Made by a program: the position numbers and the translations under genes
NCBI GenBank assembly: GCA_019912425.1
Contig: JAIOIU010000029.1
Location: forward strand, 1 to 64,000
DNA: 64,000 nucleotides
DNA from: Candidatus Methylomirabilis tolerans
GTDB taxonomy: Bacteria; Methylomirabilota; Methylomirabilia; Methylomirabilales; Methylomirabilaceae
Direction: 5' to 3'
Shown here: positions 1-64,000 of the stretch, in pieces
Position numbering within the stretch: position 1 is the stretch's first letter
Layout of the letters: the number at the start of each line of letters is the position of its first letter
Notes under the pieces: model-generated
The model's input: the letters and a program-made list of their open reading frames with translations, nothing else
Told to the model about the DNA's origin: nothing
The model's database searches: none

Positions 1-35
1 GACTCCAGGGGTGATTCTATGGTCTCTTTCTTCAT
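1..35 (-). CDS. Start of an unidentified protein, running off the left edge
   Basis: An ATG at 35-33 on the minus strand is preceded by a strong ribosome binding site (AGGAGG within 43-51), so a real gene probably starts here and leaves the window. Only about eleven codons are visible (Met-Lys-Lys-Glu-Thr...), too few to identify it. Because the nucleotidyltransferase gene just upstream stops abruptly at 140, I suspect this is the transposase of an insertion sequence whose end lies at roughly 100-140. That is inference. Confidence 0.4.
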   Translation of the reverse strand, partial: MKKETIESPLE

Positions 36-139
36 GGCGGTGTCCTCCTCTCGTTGACCGGGTATCAGCCCGGTGGGTTCGAATGTCACCCGAGAGGGTA
101 CACCGCCTTTCCTCTATTTGCACACCTTTTGAATATAGC

Positions 140-679
140 TCAGCCTGGGTGAGGGACGGCCACCTCAATTGTGCGAGCCTCCTCTGAAATTCCAGGAAGT
201 GTTGCAAGCGAGACATGCCATGGGCGCTCAAGCAGCAGATCGAGGTAGCGTAGGTTCTGGGCTGTGACGCCGGCCTGAATGTCGCTCGTAACGACCGCTT
301 TCCCGCCACGGCGGATCGGTGCCCCAGTCATTGGGGTGAGAAACTCGACCGTGTACTGGTCCACCCCCCTCGACCCCACGTGGGTTCCCTTCGCGATAAA
401 CTTCATTACTGGGGGGACATGGTCCCCTCGAAAGTCTGGCTGAAATCCGGCGGCATCGGCAAGCACCGCGAGGCTCTGGCTGGCCAGAGGAATGCGGCTA
501 TTCGCAACGGCCAGATCAGCATCAAAGGTCCGAAGCATGCGACATGCTGTCGGAGCAGCCCGAGGGTGCAACGCGTAGAGGCGTACCGCAAACCCGCCCA
601 CGAGGACCAGCCTGTCGAGGTAGGAATGGAAGGTCCAGAGGACGTGGGCCAGGAATGCATCCGGAGAGTCAAATTCCAT
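140..679 (-). pseudogene. AbiEii/NTP_transf_8-like nucleotidyltransferase, probably C-terminally truncated
   Basis: A 179-residue protein with the nucleotidyltransferase signature: LVGGFAVRLYAL at about residues 26-37, followed by FDADLAV (D-x-D) at about 52-58 that would hold the catalytic metal. This is the toxin-like half of AbiE-type (type IV) toxin-antitoxin pairs, which transfer nucleotides to RNA or protein targets. It overlaps the upstream AbiEi-like gene by 11 bp, so the two are translationally coupled. Relatives I know run beyond the VPHP motif into a helical C-terminal domain; here the protein stops two residues after it and non-matching sequence follows. The end has probably been removed by an insertion at the left edge. 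Whether the remnant is active cannot be told. Confidence 0.65.
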
Positions 680-1925
680 CTTGTAGCTCCACGGCGCTGC
701 GGATCAATGGTTCCAGGCGCCGTTCATACAGGAAGTCGGCTTGCTCACGACCTCGATCCGGGAGATGGTACAGGTCGAGGTAGACTTGCAGGATGTCGCA
801 CACTGGTATCTCATCTATTCGTGCGATTCCGCCGAAGATGCTCCGCCGATGTCTGGGTTGGAGGAGCACGATTGAGGCCGCAGGATGATCGCTCGGCACC
901 AACTGCAATGCTTCCATCAGGATTGAGGGCTCCCCGGTGTAGTAGAGGTGGATCGAGCGGGCCTCTGAATGCGTGAGGCGGTACAATCGGCAGGCTTGGT
1001 GCGCCGTGAGCGCACACGGAGGGACGCGATCCGACAGATGGCGAAGACGATTCAGGAATTCATCGCGGAACGCTTCATCGGTGTGCTCGCCGAACACCGA
1101 ACGGCATGGTATGGGGTTGTTGTCACTGATGCGGTACCGTCCGCGCCATTCCCCAAGGAGGGCGTCAAGGTTGGTTAGGGCAGGGACTCTCCCCATCCGT
1201 TTGGCCAAGTACCCACTGCGCTCCATCGCGGCGGCCCATCGGTAGACCAGTGGCGGAGCTGTTGCGGAGAGTTTGGCGAGTTGGGCCAGGTTCCTGATTG
1301 CACCTCGTGGTCCACCCCACCCTTCGGCTTGCGAGCGAGCGAACAGTAAGACCTTGAGCAGCCATTGGTCAAGGTCACCAAAGGAGAGTTTTGCCGATGC
1401 GTAACTGGGCTGAGGCGACATGCGAGGCGGGCCTAAGAGTTGTCGCCCCTGCAGATCACGGACCTCTTCTTCGTCGCCACCGGGGAGATGCGCGATGAGA
1501 CTCCCATGGGCATCAGCTACCAACCACCACAGCCCGGGTGCATACAGAGTGATTTGGTCCTTGAATCGCCGCACGATCCGCAGGTCGATGGACTCAACAT
1601 AGATGGCGAGAACCGGCTCCCATCCCTTGAGACGCTGAGCTGCCTGGAGCGCAAGAATAGAATGCGCCATCCAGTGGAAGAGCCAGTCTGCCAGCTTATT
1701 TGCGACCTTCACCTCAATCGCAAAGCTCCGATGCTTCCAGCTCATCACAAGGTCAAGATGGAGGCCACGCCGAGGACCTTCCGCCTGGAGGCGCACGTCT
1801 TCCTCACGCAGCCGGAATCCTCGCTTCTTCAGAAGGTGGAGGATCCGCTGTGCCCCACGAATGGGCGCATCGTCATGGGAACCCTGTTGCTGCCATCCCT
1901 TGGATTGCGAATTATTTGCTCTCAT
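669..1925 (-). CDS. AbiEi-like antitoxin/regulator with a nuclease-fold N-terminus
   Basis: A 418-residue protein. The N-terminal third contains LDLVMSW...FAIEVK, a D-(x)n-E-x-K pattern typical of PD-(D/E)XK nuclease folds. The middle (about 195-265) resembles a winged helix. The C-terminus has YLDLYHLPDRGREQADFL, a signature of the large AbiEi-like antitoxins that are paired with nucleotidyltransferases. Role by family: binds its own promoter and neutralises the downstream nucleotidyltransferase at 140-679. I chose ATG 1925; an in-frame TTG at 1961 lies inside a probable promoter. No convincing Shine-Dalgarno sequence precedes 1925. The nuclease assignment rests on the short motif only. Confidence 0.65.
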   Translation of the reverse strand: MRANNSQSKGWQQQGSHDDAPIRGAQRILHLLKKRGFRLREEDVRLQAEGPRRGLHLDLVMSWKHRSFAIEVKVANKLADWLFHWMAHSILALQAAQRLKGWEPVLAIYVESIDLRIVRRFKDQITLYAPGLWWLVADAHGSLIAHLPGGDEEEVRDLQGRQLLGPPRMSPQPSYASAKLSFGDLDQWLLKVLLFARSQAEGWGGPRGAIRNLAQLAKLSATAPPLVYRWAAAMERSGYLAKRMGRVPALTNLDALLGEWRGRYRISDNNPIPCRSVFGEHTDEAFRDEFLNRLRHLSDRVPPCALTAHQACRLYRLTHSEARSIHLYYTGEPSILMEALQLVPSDHPAASIVLLQPRHRRSIFGGIARIDEIPVCDILQVYLDLYHLPDRGREQADFLYERRLEPLIRSAVELQDGI

Positions 1926-1980
1926 ATAACGTATAGTTATAAAATAATATCTACTTGTCAAGTATATTATAACCTGTCAA
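1926..1980 (-). promoter_or_regulatory. AT-rich promoter/operator region of the AbiEi-like gene
   Basis: Read on the minus strand this stretch has two TTGACA boxes (1980-1975 and 1961-1956), a TATAAT (1971-1966) and an inverted repeat ATAAC-GTATA-GTTAT at 1926-1940, directly before the start codon. The repeat is a plausible self-binding site, because AbiEi antitoxins repress their own operons through inverted repeats. Which box pair acts as promoter is not clear. Confidence 0.45.
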
Positions 1981-2081
1981 GTAAATATATAGCTGAAAGG
2001 AAACAGACAGCGAGATCTTTAGTCGGTGCTTAGGCCGTAGAGTCATCAAAGGTCCTACGCGTACATTTCTAGCGTAAGATC

Positions 2082-2113
2082 TGATCATTATGGTATATAT
2101 ACCATAATGATCA
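2082..2113. promoter_or_regulatory. Perfect 32-bp palindrome, probable operator
   Basis: Every base of the 32-bp sequence pairs with its mirror around the centre at 2097/2098; the half-site is TGATCATTATGGTATA. It lies 33 bp before the AbiEi-type antitoxin gene at 2147, in the gap between two divergent antitoxin-like genes. A perfect palindrome of this size and position fits an autorepressor site. It could also be a terminator-like hairpin, but neither flank has a T-tract. Confidence 0.65.
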
Positions 2114-2146
2114 AGACCACACTATTGCCTTAATCAGGGCATTGGC

Positions 2147-3004
2147 ATGACACGGCTTCCCAACTTACAAGACATCATAGCGCAGACGCCTTCACGAGTC
2201 CTCCTACCCAATCAATTCGAGTCGCTGATCAGTCAATTCCAGAGCTTACGTGAGCGATCGGTACTGGAGCCCCGCGACAAGGTAAAAGAGCAACTGCTCA
2301 AGCAAGGGTTGGTCCGTTCGGTCATCCTCAGATCGAGCTATGGCGATAAACAGCGATTCGTCCGGGGAGAAGTCTCTCCGTACCCCCTCGCGCTCTCCAT
2401 TGCACCGAACGCCTACCTTTCTCACGGCACAGCCGCATCGCTACATGGCTTAGTACCGCGAGTGAAGAATCCGATCTACGTAAACAGCGAACAATCGGCC
2501 AAGTATGTGACCGAACAGGCCCTAAGTCAGGACGCTATAGACCGGGCATTCGCCCGCCCACAGCGAGTTTCAAATTACGAATTGCGCTACTCGGCGTGGC
2601 GATTCGTGCTTCTCAGTGGAAAGTCCACTGGCCGTTTCGGTGTTGTTTGTCTTCCCTCTGGTCAAGGAGAATCCGTGGAGGTGACGGGACTTGAACGGAC
2701 GCTCGTCGATATAGTGGTCCGCCCGGTGTACGCCGGCGGAGTATCCCAGGTCCTAACCGCCTTCAAGCGCGCCAGAGATCGAGTCCGGCTTAACACGCTC
2801 ATCGATACTCTCAACTCCCTTAAATACGTCTACCCATACCATCAAGCCGTTGGGTTCTACATGGCAAAGGCGAAGTATCCAATCGCTTGGCTCAACGAGT
2901 TCCAATGTATGGGTCTCAATTACAATTTCTACCTGGCTCATGGGATGGAGCAGAAGGCTTTCGACTCACAGTGGCGGATCTTCTATCCGCCCGACCTCGT
3001 CTGA
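2147..3004 (+). CDS. AbiEi-family antitoxin / transcriptional regulator
   Basis: A 285-residue protein resembling type IV toxin-antitoxin AbiEi antitoxins: an N-terminal winged-helix-like part, a middle segment with [13 protein letters not shown] (about 99-111), and the conserved [17 protein letters not shown] stretch (about 190-206) followed by a helical C-terminus. Members bind operator palindromes and counteract a cognate nucleotidyltransferase. No such toxin follows; the next gene is a HEPN-domain protein at 3333. It starts with ATG 2147 after a weak CAGGGC site and is probably controlled through the palindrome at 2082-2113. Its base composition is lower in GC than the backbone, in keeping with transfer. 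Confidence 0.7.
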
Positions 3005-3055
3005 CCGGCGGTCAGACTTTAATTTAATTCTTTTGCGGACGACTCCGGCAGGTGT

Positions 3056-3158
3056 TAGCAGGGTGTTGAAAGACCTATTTTTCAGCTGATTGCCTGTGAT
3101 AACTAATTGATTTATCAAACCAGTAATTTCTAGATGTTGGGTTTTCAACAGTCTGCTA
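3056..3158. mobile_element. MITE-like element with terminal inverted repeats
   Basis: The ends are inverted repeats: TAGCAGGGTGTTGAAA (3056-3071) and TTTTCAACAGTCTGCTA (3142-3158). The 103-bp unit holds no gene. Short elements ending in TAGCAG...TGTTGAAA are common non-autonomous repeats in many bacteria. Flanking T/A bases would allow a TA target duplication. Confidence 0.5.
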
Positions 3159-3332
3159 GTATCAGGGGCTGTGGCAACGGGGTGCGCCGCGTAGCACAGG
3201 GGTATGGAATTTTGATGACAACATAAACTTGACTCATCTACATCGACTGAGGGCTCTTAAGCGGTCCAGCCGTAAGACCGGTTGATCGAAATCGACCAGT
3301 CAGCTTATAAGTTGGATCCGGAAGCAAAAAAG

Positions 3333-3908
3333 ATGAGATCAACGTCAGAGACCAGAAGAGAGGTTTTCGCATGGTTCGGCGCTGTCGCTTACCAGGCGCA
3401 ATGTTTTGAGGTCGAATGTAGGATATTGCTCCTGTTCATGCAAAGAGCGAAGAATCCACAAGTTACTCTCGCCGAGGTTGAAACCCTCGACGCCCGCCTG
3501 ACAGCACGTAATCTCGGTTTTCTTCTTCGCGAGTTGAAGAAAGGGATGTGGTTACATCCGGAGTTTGAGGGGCTGTTAAATCAGTACCGGGAGAAAAGGA
3601 ATTACCTAATGCACCGATTCTTCTCCGCACACTCGTTTGACTTCGCCACCGAAACGGGATGCAGGAAGATGATCTCCGAATTAACGGAATTGCACGCGAC
3701 ACTCAAGGAGGCCGATGAGATCGCCCAAGCCATGTCTAAGAAGATCAGGCAACACTTGCACTGGTCAGAGGAGAAACTGGAGGCATTCTACCGGGTCACT
3801 CTGAGACGTGAGACCGGCGTTGATCTCGACGAGGCAGAACCCAACCAAATCTTGGATGCGACTTCGGAACCCACGCCTAGCGCAGATCCCTCAGCGCATC
3901 AAGGGTGA
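3333..3908 (+). CDS. HEPN-domain protein, possible ribonuclease toxin
   Basis: A 191-residue, almost entirely helical protein. Residues 89-94 read RNYLMH, the R-x4-H motif that forms the RNase active site of HEPN domains; the surrounding YREKRNYLMHRFF fits well. HEPN proteins act as RNases in toxin-antitoxin, abortive infection and CRISPR systems. I chose ATG 3333, which has a GGAAG site 8 nt upstream, over an in-frame TTG at 3282. The C-terminal 25 residues are acidic and low in complexity. It follows an AbiEi-type antitoxin with only a MITE-like repeat between, so the two may have formed one defence or toxin unit. That pairing is inference. Confidence 0.6.
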   Translation: MRSTSETRREVFAWFGAVAYQAQCFEVECRILLLFMQRAKNPQVTLAEVETLDARLTARNLGFLLRELKKGMWLHPEFEGLLNQYREKRNYLMHRFFSAHSFDFATETGCRKMISELTELHATLKEADEIAQAMSKKIRQHLHWSEEKLEAFYRVTLRRETGVDLDEAEPNQILDATSEPTPSADPSAHQG

Positions 3909-4217
3909 CGTGCGGTACGGCGATCTTATTGACATCGCCATAAGTGTTGGAGGTGCCACGAGCAGTGACGTGAAGACTTTGTCATTATCTCCCACAACAT
4001 ACCGAAACAATTCAACCGTAAACAGTACCTCTCGGATCTTTCCCCGGCCGAATGGGACATGGCCTTCTGTTGTCCGGTCTCCCAAAACGACCAGTCCTCC
4101 AGAAAGTAAGCGGGAAAAAACATTGAGGCTAAGCGTAGCAAAGAAGGTTCCTCGCTTCCCAAATACAAAAGATTCACTGGACACCTTAAAGGCTATGTCC
4201 TTGGGGTCGCTACTCAT
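3891..4217 (-). CDS. Hypothetical small protein (doubtful)
   Basis: A 108-codon frame on the minus strand fills the gap between the HEPN gene and the interrupted gene at 4195. Its composition looks more protein-like than the Ser/Thr/Pro-rich frame opposite it, so it may be real. It has no good ribosome binding site and overlaps both neighbours by about 20 bp. I recognise no family. If it is not a gene, the stretch 3909-4194 is non-coding. Confidence 0.25.
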   Translation of the reverse strand: MSSDPKDIAFKVSSESFVFGKRGTFFATLSLNVFSRLLSGGLVVLGDRTTEGHVPFGRGKIREVLFTVELFRYVVGDNDKVFTSLLVAPPTLMAMSIRSPYRTSPLMR

Positions 4218-4881
4218 TCATTACTTTAACTGGGTCATTCGGTACGTGGCCCCGCGACCAAGGACCGTGGAAATCGAGACAACTGCATCGAATGATCCGC
4301 GTTGGCCAGCGCTGCAGCCTCAGATAGCCGGTTTTCTTGATAAAGTGCGGCGTGGCGACGACCTGAGCTCACACTTGTCTCGGCTACCACACACCCGGGG
4401 CTACACACCAAGCAAGCCAGCCATCGATCGCTGGGCCGACAAAGACTTTCTTCTAAATGTGATGGGGTACTATCACTTCCATCTTGGCACGGACACCGAA
4501 CCAAGGGGCTTCGCTACACGAACCGACGAGTTGCTATTCGCAAAGGTGTCGAGGGAGACGTTTGTTGTCGTTGGTATCTTTGATCATTCAGTTTTCGATA
4601 TGGCCCGGACTCCAGCGGATAGCATGAACCCAGAGCGTGAAAGATTGTGGCAGGTGTTCAGTGCGCGCTCTGCTCGTGGGCTTCCGCCTGGTAGCTTCTA
4701 TATTCCAGCGGCGATCACAACGTCAGGACACAATCTGCATCTGGTGGAACTCGCCCACGAGTACGCTCGCACCGTCCACACAATTGATCCAAGACTTGAT
4801 GACAAAGCATATGTGTTCGACCTGTACGATAAGGCTGGGGTACCGCGGCCAAAGAAGCCAAAGCTCACTTGGCATCAGTAG
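4195..4881 (+). pseudogene. Unknown conserved-looking gene, 5' part, cut by an IS4-family insertion
   Basis: From ATG 4195 the frame encodes about 228 residues ending in ...KPKLTWHQ and a stop that lies inside the insertion sequence. The motifs DRWADKDFLLNVMGYYHFHLG and FVVVGIFDHSVF look strongly constrained, and I have the impression of a widespread uncharacterised family, but I cannot name it. The start is uncertain: ATG 4195 has AAAGG only 2 nt upstream, and a GTG at 4246 is an alternative. The reading frame resumes after the element at 6210-6284. Removing the element and one copy of the 9-bp duplication restores an uninterrupted gene, so the disruption is recent. Confidence 0.7.
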
Positions 4882-6200
4882 TGTCCCAACGTTAACCGAA
4901 TAAATTCAATTGGTTAGCATCATCGTCCAGTGCGTCTTCGTAATCGAGAGGCGAAAGAGCCTGTAAAATGGGCGTTTTCTCGAAAAGGGTCACGCTCAAA
5001 ATCTGTAGAATTGTGTAGAGACTCCGATCCAGCGTCAGTCGTTTCTTGACGATGGCGACGAGCACATACACGGAGATCGCGATCCAGATTTGAGTCTTGA
5101 CCGCGTTCTCGGTCGTGCCATAGAACGCTTTGATCCGCAGGTGCTGCTTGATCCACTTGAAGAAGAGTTCTACCTGCCAGCGGCATTTGTACAGCTGCGC
5201 AATCACGATAGCGGGCAGGGAGAACTGGTTGGTGAGGAAGACGAGCCGCTGTTTGGTATCGGCATCGTAGTACCGGATACGCCGGAGCTTCTCGGGATAG
5301 TCTCGGTGCGAGGAGACGCCGGTAACGGTAATGATTTGATCGGCCTGCACACCGGTCGCTTTGTCGACAGGGCGGGAATACAGCCGCCTGAAGACGAGAT
5401 TGCGCTTGGCCCGCATCACGAAGTAGGCGTGCGACTGATGCACCCGGTACAGCCGGGCAAAATCCAGATAGCCCCGGTCCATGAGGTAGATGGCCCCGGC
5501 CTCGATAGCGAGGGCGTCGAGGAGCTTGACCTCGTGCCGGTTGCCGGGCGTAATGTAGATGAGCACGGGGATGTTGCCCCGCAGATCCAACAGGGTGTGG
5601 AGTTTGACCGCCGCCTTGCGCCGGCGGAACGTGGCCCAGGGAAACACCGACAAGCAGAGGTCGATGATCGTCGCATCGAGGGCATAGACCGTGTGGTCGA
5701 GGTCCACACCGAACGCCTCGTCGGCATACAGGGTTCTGGCCGTACGAATCAGCACCTGCGCGAAGTCGGCGTAGATGCGCCAGTCGCGGGTCTCGTTGGC
5801 GTGAGCCAGCGTGTTGCGGGCGACGGTGCCCCGGATCCCCATGTGATACAGCTTGGCCCTGGCGCCCCGCAGGCACGCTTCGATATCCCGGAGACTCTCC
5901 CGGTAGGTCAGTTGGGCAAAGGCCATACAGAGGAACTGGTCCCAGCAGGAAAAGCTCTTGATCTTGTAATTGCCGTGATAACGCTCGACGCATTGGCGAA
6001 ACTCGTACGTAGGGACAAAGTCCATCAGTTGGGCAAAGACCGTTCTCCCGATATGCATCGGCCACCTCCTTCCGCAGTGTGGCGGAAGTATGGCCGGTTG
6101 GAGCAAAGAATTTCAAATCGAAAAATGGCATTGTGGGATACAAGCTCAGCGTTATCAGGATGTTAACGTACGTTCCGTATTCAACGTTGGGACACTACTG
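4876..6200 (-). mobile_element. Complete IS4-family insertion sequence with target duplication
   Basis: The 1,325-bp element is bounded by perfect 18-bp inverted repeats, CAGTAGTGTCCCAACGTT at 4876-4893 and its complement at 6183-6200. It is flanked by identical 9-bp direct repeats ACTTGGCAT at 4867-4875 and 6201-6209, the target site duplication. It carries one transposase gene. The intact ends, intact transposase and intact duplication indicate recent transposition into the unknown gene at 4195. Confidence 0.93.
4892..6058 (-). CDS. IS4-family transposase
   Basis: A 388-residue DDE transposase of the IS4 family that cuts and rejoins the element's ends. The N-terminal part reads GRTVFAQLMDFVPTYEFRQC and continues through SFSCWDQFLCMAFAQLTYRESLRDIE. 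The catalytic pieces are visible: YALDATIIDL (first Asp, about 143-152), IYLMDRGYLD (second Asp) and the Y-(2)-R-(3)-E-(6)-K box in YKCRWQVELFFKWIKQ, characteristic of IS4. ATG 6058 was chosen because AGGAGG lies 6-11 nt upstream; a longer frame to 6106 lacks such a site. The stop codon lies within the inverted repeat. The gene appears intact. Confidence 0.93.
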   Translation of the reverse strand: MHIGRTVFAQLMDFVPTYEFRQCVERYHGNYKIKSFSCWDQFLCMAFAQLTYRESLRDIEACLRGARAKLYHMGIRGTVARNTLAHANETRDWRIYADFAQVLIRTARTLYADEAFGVDLDHTVYALDATIIDLCLSVFPWATFRRRKAAVKLHTLLDLRGNIPVLIYITPGNRHEVKLLDALAIEAGAIYLMDRGYLDFARLYRVHQSHAYFVMRAKRNLVFRRLYSRPVDKATGVQADQIITVTGVSSHRDYPEKLRRIRYYDADTKQRLVFLTNQFSLPAIVIAQLYKCRWQVELFFKWIKQHLRIKAFYGTTENAVKTQIWIAISVYVLVAIVKKRLTLDRSLYTILQILSVTLFEKTPILQALSPLDYEDALDDDANQLNLFG

Positions 6201-6209
6201 ACTTGGCAT

Positions 6210-6284
6210 GTCAATTTTCTGGATCTTGGCTTGCTTGACAGAGCCACGCCGGCGTTCTTCGTATTCAAGTACGGGTCGGTGTAG
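6210..6284 (+). pseudogene. 3' end of the unknown gene interrupted by the IS
   Basis: After the right-hand target duplication the frame of the 4195 gene continues as VNFLDLGLLDRATPAFFVFKYGSV and a stop at 6284. Joined to ...PKLTWH this gives a continuous protein of about 252 residues. Seen directly from the sequence, because the 9-bp duplication fixes the original join. Confidence 0.75.
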
Positions 6285-6343
6285 GCGATCGAGGTGACCC
6301 CATCGCCTAAGATACTCCTCCACTCCCGAAAGGCCTTATTCGA

Positions 6344-6780
6344 GGCGAGTGTGAGGCGCGCGAAGGCACGTATCTCTTGCGGACGAAACTGACGGGGGGC
6401 AGACCCGGCGCAGGTGTGGGCCCAGTACGTCCAGCTCACGGAGGCTGAGGCGGCCCTCCGCGCCCTCAAGAGTGAGTTGGTGATCCAACCCATCTGGCAC
6501 CAGAAGGCGTCCCGGATGCACGCGCATAATATCCTGGTAGCGTCACTCTGCTACGCCCTGTGGGTCACCCTGAAGTATAGCCTCAAGCGGGCCGGCCTGC
6601 GCTTTCCCCCCCAAGCGGCGTTGTCCTGTTTGCGCTTGCGCGGGATCAAGAGCGGGGACATCCTCCTGGACACGACGGACGGGCGCACGCTGCGCCGCGT
6701 CAGCCGACCGGATGTTAGGCAACAGATGCTGCTCGATCAGCTGCGCCTGAGCCTACCTGAGCGGCTCGGTCGTGATACTG
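6344..6780 (+). pseudogene. IS1634-type transposase, C-terminal remnant
   Basis: Translation gives EGTYLLRTKLTG, then, after a frameshift in a run of six G at about 6393, ADPAQVWAQYVQLTEAEAALRALKSELVIQPIWHQ and a degenerate tail. The YVQLTEAE...LKSEL...PI.HQ pattern is the C-terminal part of IS1634-family DDE transposases. Both the beginning of the gene and the element's ends are missing, so it is a dead fragment. Confidence 0.65.
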
Positions 6781-6854
6781 AATGTAGTGGGGACTCGATG
6801 ATCGTCTCTCAAGCAAATCAAGGGGTTGCAGTCCTTTTATGAGTTGTATGCGTA

Positions 6855-7017
6855 ACTTGGGTTAGCTCCCGCTTCCAGCGGGTCAGCAGCGTCGGGTGGA
6901 TGCCGAGGTCCCCGAGGTCCCGGGCGGGGCCTGGGCCACGCCGAGTCTCTTCTCGGTGATGAGGCGGACGGCCTCGAACTTGAATTCTGTCGTGTGCGTG
7001 CGACGGATAGTACCCAT
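6855..7017 (-). pseudogene. IS3-family OrfA remnant, frameshifted
   Basis: From ATG 7017, preceded by GGAGGTGA, the frame reads MGTIRRTHTTEFKFEAVRLI, a typical start of an IS3/IS911-type OrfA helix-turn-helix protein. It shifts frame at a short duplication (GACCTCGGG...) near 6920; the rest, DLGIHPTLLTRWKREL, continues in another frame. No OrfB follows. The fragment is inactive. Confidence 0.65.
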
Positions 7018-7104
7018 GAGTCACCTCCCTACTTCAGGATACCCTGAAGCTTTTCTGGGTGTCCAGGAAACCGGGGGAAGTTCAAGCAGCGGAGAAAGTT
7101 GGGA

Positions 7105-7132
7105 TTGACGCGAAGCATGAAACTGTTAAGAT
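7105..7132 (+). promoter_or_regulatory. Promoter of the 7139-13077 operon, possibly leaderless
   Basis: TTGACG (7105-7110), a 16-bp spacer and TAAGAT (7127-7132) form a good sigma-70-type promoter. The ATG at 7139 begins only 7 nt after the -10 box, so transcription would start at or next to the start codon and the message would be leaderless; no Shine-Dalgarno sequence is present. Confidence 0.55.
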
Positions 7133-7138
7133 ACGCGC

Positions 7139-7987
7139 ATGTTTATAGGCCTGGATGATTTTGTGCCCCAGCAACCAAGCAAAGCAGAAGCGCAGCTTAA
7201 GGAGCAAGCGCAACCCATTCATGATGTTGCAGTTGCTCTTTCCAACTTGCAATTTGCCTATCCAGGACGGCCTCAACTGCTGGAAATCGGGGATATGGAA
7301 GTTCAGTCTGGCAGTACGGTTTCAATTCTCGGTCCATCGGGCTGTGGCAAGACAACCCTCCTTTTTCTCGTTGCTGGATTCTTAACACCAAGAGCAGGAA
7401 AGGTTTCTCTTTTTGGCAAAACTCCTAACGAAGTAAGAGGCGCAGGCTACTTAGGCATAGTGTTCCAGAACCCCACCCTGCTCCCCTGGCGCACCGTCGT
7501 AGCCAACATAGGGCTGCCATTCCAACTTCGCCAATTACCCATCGATACTGATGCGGTGATAGATGCTCTCAGTCTCGTCGGACTTGAGAACTGGGCCGAT
7601 GCCTATCCCGACGAACTTAGTGGAGGTATGCAAAGCCGGGTAGCTCTAGCACGAGCCCTGGCAACGCGCCCGCGCCTCTTGCTTTTGGACGAAGCATTTG
7701 GCAACCTAGACGAGTTCCATCGTCTTAAACTTAATCTCGCACTCTCAGAAATCCAAAGAGCGTTAAAGATGACTGTTCTCTTCGTCACTCATAATGTCCA
7801 CGACGCCGTATTGATTTCTGACAGAATCCTAGTTTTGCAGCCACCGAATAGTGATGGGGGACCAACTATGATCTACGAAGATATCAGAATCGATTTCGCT
7901 AACAAGACCGTGGATTCTATATCGACAACCGCGTTTCAAGCTCTTTACCAGCGGCTTCTATCAAAATTTCGAGCTGGCGTTCTATAA
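7139..7987 (+). CDS. ABC transporter ATPase, NMT1/taurine/nitrate type
   Basis: A 282-residue ATP-binding subunit that powers the importer made with the next two genes. Walker A GPSGCGKTT (about 64-72), Q-loop VFQNPTLLPW, signature LSGGMQSR, Walker B LLLLDEAFGNLD and switch His in FVTHN are all intact. The LPW after the Q-loop and the short length match the SsuB/TauB/ThiZ group, which serves organic sulfur, nitrate or thiamine-precursor uptake. It has an unusual N-terminal extension of about 30 residues and a longer C-terminal tail (about 225-282). It is followed after 2 bp by the binding protein. The substrate cannot be read from sequence. Confidence 0.88.
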   Translation: MFIGLDDFVPQQPSKAEAQLKEQAQPIHDVAVALSNLQFAYPGRPQLLEIGDMEVQSGSTVSILGPSGCGKTTLLFLVAGFLTPRAGKVSLFGKTPNEVRGAGYLGIVFQNPTLLPWRTVVANIGLPFQLRQLPIDTDAVIDALSLVGLENWADAYPDELSGGMQSRVALARALATRPRLLLLDEAFGNLDEFHRLKLNLALSEIQRALKMTVLFVTHNVHDAVLISDRILVLQPPNSDGGPTMIYEDIRIDFANKTVDSISTTAFQALYQRLLSKFRAGVL

Positions 7988-7989
7988 TC

Positions 7990-9000
7990 ATGATCAACAA
8001 AAGAACTCTTTTAATCAGCGCTGTGATGTTTACGCTAATCGGGATATCGGCGGCGTGGTGGCTAACAACGGCCAAAACGCCATCGGCTAGACTGGAAAAA
8101 CTATCACTTCGGCTCCAATGGTTACACCAAGCCCAATTCGCCGGTTTTTATGTCGCGAAAGAGAAAGGATTTTACCGTGAGGCTGGCCTCGATGTGGCGA
8201 TTCAACCGGGAGGACAAGATTTTAACGCAGTTACCCTAGTTTCTAGTGGTTCCGATGATGTCGGCGTCTGGACCGCGGATCAGGTTCTATTGGCATATGC
8301 TCGCGGTGTTCCTATTCGTGCGGTGGGTGTCGTTTTCGATCGAAGTCTCACCGCCTTCATGGTCAAACAAACCTCAACGATTCGGACCCCTAAGGATTTT
8401 GAAGGAAAGACGGTCGGCATGTACTATGGTTACGACTCCGAGACTATCTATCTTGCCCTCTTGAAGCGGTTTAATGTTGATCGGAATAAGATTCGCGAAA
8501 CGGCGCTACAGTATGATCTATCGCGCTTCTTCAATGGCGACGTTGACGTCTGGCCTGCATATGTTATTAACCAGCCACTGGCAGCACAGGCGGCTGGCGT
8601 TGAGGTGCGCTTATTAAAGCCAGATGATCTCGGTATTCGTTACTATTCTGATACAATAATCATTACAGAAAAAACTCTCCACGAGAGAAGGGATACAGTC
8701 ACTCGCTTTCTTTCGGCCAGCGAACGCGGCTGGCGTTATGCCCTCGACCATCGAGATGAAGCCACTGACATAGTGTTGAAGCAAGATCCACACCTAAACC
8801 GCGCTCACCAGCGACAGATGCTGGATGTGACGGCGCAGTATCTCAGGCCGAGAGGAGCCCAGTTCGGAATGGATCGAGGTGTTTGGGAATCTATCATCTC
8901 ACTTCTGCGAGAGCAGAAGCTACTGCACGGCAACGTCAACGTGGACAAGCTGGTAGACTTTAAACTGCCTGAAGACGCTCATGCCAAAATTTCTGACTAA
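7990..9000 (+). CDS. NMT1/THI5-like periplasmic substrate-binding protein
   Basis: A 336-residue binding protein. A single hydrophobic segment (about 7-27) anchors or exports it. LRLQWLHQAQFAGFYVAKEKGFYREAGLDV (about 40-69) is the hallmark of the NMT1/ThiY family, whose known members bind thiamine-pyrimidine precursors; relatives bind nitrate, sulfonates or riboflavin. GSDDVGVWTADQVLLA and GKTVGMYYG are typical later motifs. It is the second gene of the operon, and its end overlaps the permease start by 20 bp. There is no lipobox, so it is either secreted or held by the uncleaved segment. Confidence 0.85.
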   Translation: MINKRTLLISAVMFTLIGISAAWWLTTAKTPSARLEKLSLRLQWLHQAQFAGFYVAKEKGFYREAGLDVAIQPGGQDFNAVTLVSSGSDDVGVWTADQVLLAYARGVPIRAVGVVFDRSLTAFMVKQTSTIRTPKDFEGKTVGMYYGYDSETIYLALLKRFNVDRNKIRETALQYDLSRFFNGDVDVWPAYVINQPLAAQAAGVEVRLLKPDDLGIRYYSDTIIITEKTLHERRDTVTRFLSASERGWRYALDHRDEATDIVLKQDPHLNRAHQRQMLDVTAQYLRPRGAQFGMDRGVWESIISLLREQKLLHGNVNVDKLVDFKLPEDAHAKISD

Positions 9001-9736
9001 CATCACTCTTGTTCTCTCGCCAATCGGGATCTGGGCCCTGCTGGCAACAATGCTCCCACGTTATCTTTTTCCCTCTCCGCTCCAAGTCATGCAGACGTTT
9101 TTGACGTCGTGGGAGATTCTTATACTTGATGCGACAATAACATTAACCGAGTCACTTGGTGGCCTCGTTGTCGCGCTTTGCATATCATTCCTCGCATCAG
9201 TAATGTTTTATTTTAACCCTAGCCTAGAAAGGCTCGGCATGCCTTATGCGATCGCCATTAAGTCGATTCCTGTTGTGGCGATGGCCCCCCTTCTTGTTCT
9301 CTGGTTTGGGAATGGTATGGTGGGTAAGGTTGTACTCGCAGCACTTATTTGTTTCTTTCCGCTGCTCGTCGGTTTATCCGATGGTTTCAAATCATTGCCG
9401 CGCGAATTGCGATATCTCGCAGCGGTCTGGAGCCAGGACAGAGGACCCACGTTTCGGTTGCTAAGCTTGCCCTTCTCTGTACCCTATTTGTTCTCTGCGC
9501 TAAAAGTTGCAGCTCCCCTTGCGACTGTTGGTGCCGTTGTGGCGGAATTCTCCGGTGCTGATAGGGGCTTGGGACACGCCATATTAATTGCTGCCTATCG
9601 CGCTGATGCAGAATTGCTGTTTGCTGGTATCATAGGCGCGTCGTTGATTGGGCTCGGCTTGTTCGCGATAGTAGGTTGTTTAGAAACACGCTTCCTTCGA
9701 AAAATGAGGATAGGCCGCGTCAGTGGAACCTTTTAG
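8981..9736 (+). CDS. ABC transporter permease, SsuC/TauC/ThiX type
   Basis: A 251-residue integral membrane subunit with about six helices. The EAA-type loop is present as KSLPRELRYLAAVWSQDRGPTFRLLSLPFSVPYLFSALK (in part residues 145-184), where the ATPase docks, followed by AAPLATVGAVVAEF, typical of this importer class. ATG 8981 overlaps the binding-protein gene by 20 bp, and its own end overlaps the next gene by 14 bp, so the five genes 7139-13077 form one translationally coupled unit. Confidence 0.87.
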   Translation: MPKFLTNITLVLSPIGIWALLATMLPRYLFPSPLQVMQTFLTSWEILILDATITLTESLGGLVVALCISFLASVMFYFNPSLERLGMPYAIAIKSIPVVAMAPLLVLWFGNGMVGKVVLAALICFFPLLVGLSDGFKSLPRELRYLAAVWSQDRGPTFRLLSLPFSVPYLFSALKVAAPLATVGAVVAEFSGADRGLGHAILIAAYRADAELLFAGIIGASLIGLGLFAIVGCLETRFLRKMRIGRVSGTF

Positions 9737-12146
9737 GCACAACATCGACTGCATAAAGGCAATGTCCGAGTTCCTTCTCGCCCAGCAGGATACTAATGAG
9801 AGTCTTTGGGGCGAAAGCATTCAGGACAGTTGGGGGGGGCATCGCGTTTATTCACTTTGGACAACAGCAGACATCATAAGGTCGTTGATATTGGTGGTGG
9901 AACTAACAGGGGAAGAAGTCACGCTCCAAAACCTTTACAACACGATTATCGACCAATGTCGAAAGGCTGAGCAGAAGATCATCAAGATCCGAGAGAGTAT
10001 CAAGAGTTACGGTGACAATCAGAGGAGCCGTGATATCCGCTATCTTGAGGGGTCTTCGGAGGCATCTGACTCGCTCCAAAAACTGGAGGAGATACTTCGG
10101 GAAAGCCAGGGTTATTATGGCCTGCCACGCTCAGTGATGAACGTTGTGGGAGGGGAAACGAAGCCGCCTCCTTCGGGTCCAACAAATCTCATTGCAAGCT
10201 GCCTAATTTACCAAGCACTCTTGAGACTACACAAAGTGATCGACCAGAGGAACGGGGTACAATGTCCTTCACCGGAAACCCACACGAAGATAAAAGAATT
10301 CGCCTTATACCTAGCGAGGCCGGAATGCAGTCTGCTTAGACGAGCGACTAGCGAAGTCAATGATCTTATCGCTATTCAATCAGAGAAGCAGGAGCACGCT
10401 TTAGAAGAGTTGAGGAAAGCATACGAGCGGCGGCGTACTCAATGGCCACGTGCTGAAAGGCTATGCCAGTTCCCATCAATCGACGCTGATAAAGCCTTCG
10501 TCAGGAATATCTCTGGTTGGGTACAACGTCTTACCGATAATCCGGGTGCCTTGTGGATGGACGATCAAGAGCATGCAGGATGGACTCTGGTGCCGTTCCA
10601 GCCGCGCGCTGGAATTGATCCAATCTCGACTCTCGTTGCGCTCCAATCTCTGGCGGACTCCTCCGAGCAGTTCGAAGGAGAAGAACGGGATCGGCTTTTG
10701 GATGCGTTTGAAAAGGGATTGAAGTGGTTGGAGGGCTTCATAAGCCTGGGATTCAAAAGCCCCAACTGGATCACAGCAGTTAAAGAGGATGAGAACTTAT
10801 CTCAACGCTGGCCCCTGGATCTGCTTTCCAGATTCGTTTTATGGCTTAGCGGACTCTTGCGTGACATTCCGAGTGCACCCAGCAGTGAGTGGAGCGAATT
10901 TAGGAGCAGATTAGCAGTGCTAAAAGACATAATGTACACATCACTTTTGGTCAGAGTCTTTCGTGTCACAGTCGAGGAGCAATCCAAGCCGTTTGAACCG
11001 GTTCCGGTTGCCCTATTTTCTGGTTATGAAATTTCCCACTGGCCAGGTGTTGATACCGGATTTGTAGCCTTCGCCCTTCTGTCGGGTCGCTCCGGATATG
11101 AGTGGGAGCGGTGCGGGAAAGAGTACCGAGAACTCAGCCGTTATAGATCAAAGATTTTCGAACCACATGCGTCTTCAGGGGGCGACTTGCCGATCGACCT
11201 ACCTCTATTTGCGTCAGTGATCCGGATGGTCAAACGCCAGATCGTTGGGAGCCATAACGAAGAAATTCTTAAAAGTAAACTTGAACTATCTAATCCCAGC
11301 CTTCAGGACGCCGAAGTCAACCTGAAGGGCGCTTTCCTGGCAAGTACAGGCTTGATGCTAGGAGCACCACCAACTCCCAGTGTATATCTCTGGGGAACAG
11401 CCCATAGTCTTTCGGCAATTGTTGCTTGGACCAAAGGCGTTGGCAAGAATGGTGCAGAAGCGCGTAGTAGAGAATTAGAGGCAAATATAAGAGTATTAGA
11501 GGCAGACAAAAGAGCACTGGCCAACGAGCTTGACATACATCGTGTCTACAGTGGCCTGCAGATGAATCGTGGCCTCTTCGTCGGTACACTATGTGCCATC
11601 ATCCTGGGCCTGTTTCCGTGGATCCTGATGGAACGAGAGACGAAACAATTTTCCGACATTGATGTTCCTCTGCTCTGGTGGATACCAGTGTTTTTGTGGT
11701 TTTTTTGGCTCCTCCTGATACTAAGAACTCGCGCTGCACAAATTGTGAGGTGGGCAGACGTAAAGCCATATGAGTCTTCCTTAAAAATGGCCTTGCTTGT
11801 GCCGAGTATTTCGATGCTCTTAGGCTTAGGACTATGTAGCGGAGGCGCCGTCCTTTCTTTTTTCCTCCCAGCAGCTATGTCTGCTGCGCAATTCCTCCCA
11901 ACTACATCATACGGTTGGGTTGCCCCCTGGACGGTAATCTCGACTTGGTCGTTTTTAATCTTATTTCTTTACCTCGGTTATTTTCTTTTTGGTCCCAAAC
12001 CGGCCAAGAAGGTGCTTGTAAAGGACAATTGGCTAACCCTGGGCCGCGTCATGGTCCAGCTTCTCTTTTGTGGTTTTCCTTGGAAGCCTGTCTCGACCGA
12101 CGATCTCGAACACACCAAAAAGTTGATTGAGGATTTTGTTGATTGA
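9723..12146 (+). CDS. Large unknown protein: helical-toroid-like N-terminus, coiled coil, four membrane helices
   Basis: An 807-residue protein of no family I recognise. The N-terminal half has repeated motifs such as QQDTNESLWGE...VYSLWTTADIIRSLI (about 19-60), GPTNLIASCLIYQALLRL and WTLVPFQPRAGIDPISTLVALQSL, whose spacing recalls the alpha/alpha barrels of terpene cyclases or prenyltransferases, but no catalytic DxDD is seen. A coiled coil (about 575-605) precedes four hydrophobic segments (about 617-635, 645-665, 685-710, 725-750), so it should sit in the inner membrane facing the cytoplasm. GTG 9723 overlaps the permease; ATG 9762 is an alternative start. It belongs to the transporter operon. 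Confidence 0.75.
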   Translation: MEPFRHNIDCIKAMSEFLLAQQDTNESLWGESIQDSWGGHRVYSLWTTADIIRSLILVVELTGEEVTLQNLYNTIIDQCRKAEQKIIKIRESIKSYGDNQRSRDIRYLEGSSEASDSLQKLEEILRESQGYYGLPRSVMNVVGGETKPPPSGPTNLIASCLIYQALLRLHKVIDQRNGVQCPSPETHTKIKEFALYLARPECSLLRRATSEVNDLIAIQSEKQEHALEELRKAYERRRTQWPRAERLCQFPSIDADKAFVRNISGWVQRLTDNPGALWMDDQEHAGWTLVPFQPRAGIDPISTLVALQSLADSSEQFEGEERDRLLDAFEKGLKWLEGFISLGFKSPNWITAVKEDENLSQRWPLDLLSRFVLWLSGLLRDIPSAPSSEWSEFRSRLAVLKDIMYTSLLVRVFRVTVEEQSKPFEPVPVALFSGYEISHWPGVDTGFVAFALLSGRSGYEWERCGKEYRELSRYRSKIFEPHASSGGDLPIDLPLFASVIRMVKRQIVGSHNEEILKSKLELSNPSLQDAEVNLKGAFLASTGLMLGAPPTPSVYLWGTAHSLSAIVAWTKGVGKNGAEARSRELEANIRVLEADKRALANELDIHRVYSGLQMNRGLFVGTLCAIILGLFPWILMERETKQFSDIDVPLLWWIPVFLWFFWLLLILRTRAAQIVRWADVKPYESSLKMALLVPSISMLLGLGLCSGGAVLSFFLPAAMSAAQFLPTTSYGWVAPWTVISTWSFLILFLYLGYFLFGPKPAKKVLVKDNWLTLGRVMVQLLFCGFPWKPVSTDDLEHTKKLIEDFVD

Positions 12147-12165
12147 GGGCGGCAAGATAGTCAAC

Positions 12166-13077
12166 ATGCTCGATCTCGATTTTAGCCAGTTCGAAGAAGC
12201 TACGTATTGCGAGACCGAACCTCTTCGCATTTTTGTTCAGTCGTTAAGCTACCACGTAGTCGGCGCACGATTTTTTTCCAAGCAAATAAGCCACCTCAAG
12301 CCCCCACCTAAATGGCGCCTCCTCGACGTGGGCTGTGGAGATGGTCAGTTCACGACAACCCTTCTCGACGAACTCAGAAAAATAAAGCTTGTGCCAGATC
12401 GGATTGAAGGTGTAGATCCGGACAGAGAAAACCTGCGATACTTCGAAAAACGGTTGAGTCAATTTCCCGACATATCACTGGAATGCAAGAAGGGCAAGGT
12501 GGAGACATTGGGTAATGACCGCTCGTTCATTATTGTGGCCTCGCACTCGCTATACGGATTTCTTGAAAATCCCCAGCATACCGAAGAGTTCAAAGATGAG
12601 AAGCTGCTCTTCTTAGCCCGCTTAGCAAAGGATGGCGGAGCAGTGATGATTTCCCTTGCAAGTAGAACCAGTCCCGCTTACGAGTACAAGCGCCGAGTGT
12701 TGCAAACTTATCGCGGCGTTGACAGGTCAATCTTTGGCGAAGATGTAATTGATCGAATGGTCCGATTAAAGCTCTCGGGACGCGTGGCCATTCGAAATAG
12801 CTATATGGATGTTACCGATTTGCTGAAAGGTGACGATACAACGCTCCTCGATTGGACGCGCTATTTTTGTCGTCTCACCGCTAGTCAGGCGCTTTGTATC
12901 AGACCTGCACGATTACGATCGATCATGGCAGAGTTAGCCTCAAAATTCTCCAGCTTGCCACGTCTTCTGGCTCGCGCTTACTCTTTAGCACCCGCAGCAA
13001 CGAGACCTCCGACTCCTGATTCACTTGTGCTCCCGCATAAAGAGTGCTTCATCGTCATCCCGGCGATGAGGAATTAG
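12166..13077 (+). CDS. SAM-dependent methyltransferase, class I
   Basis: A 303-residue protein. WRLLDVGCGDGQFTTTLL (about 51-68) is motif I of class I methyltransferases, with the GxGxG-type SAM loop; IEGVDPDRENLRYF supplies the acidic residue that holds the ribose. The later motifs are weak, and the substrate is unknown. I chose ATG 12166; TTG codons at 12127 and 12136 overlap the preceding stop and are possible. It is the last gene of the transporter operon, suggesting that the transported compound or a product of it is methylated, which is inference. No hairpin terminator follows. Confidence 0.75.
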   Translation: MLDLDFSQFEEATYCETEPLRIFVQSLSYHVVGARFFSKQISHLKPPPKWRLLDVGCGDGQFTTTLLDELRKIKLVPDRIEGVDPDRENLRYFEKRLSQFPDISLECKKGKVETLGNDRSFIIVASHSLYGFLENPQHTEEFKDEKLLFLARLAKDGGAVMISLASRTSPAYEYKRRVLQTYRGVDRSIFGEDVIDRMVRLKLSGRVAIRNSYMDVTDLLKGDDTTLLDWTRYFCRLTASQALCIRPARLRSIMAELASKFSSLPRLLARAYSLAPAATRPPTPDSLVLPHKECFIVIPAMRN

Positions 13078-13094
13078 GATATCAAGACTTCATC

Positions 13095-13570
13095 TGACAA
13101 ACAATTGATCCTCACCGAGCTACGCTGCCAACATTTTCCCCTTCGCCAGGACATGCTATCCAGAAAGGTCTGCATCGGCGTCTTGCCGTAGTACCAGCGG
13201 CCTTGGTGCAGGGCGCTCGCTGTGCTCGTGCGGCCAGGCATCGACATCGGCCTGCAGTTCCTCGATCATGCGGTAAATCTTCTTGCGGAACGCGATCCGG
13301 TGGAACTCATTGAGTATGGTCTTGTGGAAGCGCTCGCAGGTGCCGTTGGTTGCCCGTCTGGGATTTTACAGAACTAAGTGCCCGATCCGTGAGGATGCGG
13401 TTGGTTGAGCGATACCCCCTGCGCCTCAAAGAACGGGAGCACCCGCTCATTGAGCGGATCGGCCGCAGTGATTAGCGTCTTGCAATCACACAGCTTCGCC
13501 ACGCTGACCTTGTTCTAAATGTCGATGAGGGTCTGCTGAATGTGCGCTGAAGCGCCAGACGTGATGGTTC
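13095..13570 (-). pseudogene. IS481-type transposase remnant (integrase core)
   Basis: Minus-strand translation in shifting frames gives NKVSVAKLCDCKTLITAADPLNERVLPFFE, then NRILTDRALSS, then TNGTCERFHKTILNEFHRIAF, and finally ALHQGRWYYGKTPMQTFLDS. These are consecutive pieces of the rve integrase core and C-terminus of IS481-family transposases. There are at least two frameshifts, a stop, and a deletion around 13370. No functional gene remains. Confidence 0.7.
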
Positions 13571-13690
13571 AAAACATATGCTATTTGGTTGCGCGGGGGT
13601 TGCATTTTTAGGCCTTATGGCGCCGTTTTGTGCCGCATTCTGCACAGCTAACTGTCGGAATTTGTTGAATCGTCAAGATCGTGTCCAGAA

Positions 13691-13735
13691 CTTTTAAGCA
13701 GGGAGTCCCGGGTTCGAGTCCCGGACGGGTCACCA
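13691..13735 (+). other. tRNA-Lys(UUU)-like 3' fragment, candidate attachment site
   Basis: The sequence reads as the 3' part of a tRNA: anticodon loop CTTTTAA (13691-13697, anticodon TTT), a 5-bp T-stem CCGGG/CCCGG around the loop TTCGAGT (13708-13724), an acceptor strand ACGGGTC, A and CCA ending at 13735. The bases before 13691 cannot form the matching anticodon stem, D-arm or acceptor strand, so it is not a complete tRNA. Tyrosine integrases often recombine at the anticodon loop and leave such fragments at the end of an island. Confidence 0.6.
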
Positions 13736-13880
13736 CTCCATTTCCTATCTGTTTGAAAACGCTGACCGCTGGGAGCCAGATGGTAAGCATCAGGGACTCC
13801 TATCCTATCGCTGCTCTTGGGATAAGCGAGCGCCTGGGTAGAGACCGATGCATCCAGGATGATTATCGCTCAACAGACGG

Positions 13881-14603
13881 TCAATACGAGGCAGTAGGGC
13901 CGGGGTCGGGGATGCCGGCTTCGGCGAAGCCTTTCTCCCGCAGGATGCAACTGTCACAGGCGCGGCACGGCTGTCCGTCCGGAGTCGGGTCGTAGCAGCT
14001 CCAGGTGAGTCGGAAGTCGACCCCAAGGGCAGCGCCTCGCCGGATGATCTCGGCCTTAGTCAAGCGGATCAGCGGGGTGTGGATGGTCAGCTTGGACCCG
14101 CCTTCAACGCCGGCCTGGGTCGCCAGATTCGCCATCTGCTCGAAGGCCGCGATGAATTCCGGCCGACAATCCGGGTACCCGCTATAGTCGATCGCGTTGA
14201 CCCCAAGCACGATGGTTCCAGAACCGATCACCTCCGCCCAAGCCAGCGCATAAGAAAGAAAGATGGTGTTACGGGCGGGGACGTAGGTGATGGGGATACC
14301 GGCCCCGATCTCCTCCAACTCGCGGCCCTTCGGTACCGGAATGTCAGCGGTCAGGGCCGAACCGCCAATCTGCCGAAGGCCGAGGTCAAGGATCAGGTGC
14401 TGGACGGCACCGAGAGCGGCCGCAATCCTTTTCGCGCTCTCCACCTCGCGCGCATGACGCTGGCCGTAGCGAAAGGTGAGAGCGTGCAGTTCGTACGCAT
14501 CGGCCTTTGCCATCGCGGCCGCCGTTGCGGAGTCGAGCCCACCGCTCAGCAGGACGACAGCCCGCTTGCCTGCCTGTGCGTAATCGCACGCAGACAGGTT
14601 CAC
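13881..14603 (-). CDS. queC: 7-cyano-7-deazaguanine synthase QueC
   Basis: A 240-residue ATP-dependent enzyme that turns 7-carboxy-7-deazaguanine into preQ0 in queuosine synthesis. [17 protein letters not shown] is the PP-loop that binds ATP, and four cysteines near the C-terminus (CYDP...CRACDSC) form the zinc site. I chose GTG 14603: it has GAGGAG just upstream and overlaps the queE stop (TAGTG), whereas an upstream GTG at 14630 lies within queE. The first dozen codons after the start are made of a 30-bp palindromic repeat (14569-14598), so the N-terminal residues [11 protein letters not shown] are repeat-encoded. It is cotranscribed with queE. Confidence 0.95.
14569..14598. repeat. CCTGCCTGTGCG palindromic repeat, copy 1 (inside queC)
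   Basis: CCTGCCTGTGCG, TAAT, CGCACGCAGACAGG: an imperfect inverted repeat lying in the first codons of queC. Nearly the same sequence occurs at 45196-45222 (trmFO), and looser copies at 40329-40356 (D,D-carboxypeptidase) and 50936-50993 (TPR gene). Confidence 0.75.
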
Positions 14604-15244
14604 TACACTCCTCGCCGATTCGGATCCCACAGGTACTTATGAAGCTGGATCTGGAGTCTGGCGTCCAGTCGATCAGCCAGGATCCATTCCGCCAGCATCC
14701 CAGGGTGCAATTCACCAAATACCGGGGAGAAGAGAACCTGGGTCTTTTCAGCCAGAGCGTGTTCCGCCATCACGTGCTTGGCCCACTCGTAGTCCTGGCG
14801 ATCCGCGACAACGAACTTGATCTGGTCCTTTCTATCGAGATACCGGAGGTTATCAAGATTGTTGCATGGGTCCATCTCGCTTCCCGGGGCCTTGAGGTCT
14901 AGGATCTTGACCACCATGGGGTCGAGGCGATCAACGCTGAGGCTTCCCCCTGTTTCAATCAGGACTTCGTACCCCTCAAGGAGCAAGCTACCAGTCAGAG
15001 GATACACCTCTTCCTGTAGCAGCGGCTCCCCCCCGGTGATCTCAATCAGCGGACACTTGTAGGCCCGCACCTGTTCGAGCACCTGCTCGACTGAGCGTCG
15101 TTCGCCCCCGTGGTACGCATAGGTCGTGTCGCACCACCGGCACCGAAGGTTACACCCGGTCAGGCGGACAAAAACACATGGCCGACCGGCATAGGTCGAT
15201 TCCCCCTGGATGCTATAGAATATCTCGTTTACGCGGAGGCTCAC
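14603..15244 (-). CDS. queE: 7-carboxy-7-deazaguanine synthase QueE (radical SAM)
   Basis: A 213-residue radical SAM enzyme that converts 6-carboxytetrahydropterin to 7-carboxy-7-deazaguanine, the step before Que[27 protein letters not shown] leads into C-NLR-C-RW-C (about 31-38), the iron-sulfur cysteines in the CxxxCxxC spacing, and ITGGEPLLQ binds SAM. The start is GTG 15244. The gene ends one base into queC. Neither queD nor folE is in the window, so the pathway must be completed elsewhere. Confidence 0.95.
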
Positions 15245-15255
15245 AACTGCTACGC

Positions 15256-16743
15256 CTACCCCTCGGACCCGATGATCACATACCGTGTCCCACCGTCCCG
15301 CTTGATCAGAAGAAGAGTCGGTTCGTCCGGCTTGGTTTTCTCCAAGACTCGTCTGACCTGGTTTGCTGTCGTTACCCGTACCCGGTTGATCTCCAGGATC
15401 AGGTCTCCGGGTTGCAACCCGGCCGCGTCACCAGGACTATCAGGTTCGACCTCCGTGATCACAATCCCTTTCTCACCCTTCAGTCCGAACTTGTGGGAGA
15501 GCGCCGGATTGAGTTCCTGAATATCGATCCCCAGCTTCGTTTTCGGAGAGGACGACGTCATGGCTACCACCTGCTCCTCTTTAAGCTCACCAATCTTGAC
15601 ATGCAGCGTAAGTTCGGCCCCGTCGCGAATAACTTTCATGGGGACCTCTTTTCCCACCGGGGTGCTGGCCACGATGTGCGGCAACTCAGTGGAGAACTTG
15701 ACTGTCTTGCTATTAAACTCCACGATGACATCCCCCTGCTTGACTCCCGCCTGTTCGGCCGGCGATCCCTCCATGACATCCGACACCAGGGCGCCATTTG
15801 TCTGCTTGAGGGAGAATTTCTTGCCCAAGTCAGGGGTAATCGGCTGAATCGCTACGCCAAGCCATCCTCTGGTGACCTGTCCACGGTCTTTCAACTGCGG
15901 CAAAACCTCCTTAATCATTGCGATAGGAATCGCAAAGCCGATTCCGATCGAACCGCCTGTAGGGCTCAGGATGGCGGTGTTCACCCCCACCGCCTCACCG
16001 TTCGCGTTGATCAGCGGTCCACCGCTGTTACCCCGATTAATAGAGGCATCGGTCTGGATAAAGTTGTCATACGGGCCTTCTCCGATGAACCGGCCTTTGG
16101 CGCTGACAATGCCAGTGGTGACCGTCTGGTTCAGACCGAATGGATTACCGATCGCCATGACCGGCTCGCCGACCTCCAGTTTATCCGAGTCGCCGAACGG
16201 GATAACAGGCAGATTGGAGGCCTCAATTTTAATGAGGGCAATATCAGTCTTTGGGTCTCTCCCGATTACCTTGGCCTTGAACTCCCGACTATCTCCAAGC
16301 TTTACAGTAATGTCCGTAGCATTCTCAACGACGTGGTTATTTGTCAGGATATAGCCATCTTTGTTGATAATGAATCCGGAACCAAGACTGGTCGCCTTGA
16401 ACTGCCGCGGGCTCTCACCGAAGTACCGTTTAAAGAACTCGTTGAAGGGGTCGTCCTCACCGAAAGGGCCGCGAGACGGGACGCCCCTTCCCTTGACCAC
16501 CTGAGTGGTGCTGATATTCGCCACAGCGGGAGTCAGCTCCTTCGCCAACCGAACCCAGAGCTTCCCGTCTGAGATCTGACTTGTACTAAATACTCCACTC
16601 TCCCGTTTTTCAGTCCAAAATCCCGCAGTCGTCGCCTTTGAGAGTGGAACAAGATTCAAGGAGGCCGTGACCAACACTCCAAGAATCAAACAGGACGCTG
16701 CCACTGCTATTAAGGTTCTGCCGTTAAACCGTCCATTACGCAT
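15256..16743 (-). CDS. degP: DegP/HtrA-type periplasmic serine protease (Do family)
   Basis: A 495-residue envelope protease and chaperone. The N-terminal hydrophobic segment (about 10-32) is a signal anchor or signal peptide. The catalytic triad is visible as NNHVVENATDI (His), DPKTDIALIKI (Asp) and RGNSGGPLINANGEAVG (Ser). Two PDZ domains follow, with carboxylate-binding loops RGWLGVAIQ and KLGIDIQEL. ATG 16743 has GGGGG 6 nt upstream; an ATG at 16791 in the same frame has a weaker site. It lies 11 bp from queE but is an unrelated function. MucD and DegQ are the close alternatives for naming. Confidence 0.93.
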   Translation of the reverse strand: MRNGRFNGRTLIAVAASCLILGVLVTASLNLVPLSKATTAGFWTEKRESGVFSTSQISDGKLWVRLAKELTPAVANISTTQVVKGRGVPSRGPFGEDDPFNEFFKRYFGESPRQFKATSLGSGFIINKDGYILTNNHVVENATDITVKLGDSREFKAKVIGRDPKTDIALIKIEASNLPVIPFGDSDKLEVGEPVMAIGNPFGLNQTVTTGIVSAKGRFIGEGPYDNFIQTDASINRGNSGGPLINANGEAVGVNTAILSPTGGSIGIGFAIPIAMIKEVLPQLKDRGQVTRGWLGVAIQPITPDLGKKFSLKQTNGALVSDVMEGSPAEQAGVKQGDVIVEFNSKTVKFSTELPHIVASTPVGKEVPMKVIRDGAELTLHVKIGELKEEQVVAMTSSSPKTKLGIDIQELNPALSHKFGLKGEKGIVITEVEPDSPGDAAGLQPGDLILEINRVRVTTANQVRRVLEKTKPDEPTLLLIKRDGGTRYVIIGSEG

Positions 16744-16956
16744 CGTATCCCCCTGCAATGCTGTCGCCTTAGTCCGTTCCCTGTTCGACATGCCCCGATT
16801 CGTATGGTTATGACATGACGGTAAGCGGGGACGTTTAGCAAAAACTTTCCACGGTCGGCCACGCCGCTCACGGTCTTTATTGGTCTAAGCTTAGCAGACT
16901 CATCGCGTAAATTCAACATACCCCCCTGTTCCAGGAAGACGCTTGAGGACGGCGAC

Positions 16957-16985
16957 TTGACGCAGGTTCCGGTGTGGCCTACACT
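16957..16985 (+). promoter_or_regulatory. Promoter of the DUF3386-like gene
   Basis: TTGACG (16957-16962), a 17-bp spacer and TACACT (16980-16985). Transcription would begin about 55-60 nt before the ATG at 17050. It faces away from the protease gene. Confidence 0.6.
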
Positions 16986-17049
16986 GCATGCGGCGAAATG
17001 TTCTCAGTCCTGTGGAGACTACGTGCTCTTAGAGAGGAGAACGGAACTC

Positions 17050-17790
17050 ATGAAAAGACGGTCACGGTGGATCCCAAGCCTGCTGTTCGCTATCCTTCTT
17101 CTCGTCTTTGCAGGTAATCCCCTCGAAGCCCAGGAGGTTCACGACGATCCTGATGCCCGTGCCCTCCTGGAGGGGGCCCGCCAGCATCTCGTCGTGTGGG
17201 ACCGCTTTCCGGGCTTTAAGGCAACACTAGAGGTAGACCGGGATGGAAAACGATCGGGTGGTGAACTGACGGTCCTCCCTTCCGGAAAGGTGGAAGTTGA
17301 GCTTCAAGACCGGGAAGCGGCAGAATGGGCCAGCGGGATACTGAAGTCGATCGTCAACCATAGACTGAAGATGGACACACACAAGCATGAGGAGGCGCCG
17401 GTTGCCTTCGGCCCTGAGGATCAGCATCCACTGGGACGCATGGTGAAGAAAGGCGACCGATCCTCATCGACGTACCGCATCAAGGGTCAACAGATCCTCC
17501 AGGTCAACCAGAGGATAGAAAAAGGATGGTTGAGCCTCAACGTCTTAGAGTACGTCCAGACGCTTCAAGGCTTCTTGTCCAAGCGGGTGGCCATCTTTCA
17601 GTTCGACGAAAAGGGTTCGCTTGTAAAAAGCACCGTCTTTACCGATGAGTACGTCGAGGTAGAGAGGCTCTGGCTTCCCAAGTCCCGCATGATCATCTCC
17701 GCCCAAGGGGGAAAGATCGGGGTTTCAACACTTCAGTTTCAAGAGCACCGCCTGCTCCCGAAAGAAGCAGCCAAGGCCCCGGCTCCCTGA
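17050..17790 (+). CDS. Exported DUF3386-like protein
   Basis: A 246-residue protein with a signal peptide (MKRRSRWIPSLLFAILLLVF..., cleavage near EAQ, about residue 30). The mature part begins ALLEGARQHLVVWDRFPGFKATLEV, matching my memory of DUF3386, a family of unknown function first noted in cyanobacteria; the rest is predicted mainly beta strand. ATG 17050 has GAGAGGAGAAC upstream. It stands alone with its own promoter and no operon partner. No catalytic motif is visible. Confidence 0.65.
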   Translation: MKRRSRWIPSLLFAILLLVFAGNPLEAQEVHDDPDARALLEGARQHLVVWDRFPGFKATLEVDRDGKRSGGELTVLPSGKVEVELQDREAAEWASGILKSIVNHRLKMDTHKHEEAPVAFGPEDQHPLGRMVKKGDRSSSTYRIKGQQILQVNQRIEKGWLSLNVLEYVQTLQGFLSKRVAIFQFDEKGSLVKSTVFTDEYVEVERLWLPKSRMIISAQGGKIGVSTLQFQEHRLLPKEAAKAPAP

Positions 17791-17877
17791 TCCCGGGTGC
17801 CATCGGCGCACAGGAAGGCGGGAATGTAGTTATCTTCCTGGCCCCGGGGTTGACGCGGTCCAGGGGTCGGACTCTCC

Positions 17878-19416
17878 CTAGGACTGACAACGACTGTCGC
17901 GTAGATGTAGCACCAGCAGGAACAGGCCGCTCAGTCCGTACATGAGGGCGAATTCCGGCGCCGCCGCCAGCCCCAACTTATTCTGCACCCCTGAGGGGGC
18001 CAGATCGTAAGCATGGATCAGACCGATCATCGACAGCCCTGCGGCAATCGCTGTCCAGACAGCCGCCCTCAGGAACTCCCGCTCTATCACCGATACCAGG
18101 ATGGCAGCGAGGATCATTGAGCTGAGCAGGAACCCCTGGCTCAGCGCGATGATCCCGTGGATATGCAGGTCGCGCCCAAAGGCCGGCGCCACCTCGAACA
18201 AGGTCCGGCCCGCCTTCTGTAGGGTCGTCTCGATCAAAGTGAGTGCCCAGGCTGCCAGTGAGGGAACCAGGCCGAAGGCTACGGCCAGGGTATGCCGTTT
18301 CGGCACCTCCTGGAAGGCTTGGGCTGTGATGATGATCCCGATCCACAACAGGATGCCGAGGGTCGCCTCGATCGGAATATAGTGGAGGATCAGGGTGACC
18401 CCTCCGAGCAAGCACAGGGCGGCAATGATCGTTCCGTTCAGAATCGAGTAGCCCGCTCTGGCGCCCATCGCTTTCCAGCCTGGATGCCCGATATAGATCG
18501 TTGTCGGAAAGGGGCTACCGAACAGGGCCGCCATCACGCTGCCGATCCCGTTGATCAGGAGCGACGATCGCGTGGGGTATCGATCACCGGCCGCCTCTGC
18601 ACTCTCCAGGTTCTGAAGTGAGCCGATCACGTTGAACAGCCCCATCGGGAAGATGATCGAGAGGAACCGCCATCCCATCGGCCCTTGCAGCACGGCAAGG
18701 AGATCCCCTATGGTTGGGCTGGGGGGATAGAGGGCCAGACGATAAGGTTCCGCTGAGGGCTGGAAGTACGGCAGACCCGCCGCGCGCAGGATCCACGCCA
18801 GACCGGTCCCGACGAGGACGGCGGCCAGGCCTCCGGGCATTCCAAGCGGCAGGCGGGCATGCGAGCCATACGAGATCAGGATCATCAGCATCGGGAGCAG
18901 TGCGATTGCGGGGGTGGCAAAAATCTGGAAGGTGAAACCCATGGCGATGAAGGTGATCGCCACACCCGCGAGTGCCGACAGCAGCGCTGCCCGTGGCGTA
19001 TGGCGTCTCACCCGGTCCCCGACAAAGGCTCCCGCCGTCTCCATGATTCCGCTGAGCAGGCAGGCCAGTAGCCCGGCCTGCCAGGCCAGGGTGGGATTGC
19101 CGGTCTCCTGATAAACGGGCCCCATGATCAGGAACAGGAAGGCGAGGAGACTTGGGGTATTGATTCCGTACGGCAGGGCGGTTACATCGGTCCGGCCGCT
19201 CTCGCGCATCAGCCGCCTCGCCTGCCAGGCATAGAGGAGATTACCGATCAGGATCGAGACGGCAGCGCCCGGAAGGATCCGCCCGGTGATCAGTTCTGGG
19301 GGCAGCCCGCTCACCTGCCGACCCAGCACGGCGATCACCATGAGCTGTAGCAGATTGTCGATGAACAGGCCGAAGAAGCCGTCGATGTCGCCTCGGACAA
19401 ACCAGCGGTGTTTCAT
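17878..19416 (-). CDS. NCS2-type purine/xanthine permease
   Basis: A 512-residue membrane protein with 12-14 hydrophobic helices, beginning FVRGDIDGFFGLFIDNLLQLMVI. Motifs such as RTDVTALPYGINTPS, FPMGLFNVIGSLQNLESAEAAGDRYPTRSSLL and GSPFPTTIYIGHPGWKAMGARAGYS match NCS2 (nucleobase:cation symporter) proteins; the central NLES-type segment lines the substrate site. It lies 14 bp downstream of guanine deaminase, so it probably imports guanine, xanthine or hypoxanthine. ATG 19416 is preferred; a GTG at 19458 would overlap guaD. Neither has an ideal ribosome site. Confidence 0.85.
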   Translation of the reverse strand: MKHRWFVRGDIDGFFGLFIDNLLQLMVIAVLGRQVSGLPPELITGRILPGAAVSILIGNLLYAWQARRLMRESGRTDVTALPYGINTPSLLAFLFLIMGPVYQETGNPTLAWQAGLLACLLSGIMETAGAFVGDRVRRHTPRAALLSALAGVAITFIAMGFTFQIFATPAIALLPMLMILISYGSHARLPLGMPGGLAAVLVGTGLAWILRAAGLPYFQPSAEPYRLALYPPSPTIGDLLAVLQGPMGWRFLSIIFPMGLFNVIGSLQNLESAEAAGDRYPTRSSLLINGIGSVMAALFGSPFPTTIYIGHPGWKAMGARAGYSILNGTIIAALCLLGGVTLILHYIPIEATLGILLWIGIIITAQAFQEVPKRHTLAVAFGLVPSLAAWALTLIETTLQKAGRTLFEVAPAFGRDLHIHGIIALSQGFLLSSMILAAILVSVIEREFLRAAVWTAIAAGLSMIGLIHAYDLAPSGVQNKLGLAAAPEFALMYGLSGLFLLVLHLRDSRCQS

Positions 19417-19430
19417 AGGTAGAATCGATT

Positions 19431-20762
19431 TCAGATCTCCCTCTCGTTCTTTCCGCACGAACGGCGATCATAGCAGAGGTCTCCCCGAACGTAGGTCCGC
19501 TCGACGATGCGGTCATCTCCCTGAAAGATCATGCGGGAGAGCAGCGTCTCGGAAGAGAGTTCCGTCCCTGTTGCTGTCGAGAAGGGGCTCAGTCTTTGTG
19601 GATTCACAATGATGAAGTCCGCCTCTTTGCCGCGATCAAGGCTGCCGATTGTATCGTCGAGTCCCAACGCCTTTGCGCCTCCCAGGGTCGCCATATATAA
19701 GGCGGTGGCCGGGGAAATGTCTCCACCACGAAAATCAGGGAGAAAACGGCGGGCCGTGTGCACATAAATCGCCGAGCGCATGATTTCAAATGGAGACAGG
19801 GTTGGCCCGCCGCCCACGTCTGACCCTAGACCAATCCGTAGCCCTATGTCCATAAGCTCGCGCAGGGGCATGAGTCCGCTCTTGAGGAAAAGGTTTGAGG
19901 TGGGGCAGTGAGACACACAGGTCCCCGTCTCGGTTAGCAGGCGCCGCTCATCGGAGCTGACATAGATTGCGTGGGCCAGCATAGTCTTTGGACCTAAGAG
20001 GCCGGCCCTGAAGTAGACATCGGTATAGCTTTGCGTCTCCGGGAATAATTCTCTTACCCATTGTAGCTCAGCAGGATGTTCGGCTAAATGGGTCTGAATG
20101 TACGCACCATACTGGCCGGCCAGGTCACTCACAGCCCTCATTAGAGCCCTGCTGCATGTCGGAGCAAACCTCGGGGTAAAGGCGTAGAGTAACCTTCCAT
20201 TGGCTGCGCCGTGCCACGTCCGGCACACATCCTCGCTTGCTTGAAGAGATTCCGACGTGTTCTCCAGGAGGACATCCGGAGCGTTCTGGTCCATCATGAC
20301 CTTCCCGATGATCGCCCTGATCCCTGTTTTTTCCGCCCACTCAAAGGCCACGTGGGTACTGTCCTTCTGGACCGAGCAATAGATGGCAGCGGTAGTCACA
20401 CCATGGGAGAGGAGCGATCGAAAGAAAAGGGGGCAGAGGGTATCGGCGACCTCAGGTGTGAACGCCCTCTCTGCGGGAAAGATATACGTCTTGAGCCACT
20501 CCAGCAGTTCTTTACCATGCAGCGCAATCATCCCATACTGAGGCAGGTGGATGTGGGTGTCGATGAAACCGGGCAGGATCAGGCGATCCGAGTAGTCAAC
20601 TACGGTGGCACTCGGATACTGCTGTTTTACTTCATGATATTCCCCGACTTCAAGCATTGTGCCGCTTCCATCTACGACTATTCCTCCGTCCACATGAAGC
20701 GTATACCGATCTTCTGCGATCGGATTCAAGATATGCCCGCGGAATAATCTCATTTGCGGCAT
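19431..20762 (-). CDS. guaD: Guanine deaminase
   Basis: A 443-residue amidohydrolase that converts guanine to xanthine and ammonia. The zinc ligands and substrate residues are visible: PGFIDTHIHLPQYG (HxH), TPRFAPTCS, QTHLAEHPAEL, HCPTSNLFLKSG and LGSDVGGG, the order typical of GuaD. The protein is of normal length. It is upstream of the NCS2 permease, making a purine-salvage pair for nitrogen. ATG 20762 lacks a clear Shine-Dalgarno sequence; ATG 20753 is an alternative. The upstream L,D-transpeptidase ends 7 bp before it, but is functionally unrelated. Confidence 0.92.
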   Translation of the reverse strand: MPQMRLFRGHILNPIAEDRYTLHVDGGIVVDGSGTMLEVGEYHEVKQQYPSATVVDYSDRLILPGFIDTHIHLPQYGMIALHGKELLEWLKTYIFPAERAFTPEVADTLCPLFFRSLLSHGVTTAAIYCSVQKDSTHVAFEWAEKTGIRAIIGKVMMDQNAPDVLLENTSESLQASEDVCRTWHGAANGRLLYAFTPRFAPTCSRALMRAVSDLAGQYGAYIQTHLAEHPAELQWVRELFPETQSYTDVYFRAGLLGPKTMLAHAIYVSSDERRLLTETGTCVSHCPTSNLFLKSGLMPLRELMDIGLRIGLGSDVGGGPTLSPFEIMRSAIYVHTARRFLPDFRGGDISPATALYMATLGGAKALGLDDTIGSLDRGKEADFIIVNPQRLSPFSTATGTELSSETLLSRMIFQGDDRIVERTYVRGDLCYDRRSCGKNEREI

Positions 20763-20769
20763 GATAAGG

Positions 20770-21666
20770 TCACTTCACAATTCCTTCCAATTGATGTTGC
20801 GCTCCGGAAGGGACGTGTGGGGCAGACTTTACGCTTGAGTGAGCCCGGCTTGATCCTCGCTGTGGAACCGGCGCTTGGCCGACAATCAGCACCCGTGGCC
20901 CGCTGTCCAGAATCCGATATTTCTCGTCCTCCGGTAGAGGCGCCAGTACCCAGTTATAGAGGGTCCTGGCATCCTCAAGGATCGGCTCATGGGGGTATCC
21001 ATAATACTTTTTTTGCATCGGCTCATCGTACAATCCGATGCAGCCATGCGAGGCTGGGTATCCGGGAATATCGCGCCCATGAATCCAGTATACGTTGCCC
21101 ACCGGGCTGATATGGAATCGAAGAGCGTAGTTCATCGGATACGGGGTATTAGTCTTCTCGATGGTATAGCGAGATGAATGGTGATGACGGTGGGCGGCGG
21201 TGATTGCAAATTCGCCTGTCGGGGTTTCGTTTCCTCTCTCGCCTGTGGCTATCGGTACCGAAAACGCCAGTCGACCATGCTCATATGCTCCAAGGAACTG
21301 CTCCGTAAGGTCAATCAGGATAAACTTAGCTTCGCCGACTGCCAGGGGATACTCCTGAGGCATCGGCGTAAAACCGGCTATGTCCTCAAGGCGCCTGGGG
21401 ACCTTCAGAGAAATGCCGGGATGGGCATGGCGCCGGTCGATCCGGTTGAATCGCGCCACATCCACCCACCGGCTTCCGAATAGGGTTTCCAGCGTCTCGC
21501 GAGCACGCAAACGCTGACACTCCCACTCTAGTCCGGCATCACTAGGGTACTTAATGGCACAGCGGGAAGGAGGCGCGGGGGAACTTACGCCCCAGAGTTC
21601 AGCGGGCGCAGAGAATAGGAAGAGGCAGACGAGAACGGAAGCGAGCCAACAGTAGTACCGGCTCAC
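20770..21666 (-). CDS. L,D-transpeptidase (YkuD domain)
   Basis: A 298-residue exported enzyme that cross-links peptidoglycan stem peptides or attaches proteins to them. A signal peptide (about 1-26) is followed by a LysM-like segment (LETLFGSRWVDVARFNRI...HPGISLKVP) for cell-wall binding. The YkuD active site is IHGRDIPGYPASHGCIGL, with His and Cys in the HG-(n)-SHGC arrangement. ATG 21666 overlaps the DUF882 gene by 4 bp (ATGA), so the two envelope proteins are coupled. The C-terminal 30 residues are low in complexity. Confidence 0.92.
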   Translation of the reverse strand: MSRYYCWLASVLVCLFLFSAPAELWGVSSPAPPSRCAIKYPSDAGLEWECQRLRARETLETLFGSRWVDVARFNRIDRRHAHPGISLKVPRRLEDIAGFTPMPQEYPLAVGEAKFILIDLTEQFLGAYEHGRLAFSVPIATGERGNETPTGEFAITAAHRHHHSSRYTIEKTNTPYPMNYALRFHISPVGNVYWIHGRDIPGYPASHGCIGLYDEPMQKKYYGYPHEPILEDARTLYNWVLAPLPEDEKYRILDSGPRVLIVGQAPVPQRGSSRAHSSVKSAPHVPSGAQHQLEGIVK

Positions 21667-22229
21667 CAGTGCCTAAATGCTCCAGAATCCAGATGGACAA
21701 ACCCTCTACGAGGATAATAGCCTACGCCACCATATCTCAGATCGAGCGCAGTTTTCTTAATGAGATTCGAACCAATCCCTGGAATGCGGATATCTACAGC
21801 CTTGCCGGACAGATGGAGGCTATGCCTGGCAACGCGCCGACCTTTTCGTCGCAGCAGTCGATTGTACTCAGGCGATCTGAAACCCGATATGACGTGGATT
21901 TCGTTATCCCCCCCCAATTGCTTATCTACCGCATTTAAAAACTCAATCATCCGGACGTCCATCCTGGTCGCCCGGTTTGTATAATGACAGCGAAGGAGAT
22001 GGTCAATGGCGCCCAAAGCATCCGGGTCATATTGACCGGATGGGTCTCTGTAGGTGACGTCCAGTCGCTCATGTGTGTGGGTGTTCAACAGGCAGAGCCT
22101 TCCCTCCTGGCCTGACGGAACCATAAGGTCCTGTGCCCACACCGGCTTACCGACCAGCAAGAAAGCAGAAGCAAGAGAAGCCTTCAGGAAGGATCTACGT
22201 GTCCAATGGTGGTGAGCCGATCCCGTCAT
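21663..22229 (-). CDS. DUF882 / peptidase M15-like protein with Tat signal
   Basis: A 188-residue protein. RRSFLKASLASAFLLVG is a twin-arginine signal, so it is exported folded. The rest (LCLLNTHTHERLDVTYRD..., HVISGFRSPEYN, SLHLSGKAVDIRIPG, GVGYYPRRGFVHLDSG) matches DUF882/YcbK, a peptidase M15-like fold; the H-(6)-D and FVHLD residues would bind zinc. Role: trimming of cell-wall peptides, or a structural analogue. ATG 22229 has GAGGT 5 nt upstream and is chosen over a TTG at 22271. Confidence 0.87.
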   Translation of the reverse strand: MTGSAHHHWTRRSFLKASLASAFLLVGKPVWAQDLMVPSGQEGRLCLLNTHTHERLDVTYRDPSGQYDPDALGAIDHLLRCHYTNRATRMDVRMIEFLNAVDKQLGGDNEIHVISGFRSPEYNRLLRRKGRRVARHSLHLSGKAVDIRIPGIGSNLIKKTALDLRYGGVGYYPRRGFVHLDSGAFRHW

Positions 22230-22326
22230 TCTGACCTCGACAGATTGTGGGCCGAACAGCCGTTGTATCAAAAAGCGCGTGTGAGCTTAACAGACGAAGC
22301 GCGCAACGGTCAACAGGAAAAACTAC

Positions 22327-22398
22327 CCCAAGAATCGCGACTGCTACGTGTCATTGCGAACGAAATGAACGGGTACGTTGCCAATCGTGATTCTTGGG
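22327..22398. repeat. 72-bp hairpin repeat between DUF882 and permease genes
   Basis: CCCAAGAATCGCGA (22327-22340) and TCGTGATTCTTGGG (22385-22398) pair with one G-T wobble. The centre contains GTCATTGCGAACGAAATGA, similar to the widely dispersed bacterial GTCATTGCGAGCGAA repeat. It could also end transcription of either operon. Confidence 0.5.
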
Positions 22399-22449
22399 AC
22401 TACGCAATCTATCCATGCGACCGGAACCCGAGATTATATGGCTCTTGTT

Positions 22450-23616
22450 CTAAGCCGCCCGGAGCGCGTCCACGATCTTCAATCGCGCCGCGCGCACCGC
22501 GGGCAGGAACCCGCCGACCAGCCCCATTACGAGTGCAAACACGAGCGACTTCCCGACAATTTCCGACGTGAGTGTGAACCGGAAGGCGAGCTCCGAGAAC
22601 GACTGCCAGTTCATCGTGGAGATCTGTACGAGCTGCATCGCCGAGGCGAACGCCAGTCCCACTATCCAGCCGACCAGTCCGAGGACGAGCGCCTCCGCGA
22701 GAAACGCGACAAGGATCGAGCGGCGCTGGAACCCGAGGGCGCGCAACGCACCGATCTCCGACGTTCGGGTTGCCACCGCAGCGTACATCGTGATCATCGC
22801 ACCGATCATTGCGCCGACTGAGAAGATGACCGAGAGCGTCAACCCGAGGTAGCTGATAAAGTTCGACATGACCTGCGACTGCTCCTCGTAGAAGGTGCGC
22901 TCACGCTTGACATCGAGCGTGAGCCGCGGGTCGGACTCGAGACGCCGCTTCAGCGCGTCGAACTGCGATGGGTCGGCGAGGCGCGCGGCAACCGACGAGA
23001 ACGCCGTGCGTCGGAACGCCTGGATCATCTGCTCGCCGTCGCCCCACACCTCGGAGTCAAACGCCGATCCGCCCGCATCGAATACGCCGACTACTGTCCA
23101 ATGACGGCCGCCAAAACGAAGCTGTTCGCCGATACCCGTACCGTCGAAGCGCTCGGCGATGCTTCTACCCACAGTAATCTCGGTGCTGCCCGGCCGAAAC
23201 ATCCGTCCGGAGATCACCCGGACCTGCGGACGGAGGGCGAGACCCTGTGCGCCCACCCCGCGCACGGTCACGTTAGTCGGTACCCCGGTACCGCGCTTCG
23301 GCTGCGTGATCAGTACGACGACCTCCTTTGACGCCATCTGCGCCCCGCCTGGGCCGATCGCAATCTCCGGCTGGCTCTCGATGATCGCCGCCTGCGCGCG
23401 GGCGACCCCGCTCTGGATTTCGGTACCGGACGAGCGACGGGTCACGAGGATATTGTCGGGGTGCCCTGTCGCGACGAGCGTTTTCTTGAGTCCGGCGTCG
23501 AGCATCATCACCGCGGCAAATACAAAGACGACGAGCGCCATCCCGCCCGCGGTCAGCGCGGTAGTATACTTTCGAGCCCAGAGGTTACGTATACTGTACG
23601 AGACGGGAATCGGCAT
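22450..23616 (-). CDS. MacB/FtsX-type ABC permease
   Basis: A 388-residue membrane subunit: one helix near the N-terminus (about 18-40), a periplasmic MacB-type domain (about 45-260), then three C-terminal helices starting with MSNFISYLGLTLSVIFSVGAMIGAM, including the FtsX motif TRTSEIGALRALGFQRRSILVAFLAEAL. It couples ATP hydrolysis to mechanical movement in the periplasm rather than forming a channel. It is the fourth and last gene of the operon adaptor-ATPase-permease-permease (26751 to 22450). The DNA is clearly richer in GC than its neighbours. Confidence 0.88.
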   Translation of the reverse strand: MPIPVSYSIRNLWARKYTTALTAGGMALVVFVFAAVMMLDAGLKKTLVATGHPDNILVTRRSSGTEIQSGVARAQAAIIESQPEIAIGPGGAQMASKEVVVLITQPKRGTGVPTNVTVRGVGAQGLALRPQVRVISGRMFRPGSTEITVGRSIAERFDGTGIGEQLRFGGRHWTVVGVFDAGGSAFDSEVWGDGEQMIQAFRRTAFSSVAARLADPSQFDALKRRLESDPRLTLDVKRERTFYEEQSQVMSNFISYLGLTLSVIFSVGAMIGAMITMYAAVATRTSEIGALRALGFQRRSILVAFLAEALVLGLVGWIVGLAFASAMQLVQISTMNWQSFSELAFRFTLTSEIVGKSLVFALVMGLVGGFLPAVRAARLKIVDALRAA

Positions 23617-23632
23617 AGCCCCACCTTCGCGA

Positions 23633-24790
23633 TCACCCGATCGCGCGCAGCCCCTCCACGATCTTCACTGTCGCCGCCCGCCGCCCGGGCACAACCGCCG
23701 ACGCGACGCCGACGCCGAGCGCGCAGAGGATTTGCAGTATGACGGTCTCGCCGCTCACCTTGAATACCGGAAACAGCGTGCCTACCTTCGCCGCGAACCA
23801 ATCGCTGACCGGAAATGTGGTCGCAATGCCGATCACCGCCCCGATGGCAGCGATCGCGACCGATTCGCCGACGATGAGCGCCGCGATGTAGACGGGCGAG
23901 AACCCGAGGACCTTGAGCGTCGCATACTCGGAGAGCCGTTCGCGGGCGGTCATCGCCATCGTATTCGCCATGACCGCAAGAATGATCACGATCACCACGT
24001 AGGACACGATCCTGATCGCGATGACGAGCGCCTCCGTCTGCTTGACGAAGCCGATCTGAAATGCGCGTTCGGTTTCGGTCAACGTCTCGGCGAGCGAGTT
24101 CTTAAACGCCACGTCGATCGCGCGACTCACCTCGGCTACGCGGTCGATGTCGGTCACGTCGACCAGATAGACACCGACTTGATCGGCGTAGCTACGGGAA
24201 CGCTTCTTCATTGTCTCGTTGAGGTACTCCCAATGAAAGAACATCTGCGAGGTGTCGGTCTTTGCATCGATGCCGTCGTAGATGGCCCGCACCGTGAACT
24301 CCCAGGTGCCCGGATAGATCGTACCGCGCAGCGGCAGTACGTCGCCGACATTCAGGTGGTATGTGCCGGCGAGCTTGCGGCCGATGACGGCGCCCTTGCG
24401 GTCGCGAAGAAAGGTAGTGAACTCTTGCAGCGCAACGAGGTACTCGGGGTACATCGCGAAATAGGTGCGCGGCTCGATGGCGAACTGCGGAAAGAAATTT
24501 TTGGGGTCCTGATAGATGCCGGCGAACCATGTCGCGTGCGACACGGCGCGCACGCCATCGACGGCGCGGATCCGGTCGCGATAGCTGAGCGGCAGCGGGA
24601 ACGTAAGCGAGACCGCGTTGCGCGTGACGAGCCGCGTCGGGGCCGCGCCTGCAGCGCCGGCGTACCATGCGTCCACAACCGTCTGCAGCAGTCCGAACGA
24701 CAGGATCGCCACTACCAGGCCGAGCAGCGTGAGCGCGGTACGCAGCCTGTGGCGCAGCGCATTGCGGAGCACGAGCTTCAGAAACTGCAC
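23633..24790 (-). CDS. MacB/FtsX-type ABC permease
   Basis: A 385-residue paralogue of the next gene: MQFLKLVLRNALRHRLRTALTLLGLVVAIL holds the first helix, then comes a periplasmic domain, and the FtsX motif appears as ARERLSEYATLKVLGFSPVYIAALIVGES with two further helices. Two unequal permeases suggest a heterodimer, unlike classical MacB, which is a fused homodimer. The start is GTG 24790, 7 bp after the ATPase stop. The gap to the following permease is 16 bp. Confidence 0.88.
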   Translation of the reverse strand: MQFLKLVLRNALRHRLRTALTLLGLVVAILSFGLLQTVVDAWYAGAAGAAPTRLVTRNAVSLTFPLPLSYRDRIRAVDGVRAVSHATWFAGIYQDPKNFFPQFAIEPRTYFAMYPEYLVALQEFTTFLRDRKGAVIGRKLAGTYHLNVGDVLPLRGTIYPGTWEFTVRAIYDGIDAKTDTSQMFFHWEYLNETMKKRSRSYADQVGVYLVDVTDIDRVAEVSRAIDVAFKNSLAETLTETERAFQIGFVKQTEALVIAIRIVSYVVIVIILAVMANTMAMTARERLSEYATLKVLGFSPVYIAALIVGESVAIAAIGAVIGIATTFPVSDWFAAKVGTLFPVFKVSGETVILQILCALGVGVASAVVPGRRAATVKIVEGLRAIG

Positions 24791-24797
24791 CGGGCGT

Positions 24798-25520
24798 TCA
24801 CTTTAGCGACCGCTCGTGCACGTCGGCCGCCGTCGACAGTTCGCCCTTATCGAGATACATGATCGCACGGGCCTGGTCGGCGGCGCGGCGGTCGTGCGTT
24901 ACCATCACAATCGTCTTACCGAGGTCGGCGTTCAGGCGGTCCATAAGCGTGAGCACCTCTTCGGCCGAGTGGCGGTCAAGGTCGCCGGTCGGCTCATCGG
25001 CCACGATCAGCCGCGGATCGGTAATGAACGCGCGCGCGATTGCGACGCGCTGCTGCTGCCCACCGGAAAGCTCCGATGGATAGTGCGTCACCCGGTCCGA
25101 TAAGCCGACGAGCTCGAGCGCCGCCTCCACGTGCTCGCGCCGCTCGCGGCGGGTGAGGCGGGTCAGCGTGAGCGGCAGCTCGACGTTCTCGAAGGCCGTC
25201 AGGACCGGTATCAGGTTGTAGAACTGGAAGATGAAACCGACCGTACCCGCTCGCCAGTCGGCAAGCTCGGCCTCCGACAGCCGGGTAATGTCGATGCCGT
25301 CGAAAAGGATCTCCCCGGCGTCGGGCTTATCGATACCGGCGATCAGGTTGAGCAGCGTCGATTTGCCCGACCCCGACGGGCCCATCAGGCCGAGGAAGTC
25401 ACCTGCGCGCACCTCGAACGTGATGTCGGTCAGCACCGGCACAATCTGTCCGCCGCGCCGGTACGACTTTGCGACGTTGCGAATGTCGATCAGCGGCAGC
25501 GCAGCGGCGGTCTCGTCCAT
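24798..25520 (-). CDS. MacB/LolD-type ABC ATPase
   Basis: A 240-residue ATPase with Walker A GPSGSGKST, Q-loop FIFQFYNLIPVLTAFENVELPL, signature LSGGQQQR, Walker B LIVADEPTGDLD and switch His VTHD. The FQFYNLIP and DEPTGDLD forms are characteristic of the MacB/LolD/FtsE group. ATG 25520 has AAAGG 8 nt upstream; a longer frame to 25595 overlaps the adaptor gene and is unlikely. It drives the two FtsX-type permeases downstream. Confidence 0.92.
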   Translation of the reverse strand: MDETAAALPLIDIRNVAKSYRRGGQIVPVLTDITFEVRAGDFLGLMGPSGSGKSTLLNLIAGIDKPDAGEILFDGIDITRLSEAELADWRAGTVGFIFQFYNLIPVLTAFENVELPLTLTRLTRRERREHVEAALELVGLSDRVTHYPSELSGGQQQRVAIARAFITDPRLIVADEPTGDLDRHSAEEVLTLMDRLNADLGKTIVMVTHDRRAADQARAIMYLDKGELSTAADVHERSLK

Positions 25521-25539
25521 TAGCGGTTGCCTTTCGCCG

Positions 25540-26751
25540 TCACTTCCGATTCGCCTTGATGCGCGTACCGTCGGCAAGCTTATCGAGTGGCGCAAGGACG
25601 ACCTTCTCGCCTGTCGGGACGCCGCTCACTTCGACGAGGTCGCCAAGCGCGCGGCCGATTGCAACCTTGGTGAGCATTGCCCTACCGTCTTTCAGGATGA
25701 AGACAACCTGTGCGCCGTTGCGCTCGACGACCGCTTGCCTCGGGACGGCGACGACCGGCTTCCGATCGGCCGGCTCGACCTCGCGATCGAGGAATGCGAC
25801 CTTTGCGCTCATGTCGGGCAGCACACGCTCATCGCGATCCACGAATCGAATCTTTACCATCACCGTCGCCTTCGCGCGGTCGACGGTCGGAACGATGCGG
25901 TTCACCGCGCCGGCAAAGCGCATGTCGGGTATAGCGTCAAGCTGAATCTCGCACGGTTGGCCGACCTTGATCCGACCGAGCGAGGACTCCGCTACGTCGG
26001 CTTCAACCTCAAGCGTCGCCATATCGGCTATGGTCACAACCGCGCCCTTGGTGTCGACCGCGTTCGAGAACGGGGTGATATTATCGCCAACGTTCGCGTT
26101 CTTAGTCAGCACCACCCCGTCGAATGGGGCGCGGATCCGCGTCTGGTCGAACGAGACGTCCGCCGCTTTCAAGTTTGCCCGAGCGACCGAGATCGCGGCC
26201 TCGCTCGACCGTGCCGCCGCGCGCGCCTTATCGGCCCGCGCCACCGCGATATCGAGCTCCAATCTGCTGATGTAGTTATTCTGCGACAGGTCGCGCATGC
26301 GCGCCAGGTTGAGGTCGGCGTCGCGCAGTTCGGCCTGCGCCTGCTCGAGGTTCGCCTCGGTGACCGTGACGTTCGCTGCCGCCTGTTCGCGGGCCGCTGC
26401 GACGTCGCGGCTCTCGAGCCGCGCGATGACCTCGTCCCTCTTGACGCGACTGCCTTCCATGACGCCGAGCCATTCAAGACGTCCCGTCGCCTTCGACGCG
26501 ACTGCGGCCTTACGCTGCGCGGTAACGTAGCCGGTGGCGTTCAGCGCGGTTACCGCCTGCGAGGGATACGCGGTCGTGACTGAAGCGGTTTCTACCGTCA
26601 CGGGTCCGCCGAATCCGCCGGAGAATCCGACCGCTGCCGCAGCGGCTAGCAGGGCGAGACCTGTCGCCCAAGGCCACAGCCGTCGGCGCGCGCGCGATAC
26701 GCGGGCCGCGCTCCGGTCGATGCTCAGCTTCGAAAGATCGGGATTACCCAA
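25540..26751 (-). CDS. MacA-like periplasmic adaptor (HlyD/MFP family)
   Basis: A 403-residue adaptor linking the inner-membrane ABC complex to an outer-membrane channel. One membrane helix (about 25-45), a split biotinyl-lipoyl domain (YVTAQRKAAVASKATGRLEWL and TRIRAPFDGVVLTKNANVGDNI), a coiled-coil hairpin (about 110-190) and beta-barrel parts follow the family order. Start is TTG 26751 with AGAGG 6 nt upstream; no nearby ATG exists. First gene of the efflux operon. No TolC-type gene is in the window, so the substrate and exit channel are unknown. Confidence 0.88.
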   Translation of the reverse strand: MGNPDLSKLSIDRSAARVSRARRRLWPWATGLALLAAAAAVGFSGGFGGPVTVETASVTTAYPSQAVTALNATGYVTAQRKAAVASKATGRLEWLGVMEGSRVKRDEVIARLESRDVAAAREQAAANVTVTEANLEQAQAELRDADLNLARMRDLSQNNYISRLELDIAVARADKARAAARSSEAAISVARANLKAADVSFDQTRIRAPFDGVVLTKNANVGDNITPFSNAVDTKGAVVTIADMATLEVEADVAESSLGRIKVGQPCEIQLDAIPDMRFAGAVNRIVPTVDRAKATVMVKIRFVDRDERVLPDMSAKVAFLDREVEPADRKPVVAVPRQAVVERNGAQVVFILKDGRAMLTKVAIGRALGDLVEVSGVPTGEKVVLAPLDKLADGTRIKANRK

Positions 26752-27076
26752 GATATACCTCTGGAGATGCGTACCGCGAGGGGCGGATGCAGGCGCACAC
26801 CGCTGGACGCTATGGCGGCGAACTGCGTGACCTACCCCGACGTAATCAAATAGAAAGCTGGAAACGGGCCGGTGGACGACGGTAGGGGCAACCGAAAACC
26901 ACCCGGCTTGGGGTCGGAAGGCCAGTGGAGGGCCGCTCTAAGACCGGTATTGCCCACATCCTGCTCACGACACAGGAGCCTACCAGCAGGCGGAACGGGA
27001 AGTCAAGCGGAATGACCATCAGGGAAATGGGGAGTCACAAGTTGAGCCAGCAGGAACGAGAGTGGCTCTCAGCGGC
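26752..27076. other. Gene-free gap between hpnG and the efflux operon
   Basis: 325 bp without a convincing gene. It must hold the promoter of the efflux operon and the end of the hopanoid operon transcript, but I see no clear -35/-10 pair or hairpin with a T-tract. Small frames here lack ribosome sites. Confidence 0.5.
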
Positions 27077-27937
27077 TCAGCTTAGGGTGGTTGAGAGCTC
27101 CTGGAGCAGCCGACCGAGACGAGTGCAGACTGCCCTCGTCCGAAAGCCCAGACCGATCAGGTAAGGGATGGCGAATGGGTGCGCGATCAGGTATCGCATC
27201 AATCGAGGTAGGTGTGGCTCTCCTTCTGCGTCGAGAAACTGATCAAGGCCGACCGCGAGATCTTCATGGACCGGATCGAGGATGCCGCGGATGGCCAGGA
27301 ACGGGATCGAACAGGCTGAGGCCGCAGATGCGATAGCGGCGCTCTCCATGTCGACGGCTAGAGCACCGGACTCTGCCGCCAGGACCCGTTTTTCCTCCGT
27401 CGTCAGAATGTGGTCGACGGTGAGGATTGGACCGAGACGGTGCCGACTATCCAATCGACGGATAACGGTCATGGCTGCCTGCCGCAGGCCGACATCACAC
27501 GGAAAGTCCTCTAGCCTCGACCCCTGTTGTCCCTGCAAATCCTGTCCTGAGCGCGGTCGGAGCCCGTCCTGAGTTCCATCGACGGGGGCCTGTCCTGAGC
27601 ATTGGAGGATCACCCGGTCTCCCACTATCAGGTCCCCTGTCTGCGCCTGAGGGCTCAGTCCGCCTGCAACACCGAGCGACAAGGCGGCGACAACAGGCTC
27701 AGCTTCGAAGAGATGGCGGGCAGCGGCTTCGGCGCGGTCCGGCCCCACTCCGGTCTTTACCAGCAGCAGATCGCGGCCCCCCACCCCAATCCGGACTATC
27801 AAGTCCGATCGGGAGGCTGACGGACCAGTCGGCTGTAAGGCTGTGGCGATGGGCTTCATCTCTGCCCGAGTCGCCACGAAGATGGCGAGTGGCGCGCTGC
27901 GGACCCGGCTAGTCCGAGGAGGTCGCGCCGTTTTCAT
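27077..27937 (-). CDS. hpnG: Hopanoid-associated nucleoside phosphorylase HpnG
   Basis: A 286-residue enzyme that removes adenine from adenosylhopane to give ribosylhopane in extended hopanoid synthesis. The phosphorylase fold begins LAIFVATRAEMKPIATAL, with LLLVKTGVGPDRAEAAARHL and VAALSLGVAGGLSP in the phosphate and nucleoside site, and LAVDMESAAIASAA for ribose contact. ATG 27937 overlaps the cyclase gene by 29 bp. A block of about 20 residues (SGQAPVDGTQDGLRPRSGQ) is encoded by three GTCCTGAG repeats at 27541-27600 and looks like an in-frame insertion. It is the last gene of the operon cruF-hpnH-shc-hpnG. Confidence 0.88.
   Translation of the reverse strand: MKTARPPRTSRVRSAPLAIFVATRAEMKPIATALQPTGPSASRSDLIVRIGVGGRDLLLVKTGVGPDRAEAAARHLFEAEPVVAALSLGVAGGLSPQAQTGDLIVGDRVILQCSGQAPVDGTQDGLRPRSGQDLQGQQGSRLEDFPCDVGLRQAAMTVIRRLDSRHRLGPILTVDHILTTEEKRVLAAESGALAVDMESAAIASAASACSIPFLAIRGILDPVHEDLAVGLDQFLDAEGEPHLPRLMRYLIAHPFAIPYLIGLGFRTRAVCTRLGRLLQELSTTLS
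27541..27600. repeat. Triple GTCCTGAG repeat inside hpnG
   Basis: GTCCTGAG occurs at 27544, 27566 and 27592 with intervals of 22-26 bp, separated by degenerate CGGTCGGAGCC / CCATCGACGG words. In the hpnG frame this yields the low-constraint stretch containing SGQAPVDG. The word resembles the dispersed GTCCTGAGC repeats seen in many bacterial genomes. Confidence 0.55.
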
Positions 27938-29900
27938 CGTGGCCGGCGGCGGCCTGCGGAAGAAGGGTGCGATATAGGGAAAGAGCCCAGAGCGGAAAGT
28001 AGAGGCGGTAGAAATGATACCGCAGATAAAAGACGCGCGGGAATCCTGTTCCGGTGAATTCTCGTTCTTCCCACCCGCCATCCTCGCATTGATTCCGGAG
28101 GAGGTAGTCAATGCCTCGCGTCACCGCCGGATGCCGCACAAAGCCGGTATGCAAGAGCCCCAGGAGCGCCCAGGCGGTTTGCGACGCGGTGCTTGGACCC
28201 TGACCGGCCGTTCGTGGGTCTTCGTACGAGTGACACGATTCGCCCCAACCGCCATCGGGATTCTGGTGGTCAATGAGCCAGCGGGCAGCCCGCTGGATAT
28301 ATGGCTGATCCATCCGCTCTCCGATGGCTCGAAGACCCGCCAGCACCGCCCAGGTCCCATAGAGGTAATTGACTCCCCATCGACCGAACCAGCACCCTGC
28401 CGGCTCCTGCTCTCGCTTGAGGAACGCGATCGCGCGCTGAGCCACAGGAGCTTCGCAGGTCCAACCCATGTGGCCAAGCATCTCGAGCATCCGTCCGGTT
28501 AGATCCGCCGTGGGCGGATCGAGCAGCGCCTTGTGATCGGCGAAGGGGTGCTCGTTCAGAAACCGTTTGTTGTTATCCTTGTCGTATGATGCCCATCCCC
28601 CATCGCTTGACTGCATCGGGAGAACCCATTTGAGCGCCTGCCGGAGCGCCGCGTCTTTCGTCGCCTGATCAGGGAGGGTGGTTTTAATCAGGGCGGTCAT
28701 CACCACCGCGCTGTCGTCGATATCAGGGTAAAACTCGTTCTCGAATTGGAAGTACCAGCCGCCCGGCTCGGCGTCCGGCGCCTTGACCTTCCAGTCCCCC
28801 ACGGTCCGGGTCTGTTTCGAAAGGAGCCATTCACACGCGCTAATCAAGGCGGGATGGTCTGCGGAGAGTCCCGATGCGAGCAGCGCGTTCACCGCCAGAC
28901 AGGTATCCCAGATGGGGGAAAGGCAGGGTTGCAGGTGAAGGGTTCGATCGTCCTCCACCTCGAGGGCTTCGATCTGCTTAAAGGCCCTGGCAACCAGCGA
29001 ATGCTCGACTTCATAACCCAAACAGCGCAACGCGATAACCGAATTCGCCATTGCCGGATAGATCCCCCCGAGACCGCCTTCCCCCATTCGGCGAAGCATC
29101 CACGTCGTGGCCCGCTCCATCGCCAACCGGCGGAGGCGCGGGATCGGACGCCGCTCATACCAGTGAAGCAGCCGGTCAGCAGCCAGGAAAAGGTTTTGCC
29201 ACGATAACGGCCGGGGGTCGCTTGGGAACCAGTAGTCATGCTTTGGCGCAAAATCCCCTCGAAGCTCCATGAGATCGGCTCCGGCCGGAACCGGTATGAC
29301 CGGCTTATGGGCGAAGATGATCATCATTGGTGTAAGCACGGTCCTGGACCAGTAGGAGATCTCATGCATATTAAAAAATGACCGTTCGGGGAGGAGGAAC
29401 GGTTCGACGGGCATAGCCGGAACGCCTCGCCAATCGAGCTGACCGAAGATGGCAAGGGCAAACTTGGTAAAGACGTTGGCCCGCAGGAGGCCGCCCTGAG
29501 CAAGGATCACCTCTCTGGCCCGCCGCATGAACGGCTCTTCCTGAGAATGACCGCTGAGCTTGAGCGCGAAATAGGCCTTAACCGTGGTGCTCAGGTGGCT
29601 CGGCCCACCATAGTAGATGTTCCAGCCGCCATCGGGTAGTTGCGTGTCGCGCAGATAGGCTACGGCCTTCTGCTGCTTGGTTTCGTCCACCTTGCCGAGC
29701 AGGTAGCGGAGCATGATGTACTCGGAGGTGAGTGTGGAGTCGGCTTCCAACTCCGCCACCCAGAAGCCTGCAGGGTCTTGCAGGGTGAGGAGGCGAGACC
29801 GGGCTCGTTCGATCGCCTCACCAAGCGGATTCCTCTCCGCTCCCAGGGGGGTCCTCATCATCGTACTGATCCGCCAATCTCTTTCAGATGGTATCGGCAT
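27909..29900 (-). CDS. shc: Squalene-hopene cyclase
   Basis: A 663-residue class II terpene cyclase that folds squalene into hopene at the membrane surface. The catalytic acid motif DIDDSA (DxDD type) is present at about residue 392, and QW repeats run through the protein (QDPAGFWVAEL, QLPDGGWNIYYGG, QSSDGGWASYD, QEPAGCWFGRWGVNYLYGTW, QNPDGGWGESC, QCEDGGWEEREFTG). Length is normal. ATG 29900 has GGAG 8 nt upstream and lies 5 bp after the hpnH stop. HpnF is an equivalent name. Together with hpnH and hpnG this indicates elongated hopanoids. Confidence 0.97.
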   Translation of the reverse strand: MPIPSERDWRISTMMRTPLGAERNPLGEAIERARSRLLTLQDPAGFWVAELEADSTLTSEYIMLRYLLGKVDETKQQKAVAYLRDTQLPDGGWNIYYGGPSHLSTTVKAYFALKLSGHSQEEPFMRRAREVILAQGGLLRANVFTKFALAIFGQLDWRGVPAMPVEPFLLPERSFFNMHEISYWSRTVLTPMMIIFAHKPVIPVPAGADLMELRGDFAPKHDYWFPSDPRPLSWQNLFLAADRLLHWYERRPIPRLRRLAMERATTWMLRRMGEGGLGGIYPAMANSVIALRCLGYEVEHSLVARAFKQIEALEVEDDRTLHLQPCLSPIWDTCLAVNALLASGLSADHPALISACEWLLSKQTRTVGDWKVKAPDAEPGGWYFQFENEFYPDIDDSAVVMTALIKTTLPDQATKDAALRQALKWVLPMQSSDGGWASYDKDNNKRFLNEHPFADHKALLDPPTADLTGRMLEMLGHMGWTCEAPVAQRAIAFLKREQEPAGCWFGRWGVNYLYGTWAVLAGLRAIGERMDQPYIQRAARWLIDHQNPDGGWGESCHSYEDPRTAGQGPSTASQTAWALLGLLHTGFVRHPAVTRGIDYLLRNQCEDGGWEEREFTGTGFPRVFYLRYHFYRLYFPLWALSLYRTLLPQAAAGHDENGATSSD

Positions 29901-29905
29901 GGCGC

Positions 29906-30907
29906 CTACTCCAAAAAGTTCCAGATGGCCATCCTGAGCATGTCCTTCGGGCTGTTTCGGAGCCCGCGAACGACGGAGGCCTCGAAGCCGGAGTGCATCT
30001 TACAGTTCTGGCAGCGCGGGTCCTGGCGCGACTCCCAGTAGTCCCAATCCATACTTTGCCAGAACTCCTCAAACGTCCGGAAGTACTTCTCCTCGATCAG
30101 GTAGCACGGCCCTTTCCAGCCTTGTGGGGTATAGGTCACCGTGCTCCATGGTGAGCAGGGGTACTCCCGCAGGCCGGCCGCAAATTCGAGAAACATCGGG
30201 GTGGAGGTCAGTCGATACCGCTTCGACAGATCGAGAACCCTGCGGAACTTTTGGTGGATCTCCTCGCGAGCCAGAAAGAAATCGGACTCGATCGAGGCAT
30301 ACTGATACCCAGGGGTGAGGAGCATTCCGTCCACCTGATACTCCCGCAGCAGGCGGCACAGCGCCTCGATCTCGTCAAGATTGGTCTCCTTGAAGATGGT
30401 CGTGTTTGTCGTCACCCGGTAGCCCAACCGCTTGCCTTCCTTGATCATCTCGAGCGCCTTATCGAAGACACCTTCCCTGTCGCAGACCTGATCGTGGGTC
30501 CGTCTCAGCCCGTCCATGTGGATGTTGAGAGTAAGCCGATTATGCGGCGCAATCTGGCCGTAGACGTTTCGATCAAGGAGCAACCCATTCGTACATAGAT
30601 AAATGTGCCGCTTGCGGGCAATAGTTCCCTCCACCAGCTCTTTCAGCTCAGGGTAGATCGTGGGCTCTCCACCGCAGAGCGAGACGACCGGGGCGCCAGA
30701 GTCATCCGCCGCCTTCAGACACTCCTCCAGCGTCAATCGGTCCTCGATGCTCCCGGTATGCCGCTCAACGGAGCAGCCCAGACAGGCCAGGTTGCACGTG
30801 TAGAGCGGTTCGAGCATGAGGACGAACGGATACCGCGTGTTGCCTTTGAGCCCGTGGCGGATCTGGTGCTGGATCATATCGGTCGTGATGTGCAGTGGAA
30901 ACCTCAT
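29906..30907 (-). CDS. hpnH: Adenosyl-hopane synthase HpnH (radical SAM)
   Basis: A 333-residue radical SAM enzyme that adds an adenosyl group to diploptene, the first step of the hopanoid side chain. It starts MRFPLHITTDMIQHQIRH, the usual HpnH N-terminus. The cluster motif is C-NLA-C-LG-C (about 37-44), and VVSLCGGEPTIYPE binds SAM. C-terminal cysteines (DPRCQNCKMHSGFE) may hold a second site. ATG 30907 has GGAG 8 nt upstream and overlaps by ATGA the stop that the carotenoid gene would reach in its conserved frame. Confidence 0.96.
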   Translation of the reverse strand: MRFPLHITTDMIQHQIRHGLKGNTRYPFVLMLEPLYTCNLACLGCSVERHTGSIEDRLTLEECLKAADDSGAPVVSLCGGEPTIYPELKELVEGTIARKRHIYLCTNGLLLDRNVYGQIAPHNRLTLNIHMDGLRRTHDQVCDREGVFDKALEMIKEGKRLGYRVTTNTTIFKETNLDEIEALCRLLREYQVDGMLLTPGYQYASIESDFFLAREEIHQKFRRVLDLSKRYRLTSTPMFLEFAAGLREYPCSPWSTVTYTPQGWKGPCYLIEEKYFRTFEEFWQSMDWDYWESRQDPRCQNCKMHSGFEASVVRGLRNSPKDMLRMAIWNFLE

Positions 30908-31703
30908 GAGAGTACTCCATGACTGACAAATCTTCGCGCTACCCTCCACTGCCAGCAGCGTGTGAAGACCATCCACGTAATTGGGATGTACAGGAAGATC
31001 CCGGTTATCCCAAGCAGCATCTCGCCAATGGCAAAGGTCATCATGAGGTTAAAAGGCCAGGATCAGGTAGTAGAGCATGACGCCACACAGGATCGGTCAC
31101 TCCCTGGTCTAAGGTCGGCTCAGCCGCCAGACCACGATCGATCTGTTGAAATGAGGCGATTGTCACAAATCCTGTAATCGCCCATCCGAAGAAGTTGGTG
31201 AGCGGTACGCTAAAGAAGAACCCGGGTTCCGGATATTCGTAGATCTCCCCCAGGAACCAGTGATCTCCCCTCAGCGCGACAAGCTCGATCGCCGTGTCGA
31301 TCAGCATGAACACAAAGGCTGTCAGCACCAGGATCGGCCAGGATCGGCGTACGGCGGTCACCTCTCGCTCGCTGGCGCCGACAGGCAGTCTGAGCCATTG
31401 CGCCAGCGTGAAGCTGACGTAGGCCAGAAAGGCGAGTGAAAGAGCATCCATGAACGGGACATTGCTGATCCACAGCTCACGGCCCTTGGTGTCGGAAATA
31501 TAACTGTAGACACCGAAAGGAATCCCGGTTCTGGTGGAGGAATACTCGGCCAAAGAGGCTACTACCCAGGCGAGCCCGGTCAACAGCGCAGTCCGCCGCC
31601 ACCCGATGGCGACAGATGCCGCCGTCAGATAGAACGCCAGAAAAAGAAACGCGTAGGGTCTCAGAAGAACCGTAACAACAAGGAGTTGGATCGCTTCCGC
31701 CAT
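30904..31703 (-). pseudogene. cruF: CruF-like carotenoid biosynthesis membrane protein (DUF422), with two frameshifts
   Basis: From ATG 31703 the frame encodes a seven-helix protein with SYISDTKGRELWISNVPFMDAL and IDTAIELVALRGDHWFLGEIYEYPEPGFFFSVPLTNFFGW, typical of the CruF/DUF422 family; members hydrate carotenoid ends. The uninterrupted frame ends at 31041, but matching C-terminal sequence continues in two other frames: GVMLYYLILAF, then, past an A4 run at 31051-31054 on the plus strand, NLMMTFAIGEMLLGITGIFL to a stop at 30904 overlapping hpnH by ATGA. The two single-base shifts (about 31085-31095 and 31051-31054) are either recent mutations or sequencing errors. Confidence 0.75.
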
Positions 31704-32215
31704 TCAGCTCCCTCGTAGTAGCCGGCCAACTTCAGAATAGCCGTCAGCAATCAGCGCTCAGCCCCCGAAAGGATGCAAGGGGCAAGGGGTAGCCTGATGA
31801 TAGAATACTATCGTGCCCTGCATCCTGCATGAATAGCCATGATTGCAGCAGTAGGTCAGCGGGTCAGGGGCGAAGTCGATACCCAGCCTTAAGGGTTCTC
31901 CGGCCATCGGGAATGGATACTACCCCAAGGGTAGGGTGCATTCCAAGCCGCAAACCTACCGTATTGTGGCAATATAGGCCACTAAGACTGATCAGCCATT
32001 GGCCGTTCACGCAGATTTTTTATTATATCACATCCAATATGGCGTTGACAATCTGAAAAGAGCGCCCCCATAAGGCGCTGCCGCACTACGGCGTACGACA
32101 ATGTATTTCCTGAGCAAGGCAGGTAGAAGGACTGAAGGCTGAAGGAAGTAAGGAGCTATACCTAAAAGCCTTCAGTCTAAACTCCTAACTGCTGAACGCT
32201 ATTTTCTAGGGTTGA
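31704..32215. other. 512-bp gene-free region with two hairpin repeats
   Basis: No convincing gene. It contains AGCAATCAGCGCTCAGC words (about 31745), an inverted pair GGATGCAAGGGGCA (about 31773) / TGCCCTGCATCC (about 31814), and a second pair ACTGAAGGCT / AGCCTTCAGT (about 32132 and 32168). These are short imperfect hairpins of the kind found throughout this window's gaps. The promoter of the hopanoid operon should lie here on the minus strand but I could not pick it out. Confidence 0.5.
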
Positions 32216-33343
32216 TCAGGACGATCGTTCCCCGTAGAACGTTTGCAAGGCATCCACCACATATTCCTGCATCGGCTGGGTCAGTTCCGGATAGATCGGT
32301 AAGGCCAATGCCTCTTTCGCAGCCCGTTCGGATACCGGCATATCCCCCTCCTTGTATCCCAGATACTCGAAGCAGACCTGAAGATGGAGGGGCCGGGGGT
32401 AGTAAATGTCGTGCCCGATCCCTCGGGACTCCAGGAAGCGGCTCAACTCATCTCGCCTTGAAACTCTCACGACATATTGATTGAACACGTGCCGTTCATT
32501 CCTGGGAAGTTCCGGAAGCCGAATCCGGCACTCCAAGCCCCTTTCGCGGAAGAGGGCGTCGTACCGCTCGGCATTGATGATCCGCTGCTTCGTCCACTGG
32601 TCAAGGTGTTGGAGCTTGACGGCCAGAAGGACCGCTTGCAGTTCGTCAAGACGGAAGTTACCGCCTAGAAGGGAGTGGAGATATTTGGTCGACGCCCCGT
32701 GATTCCGCAAAGCAAAGAGTGTTGAAGCCAGGGAAGAGTCGTTCGTGGTAACCATTCCACCGTCACCGAATCCACCCAGGTTCTTTGTAGGATAAAACGA
32801 GAAACAACCCAAGAGCCCAATGCAACCGGCCATTCGGCCGAATTCGTCCTCTGCTCCAATGGCCTGGGCGGCATCTTCTATCACGGCGATTTGATGCTGA
32901 GCGGCCAGCGTGCGAATCGGCTCCATCTCCGCGCAGCGACCGAACAGATGGACCGGGAGGATGGCGCGGGTCCGTTCCGTGATCCGGTCGGCAATCAGCT
33001 TCGGGTCGATAGTGAAACGAGCCGGATCGATATCGACGAAAACCGGCCTAGCCCCAGATCGAGCGATGGATCCCGCCGTCGCGATGAAGGTATACGGGGT
33101 CGTGATGACCTCATCTCCAGATCCGATGCCCAGGGCCATGAGGGCCAGCAGGAGGGCGTCGGTACCTGAGGAGACGCCAACCGCGCAACGAGCGCCACAA
33201 TACCGCGCAATCTCATCCTCGAGCCGGTGAACCTGAGGGCCAAGGATGAACTGCTGATTGTCGCACACCTCATCGATCGCGCGTCTGATCTCGCTCTTGA
33301 TAGCGGCGTATTGTACTTTTAGATCGAAGAAAGGCACCCGCAT
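32216..33343 (-). CDS. DegT/DnrJ/EryC1/StrS-family aminotransferase
   Basis: A 375-residue PLP-dependent aminotransferase that makes amino sugars on nucleotide-sugar precursors, usually for O-antigen or other surface glycans. The N-terminus VPFFDLKVQY is typical; VGVSSGTDALLLAL binds the PLP phosphate, VIEDAAQAIGAE contains the ring Asp, and FYPTKNLGGFGDGGM carries the Schiff-base Lys. No nucleotide-sugar genes are nearby, so its glycan is unknown. It is divergent from speD. Confidence 0.92.
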   Translation of the reverse strand: MRVPFFDLKVQYAAIKSEIRRAIDEVCDNQQFILGPQVHRLEDEIARYCGARCAVGVSSGTDALLLALMALGIGSGDEVITTPYTFIATAGSIARSGARPVFVDIDPARFTIDPKLIADRITERTRAILPVHLFGRCAEMEPIRTLAAQHQIAVIEDAAQAIGAEDEFGRMAGCIGLLGCFSFYPTKNLGGFGDGGMVTTNDSSLASTLFALRNHGASTKYLHSLLGGNFRLDELQAVLLAVKLQHLDQWTKQRIINAERYDALFRERGLECRIRLPELPRNERHVFNQYVVRVSRRDELSRFLESRGIGHDIYYPRPLHLQVCFEYLGYKEGDMPVSERAAKEALALPIYPELTQPMQEYVVDALQTFYGERSS

Positions 33344-33541
33344 GTATTCGCATCCGTCAAAGAGGACATCTCTACTGCTTACCCACCCCCTGCTATGTTC
33401 GAAATTCTACGCACGTCTGAGGCTGAAGTCTACAGCTTTTTCGCGTTGGCACTACGTGAGCGAATCCGTAGTTCGGAGGCTGGAAACGCAACATGCTGCG
33501 AACGCTTCGAAACAAATTCGACTCCTCCCTCTATTTTTTTC

Positions 33542-33569
33542 TTGCAATTCTGTCAAAACGCGATATAAG
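33542..33569 (+). promoter_or_regulatory. Promoter of the polyamine genes
   Basis: TTGCAA (33542-33547), 16-bp spacer, TATAAG (33564-33569), about 65 nt before the speD start. The rest of the 33344-33634 gap shows no other feature apart from the divergent start of the aminotransferase gene. Confidence 0.5.
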
Positions 33570-33634
33570 GCATTTGATCGGAAACGTACGGGGAGGTGGG
33601 TATCGAACAACAATTTTACGAGGGGGGTAGATCG

Positions 33635-34069
33635 TTGCAAGCACTCGGGAAACACCTGTTAGTGGAACTACACGGTTGTAACCCGGAGTCGCTGAAAAAA
33701 GCTGATGTCGTCAAAGATATCCTGGTTTGCGCGGCGAATGCCTGCAAGGCCACTATCGTTGACACCTCCTTTCATGAATTCAATCCTTTCGGTGTGAGCG
33801 GCGTGGTCGTGATTGCCGAATCTCACATCTCCATTCACACCTGGCCCGAATATCGGTATGCGGCGGTTGATATCTTTACCTGCGGAGATGTCCTCAGGCC
33901 GGAGGTGGCGGTTGAGTATATTGCCGCTCGCTTTCGCTGCAGGAATCCATCGGTTGTCGAAGTGCGGCGAGGCGTTATCCCAGGCCATACAGGAAAACTG
34001 ATGCACAAACTCAGCTCATCCATGGAGAAGGCTGTCGATGCCGATCAAGAACTTTCGCTGGTTCATTGA
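33635..34069 (+). CDS. speD: S-adenosylmethionine decarboxylase proenzyme
   Basis: A 144-residue proenzyme that supplies decarboxylated SAM, the aminopropyl donor for spermidine. It cleaves itself at the serine in AESHISIHTWPEYRYAAVDIFTCG to form the pyruvoyl cofactor; His and Cys of the active site are present. The start is TTG 33635, giving MQALGKHLLVELHGC as in other SpeD proteins, with AGGGGGG 7-8 nt upstream; an in-frame GTG at 33596 has no usable spacing. It overlaps speE by 32 bp. Confidence 0.94.
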   Translation: MQALGKHLLVELHGCNPESLKKADVVKDILVCAANACKATIVDTSFHEFNPFGVSGVVVIAESHISIHTWPEYRYAAVDIFTCGDVLRPEVAVEYIAARFRCRNPSVVEVRRGVIPGHTGKLMHKLSSSMEKAVDADQELSLVH

Positions 34070-34955
34070 AGCGTTAAGCCCTGAGGAGGGGCACCTGCAC
34101 GGGATTCAACGAGTTCTGTTCTCTTCCCAGACTCCTTTCCAGTCACTTGACATCATGGAACTCGGCAGCTACGGGAAGGCTCTCGTGCTTGACGGCAAGG
34201 TTCAGTCGAGCCTCCTTGATGAGTTTATCTACCACGAAACATTAGTCCATCCGGCGATGCTCAGTCATCCCGCCCCCAAAAGGGTGTTCATCGTGGGCGG
34301 CGGGGAAGGGGCCACATTACGGGAAGTGCTTCGACACCCCACGGTAGAACGGGCCCTGATGGTGGACATCGATGAGGAAGTCGTCAACCGATGTAAGGAG
34401 TTACTGCCCGAGTGGCATAAGGGCGCATTCGACGATCCGCGCGCCGAGATTCGCTTCCTGGACGCCAGACGATATCTGGAAGAGACAGACGAGCGGTTCG
34501 ACGTGATCATTATCGACATCTCGGAACCGGTCGAAGAGGGTCCGGCCTATCTCCTGTTCACACGGGAGTTCTATCATATCGTACACCGATGCTTGACGGA
34601 TCAGGGGATCATCGCGCTGCAAGCAGGCTCGGTCAGCCTCTCCGAACTCTCCTGCTTTACTGCCATCCACCAGACTCTGCGGAGCGTATTCCCGGTCGTA
34701 GCTCCTTACTGGGCCACTATTCCCAGCTTTGCCCTTCCCTGGGGATTCTCTGTAGCCTCCAAACAGCCTGATCCGCGAGCGCTGGGACCGGACACGATCG
34801 ATCGCCTTATTGCTGAGCGGATCGGACCCGACCTTCGGTATTACGATGGCCTGACACATCAAATGTCTTTTCTCCTCCCCAAGTATGTACGCCGACATCT
34901 CGAGGAGGAGAAACGGATCATCGAAGACAACCACCCCCTCTTTACCTTCCACTAA
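34038..34955 (+). CDS. speE: Spermidine synthase (polyamine aminopropyltransferase)
   Basis: A 305-residue enzyme transferring the aminopropyl group from decarboxylated SAM to putrescine (or a related diamine). YGKALVLDGKVQSSLLDEFIYHE (about 45-67), VFIVGGGEGATLREVLRH (SAM loop), MVDIDEEVV and FDVIIIDISEP match SpeE; the catalytic Asp is the one in IIDISEP. ATG 34038 has AAGG 7 nt upstream and overlaps speD, indicating coupled synthesis. Confidence 0.94.
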   Translation: MPIKNFRWFIEALSPEEGHLHGIQRVLFSSQTPFQSLDIMELGSYGKALVLDGKVQSSLLDEFIYHETLVHPAMLSHPAPKRVFIVGGGEGATLREVLRHPTVERALMVDIDEEVVNRCKELLPEWHKGAFDDPRAEIRFLDARRYLEETDERFDVIIIDISEPVEEGPAYLLFTREFYHIVHRCLTDQGIIALQAGSVSLSELSCFTAIHQTLRSVFPVVAPYWATIPSFALPWGFSVASKQPDPRALGPDTIDRLIAERIGPDLRYYDGLTHQMSFLLPKYVRRHLEEEKRIIEDNHPLFTFH

Positions 34956-34960
34956 TAAAA

Positions 34961-35162
34961 AACAGGGGATAGGGTGAAGGGGATAGAGTTGAGGGGTAGT
35001 GGTGGTCAGGGTCTTGAATCCGATAGCAGCCTAAGCTGCATGGCTTCCCCAATATCGATTTCTTTCATGTTTTTCCTTTCCTCTACCCTCTACCCTCTAC
35101 CCTCTACCCTGCTTTTCTACTCTCTCTATACCCTATCCCCTACACCCTATACCCTGCTCTTC
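34961..35162 (+). repeat. AGGGTA/CCCTATA hairpin repeat, copy A
   Basis: A G-rich left arm (AACAGGGGATAGGGTGAAGGGGATAG, in part from 34961) and a C-rich right arm with CTACCCT repeated about every 7 bp (35086-35111) and CCCTATACCCTG at the end. About 200 bp, between the speE stop and the speA start, which follows within 3 bp. Confidence 0.7.
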
Positions 35163-35164
35163 TA

Positions 35165-36628
35165 ATGGTTCCCGAACGACAGTACAGAACGCCCCTCTTC
35201 GATGCGATGGTCAACCTCGCAGAGAGCCGGAAGGTCTCCTTCCACACTCCGGGGCATAAGAGCGGCAAGGGCATCTCTACGCGTTTCCGAAAGTTCGTCG
35301 GCCCCAAGATCTTCACGATCGACCTGACAACGCTTGATGAGGTCGATTGCCTGCAGCGACCGGTCGGGGTCATCAAGGAGGCCCAGGAGCTGGCCGCCGA
35401 GGCGTATGGGGCTGACCATTCCTTCTTTCTGATCAACGGAACTACCGGGGGCAATCATGCAATGATTCTGTCTACCGCCAACCCGGGAGACGAGATTCTC
35501 ATTGCAAGAAATGCGCACAAATCGATCCTGACCGGGATCATCCTCAGTGGCGCAACACCGCGGTTTTTCCTGCCGGCCTTCGATCAGGAACTAGGCATGT
35601 TGCTCAATGTGACGGTTGAAGATGTAGAACGCGTGACCGCCAAGTATCCGAAGGCCAAACTCCTCTCCCTGACCAGTCCCAATTACTACGGAGTCACGGC
35701 TGACTTGCGCGCCATTGTTTCCTTGGCTAAGCGCCGGGGGATTCTGGTTCTGGTAGATGAGGCCCACGGCCCCCACCTCCACTTCCACCCGAAACTACCC
35801 ACGTCAGCGCTCGATGCCGGGGCCGATCTCTGCGTTCAGTCTACCCATAAGATCTTGGGGGGGATGACCCAGTCCTCCATGCTGCATCTGAAGGGCCGCG
35901 CGATCGACCACCCAAGGGTTGTCAAGCTGTTGCTCCTGCTTCAAAGCACCAGCCCATCCTACATTCTGATGGCCTCCTTAGATTTGGCGAGAATGCAGAT
36001 GGCGACCGAAGGGGAGAAGCTTTTAGGCAAAGCCATCGATCTGGCACAAGACGCGAGGGACCGCATCAATCGGATTCCCGGTCTGTCCTGTTTTGGCGAG
36101 GCCGATTTACACGGTAGTGATTTCTTCCTGGATGTCACCAAACTCACCATCTGTGTCAAGAGGCTCGGTTTCAGCGGGTTTGAGGTCTCTGCCATCCTGA
36201 ACGCGGAGTTTGGTATTCAGGTGGAAATGGCCGACCTGTTTAATATTCTGGTGATCGTCAGTATCGGGGACAGAAGGGACGACCTGGATCGATTGGTGGC
36301 GGCGCTGAGCAGCGTGGCCGAGCGCGGTGTCCGTTCCCAAGATCGGCAAGCCGTCCCCTCCCTGCTTCCGCCCTTAGGCCAGCAGTTTCATCTGTCTCCA
36401 CGGGATGCCTTTTTTGCCCCCTCGGAATATCTACCGCTGACGAAGGCAGAAGGGCGCACCAGTGCCGACATCGTGACCATCTACCCCCCGGGGGTACCTG
36501 TCCTTGTGCCCGGCGAAGAGGTGGGATCTTCGGCTATCGACTACCTGCGCTCGCTCGCCTCCTATGGCGCAAGGATCGACGGAGTCCTGGAACTGGATGA
36601 ACCCCAGATTCGCGTTCTGCGCGATTGA
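35165..36628 (+). CDS. speA: Arginine/lysine/ornithine decarboxylase (fold I), probably SpeA-like
   Basis: A 487-residue PLP enzyme of the Orn/Lys/Arg decarboxylase major domain class. VSFHTPGHKSGKG, FFLINGTTGGNHAMI, SPNYYGVTADL, LVDEAHGPHLHFHP and CVQSTHKILGGMTQSSML (Schiff-base Lys in STHK) are all clear. The short size fits the biosynthetic Gram-positive-type arginine decarboxylases rather than the large inducible ones. Next to speD and speE, it should feed agmatine or a diamine to spermidine synthesis. ATG 35165 sits directly after the hairpin repeat and has no recognisable Shine-Dalgarno sequence, an oddity. Confidence 0.88.
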   Translation: MVPERQYRTPLFDAMVNLAESRKVSFHTPGHKSGKGISTRFRKFVGPKIFTIDLTTLDEVDCLQRPVGVIKEAQELAAEAYGADHSFFLINGTTGGNHAMILSTANPGDEILIARNAHKSILTGIILSGATPRFFLPAFDQELGMLLNVTVEDVERVTAKYPKAKLLSLTSPNYYGVTADLRAIVSLAKRRGILVLVDEAHGPHLHFHPKLPTSALDAGADLCVQSTHKILGGMTQSSMLHLKGRAIDHPRVVKLLLLLQSTSPSYILMASLDLARMQMATEGEKLLGKAIDLAQDARDRINRIPGLSCFGEADLHGSDFFLDVTKLTICVKRLGFSGFEVSAILNAEFGIQVEMADLFNILVIVSIGDRRDDLDRLVAALSSVAERGVRSQDRQAVPSLLPPLGQQFHLSPRDAFFAPSEYLPLTKAEGRTSADIVTIYPPGVPVLVPGEEVGSSAIDYLRSLASYGARIDGVLELDEPQIRVLRD

Positions 36629-36670
36629 GCCTACCTCCGTGAATTTTTCCATTGCTTTTTCACAACCTTT

Positions 36671-36714
36671 TCCTTATAGTTTGCCGTCCGATTCCTTATA
36701 GTGTGCCGTCCGAT
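36671..36714. repeat. 22-bp tandem duplication upstream of secD
   Basis: TCCTTATAGTTTGCCGTCCGAT (split 36671-36692) is followed by a second unit differing at one base (36693-36714). It lies 46 bp before the secD start, in the place where the secD promoter is expected; each unit contains TTATAGT and either TTGCCG or GTGCCG. Confidence 0.65.
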
Positions 36715-36759
36715 TTTTCTCAAGACATTATAACTTCCTGAAGAAACGGCCAGAACATT

Positions 36760-38355
36760 ATGAAAAAAACTGTAACATGGAAGGTCCTCTCCCTTCTGCT
36801 GGCGACGGTGATAGCCGGTTACTATCTCTTCCCCACGCTATCCGGCCGGTCATCGCTCCCTTCGCTCCTGCCGCTGCTGCTTCCGCGGGCGGAACGACTC
36901 AATCTTGGACTCGACCTGCAGGGGGGGATGCATCTGGTCCTGGACGTTGTAACCGAGAAGGCGGTAGAAAACAGCATCGATCGATTGGTTACTGAATTGC
37001 GCCGAGAAGCCGAGAAGGAGAATATTGCGGTCGAGCGAATGACCCGCGAGGGGGTTGACCGGATCAGGATCAGACTTCAGGAGAAGGAGGGTCTGCAGGG
37101 TCTGCAGCGCATCCTGAAGGGCCGTAGCAATCTGCAGCAGTCCAGCGGGACGGATCCGGCTGAACTGGTCCTGAGTCTCGCCTCGGGTGAACTAAAGCGC
37201 ATGCAGGAGTCTGCTGTCCGACAAAGCCTGGAAACCATTCGGAATCGCATTGATCAGTTCGGCGTGGCCGAGCCTCACATCGTGCAGGAAGGCGACCGAC
37301 GGATCATAGTCCAGCTTCCAGGGATCAAGGAACCGCAGCGGGCGATCAATCTGATCGGCAAAACCGCCCTCCTGGAGTTTAAATTAGTGGCCGAGGAGGT
37401 CGATCCGGCCGAGGCAGTGGCGGGAAAGATCTCGGAGAGCGATGAGCTTCTCTACCTGCGCCGTGCGGACGAACAGGAAAAGATGAGCAAGATTCCTCTT
37501 GTTGTGCGGAGACAGGCCGTTTTGACGGGTGATCTACTCACCTCGGCCCAGGTACAGATCGATAGCCAAACCAATGAGCCGGTCGTTTCAATAGAATTTG
37601 ATCGAGAGGGCGCGCGCCTCTTTGGCGAGGCGACGGCGGCTAACGTCGGCCGACGCCTGGCCATTGTTCTGGATGGCACCATCTACTCGGCGCCGGTCAT
37701 CAGAGAGAAGATTACCGGCGGTAAGGCTCAGATCTCCGGAAGCTTTACCACGGAGGACGCCAGGGATCTGGCGATCGTACTGCGGGCCGGCGCCCTTCCC
37801 GCGCCTGTCAACATTATTTCGAATCTGACGGTTGGTCCATCGTTAGGCCAGGATTCTATCGAAAAGGGCGTACGAGCCGCGATCCTTGGCGGCGCCCTCG
37901 TCATTGCCTTCATGGCCATCTACTACAAGTTGTCCGGGGTCATCGCCAATCTTGCACTACTCTTGAATCTGATCTGGCTGGTGGGGGCTCTGGCCAGCCT
38001 CAGGGCGACGCTGACGCTCCCAGGCATTGCAGGTATCATCCTCGGGATCGGAATGGCGGTGGACTCGAACGTGCTGATCCTGGAGCGAATCCGTGAAGAG
38101 CTCCGATTGGGAAAAACTGTGAGGTCGGCCATCGACGGGGGGTATGACAAAGCATTCCTCACTATTATCGACTCTCATGTGACAACGCTGATTACCGCGT
38201 TCGCACTGTTTTTGTTCGGAACGGGGCCGGTGAAAGGTTTTGCGGTTACGCTGAGCCTCGGGGTAATTTTTAATCTGGTGACCGCCTTAACGGGGACCAG
38301 AATAATCTACGACTGGATGACTTCGCGGTGGAACCTGAAAACGCTAAGTATCTAG
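36760..38355 (+). CDS. secD: Protein translocase subunit SecD
   Basis: A 531-residue inner-membrane protein that, with SecF, pulls exported proteins across the membrane using the proton gradient. One N-terminal helix, then LNLGLDLQGGMHLVLDVV (the conserved LGLDLxGG), a large periplasmic P1 domain (about 60-340) with IRNRIDQFGVAEP, and five C-terminal helices including GIILGIGMAVDSNVLILERIREE. Usual length. The gene ends inside hairpin repeat copy B, and secF follows after 88 bp. Confidence 0.97.
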   Translation: MKKTVTWKVLSLLLATVIAGYYLFPTLSGRSSLPSLLPLLLPRAERLNLGLDLQGGMHLVLDVVTEKAVENSIDRLVTELRREAEKENIAVERMTREGVDRIRIRLQEKEGLQGLQRILKGRSNLQQSSGTDPAELVLSLASGELKRMQESAVRQSLETIRNRIDQFGVAEPHIVQEGDRRIIVQLPGIKEPQRAINLIGKTALLEFKLVAEEVDPAEAVAGKISESDELLYLRRADEQEKMSKIPLVVRRQAVLTGDLLTSAQVQIDSQTNEPVVSIEFDREGARLFGEATAANVGRRLAIVLDGTIYSAPVIREKITGGKAQISGSFTTEDARDLAIVLRAGALPAPVNIISNLTVGPSLGQDSIEKGVRAAILGGALVIAFMAIYYKLSGVIANLALLLNLIWLVGALASLRATLTLPGIAGIILGIGMAVDSNVLILERIREELRLGKTVRSAIDGGYDKAFLTIIDSHVTTLITAFALFLFGTGPVKGFAVTLSLGVIFNLVTALTGTRIIYDWMTSRWNLKTLSI

Positions 38356-38437
38356 GGGATAGGGTAAAGGGTATCGGGAAAAGCGGTGGCACGCAGGCTC
38401 CTAAACTATACCCTATACGCTACCCTAGACCCTGAGG
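38353..38437 (+). repeat. AGGGTA/CCCTATA hairpin repeat, copy B
   Basis: TAGGGGATAGGGTAAAGGGTAT (in part, from 38353) pairs imperfectly with ATACCCTATACGCTACCCTAGACCCT at 38408-38433. The secD stop codon TAG is its first triplet. Confidence 0.7.
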
Positions 38438-38443
38438 TCTTAC

Positions 38444-39382
38444 ATGATTGAAATTCTTGGCAAGACAACGATCGATTTTGTCGCCTGGCGGAGGATCGCG
38501 TTCGCGGTTTCAACGGTTATCTGCCTCCTGGGCATTGTCGCAATCGTTCAGATCGGGCGCGGTACGGCAAATCTCGGGATCGACTTTGCCGGTGGCACCT
38601 CTGTTCAACTTAAGTTCAGCAAGCCAGTGGATCTTGGTCGGATCAGGGAACTGCTGGCAGAGAGCGGCCTGAAGGATAGTGAGCCCCAGCAGTTCGCCGG
38701 TGGGGACCGCATCATGGTTCGCTTGAAGCGGGCCGAGGGTGGTCAGGCCGGGATGGCTCAGCAAGTACAGGATATCCTTTCGAAGGGGTTGTCTGATAAT
38801 CCGTTCGTGGTGGAGGGGACGAACGAGGTCGGACCGGCTCTCGGAAAGGACCTTCAAAAATCCGCCCTGTGGGCCATCGCCATCTCCATGCTCGGCATCA
38901 TCGCCTACATCGCCTGGCGCTTTGAGTTTAAGTTCGGGGTGGCTGCGGCTATCGCCACCCTCCATGACGTTTTAGCTGTTCTGGGGTTATTTTACATATT
39001 AAACGGGGAGATTACCCTCCTTATCGTCACTGCGTTACTCACCCTCGCCGGCTATTCGCTGACAGATACCGTGGTGGTCTTCGACCGGATCCGTGAGAAT
39101 CTTCGAGGCCGACGGAAAGAATCGCTGGGAGAGGTTATCAACACGAGCATCAATGAGGTCTTGAGCCGAACTATCGTGACGTCGCTTACGGTCCTCCTGG
39201 TCTTGCTCGCCCTCTTTGCGATGGGCGGGGAGGTGCTCCACGATTTCTCCCTTGCGCTGATTGCCGGTGTCTGTATCGGCACCTACTCTTCCTGGTTTGT
39301 GGCCTCTCCCATCGTCTATGAGTGGCGTACGTGGGAGCGGACCAAATTGAAAGCCCCCGTCAAGGTCAAGGCCAAGGGATAA
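38444..39382 (+). CDS. secF: Protein translocase subunit SecF
   Basis: A 312-residue partner of SecD with six helices. LGIDFAGGTSVQLKF is the conserved GxDFxGG segment, and SLTDTVVVFDRIRENLR and NTSINEVLSRTIVTSLTVLLVLLALF are typical of the transmembrane domain. ATG 38444 follows GAGGTCTTAC, a weak ribosome site contributed partly by the upstream repeat. The gene is complete and of normal length. Confidence 0.96.
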   Translation: MIEILGKTTIDFVAWRRIAFAVSTVICLLGIVAIVQIGRGTANLGIDFAGGTSVQLKFSKPVDLGRIRELLAESGLKDSEPQQFAGGDRIMVRLKRAEGGQAGMAQQVQDILSKGLSDNPFVVEGTNEVGPALGKDLQKSALWAIAISMLGIIAYIAWRFEFKFGVAAAIATLHDVLAVLGLFYILNGEITLLIVTALLTLAGYSLTDTVVVFDRIRENLRGRRKESLGEVINTSINEVLSRTIVTSLTVLLVLLALFAMGGEVLHDFSLALIAGVCIGTYSSWFVASPIVYEWRTWERTKLKAPVKVKAKG

Positions 39383-39522
39383 AACAGCGGTCGTACACTC
39401 CTGCTACACGGCCATTTTGACTAGCCGTTTCGTCTTTTCCCCTTGACAACCTATCTTGCCATAAGGTAATACCTCAAACACATCCGCGATTGGCGCGATG
39501 CAGTTACCAGCTCTACGCATTA

Positions 39523-39594
39523 GGTTCCGCGTTCCAAGTAGAAGAGACCTGTGACTGTTAAAATGAAACCTGGGACTTGGCACATGGAACCTGG
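39523..39594. repeat. AGGTTCC/GGAACCT hairpin repeat at the gmhA start
   Basis: AGGTTCCGCGTTCCAAGT (about 39523-39540) pairs imperfectly with ACTTGGCACATGGAACCT (about 39574-39591). The arms contain the repeated word GGAACCTGG. It belongs to the same general class as the other stuttered hairpins in this window but with a different word. Confidence 0.5.
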
Positions 39595-40183
39595 AGTCCG
39601 TCACGCACATCGGAATATCGCCGAGGCGATATTCCGTGAGAGCGCCGGGCTCACGCTTACCTTCTTGGAAGGCCACCTGGATCTGATGGTCCTGGCGGCG
39701 GGAGCCATCGTGGGGGCCCTGCGGGCCGGACGGAAAATTTTGGTATTCGGCAACGGTGGAAGTGCAGCCGATGCCCAACATCTTGCGGGTGAGTTTGTGA
39801 ATCGTTTCCTGCTCGATCGGCCGGCATTGCCCGCCATCGCTCTAACGACTGACGGCTCCATTTTGACCAGTATCGGTAATGATCGGGGTTACGCTCAGGT
39901 TTTTGCCCGCCAAGTTGAGGCCTTGGGTTCCGCCGGCGATGTTGCCATTGGAATCAGCACGAGCGGCCAGTCCCAAAGTGTCGTGTGTGGGATTGAAACG
40001 GCGGGCAAGATGCAGCTCTGTACCGTCGCGTTTACCGGTGGAGATGGGGGCAATCTCGTCGAGCTCGCAGACTATACATTCGTGGTCCCCTCTCGATCAA
40101 CACCCAGGATCCAGGAGGTCCATGCGACGCTCGGTCACGCTCTCTGTCAATTGGTTGAGACTGAGCTGTTCGGCGCATCATAG
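39551..40183 (+). CDS. gmhA: Phosphoheptose isomerase / SIS-domain protein
   Basis: A 210-residue SIS-domain sugar isomerase. KILVFGNGGSAADAQHLAGEFVNRF, LTTDGSILTSIGND, and IGISTSGQSQSVV are the GmhA substrate loops; the enzyme makes D-glycero-D-manno-heptose 7-phosphate for the lipopolysaccharide core. The start is uncertain: GTG 39551 has AGAAGAGA upstream, while ATG 39584 would give a more usual N-terminus. The first 15 codons overlap a hairpin repeat (AGGTTCC...CAAGT at 39523 / ACTTGGCACATGGAACCT near 39575), so the coded N-terminus may be repeat-derived. Confidence 0.87.
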   Translation: MTVKMKPGTWHMEPGVRHAHRNIAEAIFRESAGLTLTFLEGHLDLMVLAAGAIVGALRAGRKILVFGNGGSAADAQHLAGEFVNRFLLDRPALPAIALTTDGSILTSIGNDRGYAQVFARQVEALGSAGDVAIGISTSGQSQSVVCGIETAGKMQLCTVAFTGGDGGNLVELADYTFVVPSRSTPRIQEVHATLGHALCQLVETELFGAS

Positions 40184-40197
40184 GTAAGGGAGAGCCC

Positions 40198-41268
40198 GTG
40201 GAAAGAGGAAAGAGGTGGATCGCTCTCGTCGCCCTCAGTACCCTCGTTGTCACCAGTGTGCCGGCTTGGGCAAAGTCTTTACGCCCTACGAAGAGTCGAG
40301 AAGATCTTACTCTTCCATCGGCATCACGCCTGCCTGTGCGCGATCGCATGCAAACCAGTCGTACACGGACAGATCGCTCCCCGGATCTGCCTGTACCGAC
40401 ACGTCAGACAGGTTACTGGGGTGCCACATCTGACCTTGGGTGGTTTCTATCCGATCCTGAGCAGTTGAACGCAGCGTCAGCGGTATTGATGGATACCGAC
40501 ACGGGCGCAATCCTGTTCGCCAGGCATCCCATGGAGCAACGCGCTCCAGCCAGCACAACAAAGATCATGACGGCGCTCCTCATCCTGGAGGAGGGGCGAC
40601 TGGACGATAGGGTAGTCATTACTGAGCGGGCTGCTGCCGTTACGGGGACTGGATTAGGGTTGAGACGTGGCCAACAGGTTGTGCTGAGGGACCTGCTGTG
40701 GGCGATTCTGCTCAAATCCGCGAACGATGCCGCATTGGCGGCAGCCGAGCATGTGGGTGGCAGCGAAGAGCGGTTTGTTGCCAGGATGAATGCGAAGGCG
40801 GACGCTCTTGGAATGCAGGGAACGCATTTCGCGAATCCTCACGGACTTGACGACCCGGAGCACTACTCAACTGCCTACGATTTGGCGATCCTCACCCGCC
40901 AGGCCTTACGCAATCCGACATTCGCCCACATGGTGCAGACCCGCGAAGCTCGGTTTGCCATCCGGACCGGGCGAAACGGAAGCGTGGTGAAGCGGAAGAT
41001 TCTTCGAACTCATAATCAGCTTCTTGGACAGTTTGTCGGCGCAGACGGCGTCAAGACCGGCTATACCGAACGGGCCGGTCGCTGCCTCGTGGCATCGGCT
41101 ACGCGGGGCGACCATCAACTGATCGCCGTTCTTCTCAACGACTCCCGTCGGTGGACCGAGGCTGCAGCGCTGCTGGAGTACGGTTTCGCCGCTCTTGGTG
41201 GCGGAGCGTCAAACCTCGGGGTTCTCGATGGGGGCTCTACCGACACGCCGAAAGGCGAAGGGGGCTGA
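40198..41268 (+). CDS. D-alanyl-D-alanine carboxypeptidase (PBP5/6, DacF-like)
   Basis: A 356-residue exported penicillin-binding protein that trims the terminal D-Ala from peptidoglycan. A signal peptide (1-25) is followed by a 65-residue low-complexity, Arg/Ser/Thr-rich linker, then the peptidase S11 motifs: APASTTKIMTA (SxxK, catalytic Ser), KSANDAAL (SxN) and DGVKTGYTERAGRCLVAS (KTG). There is no clear C-terminal amphipathic anchor. GTG 40198 has AAGGGAGA upstream. Part of the linker is encoded by a copy of the CCTGCCTGTGCG repeat (40329-40356). Confidence 0.92.
   Translation: MERGKRWIALVALSTLVVTSVPAWAKSLRPTKSREDLTLPSASRLPVRDRMQTSRTRTDRSPDLPVPTRQTGYWGATSDLGWFLSDPEQLNAASAVLMDTDTGAILFARHPMEQRAPASTTKIMTALLILEEGRLDDRVVITERAAAVTGTGLGLRRGQQVVLRDLLWAILLKSANDAALAAAEHVGGSEERFVARMNAKADALGMQGTHFANPHGLDDPEHYSTAYDLAILTRQALRNPTFAHMVQTREARFAIRTGRNGSVVKRKILRTHNQLLGQFVGADGVKTGYTERAGRCLVASATRGDHQLIAVLLNDSRRWTEAAALLEYGFAALGGGASNLGVLDGGSTDTPKGEGG
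40329..40356. repeat. CCTGCCTGTGCG palindromic repeat, copy 2 (inside the D,D-carboxypeptidase gene)
   Basis: CCTGCCTGTGCG at 40329-40340 is identical to the left arm of the queC and trmFO copies; the right arm CGATCGCATGCAAACC is degenerate. It encodes part of the linker just after the signal peptide. Confidence 0.5.
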
Positions 41269-41306
41269 CACCGCCTCCTCGCCGTTTGCCTGTAACTCCT
41301 CTGATC

Positions 41307-41440
41307 TCAGGGTTTAGGGGTATAGGGTGTAGGGTATAGGACAAGGCAACCCCAAAATATCGCTACTTCCTCAACCCTGGATCCTCAACTCTCCATCGTG
41401 CTCCTTACACCCTACACCCTTCACCCGACACCCTGCGCTG
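41307..41440 (+). repeat. AGGGTA/CCCTATA hairpin repeat, copy C
   Basis: CAGGGTTTAGGGGTATAGGG and further GTAGGGTATAGG words (41307-41340), then ACACCCTACACCC and CGACACCCTG (41407-41435). It lies between the carboxypeptidase stop and the dprA start; its last bases lead into the GAGGGG ribosome site of dprA. Confidence 0.65.
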
Positions 41441-41459
41441 ATACGCTGAGGGGTATCTG

Positions 41460-42602
41460 ATGATGACTGATACCGATAGACATCTTACGGAGCATCATGC
41501 CTGGTTGGCGCTCGGTTTGATCCCCGAGGTCGGCGCGGCGACGTTTCACCGCCTGGTGCAGGGAATTGGATCGGCCAAGGCCGTGCTCAAGGCGAATGTC
41601 GAGGCACTCGAACAGGTTCCAGGTATCAGCCGGAAGATCGCACAAGCTATCACCTCCTTTCCCTGGCGGGATACCCTTGAACGGGAGCTGCGAGTGATCG
41701 AGACAAGAGGTCTCGGCCTGACACGGTTCGGTGACGAGGGATATCCCGAGCTGCTGGCGGCCATCTATTCCCCCCCGCCGATCCTCTATCTGCGGGGCGC
41801 GATGAAACCGGAAGATCGGATGGCTATCGCGATTGTCGGTTCCAGGCAGGCGAGCCCGTATGGCGACGCGATGGCCGAGCAGATCAGCGGGGAGCTCGCA
41901 GATCGCGGGGTAACGATCGTGAGCGGGATGGCCCGTGGAATCGATGCGGCGGCGCATCGGGGAGCAATGCGCGCACAAGGCCGAACCATCGCAGTGCTGG
42001 GATGCGGACTAGGGGTGACCTATCCCCCCGAGCACGTAGAACTCGCTGACCAGATTGCCGCGCAGGGCGCCCTGGTCAGCGAGTTTCCCATCTTCACGCC
42101 ACCCAAGCCAAGTCACTTTCCGCGGCGTAACCGGATCATCAGCGGCCTGGCGCGCGGCGTCGTGGTGATTGAAGCCGGACTTAACAGCGGAGCGCTGATC
42201 ACGGCGAATTATGCGCTTGAGCAGGGACGCGAAGTGTTCGCTGTTCCCGGACAAGTCACATCCCGATTCAGTCTCGGATGTCACCAGCTTATCAAGGCCG
42301 GCGCGAAACTGACGGAAGGCTGGGAGGATATCTGGGAGGAGATTGAGCCGCAGGTAGCGTCGGGAGCGCGGATTGGGCGAGATCCTGCCCCAGAACGGAG
42401 CGCCCTTGAACAGGAAGAGACCCTGATCGTCGATGCCCTGGAGGCCGGTCCCATGCAGATCGATGACCTGATCGATCGGACTCAGCTTCCTGCCGGGCAG
42501 ATGGCCTCACTGTTGTTATCATTGCTGCTCAAGGGTATTATCGAGGAACTGCCGGGAAAAAGTTTTGCGAAGCGACTTCGGCCGGTAAAAAACAGGGTAT
42601 AG
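41460..42602 (+). CDS. dprA: DNA-processing protein DprA (Smf)
   Basis: A 380-residue protein that protects incoming single-stranded DNA and loads RecA during natural transformation. An N-terminal helix-hairpin-helix-like part (ALGLIPEVGAATFHRLV...VPGISRKIAQAI) precedes the Rossmann domain: VGSRQASPYGDAMAEQISGELADRGVTIVSGMARGIDAAAHRGA and FPRRNRIISGLA are typical. A C-terminal winged helix (about 320-370) follows. The start is ATG 41460 (or 41463) with GAGGGG upstream. The last codons (KNRV and stop) are part of hairpin repeat copy D. Confidence 0.95.
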   Translation: MMTDTDRHLTEHHAWLALGLIPEVGAATFHRLVQGIGSAKAVLKANVEALEQVPGISRKIAQAITSFPWRDTLERELRVIETRGLGLTRFGDEGYPELLAAIYSPPPILYLRGAMKPEDRMAIAIVGSRQASPYGDAMAEQISGELADRGVTIVSGMARGIDAAAHRGAMRAQGRTIAVLGCGLGVTYPPEHVELADQIAAQGALVSEFPIFTPPKPSHFPRRNRIISGLARGVVVIEAGLNSGALITANYALEQGREVFAVPGQVTSRFSLGCHQLIKAGAKLTEGWEDIWEEIEPQVASGARIGRDPAPERSALEQEETLIVDALEAGPMQIDDLIDRTQLPAGQMASLLLSLLLKGIIEELPGKSFAKRLRPVKNRV

Positions 42603-42694
42603 GGTGGAGGGGTCTAGGGTATCGGGAAACCGCAGGGGTGGGCTTTCAGCTTTACCCTGCACCCCACACCCGACCCCCTACACCCTGATTTTTA
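42591..42694 (+). repeat. AGGGTA/CCCTATA hairpin repeat, copy D
   Basis: AACAGGGTATAGGGTGGAGGGG and TCTAGGGTATCGGG (42591-42626), a short centre, then TACCCTGCACCCCACACCCGACCCCCTACACCCTG in pieces at 42653-42688. The dprA stop codon TAG (42600-42602) lies within the left arm. Confidence 0.7.
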
Positions 42695-42713
42695 GAGGAA
42701 GGAAACAGACAAC

Positions 42714-45191
42714 GTGCCTAAGTCATTAGTGATTGTGGAGTCGCCTGCGAAGGCCAAGACAATCGATAAATATCTCGGGAAGGCGTTTGTCGTGATGGCC
42801 TCGATGGGCCATATCCGCGATCTGCCGGCCAAGTCGCTGAGCGTTGACGTCGAGCACGACTTCACTCCGCAGTACGAGATCATCGCGGGGCGAGAGAAGG
42901 TTATGGCGGCTCTCAAGAAGGCCGCCAAGACCGCTGACGCCATCTATCTCGCGGCTGATCCTGACCGGGAGGGAGAAGCCATCTGCTGGCACCTCCAGCA
43001 GGAACTCGGTGCTGCCAAAAAACCGGTCCATCGCGTCACCTTCAATGAGATTACAAAGCGCGCGGTGCGAGAGGCGTTTAACCATCCGTCCACGATAGAC
43101 CAGCAGCTGGTTGATGCTCAGCAGGCCAGACGGATTCTGGATCGTCTGGTCGGCTACCAGATCAGTCCGCTCCTCTGGGACAAGGTCAAGCGTGGACTGT
43201 CCGCCGGACGGGTCCAGTCGGTCGCGCTACGCCTCATCGTGGATCGGGAGCGAGAGATCAAGGTGTTCGTCAAGACCGAGTACTGGTCGGTCGATGTTGC
43301 CCTGGAAGGCCGAATACCACCGGCATTCATGGCGGGACTGCACAAGATCGACGGCGAGCGGGTGAACCTGCCGAATCAGGAGCGGACCGACCAGGTTGTT
43401 GGGGAACTATCTCGACAGGAGTTCCGGGTCACCGACCTAACCAAGAAGGAGAAGCGTCGCAACCCGGTCCCACCGTTTACAACCAGTAAGCTGCAACAGG
43501 AAGCCGTCAGAAAACTTCGCTTTACGGCCAGGCGGGCAATGCAGATCGCGCAGCAACTGTACGAAGGGATTGAGATCGGTCAGGAAGGCGCAGTTGGTCT
43601 CATCACCTATATGCGGACCGACTCGGTCCGCGTCTCTCAAGAGGCCCAAACCGAAGCGGCTCGTTATATCGCCGAGCGATTCGGACAGACGTTTGTGCCG
43701 GAGCGACCCCCGGCCTATCGTAGCGGCCGTGGCGCCCAGGAGGCTCATGAAGCGATTCGCCCGACATCGGTCTATCATGATCCCGCATCACTTCGGCAAT
43801 TTCTGACGAAGGATCAACTTGCCCTCTACACCCTGATCTGGAGCCGATTCGTAGCATCTCAGATGCTGCCGGCTCTCTACGACGTCACGACTGCCACAAT
43901 CCAAGGCGGGAGATTTACACTTCGGGCCAGCGGCCGACACCAGCGATTCGCCGGCTTCATGCAGGTCTACATCGAAGGGAGAGATGAAGCGTCGGAGACC
44001 AAGCCGGTGGAGGCGAAGGATGAAACGGCTGAGGGGACGACCGTCGAAGAAGAGGCCGAATTAGCGATCCCCCCTCTCGAGGTTGGGGAACAGTTGCGGT
44101 TACTCGGTGTGACTCCGGCCCAGCACTTTACGCAGCCGCCTCCCCGTTTTACCGAGGCGACCCTGGTGAAGGAGCTGGAAGAGTTGGGAATCGGCCGCCC
44201 CAGCACCTACGCGACCATCCTGAACGTCATTCAGAACCGCGACTATGTGGTAAAAACGCAGGGCAAATTCCGACCTACTGAGCTCGGCGGGATCGTCGTA
44301 GATCTGTTGATAGAAAGCTTCCCTCGCGTGATGGATTACGAGTTCACGGCCAAGATGGAAACCACCCTGGATGAGATCGAAGAGGGGCAGAAGAACTGGC
44401 GTGAGGAGATGCAGCGTTTTTATGAGCCCTTTGCTCAATGGGTGAAAGAGGCCGCAGTCGGGATGCGGAACATCAAGGCGATGGAAGAAAAGACCGATGA
44501 GATCTGTGAGCGATGCGGGAGTCGAATGGCGATCCGGTGGGGTCGATTCGGCCGTTTTCTGGCCTGCACCAATTACCCGGAGTGCAAGGGAACTCGCGAG
44601 TTGCCACCGGAGCTCAAAGAAGAGAATGGGACCGGGGAGGATGCCAGCACTTCCGGAGAGACCGAGGCGACACCCTGCGAAAACTGCGGACGACCTATGG
44701 TGATGAAGCGCGGTCGGTTCGGACCCTTCCTGGGTTGCTCGGGATACCCTGAGTGTAAAACGATCCGGAAGATCTCGCAGGCGGAGGCCGGGGGTGCGCG
44801 GCCTGCGCCCCAGCCGACCGACGAGGTCTGTGAAAAGTGCGGCAGCCAGATGGTATTGCGGGAGGGACGATTCGGTCGTTTTCTTTCTTGCTCAACCTAT
44901 CCCACCTGCAAGCATGTGAAACCCATCTCGATCGGGGTGGACTGTCCGCAATGCAGGAGTCCCCTCTCGGAGCGACGCACGAAACGGGGCCGGGTCTTTT
45001 ATGGGTGCACCGCCTATCCCAAGTGCGCCTTTGCCATCTGGGATCGCCCGATCCAGGAACCCTGCCCACGGTGCGGGGCCGCCTTCCTGGTAGAGAAGAA
45101 GCTGAGGGGTGGAGGGGTCTCGATCCGTTGTGCGGCTGAAGGGTGCGCCTACGCGCGGGAAGCCGATGCGACAGCACAGGTAAAGGCGTGA
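42714..45191 (+). CDS. topA: DNA topoisomerase I
   Basis: An 825-residue type IA topoisomerase that relaxes negative supercoils. The TOPRIM domain ([19 protein letters not shown] ... [15 protein letters not shown]) holds the metal-binding residues; the active tyrosine is in [14 protein letters not shown] (about 305). Five C-terminal cysteine motifs follow, starting [42 protein letters not shown] and CPRCGAA, probably zinc ribbons that grip DNA. GTG 42714 has GGAAGGAAAC upstream. It overlaps trmFO by 4 bp (GTGA). Confidence 0.97.
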
Positions 45192-46546
45192 CCGACCTGC
45201 CTGTGCGTAGCACGCAGACAGGGATCATCGTGGTTGGTGGTGGTCTGGCCGGAAGCGAGGCCGCCTGGCAGGCGGCGGAGCGAGGCGCCCGTGTGCGTCT
45301 CTACGAGATGCGGCCGGTCTGCCCCACCCCCGCCCACAAGACCGACCGGCTGGCCGAGCTGGTGTGCAGCAACTCCCTAAAGTCGGATTCGCCGGAGAAT
45401 TGTCACGGCCTGCTAAAGCAGGAACTCACCGCCTATGGGTCGGTGATCATGCTTGCTGCCAGGGCACACGCGATCCCAGCGGGATCGGCGCTGGCCGTTG
45501 ACCGTGATGCCTTTGCTGCCGAGGTGACCGCACGGCTCACCGAACATCCGCGCATTACTATTGTTCGGGACGAGGTCAAGGCGATACCGGAAGAGAAGCC
45601 GGTAATTATCGCGACCGGCCCACTGACCTCAGACCGGATGGCCGGCGCGCTGCGCGATCGATTCGTAGACTATTTGGCATCAGCGGACCCGTCTGCCGAT
45701 ACGCGCGATCTGCTCTACTTCTATGACGCCATCTCGCCGATCATCGCCGGAGATTCCATCGATCATGCTGTAGCCTTTGCCGCCTCTCGCTACAACAAGG
45801 GAGGGGACGATTATTTGAACTGCCCTTTCACGCAGGAGACCTATCGACGTTTTTGGGAAACGATTCGATCCGCGGAGCTGACACCGATCCATGCATTCGA
45901 AGAGGCGCGGTACTTCGAACGGTGTCTCCCTATCGAGGTGTTGGCGGCTCGAGGCGAAGACGCCTTGCGGTTCGGGCCGATGAAACCGGTAGGTCTGATC
46001 GATCCTCAGACCGGACGACGGCCTTACGCCGTCGTCCAGCTCCGGCTGGAGAACCGGGAAGGAACAATGTACAATATGGTAGGATTTCAGACCCGCCTGA
46101 AGTGGGGTGATCAGCGTCGCATTTTTCGAACGATTCCCGGCCTCAGCGACGCCGAGTTCCTCAGATACGGCTCGATCCATCGCAATACCTTCATCGCTGC
46201 GCCGGCGCTACTCCGGGAAACGATGCAATTGAAAGGGGATCCTGGGATCTTGCTTGCTGGGCAACTCACCGGCGTAGAGGGATACCTGGAATCAGCCGGA
46301 ACCGGACTCTTGGCCGGTATCAATGCGGTCAAGCTCCTGCGAGGAGAGGCCCCGGTTATGCTGCCCACGACCACCGCCCTTGGATCCCTCATCCATCACA
46401 TCTGCCATGCGAATCCCCGCGGCTTCCAGCCGATGAATGTGAATTTTGGCCTGCTCCCTCCGCTTGATGAACCAATCCGGGCAAAGCAGGAAAGACGACA
46501 GGCCCTCGCCCACCGCGCCCTCCGCGATTTGCCTGGTCTGACGTGA
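45188..46546 (+). CDS. trmFO: tRNA (uracil-5-)-methyltransferase TrmFO (FAD/folate-dependent)
   Basis: A 452-residue flavoprotein that makes m5U54 in the T-loop of tRNA using methylenetetrahydrofolate. [21 protein letters not shown] binds FAD; YEMRP...[11 protein letters not shown], the cysteine-bearing [11 protein letters not shown] and [20 protein letters not shown] are TrmFO signatures. GTG 45188 overlaps the topA stop and has AGGTAAAGG upstream; an in-frame ATG at 45143 lies inside topA. Residues 3-11 are encoded by palindromic repeat copy 3, an in-frame insertion just before the FAD-binding strand. Confidence 0.95.
45196..45222. repeat. CCTGCCTGTGCG palindromic repeat, copy 3 (inside trmFO)
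   Basis: CCTGCCTGTGCG, TAG, CACGCAGACAGG: nearly the queC copy with a shorter loop. It encodes the residues between the start codon and the FAD-binding beta strand. Confidence 0.7.
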
Positions 46547-46570
46547 ACATTTCTAACAATTCCCTTGAAC

Positions 46571-46631
46571 AGCAATCAGCCATCAGCTTCGGACAAAGGG
46601 GGTCGCATCCGAAGAGCTGATCGCTCAAAGC
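46571..46631. terminator. Hairpin after trmFO
   Basis: ATCAGC-TTCGGA (46582-46593) pairs with TCCGAAGAGCTGAT (46608-46621) apart from a two-base bulge. No T-tract follows, so termination is uncertain; AGCAATCAGC words nearby link it to the stuttered-hairpin class also seen at about 31745. Confidence 0.4.
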
Positions 46632-46710
46632 CGACAGTTTCTTAGATACCATTTTCGTACGCCGTGGTACGGCAACGTCTCATGGAGCGCTACTCTATTT
46701 TGGGATGTGG

Positions 46711-46739
46711 TTGACTTTTTCAGTCAAGCAGCTTACAGT
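46711..46739 (+). promoter_or_regulatory. Promoter of ssrA
   Basis: TTGACT (46711-46716), 17-bp spacer, TACAGT (46734-46739), 53 nt before the mature 5' end of tmRNA. Confidence 0.65.
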
Positions 46740-46792
46740 AAAAGTAGCCGTATATCTCTCAGTCCGACCGGGCGTAGCAATGGTTTTATTGT

Positions 46793-47147
46793 GGGGGCGC
46801 TCTGGTTTCGACGGGGACAAGGGAGTGAGGGCTGCGTGCCGAGGCCCCATCACCTCGTAAAAAGGTGGGAACACAAGCAACTGCCAACCACGAATTGGCA
46901 CTGGCCGCCTAAGAGTGGCCACGTCCACCCCGTCTCGTTCGTCGGGCGGGATCTGGGCGCCGTCTAGACGGGCTGGCTTGCCTCTTTTGCTCTGGGGAGG
47001 CGAGTAAGATCATCAGGGCTAGCCGCTCCGGGACCCCGCCTGCGGGGGCCAAGAGGGGCGAATAGACGTAACGTACGCAGGCTACGCACGTAGATGCACT
47101 CTCCGACATGTTCTCGGACGCGGGTTCGATTCCCGCCGCCTCCACCA
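46793..47147 (+). ncRNA. ssrA: Transfer-messenger RNA
   Basis: A 355-nt tmRNA that rescues stalled ribosomes. The 5' end GGGGGCGCTCTGGTTTCGAC and 3' end with GGTTCGATTCC, CGCCTCC, A and CCA form the tRNA-like domain; the acceptor strands pair over 7 bp with one G-U. The tag frame ends CTG-GCC-GCC-TAA at about 46910 and reads ...ATANHELALAA, with the resume codon probably GCA; it could start a few codons earlier. Pseudoknot-like GC-rich inverted repeats follow (for example CCCCGCCTGCGGGGG near 47035). Confidence 0.95.
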
Positions 47148-47160
47148 ACGCAGATATCCG

Positions 47161-47195
47161 AACCGCCCTCCGGGTTCCCAGCTCGGAGGGCGGTT
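47161..47195 (+). terminator. Terminator-like hairpin after ssrA
   Basis: AACCGCCCTCCG (47161-47172) and CGGAGGGCGGTT (47184-47195) form a perfect 12-bp stem with an 11-nt loop, 13 nt after the tmRNA CCA. The following T-run is short. Confidence 0.7.
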
Positions 47196-47298
47196 CCGTT
47201 AGCGCACGCAGAAGTCACTTCAGACGGCTCAATGTCTCCTCGATCTACCCATGAGGGGAGTCTGGATGACCTTATGCCGCTTTTGGCAGCATTTCGGC

Positions 47299-47326
47299 TT
47301 GACACTCGGTCTCTATAAGCTATACT
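47299..47326 (+). promoter_or_regulatory. Promoter of the tRNA-Val/tRNA-Asp genes
   Basis: TTGACA (47299-47304), 16-bp spacer, TATACT (47321-47326), 47 nt before tRNA-Val. A strong consensus-like pair, as expected for stable RNA. Confidence 0.7.
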
Positions 47327-47373
47327 GAGTGCCGGTTTCTTCCGCGAATGATGAGGCGGGTCATGCCGCAGTC

Positions 47374-47448
47374 GGGCGAATAGCTCAGCGGGAGAGCACC
47401 TGCCTTACAAGCAGGGGGTCGGAGGTTCGACACCTTCTTCGCCCACCA
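47374..47448 (+). tRNA. tRNA-Val (anticodon TAC)
   Basis: A 75-nt cloverleaf: acceptor GGGCGAA/TTCGCCC, D-loop with AGCTCAGCGGGAGAGC, anticodon stem CCTGC/GCAGG around CTTACAA (anticodon TAC), T-loop TTCGACA, and an encoded CCA at 47446-47448. Confidence 0.96.
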
Positions 47449-47554
47449 CCGATTTCGGTAAGGCGGAAATTGCAGCGATTGGTTCTTGATGATGCGCGTT
47501 CAGAGGATGCTTTTCTCGGGCGCTCGTCACTCTCCACTCATCACCGTTTTTTGC

Positions 47555-47631
47555 GGGGTCGTAGTTCAGTCGGTTAGAACGCCGGCCTGTCACGCCGGAG
47601 GTCGCGGGTTCGAGTCCCGTCGGCCCCGCCA
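47555..47631 (+). tRNA. tRNA-Asp (anticodon GTC)
   Basis: A 77-nt cloverleaf: acceptor GGGGTCG/CGGCCCC with one T-G pair, D-arm AGTTCAGTCGGTTAGAAC, anticodon loop CTGTCAC (anticodon GTC), T-arm GCGGG-TTCGAGT-CCCGT, discriminator G and an encoded CCA at 47629-47631. Confidence 0.96.
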
Positions 47632-47673
47632 CTACTCACCACCGCATACCACACAGAGGGCAGGTTCTCCCAG

Positions 47674-49137
47674 GTGAAAATTCTATTTGCGGCTTCCGAG
47701 GCTGCGCCGTTCGCCCATACGGGCGGACTAGGTGACGTGATCGGCGCCTTGCCAAAGGCGCTCGGTCGGCTTGGACACGATGTCCGACTTATCATGCCGC
47801 TCTACCGCACTGTGGATGCGCAGCGACACCAACTCCGAATCGTCACAAGCGGGTTGAGTGTTCCGGCAGCCTCCAGCCCGCAAGCAGTGGACGTGCTGGA
47901 GGGAAACCTCTCCAGCGAGGTCCCGGTCTACTTTGTTCGCCACGATCCCTCGTTTGATCGCGACGGCCTCTATCAGACCGCATCCGCAGAGGATTACCCT
48001 GACAATGCGGAGCGCTTCGCTCTATTCTGCCGGGCGGCTCTGGAGGTATGCCGACAGGTCGATTTTCAGCCGGAGGTTCTGCATGCTCACGACTGGCAGA
48101 CGGCGCTGCTCCCTGTCTACCTGAAGACTACCCTTTACAACGACCCATTTTTTCAGAAGACTGCAACGGTTTTCACCATCCATAATCTGGGCTATCAGGG
48201 CCTCTTCCCATCCGAGGTGTTGCCGAAACTGATGCTGCCTCGAGAGTTGTTTACGCCGGCTGGACTTGAGTTCTACGGGAAGGGCAATCTACTGAAAGGC
48301 GGACTGCTCTTCGCTGACCTTCTGACTACGGTGAGCCGCCGCTACAGCCAGGAGATCCAGACTATGGACCAAGGGGTCGGTCTGGACGGCATCCTCAGAG
48401 AGCGGAAGGGCGATCTGTTCGGCGTATTAAATGGGATCGATCCGGAGGAATGGAACCCGGCCGACGATCCTCACATCGTCGCGCACTACACGATCGACGA
48501 TCTTTCGGGCAAGGCCCGGTGCAAGACGGATCTGCAGGAGCGATTCAAGCTTCCGGTCAAGGCGACTGTACCGCTGCTGGCCGTAATCTCCAGGCTGGTC
48601 GAACAGAAGGGGCTCGACCTGCTGCGCGATATTCTGGAGACGTTGATGACGCTGAACGTGCAACTCGTCCTGCTGGGAAGCGGCGGGAAGGAACTCGAAG
48701 CGACCTTTCACGAGGCAGCGGCCAAGTACCCGTCCAAGCTGGCTGTCCGGATCGGCTTCGACGTTCCGCTATCGCATCAGATCGAAGCGGGCGCGGACCT
48801 TTTCCTGATGCCATCGCGGTACGAGCCATGCGGCCTGAACCAGATGTACAGCCTGGTCTACGGAGCGATTCCGGTCGTCCGCGCTACTGGCGGGCTGGAC
48901 GACACCATTGCCCAATTCGATCCCGTAACGGGGCAGGGAAACGGATTCAGATTCGAGGATTCGACTGCGGACGCCTTTCTCCAGGCCATCCGGCAGGCGT
49001 TGGTGTTATATCACGAGAAGGCCTTGTGGCATCGGCTGATCACCAATGCTATGGCCGCTGACTTTACCTGGGATCGTTCTGCCAGAGAATACGGGCAGCT
49101 CTATCGGCACGCTGCCGAGAAGAAAGGCAAGCAGTAG
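47674..49137 (+). CDS. glgA: Glycogen synthase (ADP-glucose type)
   Basis: A 487-residue GT5 glycosyltransferase that extends glycogen from ADP-glucose. The N-terminal FAASEAAPFAHTGGLGDVIGALP has the donor-binding motif in the HTGGL form instead of the common KTGGL. LHAHDWQTALLPVYLKT, GLVNGID-like FGVLNGIDPEEWNP, and the second GT-B domain with AVISRLVEQKGLDLL and SRYEPCGLNQMYSLVYGAIPVVRATGGLDDTI complete the fold. GTG 47674 has AGG-rich sequence upstream. No other glycogen gene is next to it. The Lys-to-His change is worth noting, since that lysine contacts ADP-glucose in E. coli. Confidence 0.94.
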   Translation: MKILFAASEAAPFAHTGGLGDVIGALPKALGRLGHDVRLIMPLYRTVDAQRHQLRIVTSGLSVPAASSPQAVDVLEGNLSSEVPVYFVRHDPSFDRDGLYQTASAEDYPDNAERFALFCRAALEVCRQVDFQPEVLHAHDWQTALLPVYLKTTLYNDPFFQKTATVFTIHNLGYQGLFPSEVLPKLMLPRELFTPAGLEFYGKGNLLKGGLLFADLLTTVSRRYSQEIQTMDQGVGLDGILRERKGDLFGVLNGIDPEEWNPADDPHIVAHYTIDDLSGKARCKTDLQERFKLPVKATVPLLAVISRLVEQKGLDLLRDILETLMTLNVQLVLLGSGGKELEATFHEAAAKYPSKLAVRIGFDVPLSHQIEAGADLFLMPSRYEPCGLNQMYSLVYGAIPVVRATGGLDDTIAQFDPVTGQGNGFRFEDSTADAFLQAIRQALVLYHEKALWHRLITNAMAADFTWDRSAREYGQLYRHAAEKKGKQ

Positions 49138-49206
49138 TCGTATTGCACTGCACGGTGTTGTTGCTTGGTGATGGGTCATCCTACCTCATAGAAAGGGGAG
49201 AACCGA

Positions 49207-49602
49207 ATGCACGCATGGAAGAGAGTGGGAATTGGACTGCTGATGACAACGATGTTGATCGGCGGAAACATGGCTGCAGCTCAACAGGGACCGGCAAAGG
49301 AAACCGATCCCTTCCAGAAGCTGGGACTTTCAGCCGATCAGCGGACGAAGCTTGATACGGCCAAGAACGAGCGGATGACGTCGCTGAGCGCGACTCAACA
49401 GAAGGTGATGGGGATCCGACAGAAGCTGATGGCCCTTGTTGTTGACAAGAAGGCCTCTGATCGAGAGATTGACAAGATCGCCGACGACTGGGCCGTGGCA
49501 GACAAAGAAGCCCTAAAGACGGAAACAAAGTTTTACAAGGCGCTGCGGCAGATACTGACCCAGGAGCAGCTCACGAAGCTAAGTCAAGGGAATGGTAAGT
49601 AG
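49207..49602 (+). CDS. Spy/CpxP-like exported helical protein
   Basis: A 131-residue protein with a signal peptide (about 1-25, cleavage after MAAA) and a helical, charged mature part: QKLGLSADQRTKLDTAKNERM ... IRQKLMAL ... LRQILTQEQLTKL. This resembles the Spy/CpxP/zinc-resistance fold, periplasmic chaperones or metal sensors with LTxxQ motifs. ATG 49207 has AGAAAGGGGAG upstream. It is a single gene between glgA and a convergent TPR gene; there is no metal-binding cysteine. Confidence 0.7.
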   Translation: MHAWKRVGIGLLMTTMLIGGNMAAAQQGPAKETDPFQKLGLSADQRTKLDTAKNERMTSLSATQQKVMGIRQKLMALVVDKKASDREIDKIADDWAVADKEALKTETKFYKALRQILTQEQLTKLSQGNGK

Positions 49603-49741
49603 TAGGTGACCGCTGAAGGTCCCCCTCTATATTCTGTTCGTGGTGAGCCGGTCGAACCATGAGCGGAACTTGCTACAATGCTGCACCCTTCGGCAGGATC
49701 AGGGTGAACGGTGAATGTAACGAAGCGTTAGAGGCGCTACG

Positions 49742-51043
49742 CTAGGGCGAACTTGTATTCTCCTCTGTTCTGGTGGCTGGCAAGGTGCGTCGTGCCGTCT
49801 CCTTGCGGTAGGGTTCATGAAGATATCGCCTTGCCGCGTCTTTCGCGATGCTGTCGGTCTTGATTGCCAACGCCATCCGGTAGCTCCGCTCCGCCTCCAT
49901 TCGCTTCTCTAGCAAGTCATGGATCATGCCGGTTCGAGTCCAGGCCCACGCCGTCACCCAGGCATACCGCGGCGTCGGTTGTTCGATCGTCTTCCTAAAG
50001 AAGCTCAAGGCTGTGGGATAGTCGCCGCGATCCATGTAGATCTTCCCCATAAGTTGGAAGTATCGCGGCAGCATTTCCCGCGTAAAATGGTATCGGCCTA
50101 GCTCCAGATTCGCGCTGATGCGACGGCCGACCTCCAGCGCCTCAGGGAATCGTCCCAGCTCGGAATAGACCAGCGCCGCCTGAAAGTAAAGCTCCGGGTT
50201 GTTTGGGAATCGGCTGAGCAATTCATCAGCGAGCGGCAAGGCTTTTTCGAAGTCTTTCTCGATGCCAGTATAGGTCTGGAGAAGGCCGAACTTGGCCAGC
50301 GTCCGAGTCGCGACGCCCCGCTCGCTCGCCATTGTCAGCTCTCGCAGACCTCGCTCACGATCACCAGGTGGAAGCGCCAGGTGTACGAAGGGCCGATAGT
50401 ACCATGCGATCCTGGAAAGCATAGAGTCGTATAGCCCCAAACCGTAGTAGGCATCGTACCGGATCGGTTGGTGCAAAAGGCAGGCGTCGAGATATGATCT
50501 TGTCCTCTTGATCGCCTGATAGGCTGAAAAATAGTTGCCCTGGATGCCGTCGATCATCGCCTTGGAGCCCCAGGCCATCCCCAGGAAAAGCAGGAGATCA
50601 GGCTCTTCAGGGACCTGTGTGAGGCGCGCCTCAGCCCTGGCGATGAGCGCTCGCATCGCGGCCAACAAATCATCTGTCTCCTGGCGGGTTGGCTCCCGAT
50701 CCTGCAGACGCATGAGCGTCACGAAGGCTTGGTAAAACGGCGCAAGTAGCCCTGTCTTATCAACGTCGCCAAGACCGGCGAATGCCTGCTCGGCCAGGTC
50801 GTAGTCGAGATTAAGAAGGTGATCGGTCCCGGTCACCATTAACTCCTGGCTCTTTGTGTCGGTCCAGAGGTCGGCCCGGCTCGGATCGGGCGACATGAGC
50901 ACCAGCAACCCGAGGATAACGCCACAGCAGACTCGCCTGCCTGCGCCGACCTGCCCGCGCACTGCGCGCAGGCGGGGGCTTCGGTAGGCAGGCCACCCTT
51001 TGGCCGTCACGAACGCCCAGTACTCCATTTCGTAAGCCTCCAT
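49742..51043 (-). CDS. Exported TPR-repeat protein
   Basis: A 433-residue protein. A hydrophobic segment near residue 40-52 (VCCGVILGLLVLMSP) is a signal or anchor, unusually far from the start. The remainder is alpha-helical repeats (LDYDLAEQAFAGLG..., NPELYFQAALVYSELGRFPEALEVGRRI, YFQLMGKIYMDRGDYPTALSFFRKTI), the TPR pattern for protein contacts. It probably acts in the periplasm as an assembly factor; the partner is unknown. The first 35 residues include a copy of the palindromic repeat (50936-50993), so an inserted N-terminus may explain the distant signal; a start nearer to residue 40 cannot be excluded. Confidence 0.72.
   Translation of the reverse strand: MEAYEMEYWAFVTAKGWPAYRSPRLRAVRGQVGAGRRVCCGVILGLLVLMSPDPSRADLWTDTKSQELMVTGTDHLLNLDYDLAEQAFAGLGDVDKTGLLAPFYQAFVTLMRLQDREPTRQETDDLLAAMRALIARAEARLTQVPEEPDLLLFLGMAWGSKAMIDGIQGNYFSAYQAIKRTRSYLDACLLHQPIRYDAYYGLGLYDSMLSRIAWYYRPFVHLALPPGDRERGLRELTMASERGVATRTLAKFGLLQTYTGIEKDFEKALPLADELLSRFPNNPELYFQAALVYSELGRFPEALEVGRRISANLELGRYHFTREMLPRYFQLMGKIYMDRGDYPTALSFFRKTIEQPTPRYAWVTAWAWTRTGMIHDLLEKRMEAERSYRMALAIKTDSIAKDAARRYLHEPYRKETARRTLPATRTEENTSSP
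50936..50993. repeat. CCTGCCTG palindromic repeat, copy 4 (inside the TPR gene)
   Basis: CCTGCCTGCGCCGACCTGCC, then GCGCACTGCGCGCAGGCGGG, then GGTAGGCAGGCC: a longer and more degenerate version of the CCTGCCTGTGCG repeat, again in the 5' coding part upstream of the signal segment. Confidence 0.5.
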
Positions 51044-51164
51044 ACCCCGTTCATCTAACCCTTACTCCACCCTACCCTGCCTTGTCAATGCCCAGACTTC
51101 ATGGTATCGTGACGCTATCCTGCTAAGGATCTAATGCGCCTACCGGTGTAGAAAGAGCGAGGAC

Positions 51165-51893
51165 ATGCACAAAACACCCGAACTGATTGTAGCCCTGGAT
51201 GTGGGAGACCTGGCTTCAGCCGCCGTGATCGTAGAGCAACTGTATCCTACAGTGACACTGTTCAAGGTAGGTCTCCAGCTCTTCACGGCTGAGGGTCCGC
51301 GGGCGGTGGAGGCGGTCAGGCAGCGGGGTGGAGACGTCTTTCTGGATCTGAAGCTGCACGATATCCCGAATACCGTGGCCGCAGCGGTCCGCGAGGCCGT
51401 AAGGCTCAGGGCGGTGATGTGCACGCTTCACGCCTCCGGCGGACGATCGATGCTGCAGGCGGCAACGGCAGCCGTCGCTGCAAGCGGCGCGCCCATGCGG
51501 CTGCTGGCGGTAACAGTGCTTACCAGCCTCGACTCGCACGGCCTTGGAGAGATCGTCGGCGGCACGCCCGATCTGACGACGCAGGTCGTTCGTTTAGCCT
51601 CGCTTGCAGCCGAGGCCGGACTGGATGGCGTCGTGGCGTCGCCGCACGAAATCGGCGTGCTGCGGGCAGCGTTGGGACCGTCGATGCGGCTTGTCATCCC
51701 AGGCATCCGCCCGGCATGGGCTGCAGCCGATGACCAGCGCCGGGTCATGACTCCACAAGAGGCGGCTGTTGCGGGCGCGGACTACCTGGTGATCGGCCGG
51801 CCGATTACGGCAGCAGCCGATCCGGTCAAGGCGACCCGCCGGATCCTGGATGACCTCAAGGCGGTGGCGTACGATGACAGCAGATCTATTTGA
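51165..51893 (+). CDS. pyrF: Orotidine 5'-phosphate decarboxylase
   Basis: A 242-residue TIM-barrel enzyme making UMP from OMP. LIVALDVGDLASA, FLDLKLHDIPNTVAAAV (catalytic D-K-x-x-D-I) and VIPGIRP...DQRRVMTPQEAAVAGADYLVIGRPIT (phosphate loop) are diagnostic. ATG 51165 follows GAGCGAGG. It overlaps rarA by 20 bp. No other pyrimidine gene is nearby. Confidence 0.96.
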   Translation: MHKTPELIVALDVGDLASAAVIVEQLYPTVTLFKVGLQLFTAEGPRAVEAVRQRGGDVFLDLKLHDIPNTVAAAVREAVRLRAVMCTLHASGGRSMLQAATAAVAASGAPMRLLAVTVLTSLDSHGLGEIVGGTPDLTTQVVRLASLAAEAGLDGVVASPHEIGVLRAALGPSMRLVIPGIRPAWAAADDQRRVMTPQEAAVAGADYLVIGRPITAAADPVKATRRILDDLKAVAYDDSRSI

Positions 51894-53214
51894 CCGATTG
51901 CCCACCCCATCCCAAAAGGTTCCAGCGCCGCTTGCGGAACGAATGCGCCCAAGGACGCTCCAGGAATTCGTCGGACAGGAGCACCTGCTTGGAGAAGGGA
52001 AGCTCCTCCGGAGGGCCATGGAGGCAGGAGAGCTGCCGTCGCTGATTCTGTGGGGCCCGCCGGGCTCAGGCAAGACGACCCTCGCCTTTCTGTTGGCGGA
52101 ACGGTGCAAGGCGACCTTTCAGCCATTCTCGGCCGTCACCTCCGGGATCAAGGAGATTAAAGAGGTGATCGTTCGGGCCCAGCAGGAGCGCGCCTATGGC
52201 AGACGGACACTCCTGTTCATCGACGAGATTCACCGTTTCAACAAAGCCCAGCAGGATGCCTTTCTGCCTCATGTCGAAGGGGGAACGATCGTGCTGATCG
52301 GGGCCACCACCGAGAACCCCTCGTTCGAGGTGATCGCCCCCCTCTTGTCCCGGGCGAAGGTCGTGACGCTTCGCCCGCTGACGGAGGACGCGTTGATGCT
52401 CATCCTTCGGCGCGCGCTCGACGATCAGGAGCGGGGGCTCGGTCGCCTTCGGATTGAGGCCGATGACGAGGCGCTACGCATTATCGCTGGGCTCGGTTCG
52501 GGAGATGCCCGCGTATCGCTGAACACCTTGGAGCTGGCGGCGCAGATGGTCAAGGAGCAGCCTGACGGGAGCAGACGGTTGACCGCACAGATAGCCCAGG
52601 AGGCATCAGGCAGACGGACGCTGCTGTACGACAAGACCGGAGAAGAGCATTACAACCTGATCTCAGCCCTGCACAAGAGCCTGCGGGGAAGCGACCCTGA
52701 TGCCTCTCTCTATTGGCTTGCCAGAATGCTGGCATCGGGCGAAGATCCGATGTACATTGCCAGGCGCGTGGTCCGGTTCGCGTCGGAAGATGTCGGAAAT
52801 GCCGATCCACAGGCCTTGCAGGTGGCGCTGGCGGCCAAGGACGCCTACCATTTCCTCGGCTCTCCAGAGGGTGAATTGGCGCTTGCGCAGGCCGTGGTGT
52901 ACCTTGCCACCGCGCCTAAATCGAATGCCATCTACCGGGCCTTTGGTGAGGCGCAACGGGATGTGGAGCAGGCGCCGCTCGAAGGGGTGCCGCTACACCT
53001 GCGAAATGCTCCAACCGCCTTGATGAAAGAGTTGGAATACGGCGCCGGCTACCAGTACCCGCATAATCTGCCTGGGGCCTTCGCTGGCCAGGATTACCTG
53101 CCTGACAAGTTGAAAGACCGGATCTATTATCATCCTACTGACCGCGGACTCGAAGCCGAGATCGGCCGAAGACTTGCCGAATGGCGTCGTCGGAAGGTGG
53201 GGACGCCGTCGTAA
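51874..53214 (+). CDS. rarA: Replication-associated recombination protein A (RarA/MgsA), AAA ATPase
   Basis: A 446-residue AAA+ ATPase of the clamp-loader group that acts at stalled replication forks. LAERMRPRTLQEFVGQEHLLG, Walker A GPPGSGKTT, Walker B LLFIDEIHRFNKAQQDAFLPHVE, sensor 1 LIGATTENPSFEV, and the C-terminal helical domain with LHKSLRGSDPDASLYWLARML and VGNADPQAL are typical. ATG 51874 lies within pyrF; a longer frame to 51850 is unlikely. Confidence 0.95.
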   Translation: MTADLFDRLPTPSQKVPAPLAERMRPRTLQEFVGQEHLLGEGKLLRRAMEAGELPSLILWGPPGSGKTTLAFLLAERCKATFQPFSAVTSGIKEIKEVIVRAQQERAYGRRTLLFIDEIHRFNKAQQDAFLPHVEGGTIVLIGATTENPSFEVIAPLLSRAKVVTLRPLTEDALMLILRRALDDQERGLGRLRIEADDEALRIIAGLGSGDARVSLNTLELAAQMVKEQPDGSRRLTAQIAQEASGRRTLLYDKTGEEHYNLISALHKSLRGSDPDASLYWLARMLASGEDPMYIARRVVRFASEDVGNADPQALQVALAAKDAYHFLGSPEGELALAQAVVYLATAPKSNAIYRAFGEAQRDVEQAPLEGVPLHLRNAPTALMKELEYGAGYQYPHNLPGAFAGQDYLPDKLKDRIYYHPTDRGLEAEIGRRLAEWRRRKVGTPS

Positions 53215-53229
53215 GCGATGGGAGTGTCT

Positions 53230-54117
53230 ATGGCTAGCATTAAGACTGTTGGAGTCATCGGTGCCGGTATCATGGGGTCCGGTATCGCGCAGGTCGTTGC
53301 ACAGGGAGGCTACACCGTCGTCGTCAGGGAGGCGGAGCAGCGCTTGCTGGATACGGCGAGGCAGGCGATCGACGGGAGGCTGCAACGGGCGGTTGAAAAG
53401 GGACGGTTGACCGTCGAGGACAAGGCGGCGCTCCTTGGGCGGATCAGGTGGACCCTCGCCCTGGAAGAGTTGAGAGGGGCCGATCTGATCATCGAGGCGA
53501 TCACCGAGGATTTGCTGTTGAAGCAGGATCTCTTCCGGATTCTGGATCGCCTCTGCCCGCCGAGCACCATCTTTGTCAGCAACACCTCATCCATCAGCAT
53601 CGTAGCGCTGGCTTCTGTGACGGAGCGAGCCGACCGGTTCGCCGGCCTGCATTTTTTCAATCCCGTTCCACTGATGAAGCTGGTAGAGGTGGTCCGGAGT
53701 ATTCGTACCAGCGCGGAGACCTTTCGGATCGTCTCCGATTTTGCCGTGTCGCTGGGAAAGGAGCCGGTTACGGCAAAAGATCAGTGCGGTTTCATCGTGA
53801 ACCGCCTGCTGGTGCCGTACCTGTTAGATGGTATTCGCGCGTTAGAGGCGGGTGTCGCGTCTGCAGCGGATATCGACAAGGCGATGCGACTTGGCTGCAA
53901 CCATCCGATGGGTCCCTTGGAGCTGGCCGATTTTGTCGGCCTTGACACGACCTACGCCATCGCGAACATCATGTTCGAAGAGTTTCGAGAACAGCGGTAC
54001 GCGCCGCCTCCGCTTCTGAAAAAGATGGTCATTGCCGGTTATCATGGGCGGAAGTCAGGCCGGGGTTTTTATGACTACACAGGTCCGATACCGCACACAA
54101 CGGACTTGGGCCTCTGA
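53230..54117 (+). CDS. hbd: 3-hydroxybutyryl-CoA dehydrogenase
   Basis: A 295-residue NAD-dependent dehydrogenase for short 3-hydroxyacyl-CoA. VGVIGAGIMGSGIAQVVAQGGY binds NAD; SNTSSISI, GLHFFNPVPLMKLVEVV (catalytic His), KDQCGFIVNRLLVPYL and LGCNHPMGPLELADFVGLDT match the family. ATG 53230 has GGGAG upstream, and an ATG at 53218 is possible. Butyrate or polyhydroxybutyrate pathways are possible, but the operon partners pyrF and rarA give no hint. Confidence 0.93.
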   Translation: MASIKTVGVIGAGIMGSGIAQVVAQGGYTVVVREAEQRLLDTARQAIDGRLQRAVEKGRLTVEDKAALLGRIRWTLALEELRGADLIIEAITEDLLLKQDLFRILDRLCPPSTIFVSNTSSISIVALASVTERADRFAGLHFFNPVPLMKLVEVVRSIRTSAETFRIVSDFAVSLGKEPVTAKDQCGFIVNRLLVPYLLDGIRALEAGVASAADIDKAMRLGCNHPMGPLELADFVGLDTTYAIANIMFEEFREQRYAPPPLLKKMVIAGYHGRKSGRGFYDYTGPIPHTTDLGL

Positions 54118-54174
54118 TGCTGTTGCAACGGCGCGGTTTGACAACAAACGGCAACTCCACTGCAACTCCACTGC

Positions 54175-54203
54175 TTGACAAAAGAGCTTCGCGGTGCTAC
54201 AAA
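54175..54203 (+). promoter_or_regulatory. Promoter of tRNA-Phe
   Basis: TTGACA (54175-54180), 17-bp spacer, TACAAA (54198-54203), 42 nt before the tRNA. Upstream, CAACTCCACTG is duplicated in tandem (54151-54173). Confidence 0.65.
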
Positions 54204-54245
54204 GATCGGGCCGTTCCGTGAACGGCTCATCCACATTCCGGTTTT

Positions 54246-54321
54246 GGGCAGGTAGCTCAGTCGGTAGAGCACAGGACTGAAAATCCTGGTGTCGGCGGTT
54301 CGATTCCGCCCCTGCCCACCA
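54246..54321 (+). tRNA. tRNA-Phe (anticodon GAA)
   Basis: A 76-nt cloverleaf: acceptor GGGCAGG/CCTGCCC, D-arm AGCTCAGTCGGTAGAGC, anticodon loop CTGAAAA (anticodon GAA), T-loop TTCGATT, discriminator A and an encoded CCA at 54319-54321. Confidence 0.96.
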
Positions 54322-54434
54322 TCTATTTCATCAGCGCATCCTCATCCACTATCTCCTGATTGCCTCGATTGCGCCTGAATTTGTGCCCTTTCCCTACACC
54401 GAGGCCACCATTTAGCCATGTGGAGGTTACGGAT

Positions 54435-54464
54435 TTGACACCCAGCCAACGAGTGTGGTAATGA
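54435..54464 (+). promoter_or_regulatory. Promoter of the Phd-like/nucleotidyltransferase pair
   Basis: TTGACA (54435-54440), 18-bp spacer, TAATGA (54459-54464), followed by the near-palindromic ATATGTACACATTAT that could serve as an operator for the Phd-like protein. Confidence 0.5.
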
Positions 54465-54490
54465 ATATGTACACATTATGAGCCATCGAT

Positions 54491-54751
54491 ATGCGGGCAT
54501 TTGGAGTCGGTGAGGCACGCAAGCGCCTCAAGCAGATCATCAACCAGACTGAGACCACCGACGCCGTGATTGCGCTGGAGCGGCATGGTCAACCTGTCGC
54601 CATTGTCCTGTCCGTAGCACGGTACCGAAAATTGCTGGGAGAGGGCGCGGCACTCCTCGCTGCGCGCGAGCGCGGGGCCGGCCAGCGCATGAAGCAGGCG
54701 CTCGACCTCGGGCAGGCCTTCACGCGCCTGAAGGTTGACAGGCGCCCATGA
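54491..54751 (+). CDS. Phd/YefM-like antitoxin
   Basis: An 86-residue protein: FGVGEARKRLKQIINQTETTDAVIALERHGQPVAIVLSVARYRKLL fits the Phd/YefM antitoxin fold (N-terminal DNA-binding, unstructured C-terminus that caps the toxin). It overlaps the next gene by 4 bp (ATGA). Usually this family is paired with Doc, YoeB or PIN toxins; here the partner is a nucleotidyltransferase. It probably represses its own promoter at 54435. Confidence 0.75.
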   Translation: MRAFGVGEARKRLKQIINQTETTDAVIALERHGQPVAIVLSVARYRKLLGEGAALLAARERGAGQRMKQALDLGQAFTRLKVDRRP

Positions 54752-55299
54752 GGTACCGCGAATTCCTGGCCGCCCTGCGAAAGGCGCAAAAGGAAGCCGC
54801 CCAGCATGGGGTCCAGCTCTGTCTCATCGGGGGCATGGCAGTCTCGGTTTGGGGAACACCGAGGGCAACCAATGACGTCGACTTCCTTATCTGGCATCCG
54901 GATCGGACCGGGCTGGATCGGTTCTTCCGAGCGCTGCGGGAGGCCTATCCCGAATCAGACTACTTTCCCATCACCGAAGGCATGATCGCTCGGTCACTCC
55001 GCGTAGCCTATCCGGGGGGCCTGCACATCAATTGGATCGAACCTCGGTATGGCTGGCAGGTAGAGATGCTGCAGCGGGCCCCCTTGATCCAGATTGGCCG
55101 AACGGCCTTGCCAGTCATCGACGTCGTGGACTTGATAGCGATGAAGCTGAAAGCCGGCGGGGCCAAAGGCGACGCGGATGCGTCGAACCTCTTTCAGACC
55201 ATTCGCGGGCAGCCCACCTTGGTCCAACGGCTTCAAGACGTTGCCAGCCGCCTTCGCGTTGACCGCAAGCTGACCCGTCTGATTCACGCCAAGCGATGA
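54748..55299 (+). CDS. Nucleotidyltransferase-fold protein, possible toxin
   Basis: A 183-residue protein with LCLIGGMAVSVWGTPRATNDVDFLIW (about 27-52), the G-G...D-x-D core of MNT/AbiEii-type nucleotidyltransferases. VIDVVDLIAMKLKAGGAKGDADASNL (about 130-155) is the C-terminal helical signature of such proteins (KxxAgR-like). Translationally coupled to the Phd-like gene. Toxins of this fold add nucleotides to tRNA or proteins. Its 3' end (CTGAYYCGYCTGATTCAYGC...) recurs twice downstream as decayed copies. Confidence 0.78.
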   Translation: MRYREFLAALRKAQKEAAQHGVQLCLIGGMAVSVWGTPRATNDVDFLIWHPDRTGLDRFFRALREAYPESDYFPITEGMIARSLRVAYPGGLHINWIEPRYGWQVEMLQRAPLIQIGRTALPVIDVVDLIAMKLKAGGAKGDADASNLFQTIRGQPTLVQRLQDVASRLRVDRKLTRLIHAKR

Positions 55300-55319
55300 A
55301 TTCATCCCTGCTGCCTCAC
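55261..55319 (+). repeat. Duplicated nucleotidyltransferase 3' end, copy a (intact gene end)
   Basis: The last codons and the following 20 bp of the nucleotidyltransferase gene (CGTCTGATTCACGCCAAGCGATGAATTCATCC region) recur at 56089 and 59070. The rest of the 55300-55547 gap holds no recognisable gene. Confidence 0.6.
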
Positions 55320-55547
55320 CTGACTGGGCGATTATAGATTGCAGGGTCCCCAAGAGGATTTCGTTGGGTCTGGAACAGGAACCGTCGGCGCGCTTCGAGA
55401 CAGCTTGTTCTGCAAGGGAGGGTAAGGGTAAGGCAGTAACAAGGAAGATGAGAATACCTAATCCGAGAGAATGGGCAGACGCGCTCAGGAGTATTGCAGT
55501 ATTGCGTGATCAGCTCTCCGCTCGGCTAAGCCCACACCGGCCCACAC

Positions 55548-55787
55548 TCACATCTCTTCGTAGACTTTGAGGAATTCGTCTCTGGTGATACCCACTTGAA
55601 TGCAGATGGTGCGGAGCGTCGAGCCTCTGATATCGGAGTGATTAGGTATAGTGAGGGATATTTGCGTCCCATCCGGGTTCTCACGTACCATCGTCAGATG
55701 GGACCCCTCTCGGACAAGCCGGAAGCCAAGCTGCTCCAGGGTTTTGACGGCCCTGGCTTTCGGGCCATCAGCCGGAAACGTGGCCAT
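55548..55787 (-). CDS. hicA: HicA-family mRNA interferase toxin
   Basis: A 79-residue YcfA/HicA-type toxin that cleaves mRNA. VKTLEQLGFRLVREGSHLTMVRENPDG contains the catalytic His in the conserved GSH motif, and LTIPNHSDIRGSTLRTICIQVGITRDEF is the typical end. It follows hicB with a 1-base overlap (TGATG), so order is hicB-hicA, the reverse of the E. coli operon but common. Confidence 0.9.
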   Translation of the reverse strand: MATFPADGPKARAVKTLEQLGFRLVREGSHLTMVRENPDGTQISLTIPNHSDIRGSTLRTICIQVGITRDEFLKVYEEM

Positions 55788-56014
55788 CAGACGGGAACCG
55801 TCGCTTCCGCAATGAAGGCGTCCATGATGGGGGACTCGGCTGCCAGTGCCTCCGGTCCAAAGGTCTGGATGTGAAAGCGGATGGCAGATTGTACATCTGC
55901 CAAGGCATCCTCGTAGGTCTCGCCTTCGCCGACCACTACCCCTTTGAGCCCCATGGGATAGGCGACGTAGCCCTCCGGATGTTTCTCCACGATCACTTTG
56001 AAGTAGCGCATCAT
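55787..56014 (-). CDS. hicB: HicB-family antitoxin (short form)
   Basis: A 75-residue antitoxin: FKVIVEKHPEGYVAYPMGLKGVVVGEGETYEDALADVQSAIRFHI is the HicB partial RNase H-like fold. It lacks the C-terminal DNA-binding domain found in longer HicB, so autoregulation must differ. Start is one of two adjacent ATGs (56014 or 56011); AAGGGA lies upstream and spaces better with the second. Confidence 0.88.
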   Translation of the reverse strand: MMRYFKVIVEKHPEGYVAYPMGLKGVVVGEGETYEDALADVQSAIRFHIQTFGPEALAAESPIMDAFIAEATVPV

Positions 56015-56088
56015 CGTTCCCTTCTTCGACTAAGAGGGGTGCCATTTCAGGTTCATGTCGAGTCATCATACTCCTTCGCACCCCCAGG

Positions 56089-56245
56089 CGCAAGCTAACC
56101 CATCTGATTCATGCCGGACAATGAATGCATTCCCCGCTGTCTTAATGGGTGAACCGACAAATCCTCCCGCCGTGGCCGTAGCCATCCACCCTGATAACCC
56201 ACGATACCGCTTGACGCCCCCCGACGAATCTCTTACTGTTAGTTT
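56089..56245 (+). repeat. Duplicated nucleotidyltransferase 3' end with promoter, copy b
   Basis: From CGCAAGCTAACCCATCTGATTCATGCC onward (written here in part) this stretch matches the 3' end at 55261 and, over about 150 bp with many changes, the stretch at 59070-59222. Its frame is broken (GGACAATGA in place of AAGCGATGA). The remaining gap 56015-56491 carries no other gene. Confidence 0.6.
56211..56239 (+). promoter_or_regulatory. Promoter in repeat copy b
   Basis: TTGACG (56211-56216), 17-bp spacer, TACTGT (56234-56239). The same pair and spacing is present in copy c at 59185. It would drive the ATPase gene at 56492. Confidence 0.55.
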
Positions 56246-56491
56246 ACGATCGATCGATCTTGGCGGCGCCGCCAGACTACGGGACCGTAAATCCGGCTGA
56301 GGCGATGCGAACCACCGCTATCGATTAGACCATGAAGCAGTACGCGGCGGAACCAGGCGAGAGCATTCAAGCCGGGGGCAACATGAGGCGGCGCTCGAAT
56401 TGATCGAGCGACAGAAGCGGCAAACGCGGCCTGCCGGCGAGTATCACGCATGTCCGTGTGCGGCCACAATAGCATAAGGAAGATTGTTGCC

Positions 56492-58930
56492 ATGCAAGAC
56501 TACGAAAGACTTGGGACATTCTACCTGGGCAGGTCGTTCGATATGAGCACCAGAAAGAGGACAGATGATCTGGTGCTGTACGATTCAAAAGATCTGGTGA
56601 CCCATGCGGTCTGCGTCGGGATGACCGGCAGCGGCAAGACCGGCCTGTGTCTCGCGCTTCTGGAAGAGGCCGCCATCGACGGCATCCCGGCTATCATCAT
56701 CGACCCAAAAGGTGATCTCACCAACCTGCTGTTGACTTTTCCAAATCTGCAGGGTGAGGATTTGGCGCCGTGGATCAACGAAGACGACGCTCTGAAGAAG
56801 GGCCTCACGGTCTCCGACTACGCCGTCCAGCAGGCCGCGTTATGGAGGAAAGGGTTGAACGAGTGGGGGCAAAGCCCCGATCGGATTCAACGGCTACGCG
56901 ACGCGGCCGATGTCGTGGTCTACACGCCGGGCAGCAACGCCGGTTTGCCGATCTCGATCCTGAAATCGTTTGCCGCGCCCGCCCCCTCGCTGTTGGAAGA
57001 CACCGAAATGCTGGGCGACCGGATCAGCGCGACGGTGACCAGCCTACTGGGGCTGGTGGGTATTGACGCCGATCCCATCCAGAGTCGTGAACACATCCTC
57101 CTGTCCACCATTCTCAATTGGGCCTGGCAGCAGGCGAAGGATCTCGATCTCGCGGCGATCATTCAGTACGTTCAGTCGCCGCCCGTCTCCAGGATCGGCG
57201 TGCTCGATCTCGAATCGTTCTACCCCACCAAAGACCGCTTCGGCCTGGTAATGGCGCTCAACAACATGCTGGCCGCTCCCGGCTTTAGCGTGTGGATGGA
57301 AGGCGACGCGCTGGACATCGGTCAAAGACTGCGTTCGCCTGCCGGCAAGCCGCAGTTGGCCGTCTTCTCGATTGCCCATCTCAATGACGCCGAGCGCATG
57401 TTCTTCGTGTCGCTGCTGCTCAATCAGGTGTTGGGCTGGGTGCGCGCTCAGTCCGGCACGACCAGCCTGCGCGCAATCCTCTACATGGACGAAATCTTCG
57501 GCTATCTCCCGCCGGTGGCGAACCCGCCGTCGAAGAAGCCGCTGCTCACGCTGCTCAAACAGGCCCGCGCCTTCGGACTCGGCGTGGTGCTCGCCACCCA
57601 GAATCCGGTTGACCTCGACTACAAGGGATTGTCCAATACGGGCACGTGGTTCATCGGCCGTCTGCAGACGGAGCGCGACAAGGCGCGCGTGTTGGATGGG
57701 CTGGAGGGCGCGGCGGCGGGCGGCGGCGCGTTCAACCGCCAGACCATGGAGCAGATGCTGGCCGGCCTCGGCAGCCGCATTTTCCTGATGCACAACACGC
57801 ACGAAGATGCACCGGTCGTATTCCAGACGCGCTGGGCGCTGTCGTACCTGTGCGGGCCGCTTACGCGCAACCAGATCAAGACGCTAATGGATCCGATCAA
57901 AGCCGCCAGAGCCAGGGAAGCCGTGACGCCGTCGTCTGCCTGTGCCGCGATCCCGGCGGTCCCGCTTGCGGCTGTGGGCCGTCGACCCGCGACGCCGCCA
58001 GACGTCTCGCAGTTCTTCATCCCGACGCGGGGCGGTCTACCCACCGGGAGTGAGTTGTTGTATCGGCCGGCGATCTTCGGCGCCGCCACAGTCAACTTTG
58101 TAGACGCCAAAGCCAACGTGGAGATTGCCGAGAACGTGCACTTCATTACGCCCGTGACCGACGAAGCCGTTCCGGTCAGTTGGGACAATGCGCAGGCGGT
58201 CGATTTTACGGCATCCGACCTGGAGCAATCACCCGTGGAGCCGGCGCTATACGCCGACCTGCCGGCGGCGGCCGCGAAGGCGAAGAGCTTTACCGGCTGG
58301 AATAAAGACCTCGTCACCTGGTTGTACGGGACACAGCAACTCGATCTGCTGTGCAGTCCGAGCACGAAGAGTGTCTCGCATCCCAACGAGGCCGAACGTG
58401 ATTTTCGCGCGCGCCTGCAACTGGCGGCCCACGAGTACCGCGACGACCTCGTGGAAAGACTGCGTCAGAAGTACGCCCCCAAGATTGCCGCGCTGCAGGA
58501 ACGCATCCGCAAGGCGCAGCAGGCCGTCGAGCGCGAGGCCGAGCAGGCCAAACAGCAGCAGGTGCAGACGGCGCTCTCGTTCGGCGCCACGCTGCTGAGC
58601 GCGGTCATAGGGCGCAAGACACTCAGTGCCTCTACGCTGGGCCGGGCGACTACGGCCGCTCGCGGTGTCAGTCGCTCCATGAAGGAACGTCAGGACGTGG
58701 GCCGGGCACAGGAATCGGTCGAGGCGCTTCAGCAGCAACTCGCCGATCTTAACGCCGAATTTGAAACGGCGACGGCCGAACTCAGGGCGGCCGTCGATCC
58801 GGTAACCGAGCCGCTGGGCACAATCACAATCAGGCCCAAGAAAACACACATCTCAGTACAACTGGTCTCGCTCGTTTGGGCGCCCTACTGGCGCGACGCA
58901 CAGGGGGTAGCAATGCCAGCGTGGGAGTAA
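56492..58930 (+). CDS. HerA/FtsK-like ATPase (DUF87-type), orphan
   Basis: An 812-residue protein. THAVCVGMTGSGKTGLCLALLEEA has the Walker A motif, IPAIIIDPKGDL and, further on, AILYMDEIFGYLPPV Walker B-like strands, and LGVVLATQNPVDLDYKGLSN the sensor segment typical of HerA/VirB4/FtsK-type pumps. A long coiled coil lies near 655-765 (RQKYAPKIAALQERIRKAQQAVEREAEQAKQQQ and VEALQQQLADLNAEFETA). HerA usually works with NurA or SIR2; neither is adjacent. ATG 56492 has AAGGAAG upstream. The DNA is GC-rich. Possible defence or DNA-translocation role; inference only. Confidence 0.8.
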   Translation: MQDYERLGTFYLGRSFDMSTRKRTDDLVLYDSKDLVTHAVCVGMTGSGKTGLCLALLEEAAIDGIPAIIIDPKGDLTNLLLTFPNLQGEDLAPWINEDDALKKGLTVSDYAVQQAALWRKGLNEWGQSPDRIQRLRDAADVVVYTPGSNAGLPISILKSFAAPAPSLLEDTEMLGDRISATVTSLLGLVGIDADPIQSREHILLSTILNWAWQQAKDLDLAAIIQYVQSPPVSRIGVLDLESFYPTKDRFGLVMALNNMLAAPGFSVWMEGDALDIGQRLRSPAGKPQLAVFSIAHLNDAERMFFVSLLLNQVLGWVRAQSGTTSLRAILYMDEIFGYLPPVANPPSKKPLLTLLKQARAFGLGVVLATQNPVDLDYKGLSNTGTWFIGRLQTERDKARVLDGLEGAAAGGGAFNRQTMEQMLAGLGSRIFLMHNTHEDAPVVFQTRWALSYLCGPLTRNQIKTLMDPIKAARAREAVTPSSACAAIPAVPLAAVGRRPATPPDVSQFFIPTRGGLPTGSELLYRPAIFGAATVNFVDAKANVEIAENVHFITPVTDEAVPVSWDNAQAVDFTASDLEQSPVEPALYADLPAAAAKAKSFTGWNKDLVTWLYGTQQLDLLCSPSTKSVSHPNEAERDFRARLQLAAHEYRDDLVERLRQKYAPKIAALQERIRKAQQAVEREAEQAKQQQVQTALSFGATLLSAVIGRKTLSASTLGRATTAARGVSRSMKERQDVGRAQESVEALQQQLADLNAEFETATAELRAAVDPVTEPLGTITIRPKKTHISVQLVSLVWAPYWRDAQGVAMPAWE

Positions 58931-58984
58931 AACTACCCCCAACCGCGGGCTCGCGTTATTCCGCGAACGGCCTGTGACAAAGCA

Positions 58985-59014
58985 AAGAGCCGATGACCCC
59001 CGTCACTGGCTCTT
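58985..59014 (+). terminator. Hairpin terminator after the ATPase gene
   Basis: AAGAGCCGATGAC and GTCACTGGCTCTT form a 13-position stem (one wobble, one mismatch) around CCCC, 54 bp after the stop. The T-run behind it is interrupted (CTGCGTTACC). Confidence 0.55.
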
Positions 59015-59069
59015 CTGCGTTACCCGCTCCTTACGGCGTCGGATTGTCCGGCTGGTCCAGCGGAACACT

Positions 59070-59222
59070 GACCGCAGACTGACTCGCCTGATTCATGCTA
59101 AGCGATGAATTCATCTTTGCCGCCTCAATGGACAAGCCCTCTCCCTGCAGCCGTGGCCTTTACCTTGATACCCTACGATACTGCTTGACGCACCTCGGCG
59201 AATCTCTTACTGTTGGCACACG
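59070..59222 (+). repeat. Duplicated nucleotidyltransferase 3' end with promoter, copy c
   Basis: Begins in the frame DRRLTRLIHAKR-stop (59070-59108), nearly identical to the end of the nucleotidyltransferase at 55299, then continues parallel to copy b. It is what remains of a second nucleotidyltransferase gene. The 58931-59302 gap contains nothing else apart from the hairpin at 58985 and the promoter at 59185. Confidence 0.65.
59185..59213 (+). promoter_or_regulatory. Promoter in repeat copy c, upstream of purM
   Basis: TTGACG (59185-59190), 17-bp spacer, TACTGT (59208-59213); identical boxes and spacing to 56211-56239. Transcription would start about 80-90 nt before purM. Confidence 0.55.
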
Positions 59223-59302
59223 ACTGATCGGTTCGTGGTGACGCCGCCTGACTTTCTGACGTATTCGAAGGCTGGTGCGGCAAAGCGAGAAAGAGGCTAA
59301 CA

Positions 59303-60424
59303 ATGCAGAAACACCCAAAGGGCGTAGCGAGCTATCTTGGCGCCGGCGTCGATGTCGAGCGGGAAGAGCAGGTGCTGTCCCGGGTAATCGAAACGGTGAG
59401 CGAAACGTTTGCCTTTGTGCGAGGGGTTGGGAAGCCGGTCCTGCCGATCGGCTTTTTTGCGAATGTCATCGACCTCGGTCACGGAACGGGTCTGGCCCTC
59501 TCGACCGACGGGGTGGGCACAAAGCTCATGGTCGCGCAGATGATGCAGAAGCTCGATACGGTCGGGATAGACTGCGTGGCCATGAATGTAAACGATGTGC
59601 TCTGCGTGGGGGCGCGCCCGATTGCGTTTCTGGATTATATTGCGGTACAGCAAGCGAACCCTGACCTCATCGACCAGCTCATGCAAGGGTTGAAGGAAGG
59701 GGCGCGTCGCGCGCGAGTCGCCATCTGTGGCGGGGAGATCGCCCAGGTCAGGGAGATGCTCGCGTCTGAGCGAGAGGGGTGGGGATGCGATCTGGTCGGG
59801 ATGTGTGTCGGCCATGTCTCGCTCGACAAGGTCATTGTTGGCAGATCCGTGACTCCCGGTGACGCCATCATCGGAATCCGAAGCAGCGGGATTCACAGTA
59901 ATGGTCTGACGCTGGCCAGGCAAGTCTTGTTTACGCAGAGCGGATACACCGTGGACACCAAGTTCGAAGAGCTTGGGCGAACGCTGGGAGAAGAGTTGCT
60001 GGAGCCAACCGTCATCTACGTGCCGGAGGTGGTGGAGGCACTCGAACGATCGTTGGCCATTACAGGGCTCGCTCACATCACCAGCGACGGCCTGCTGAAC
60101 CTGTTACGATTGGACGCAAAGTCTCACGCGGTCGGGTATGTCATTGATCGGCTCCCCCCGATCCCTCCTATATTTTCTCTGATTCAGAAATCGGGGGATA
60201 TCCCCGATCATGAGATGTTCCAGGTCTTCAACATGGGGATCGGGTTCTGTGTCGTGATCGCTGAAGCGGATGCAGAATCCTTTCTGAAGATCGTCACGCA
60301 ACATGGCCGGGAGGCCTTGCAGATCGGCCGCGTCGTAAGCGATCCGGAGCAGAAGGTCGTCATTCAACCCCGCGGCCTGGTCGGCCATGGCAATCGGTTC
60401 GTGAAGGTATCATCAACGATGTAA
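59303..60424 (+). CDS. purM: Phosphoribosylformylglycinamidine cyclo-ligase (AIR synthase, PurM-like)
   Basis: A 373-residue ATP-dependent enzyme closing the imidazole ring in purine synthesis. YLGAGVDVEREEQVL, STDGVGTKLMVAQMM, GIDCVAMNVNDVLCVGARPIAFLDYIAV and the glycine-rich GIRSSGIHSNGLTLAR show the PurM fold. Details differ from the common form: GGEIAQ in place of GGETAEM, and a longer chain than the usual 345 residues, so it belongs to a divergent subgroup. ATG 59303 has AAAGAGGC upstream. It stands alone behind the repeat-borne promoter. Confidence 0.87.
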   Translation: MQKHPKGVASYLGAGVDVEREEQVLSRVIETVSETFAFVRGVGKPVLPIGFFANVIDLGHGTGLALSTDGVGTKLMVAQMMQKLDTVGIDCVAMNVNDVLCVGARPIAFLDYIAVQQANPDLIDQLMQGLKEGARRARVAICGGEIAQVREMLASEREGWGCDLVGMCVGHVSLDKVIVGRSVTPGDAIIGIRSSGIHSNGLTLARQVLFTQSGYTVDTKFEELGRTLGEELLEPTVIYVPEVVEALERSLAITGLAHITSDGLLNLLRLDAKSHAVGYVIDRLPPIPPIFSLIQKSGDIPDHEMFQVFNMGIGFCVVIAEADAESFLKIVTQHGREALQIGRVVSDPEQKVVIQPRGLVGHGNRFVKVSSTM

Positions 60425-60519
60425 GTAGCGATCTTTCTGCCCGAGGGCTGAGTCGGCCAGAGTCCAGCACGGCTGTGAGCTTTCTGGATTGAAAGCACAC
60501 CTGGGTCGTGATAGCATAA

Positions 60520-60548
60520 AGTTATCCTCGATCGCGAAAAGGATAACT
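60520..60548 (+). promoter_or_regulatory. Inverted repeat covering the ribosome binding site of the next gene
   Basis: AGTTATCCT (60520-60528) and AGGATAACT (60540-60548) are perfect 9-bp complements around an 11-nt loop. The right arm contains the AAGGA Shine-Dalgarno sequence of the gene at 60551, 2 bp before its ATG, so the hairpin in RNA would block translation. On DNA it could equally be a repressor operator. Confidence 0.55.
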
Positions 60549-60550
60549 CA

Positions 60551-60925
60551 ATGGGACGGGGATCTGGATCGATAGTTCCGACCATAGCTCTCATCACGGT
60601 TATCTGCCTGTTGTGGGTTTATCCGTTTTGCCTTTTCCACCAGGCCAGTGCCGCTGCTTACCAGCGCGATCCCTCGTCCGACCTCGATCATGGTTCATCT
60701 CCTCCCGCCCTCTGCGATGATTCCCATCTCTACGCAGCCTCGAACAGCCAAGTGGCGGGTGCCGACACAAAGGCCGGCATCAGCCTCCGAATCGAGCCTC
60801 TGCGGGCCATTCCACGCGAACGGTTCTCGGCTGTAAGACGACATGAGCTGACCGACCTCCTACTCCCCGCCTCCCGATCCACCTCGAAAGCGCTGCGCAT
60901 GCTGTACGTGGTCTACCAGATTTAA
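60551..60925 (+). CDS. Small exported protein heading the metal-efflux operon (unknown)
   Basis: A 124-residue protein with an N-terminal hydrophobic stretch (VPTIALITVICLLWVYPFCLF, in part residues 9-28) and likely cleavage after QASA. The rest has no family I recognise and contains two cysteines-poor, Ser/Asp-rich segments with a few histidines. ATG 60551 has AAGGA upstream inside the inverted repeat at 60520-60548. It precedes the adaptor by 186 bp. Small exported proteins often head Cus/Czc operons as metal carriers, but no clear metal motif is visible here. Confidence 0.5.
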   Translation: MGRGSGSIVPTIALITVICLLWVYPFCLFHQASAAAYQRDPSSDLDHGSSPPALCDDSHLYAASNSQVAGADTKAGISLRIEPLRAIPRERFSAVRRHELTDLLLPASRSTSKALRMLYVVYQI

Positions 60926-61111
60926 TTGCTCCGTCCACATTCTCGCATTGCAGGGATCCCCCGACCGCACAGATTCTGCTTTCTGCCCATATGATCCACC
61001 TGGCAAGGGGATCCACTTTCCATTCTTTTCATCTTATTGAAAGCAAGGGGTCTATAGTTAGACAGTTCCAATTGACCGATATCTTGCTTGGACAGAAGAG
61101 AGAGGCGAGAG

Positions 61112-62371
61112 TTGAAACGATTCCTTGGCATGCTATTGCTGGCGATTGCTGTCGCGGCAGGCGGATGCGGCAAGCCAGAGACTGCACCCGCGCCGCGCCA
61201 GACGGTTCAAGCCGCACATCCTCCTGGTCCGGAAGAACATCGGCATGACCAGGCGCCACACGACGGCGAGCGCAGGGAGACGGTCGGCCCGGGCGAGGAG
61301 TCAATCGGTGTTCGATTGACTCCGGAAGAGCGCGAGAACATCGGCCTCAAGACCGAGGTTGCCCAGCTTCGTCCGGTTGAGGATGTCCGCAGGCTGAATG
61401 GGATTGTCAAGCCGCATCCAGATCGAGTGGCGCAGGTGACCAGCCGTGTGCCCGGGATCGTGCTTAGTATTCATGCATCGCTTGGCGCCTGGGTTAAGCG
61501 GGGCGATGACCTGTTAGACATCAAGAGCGTCGAACTGGAACGGTTGGAGCTGAGCCTGATTCAGGCGGAGAACAAGCTAGCACTGACAAAGGTTGATCTG
61601 GAGCGGGTTCGGTTGCTCGTTGAACGGGAGATTGTCGCTCGAAAGGAACTGCTGGCCCTCGAAAACCGGCACCGTGAGATCCTGAACGAGATCGAGAGCC
61701 TCGCCCGCCAACTGAACTTTCTCGGTCTGCCCCAGCAGGCAATCGCACGGATTCGCGAGGAGCAGACAGTCGCCACACTGCACCTACCGGCCCCCATCAG
61801 GGGGACGATCGTCGAGCGCAACGTCGTGATCGGCCAGGCGATTGAGCCCAACGTTGCCTTGATGAAGATTATCGATAGCGCTGTCATGATTGTCGAGGGA
61901 GAGGCCTTTGAGGACACCCTGCCCCTGCTCAGACTTGGACAACGGGTCCGAGTCGTCGTCTCCGCATATCCCCGTGAGGTGTTCGAAGGGAGAATCAGTT
62001 TCATCAGCCCGACGGTCAACCCGACGAAGCGGACTATTCCGGTGTGGGCAGAGGTCGGAAATCCCAGCGGGCTGCTGAAACAGGATCTCTTTACTCAAGT
62101 CCATGTGATCGTGGGAGAGCAACGCAGGAGCCTTACGATCCCAATTGAGGCCCTTATCAATGCCGAGGGATCGGAGTTCGCATTTGTCGAACGTGACGGC
62201 ATGTTCGTTCGAGCTGAGCTGAGGCTCGGAACCCGAAATGATCGCTTCGCCGAGGTCATGCGAGGTCTTTCTGCGGGCGATCGGGTTGTCACCGACGGCA
62301 GCCGCCAGCTCTATGCGAAGTGGCTTACCGCAAAGGGTGGGGGACCGGCACTGGGTGGCCACACACATTGA
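61112..62371 (+). CDS. Heavy-metal efflux adaptor lipoprotein (CusB/CzcB-like)
   Basis: A 419-residue periplasmic adaptor. FLGMLLLAIAVAAGGCGKPE ends in a lipobox (AGGC), so the mature protein is anchored at Cys by lipid. A His-rich stretch follows (HPPGPEEHRHDQAPHDGERR, about 40-59), a likely metal-binding tail. Lipoyl halves (VAQVTSRVPGIVLSIHASLGAWVKRGD and LPAPIRGTIVERNVVIGQAIEPN), a helical hairpin and a beta-barrel make the RND adaptor fold. TTG 61112 with GAGAGGCGAGAG upstream is preferred over a TTG at 61088. It works with the pump at 62486. Confidence 0.9.
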   Translation: MKRFLGMLLLAIAVAAGGCGKPETAPAPRQTVQAAHPPGPEEHRHDQAPHDGERRETVGPGEESIGVRLTPEERENIGLKTEVAQLRPVEDVRRLNGIVKPHPDRVAQVTSRVPGIVLSIHASLGAWVKRGDDLLDIKSVELERLELSLIQAENKLALTKVDLERVRLLVEREIVARKELLALENRHREILNEIESLARQLNFLGLPQQAIARIREEQTVATLHLPAPIRGTIVERNVVIGQAIEPNVALMKIIDSAVMIVEGEAFEDTLPLLRLGQRVRVVVSAYPREVFEGRISFISPTVNPTKRTIPVWAEVGNPSGLLKQDLFTQVHVIVGEQRRSLTIPIEALINAEGSEFAFVERDGMFVRAELRLGTRNDRFAEVMRGLSAGDRVVTDGSRQLYAKWLTAKGGGPALGGHTH

Positions 62372-62386
62372 TGCGAAAGAGGCAAA

Positions 62387-62476
62387 AGACAGGGTGGAGG
62401 GTGTCTGGGGTCGGGGGTGGCTGTTACACGGTTTTGCCCTACTTTACCCTACCCCCTAAACCCTATACCCTGCTTT
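62387..62476 (+). repeat. AGGGTA/CCCTATA hairpin repeat, copy E
   Basis: GACAGGGTGGAGGGTGTCTGGGG (in part from 62389) pairs imperfectly with TACCCTACCCCCTAAACCC and TATACCCTG at 62443-62472. It separates the adaptor stop from the pump start; the pump's GGAGGG ribosome site follows at once. Confidence 0.65.
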
Positions 62477-62485
62477 GGAGGGATG

Positions 62486-64000
62486 ATGTTTGCCTGGATC
62501 ATTGAACGGTCACTGAGAAATCGCGTCCTCGTGGTGGTCGCCTTCGTGGTCCTGCTGATTGTCGGTCTGTTCACGTTGCGTCGGATTACACTTGACGTCT
62601 TCCCGGAGTTTGCCCCACCACAGGTCGTCATTCAGACCGAGGCCCCCAGCCTACCGCCACAGGACGTCGAGTTTCTCGTCACCTTCCCGATTGAATCGGC
62701 TGTTAATGGGACTCCAGGGGTAGAGGTAATCCGGTCGAAATCGACCGCCGGACTGTCAAGTATCGTCGTGGTCTTTGCGTGGGGAACGAATATCTATGCG
62801 GCCCGTCAACTCGTAAGCGAACGCCTCCAGGGGGTGAAGGATCGGCTCCCAGCGGGAACCAAGAGTCCCATGATGCTCCCGATCACCTCGGCCGTGGGCT
62901 GGCTGGTCAAATATGCGCTCACAAGCGATAGCGTCTCCCTGATGGAGCTTCGGACGATCTCGGACTGGGACATCCGCAATCGCCTCCTGGCGATCCCTGG
63001 TGTGGCCTCAGTGGTCTCCATCGGCGGCGAGGTGAAGCAGTATCAGGTGCTGCTGTCTTCGGACAAGCTGTTTCAATACGGTCTGACCGTCAAGGAGGTC
63101 CTCGGTGCCGTCAGGAAAGCGAACGTCAGTGTTCCCGGAGGCTTTCTGGTGACGCCAGGCCAGGAGTTCGTGATCACCGGGGTCGGTCGAATCTCGTCGC
63201 TCCGGGAACTTGAGCAGACCAAGGTAGCGGAGCGAGGCGGGACACCGATCCGGTTGGATCAGGTAGCGACGGTTCGCTTCGGTCCGGAATTTAAGCGGGG
63301 AGATGCTACGTGGGAGGGTAAGCCCGCCGTGATCGGAACAGTCTCAAAGCTCTTTGGGGCGGATACCTTAACGGTTACGTACCAGGTAGAAGCGGCGATG
63401 GAGGAGATCCGCAAGACGTTGCCGTCTGGGGTCGAACTGAATACCCGGGTCTTCCGCCAGGCGAGCTTCATCGAGTCCTCCATTGCCAACCTGCGCCAGG
63501 CGATCCTGGAAGGGGTGGTGGTCGTCAGTATCGTTGTCATCTTCTTTCTCTTCAATGTCCGGGCATCTCTCATTACCTTGACAGCGCTGCCGATCTCATT
63601 GATCTCTGGCGTACTGCTACTCAAGGCGTTCGGGATCGGCATCAACGCCATGACCCTGGGTGGGCTGGCCATCGCCATCGGCGAGGTCGTAGACGACGCC
63701 ATCGTGGACGTCGAGAATATCGTTCGTCGGCTTCGACTCAATCAGGAGAAGACTTGCCCCGATCCCCCATTGAAGGTGATTTACGAGGCGTCCGTGGAGA
63801 TCCGGCACGCCGTGGTCCATGCCACCTGGATCGTCCTGATCGTCTTCATGCCGATCTTCCTACTTGGGGGGGTAGAGGGGCGGATCTTTACCCCGCTCGG
63901 CCTCGCGTATACCTTCGCGATCCTCGCCTCCCTCCTGGTGGCGGTGACGTTAGTCCCGGCCCTGGCCGCTATGCTCCTGATCCGCCGTGGGGAAGCCCAA
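62486..64000 (+). CDS. Heavy-metal efflux RND pump (CusA/CzcA family), partial
   Basis: 505 codons are visible before the window ends; the family is about 1,030 residues. It begins MFAWIIERSLRNRVLVVVAFVV (first helix), with a periplasmic porter domain (about 35-335) and then helices 2-4: GVVVVSIVVIFFLFNVRASLITL and GIGINAMTLGGLAIAIGEVVDDAIVDVENI, the proton-relay helix of HME-type pumps, where the Asp pair and Glu are characteristic. ATG 62486 or 62483 follows GGAGGG. The metal (Cu/Ag or Zn/Co/Cd) cannot be decided from this half. Confidence 0.93.
   Translation, partial: MFAWIIERSLRNRVLVVVAFVVLLIVGLFTLRRITLDVFPEFAPPQVVIQTEAPSLPPQDVEFLVTFPIESAVNGTPGVEVIRSKSTAGLSSIVVVFAWGTNIYAARQLVSERLQGVKDRLPAGTKSPMMLPITSAVGWLVKYALTSDSVSLMELRTISDWDIRNRLLAIPGVASVVSIGGEVKQYQVLLSSDKLFQYGLTVKEVLGAVRKANVSVPGGFLVTPGQEFVITGVGRISSLRELEQTKVAERGGTPIRLDQVATVRFGPEFKRGDATWEGKPAVIGTVSKLFGADTLTVTYQVEAAMEEIRKTLPSGVELNTRVFRQASFIESSIANLRQAILEGVVVVSIVVIFFLFNVRASLITLTALPISLISGVLLLKAFGIGINAMTLGGLAIAIGEVVDDAIVDVENIVRRLRLNQEKTCPDPPLKVIYEASVEIRHAVVHATWIVLIVFMPIFLLGGVEGRIFTPLGLAYTFAILASLLVAVTLVPALAAMLLIRRGEAQ

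Follow-up and report, generated by a model that had tools for sequence, protein, structure and literature searches.

We found that a five-gene operon of Candidatus Methylomirabilis tolerans, which joins the genes of an ABC importer to those of a large orphan membrane protein and a methyltransferase, is cargo of an integrase-driven genomic island at a tRNA-Lys gene. The operon lies in the 64,000-nucleotide stretch analysed here (contig JAIOIU010000029.1, positions 1 to 64,000; hereafter the window), and no known system of such make-up was found, in agreement with the first-pass annotation of the same DNA. On sequence grounds the operon may represent an accessory unit of a new kind and might act against phages, defence being suggested by genomic context only. 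Our preferred reading, which we hold tentatively, is that of an accessory membrane unit in which a membrane effector and a methyltransferase are coupled to an importer of small molecules, the whole travelling as cargo of the tRNA-Lys island.

The operon spans positions 7139-13077 of the window and consists of five intact open reading frames on the forward strand, separated by a 2-bp gap or overlapping: an ABC ATPase (7139-7987), an NMT1/ThiY-type binding protein (7990-9000), a single permease (8981-9736), an 807-residue protein (9723-12146) and a class I SAM methyltransferase (12127-13077). The genes are thus packed as one transcription unit, and the operon proposed earlier is real. The five frames are alike in composition, with GC values of 0.492-0.499; the operon as a whole has a GC of 0.497, against 0.584 in the rest of the window, and the GC3 of its genes is 0.46-0.53, against 0.65-0.75 in the flanking core genes. 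A promoter-like site with an extended -10 element, TTGACG-16-TAAGAT (7105-7132, forward strand, 9 of 12 matches), has its predicted start at or adjoining the ATG at 7139. It ends six bases 5' of that codon and is compatible with a leaderless start; the first-pass annotation had proposed a leaderless promoter of the operon's own, and the position of this candidate fits, but sites of equal quality were no commoner than chance (4 found, 5.3 expected from shuffles).

The genus was searched with window positions 13100-17000. A second genome of the same species (G099) matched the window at 100% from position 13691 onward only, and there an intact tRNA-Lys(TTT) gene directly abuts a 3.5-kb stretch that is identical to window positions 13691-17206, which constitutes the uninterrupted site. 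In the window itself, positions 13691-13738 (forward strand) hold only the 3' part of tRNA-Lys(TTT), the attR; over its 48 bp this fragment is 94% identical to an intact tRNA-Lys carried by another contig (C57) of the same genome. That contig carries the G099 upstream flank at 99.9% over 5.5 kb, then the intact tRNA-Lys, and then foreign DNA; its first gene, for a tyrosine integrase, overlaps the end of the tRNA gene, and next come genes for an HTH protein and a serine recombinase. The tRNA fragment, the G099 site and the C57 flank therefore identify the window as the right arm of a tRNA-Lys island whose left arm is on C57; from the matching ends we infer that C57, with the attL, is linked to the window contig. 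All the features of a tRNA-targeted island are present, namely a partial tRNA at one end, an intact tRNA at the other, an uninterrupted site in a relative and an adjoining integrase; the minimum length of the island is about 19 kb. The low GC of the operon is explained by its being cargo of this island. The first-pass annotation had described a low-GC island among toxin-antitoxin genes; the low GC and the antitoxin-like genes were borne out, but that annotation had not recognised the region as the right arm of a tRNA-Lys island. On the left arm, a serine recombinase and a resolvase-like fragment lie near the integrase (L071, 8073-10886).

Across other species of the genus, tRNA-Lys and the next core gene, which is queC-like, lie at variable distances from each other, so that tRNA-Lys looks like an insertion hotspot. 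The DNA between the two genes (L061-L070) varies in both length and content, and includes a gene for an FRG-domain protein in L061 and an integrase-like ORF in L068. On the window arm, the operon is preceded by an NTP_transf_8 nucleotidyltransferase (140-679, reverse strand; Pfam, 1.8e-14), an AbiEi-like protein (2147-3004, forward; PADLOC AbiEi, 1.8e-16, with Pfam AbiEi_1 slightly under its cut-off), a PD-T4-7-like protein (3808-4881, forward; PADLOC PD-T4-7, 4.3e-9, no NCBIfam match), the true start of which is probably after 3908, and, to the left of the operon, an insertion sequence with a DDE_Tnp_1 transposase (4892-6106, reverse; Pfam DUF4372, 3e-35, and DDE_Tnp_1, 4.5e-32). The stretch 140-4881, with its NTP_transf_8, AbiEi-like and PD-T4-7-like genes and two further ORFs that belong to no family, is possibly a separate defence cluster. 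These neighbours support the view of a defence-rich island; they do not prove the operon's own role.

The first three genes encode all components of a type I ABC importer with an NMT1-type binding protein, each matched in Pfam as the first-pass annotation had predicted: the 282-residue ATPase (ABC_tran, 9.3e-29), the 336-residue NMT1/THI5-type substrate-binding protein with an N-terminal signal or anchor helix (NMT1, 2e-56) and the 251-residue permease (BPD_transp_1, 2.5e-21). In NCBIfam the ATPase matched importer ATPases of the nitrate, taurine and sulfonate type, every one under its cut-off, and the curated cut-offs for ThiXYZ (thiamine/pyrimidine), taurine and sulfonate transporters were all missed by far. 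The closest solved chains to the binding protein are 4nmy (3e-32) and 3ix1, an FAMP-binding protein (9e-19), both alignable across its length. Since the binding protein thus belongs to the THI5/ThiY-type fold family, its ligand is likely, by homology, to be a small heteroaromatic compound. A pattern scan of genomes recovered relatives of the binding protein at only 21-36% identity. Most of the binding protein's relatives are in metabolic operons or next to sensor-type proteins.

These relationships make nutritional salvage the strongest alternative, one that we regard as possible and somewhat less probable than our preferred reading: the importer would take up a pyrimidine, a thiamine-related or another heteroaromatic compound, the membrane protein and the methyltransferase would convert it, and the island would be carrying ordinary metabolic cargo. 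The transporter is complete, its binding protein is closest, among solved structures, to THI5/ThiY-type proteins, and on plasmids, relatives occur alongside genes of nucleoside or pyrimidine catabolism; the plasmid-borne relatives of binding protein and permease that were examined were in metabolic operons. However, the operon includes no recognisable catabolic or thiamine gene, the 807-residue protein belongs to no enzyme family, and the neighbours on the island arm are a transposase and genes of defence type or without assignment.

The 807-residue protein (9723-12146, forward strand) has about 570 residues without membrane helices, a short coiled coil at about 577-607 and four C-terminal membrane helices predicted by hydropathy (about 618-636, 648-666, 687-705 and 738-756), all within the last 190 residues; the coiled coil and the four helices agree with the earlier description. 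Judged by loop charges and the positive-inside rule, the C-terminus would be cytosolic, as would the coiled coil and the long region that precedes it. No match was obtained in Pfam, NCBIfam, PADLOC, PHROG or the PDB, the best being a sub-threshold DUF4164 at 577-607, and no relative was detected in 99 relatives, in 251, 17 and 77 genomes of three other phyla or in 388 wider-spread relatives, these sets being partly overlapping. Two weak matches of the large proteins of this operon and of its sister-species parallel (see below) were rejected as chance, one in G403 (16.7 bits, with internal stops) and one in G066 (a membrane segment of a permease). Searches of plasmids and phages by tblastn with this protein and the methyltransferase yielded no match, and pattern scans of genome and viral contigs, which reach close relatives only, were likewise empty. 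We therefore call the protein an orphan within the searches made, in genome samples that are small against all known genomes. Of the two observations that would have spoken against the first-pass annotation, neither was made: no occurrence of the 807-residue protein or the methyltransferase outside this genome came to light in these searches, and neither matched a family of defined role. That annotation had also ascribed to the 807-residue protein cyclase-like helical repeats and a helical toroid, and here it gained no support. Two single-sequence AlphaFold2 models had mean pLDDT values of 39.8 and 37.2, a block-wise test for internal repeats gave 130 against a shuffled mean of 143, that is, below the shuffles, and no Pfam or NCBIfam profile of the prenyltransferase or squalene-cyclase type was matched. 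The toroid is unproven rather than excluded, as models of this quality are too poor to decide, and the name 'helical toroid' should not be used until homologues permit a proper prediction.

The 316-residue methyltransferase (12127-13077, forward strand) was correctly recognised in the first-pass annotation: Pfam Methyltransf_25 scored 28.7 bits against a cut-off of 27, and motif I is present as LLDVGCGDG. Its start may be an ATG near 12167 instead. No other copy was found in 95 genomes of its own phylum or in 291 genomes of another phylum. A possible resemblance to histamine N-methyltransferases was given no support by a PDB search. The gene also bears on a second and distinctly less probable alternative, a non-defensive sensory unit in which the binding protein and transporter would report a ligand to the membrane protein while methylation tuned its sensitivity, loosely as in chemoreceptor adaptation. 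Several close relatives of the binding protein are indeed directly upstream of, or within, long sensor-type proteins, but the methyltransferase has no match to CheR in Pfam or NCBIfam, the 807-residue protein contains no recognised output domain, and a full importer would be unnecessary for sensing.

A search with the binding protein as query uncovered a parallel operon in a sister species (G009, contig C23; L107, 6793-15023). It encodes an ATPase, a permease and a binding protein followed, after 11 bp, by a 648-residue orphan and a cupin; farther on, past the cupin, lies a gene for an N6/N4 DNA methyltransferase. Like the window operon, it has importer genes upstream of an orphan membrane protein, and a methyltransferase-like domain is present; unlike it, the gene order is different, the membrane part of the orphan is N-terminal (two helices, read from the sequence) and the methyltransferase-like region is fused to its C-terminus, where SAM methyltransferase motif I and a weak match to PrmC/PrmA (E 0.001-0.01) were detected. 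The 648-residue protein had one real match in 370 genomes; plasmids, viral contigs and the PDB yielded no match. The two transporters are mutually closest by identity (36% in the concatenated set) and form, together with one other locus, a group with support values of 94/96 in the tree; a clade made up of the two alone withstood rejection (p-AU 0.337) but is not established. The two large proteins have no detectable similarity and could not be aligned, and the methyltransferases share nothing beyond motif I, so the parallel rests on gene content. The first-pass annotation, made from the window letters, could not have seen this parallel. We scanned 60 NMT1-type loci with all three transporter genes for same-strand ORFs, up to 4.5 kb away, that contain methyltransferase motif I; the scan, which can miss methyltransferases, detected such an ORF in just two, those of the window and G009, and this rarity also argues against salvage.

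A third, looser case of the pattern is a cluster in Kordiimonas (L020, 7878-11630), which encodes a binding protein, a 405-residue orphan with membrane helices that matched no family, an ATPase and a permease, and adjoins a conjugation-type ATPase gene. It shares with the window operon a single-permease NMT1 importer, an orphan membrane protein inside the operon and a mobile-looking contig, but differs in having no methyltransferase, a different orphan and a transporter placed elsewhere in the tree. A chance assembly, in which unrelated and possibly decaying genes were gathered in the island and are co-transcribed by accident, would suit a region rich in mobile elements and two proteins that lack homologues elsewhere in our searches, but it is the least probable of the alternatives, given five intact overlapping frames of matching GC and a similar gene set in the sister species.

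We consider a defensive or signalling role more likely than a nutritional one; the signal and effector reading is favoured because of the island setting, the large proteins that differ between species and the lack of metabolic genes. The accessory unit that we propose would be centred on the membrane: besides a complete single-permease NMT1-type importer and a SAM methyltransferase, it would comprise the 807-residue protein, held in the membrane by its four helices while its large domain faces the cytosol. The binding protein would capture a small, probably heteroaromatic compound, and the cytosolic domain of the 807-residue protein could sense either the uptake of that compound or a failure of uptake under envelope disturbance, such as a phage might cause. 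The methyltransferase might then modify either the compound or the 807-residue protein, keeping the latter in a resting state or freeing it from one, and the freed four-helix domain would harm the membrane or stop growth. The tight overlaps, the island ends, the defence-type genes on the island arm, the parallel operon in G009 and the Kordiimonas cluster count in favour of such a unit; the mostly metabolic or sensor-adjacent relatives of the binding protein, and the absence of a PADLOC model for the 807-residue protein, count against it. That both large proteins are orphans is a pattern compatible with fast-evolving conflict genes. A broader and more doubtful extension would place the operon in a new class of membrane units for defence or signalling, which couple a nutrient-type ABC importer with a methyltransferase and with an orphan membrane effector that is interchangeable and differs between related species.

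The binding protein, permease and ATPase families are common to known NMT1/THI5-type importers such as ThiXYZ and those like SsuABC and TauABC; the window importer falls far under every NCBIfam cut-off for these, and its downstream partners are an orphan membrane protein and a methyltransferase, not metabolic genes. The open-licence papers searched contained no description of an importer, a membrane effector and methylation combined on mobile islands, and a limited sample of the literature on prokaryotic conflict systems included no mention of NMT1 or ABC transporters. If the coupling is real, mobile islands would carry a link between nutrient-type ABC importers, membrane effectors and methylation, and the two orphan proteins would gain a clue to their function; if salvage is all that the operon serves, it would still illustrate cleanly how an importer operon with uncharacterised partners can reside on a tRNA island. 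Membership of the methylation-associated defence system MADS was considered, as the PADLOC models mad2 and mad3 matched the window methyltransferase and ATPase, respectively, and was rejected: NCBIfam MAD2 gave the methyltransferase 10 bits against a cut-off of 720, and in a control run for mad3 ordinary metabolic importer ATPases scored higher than the window ATPase, the match being generic. Ordinary ABC importer ATPases match the mad3 model (PDLC04135) at 94-110 bits, so that this model alone gives false positives.
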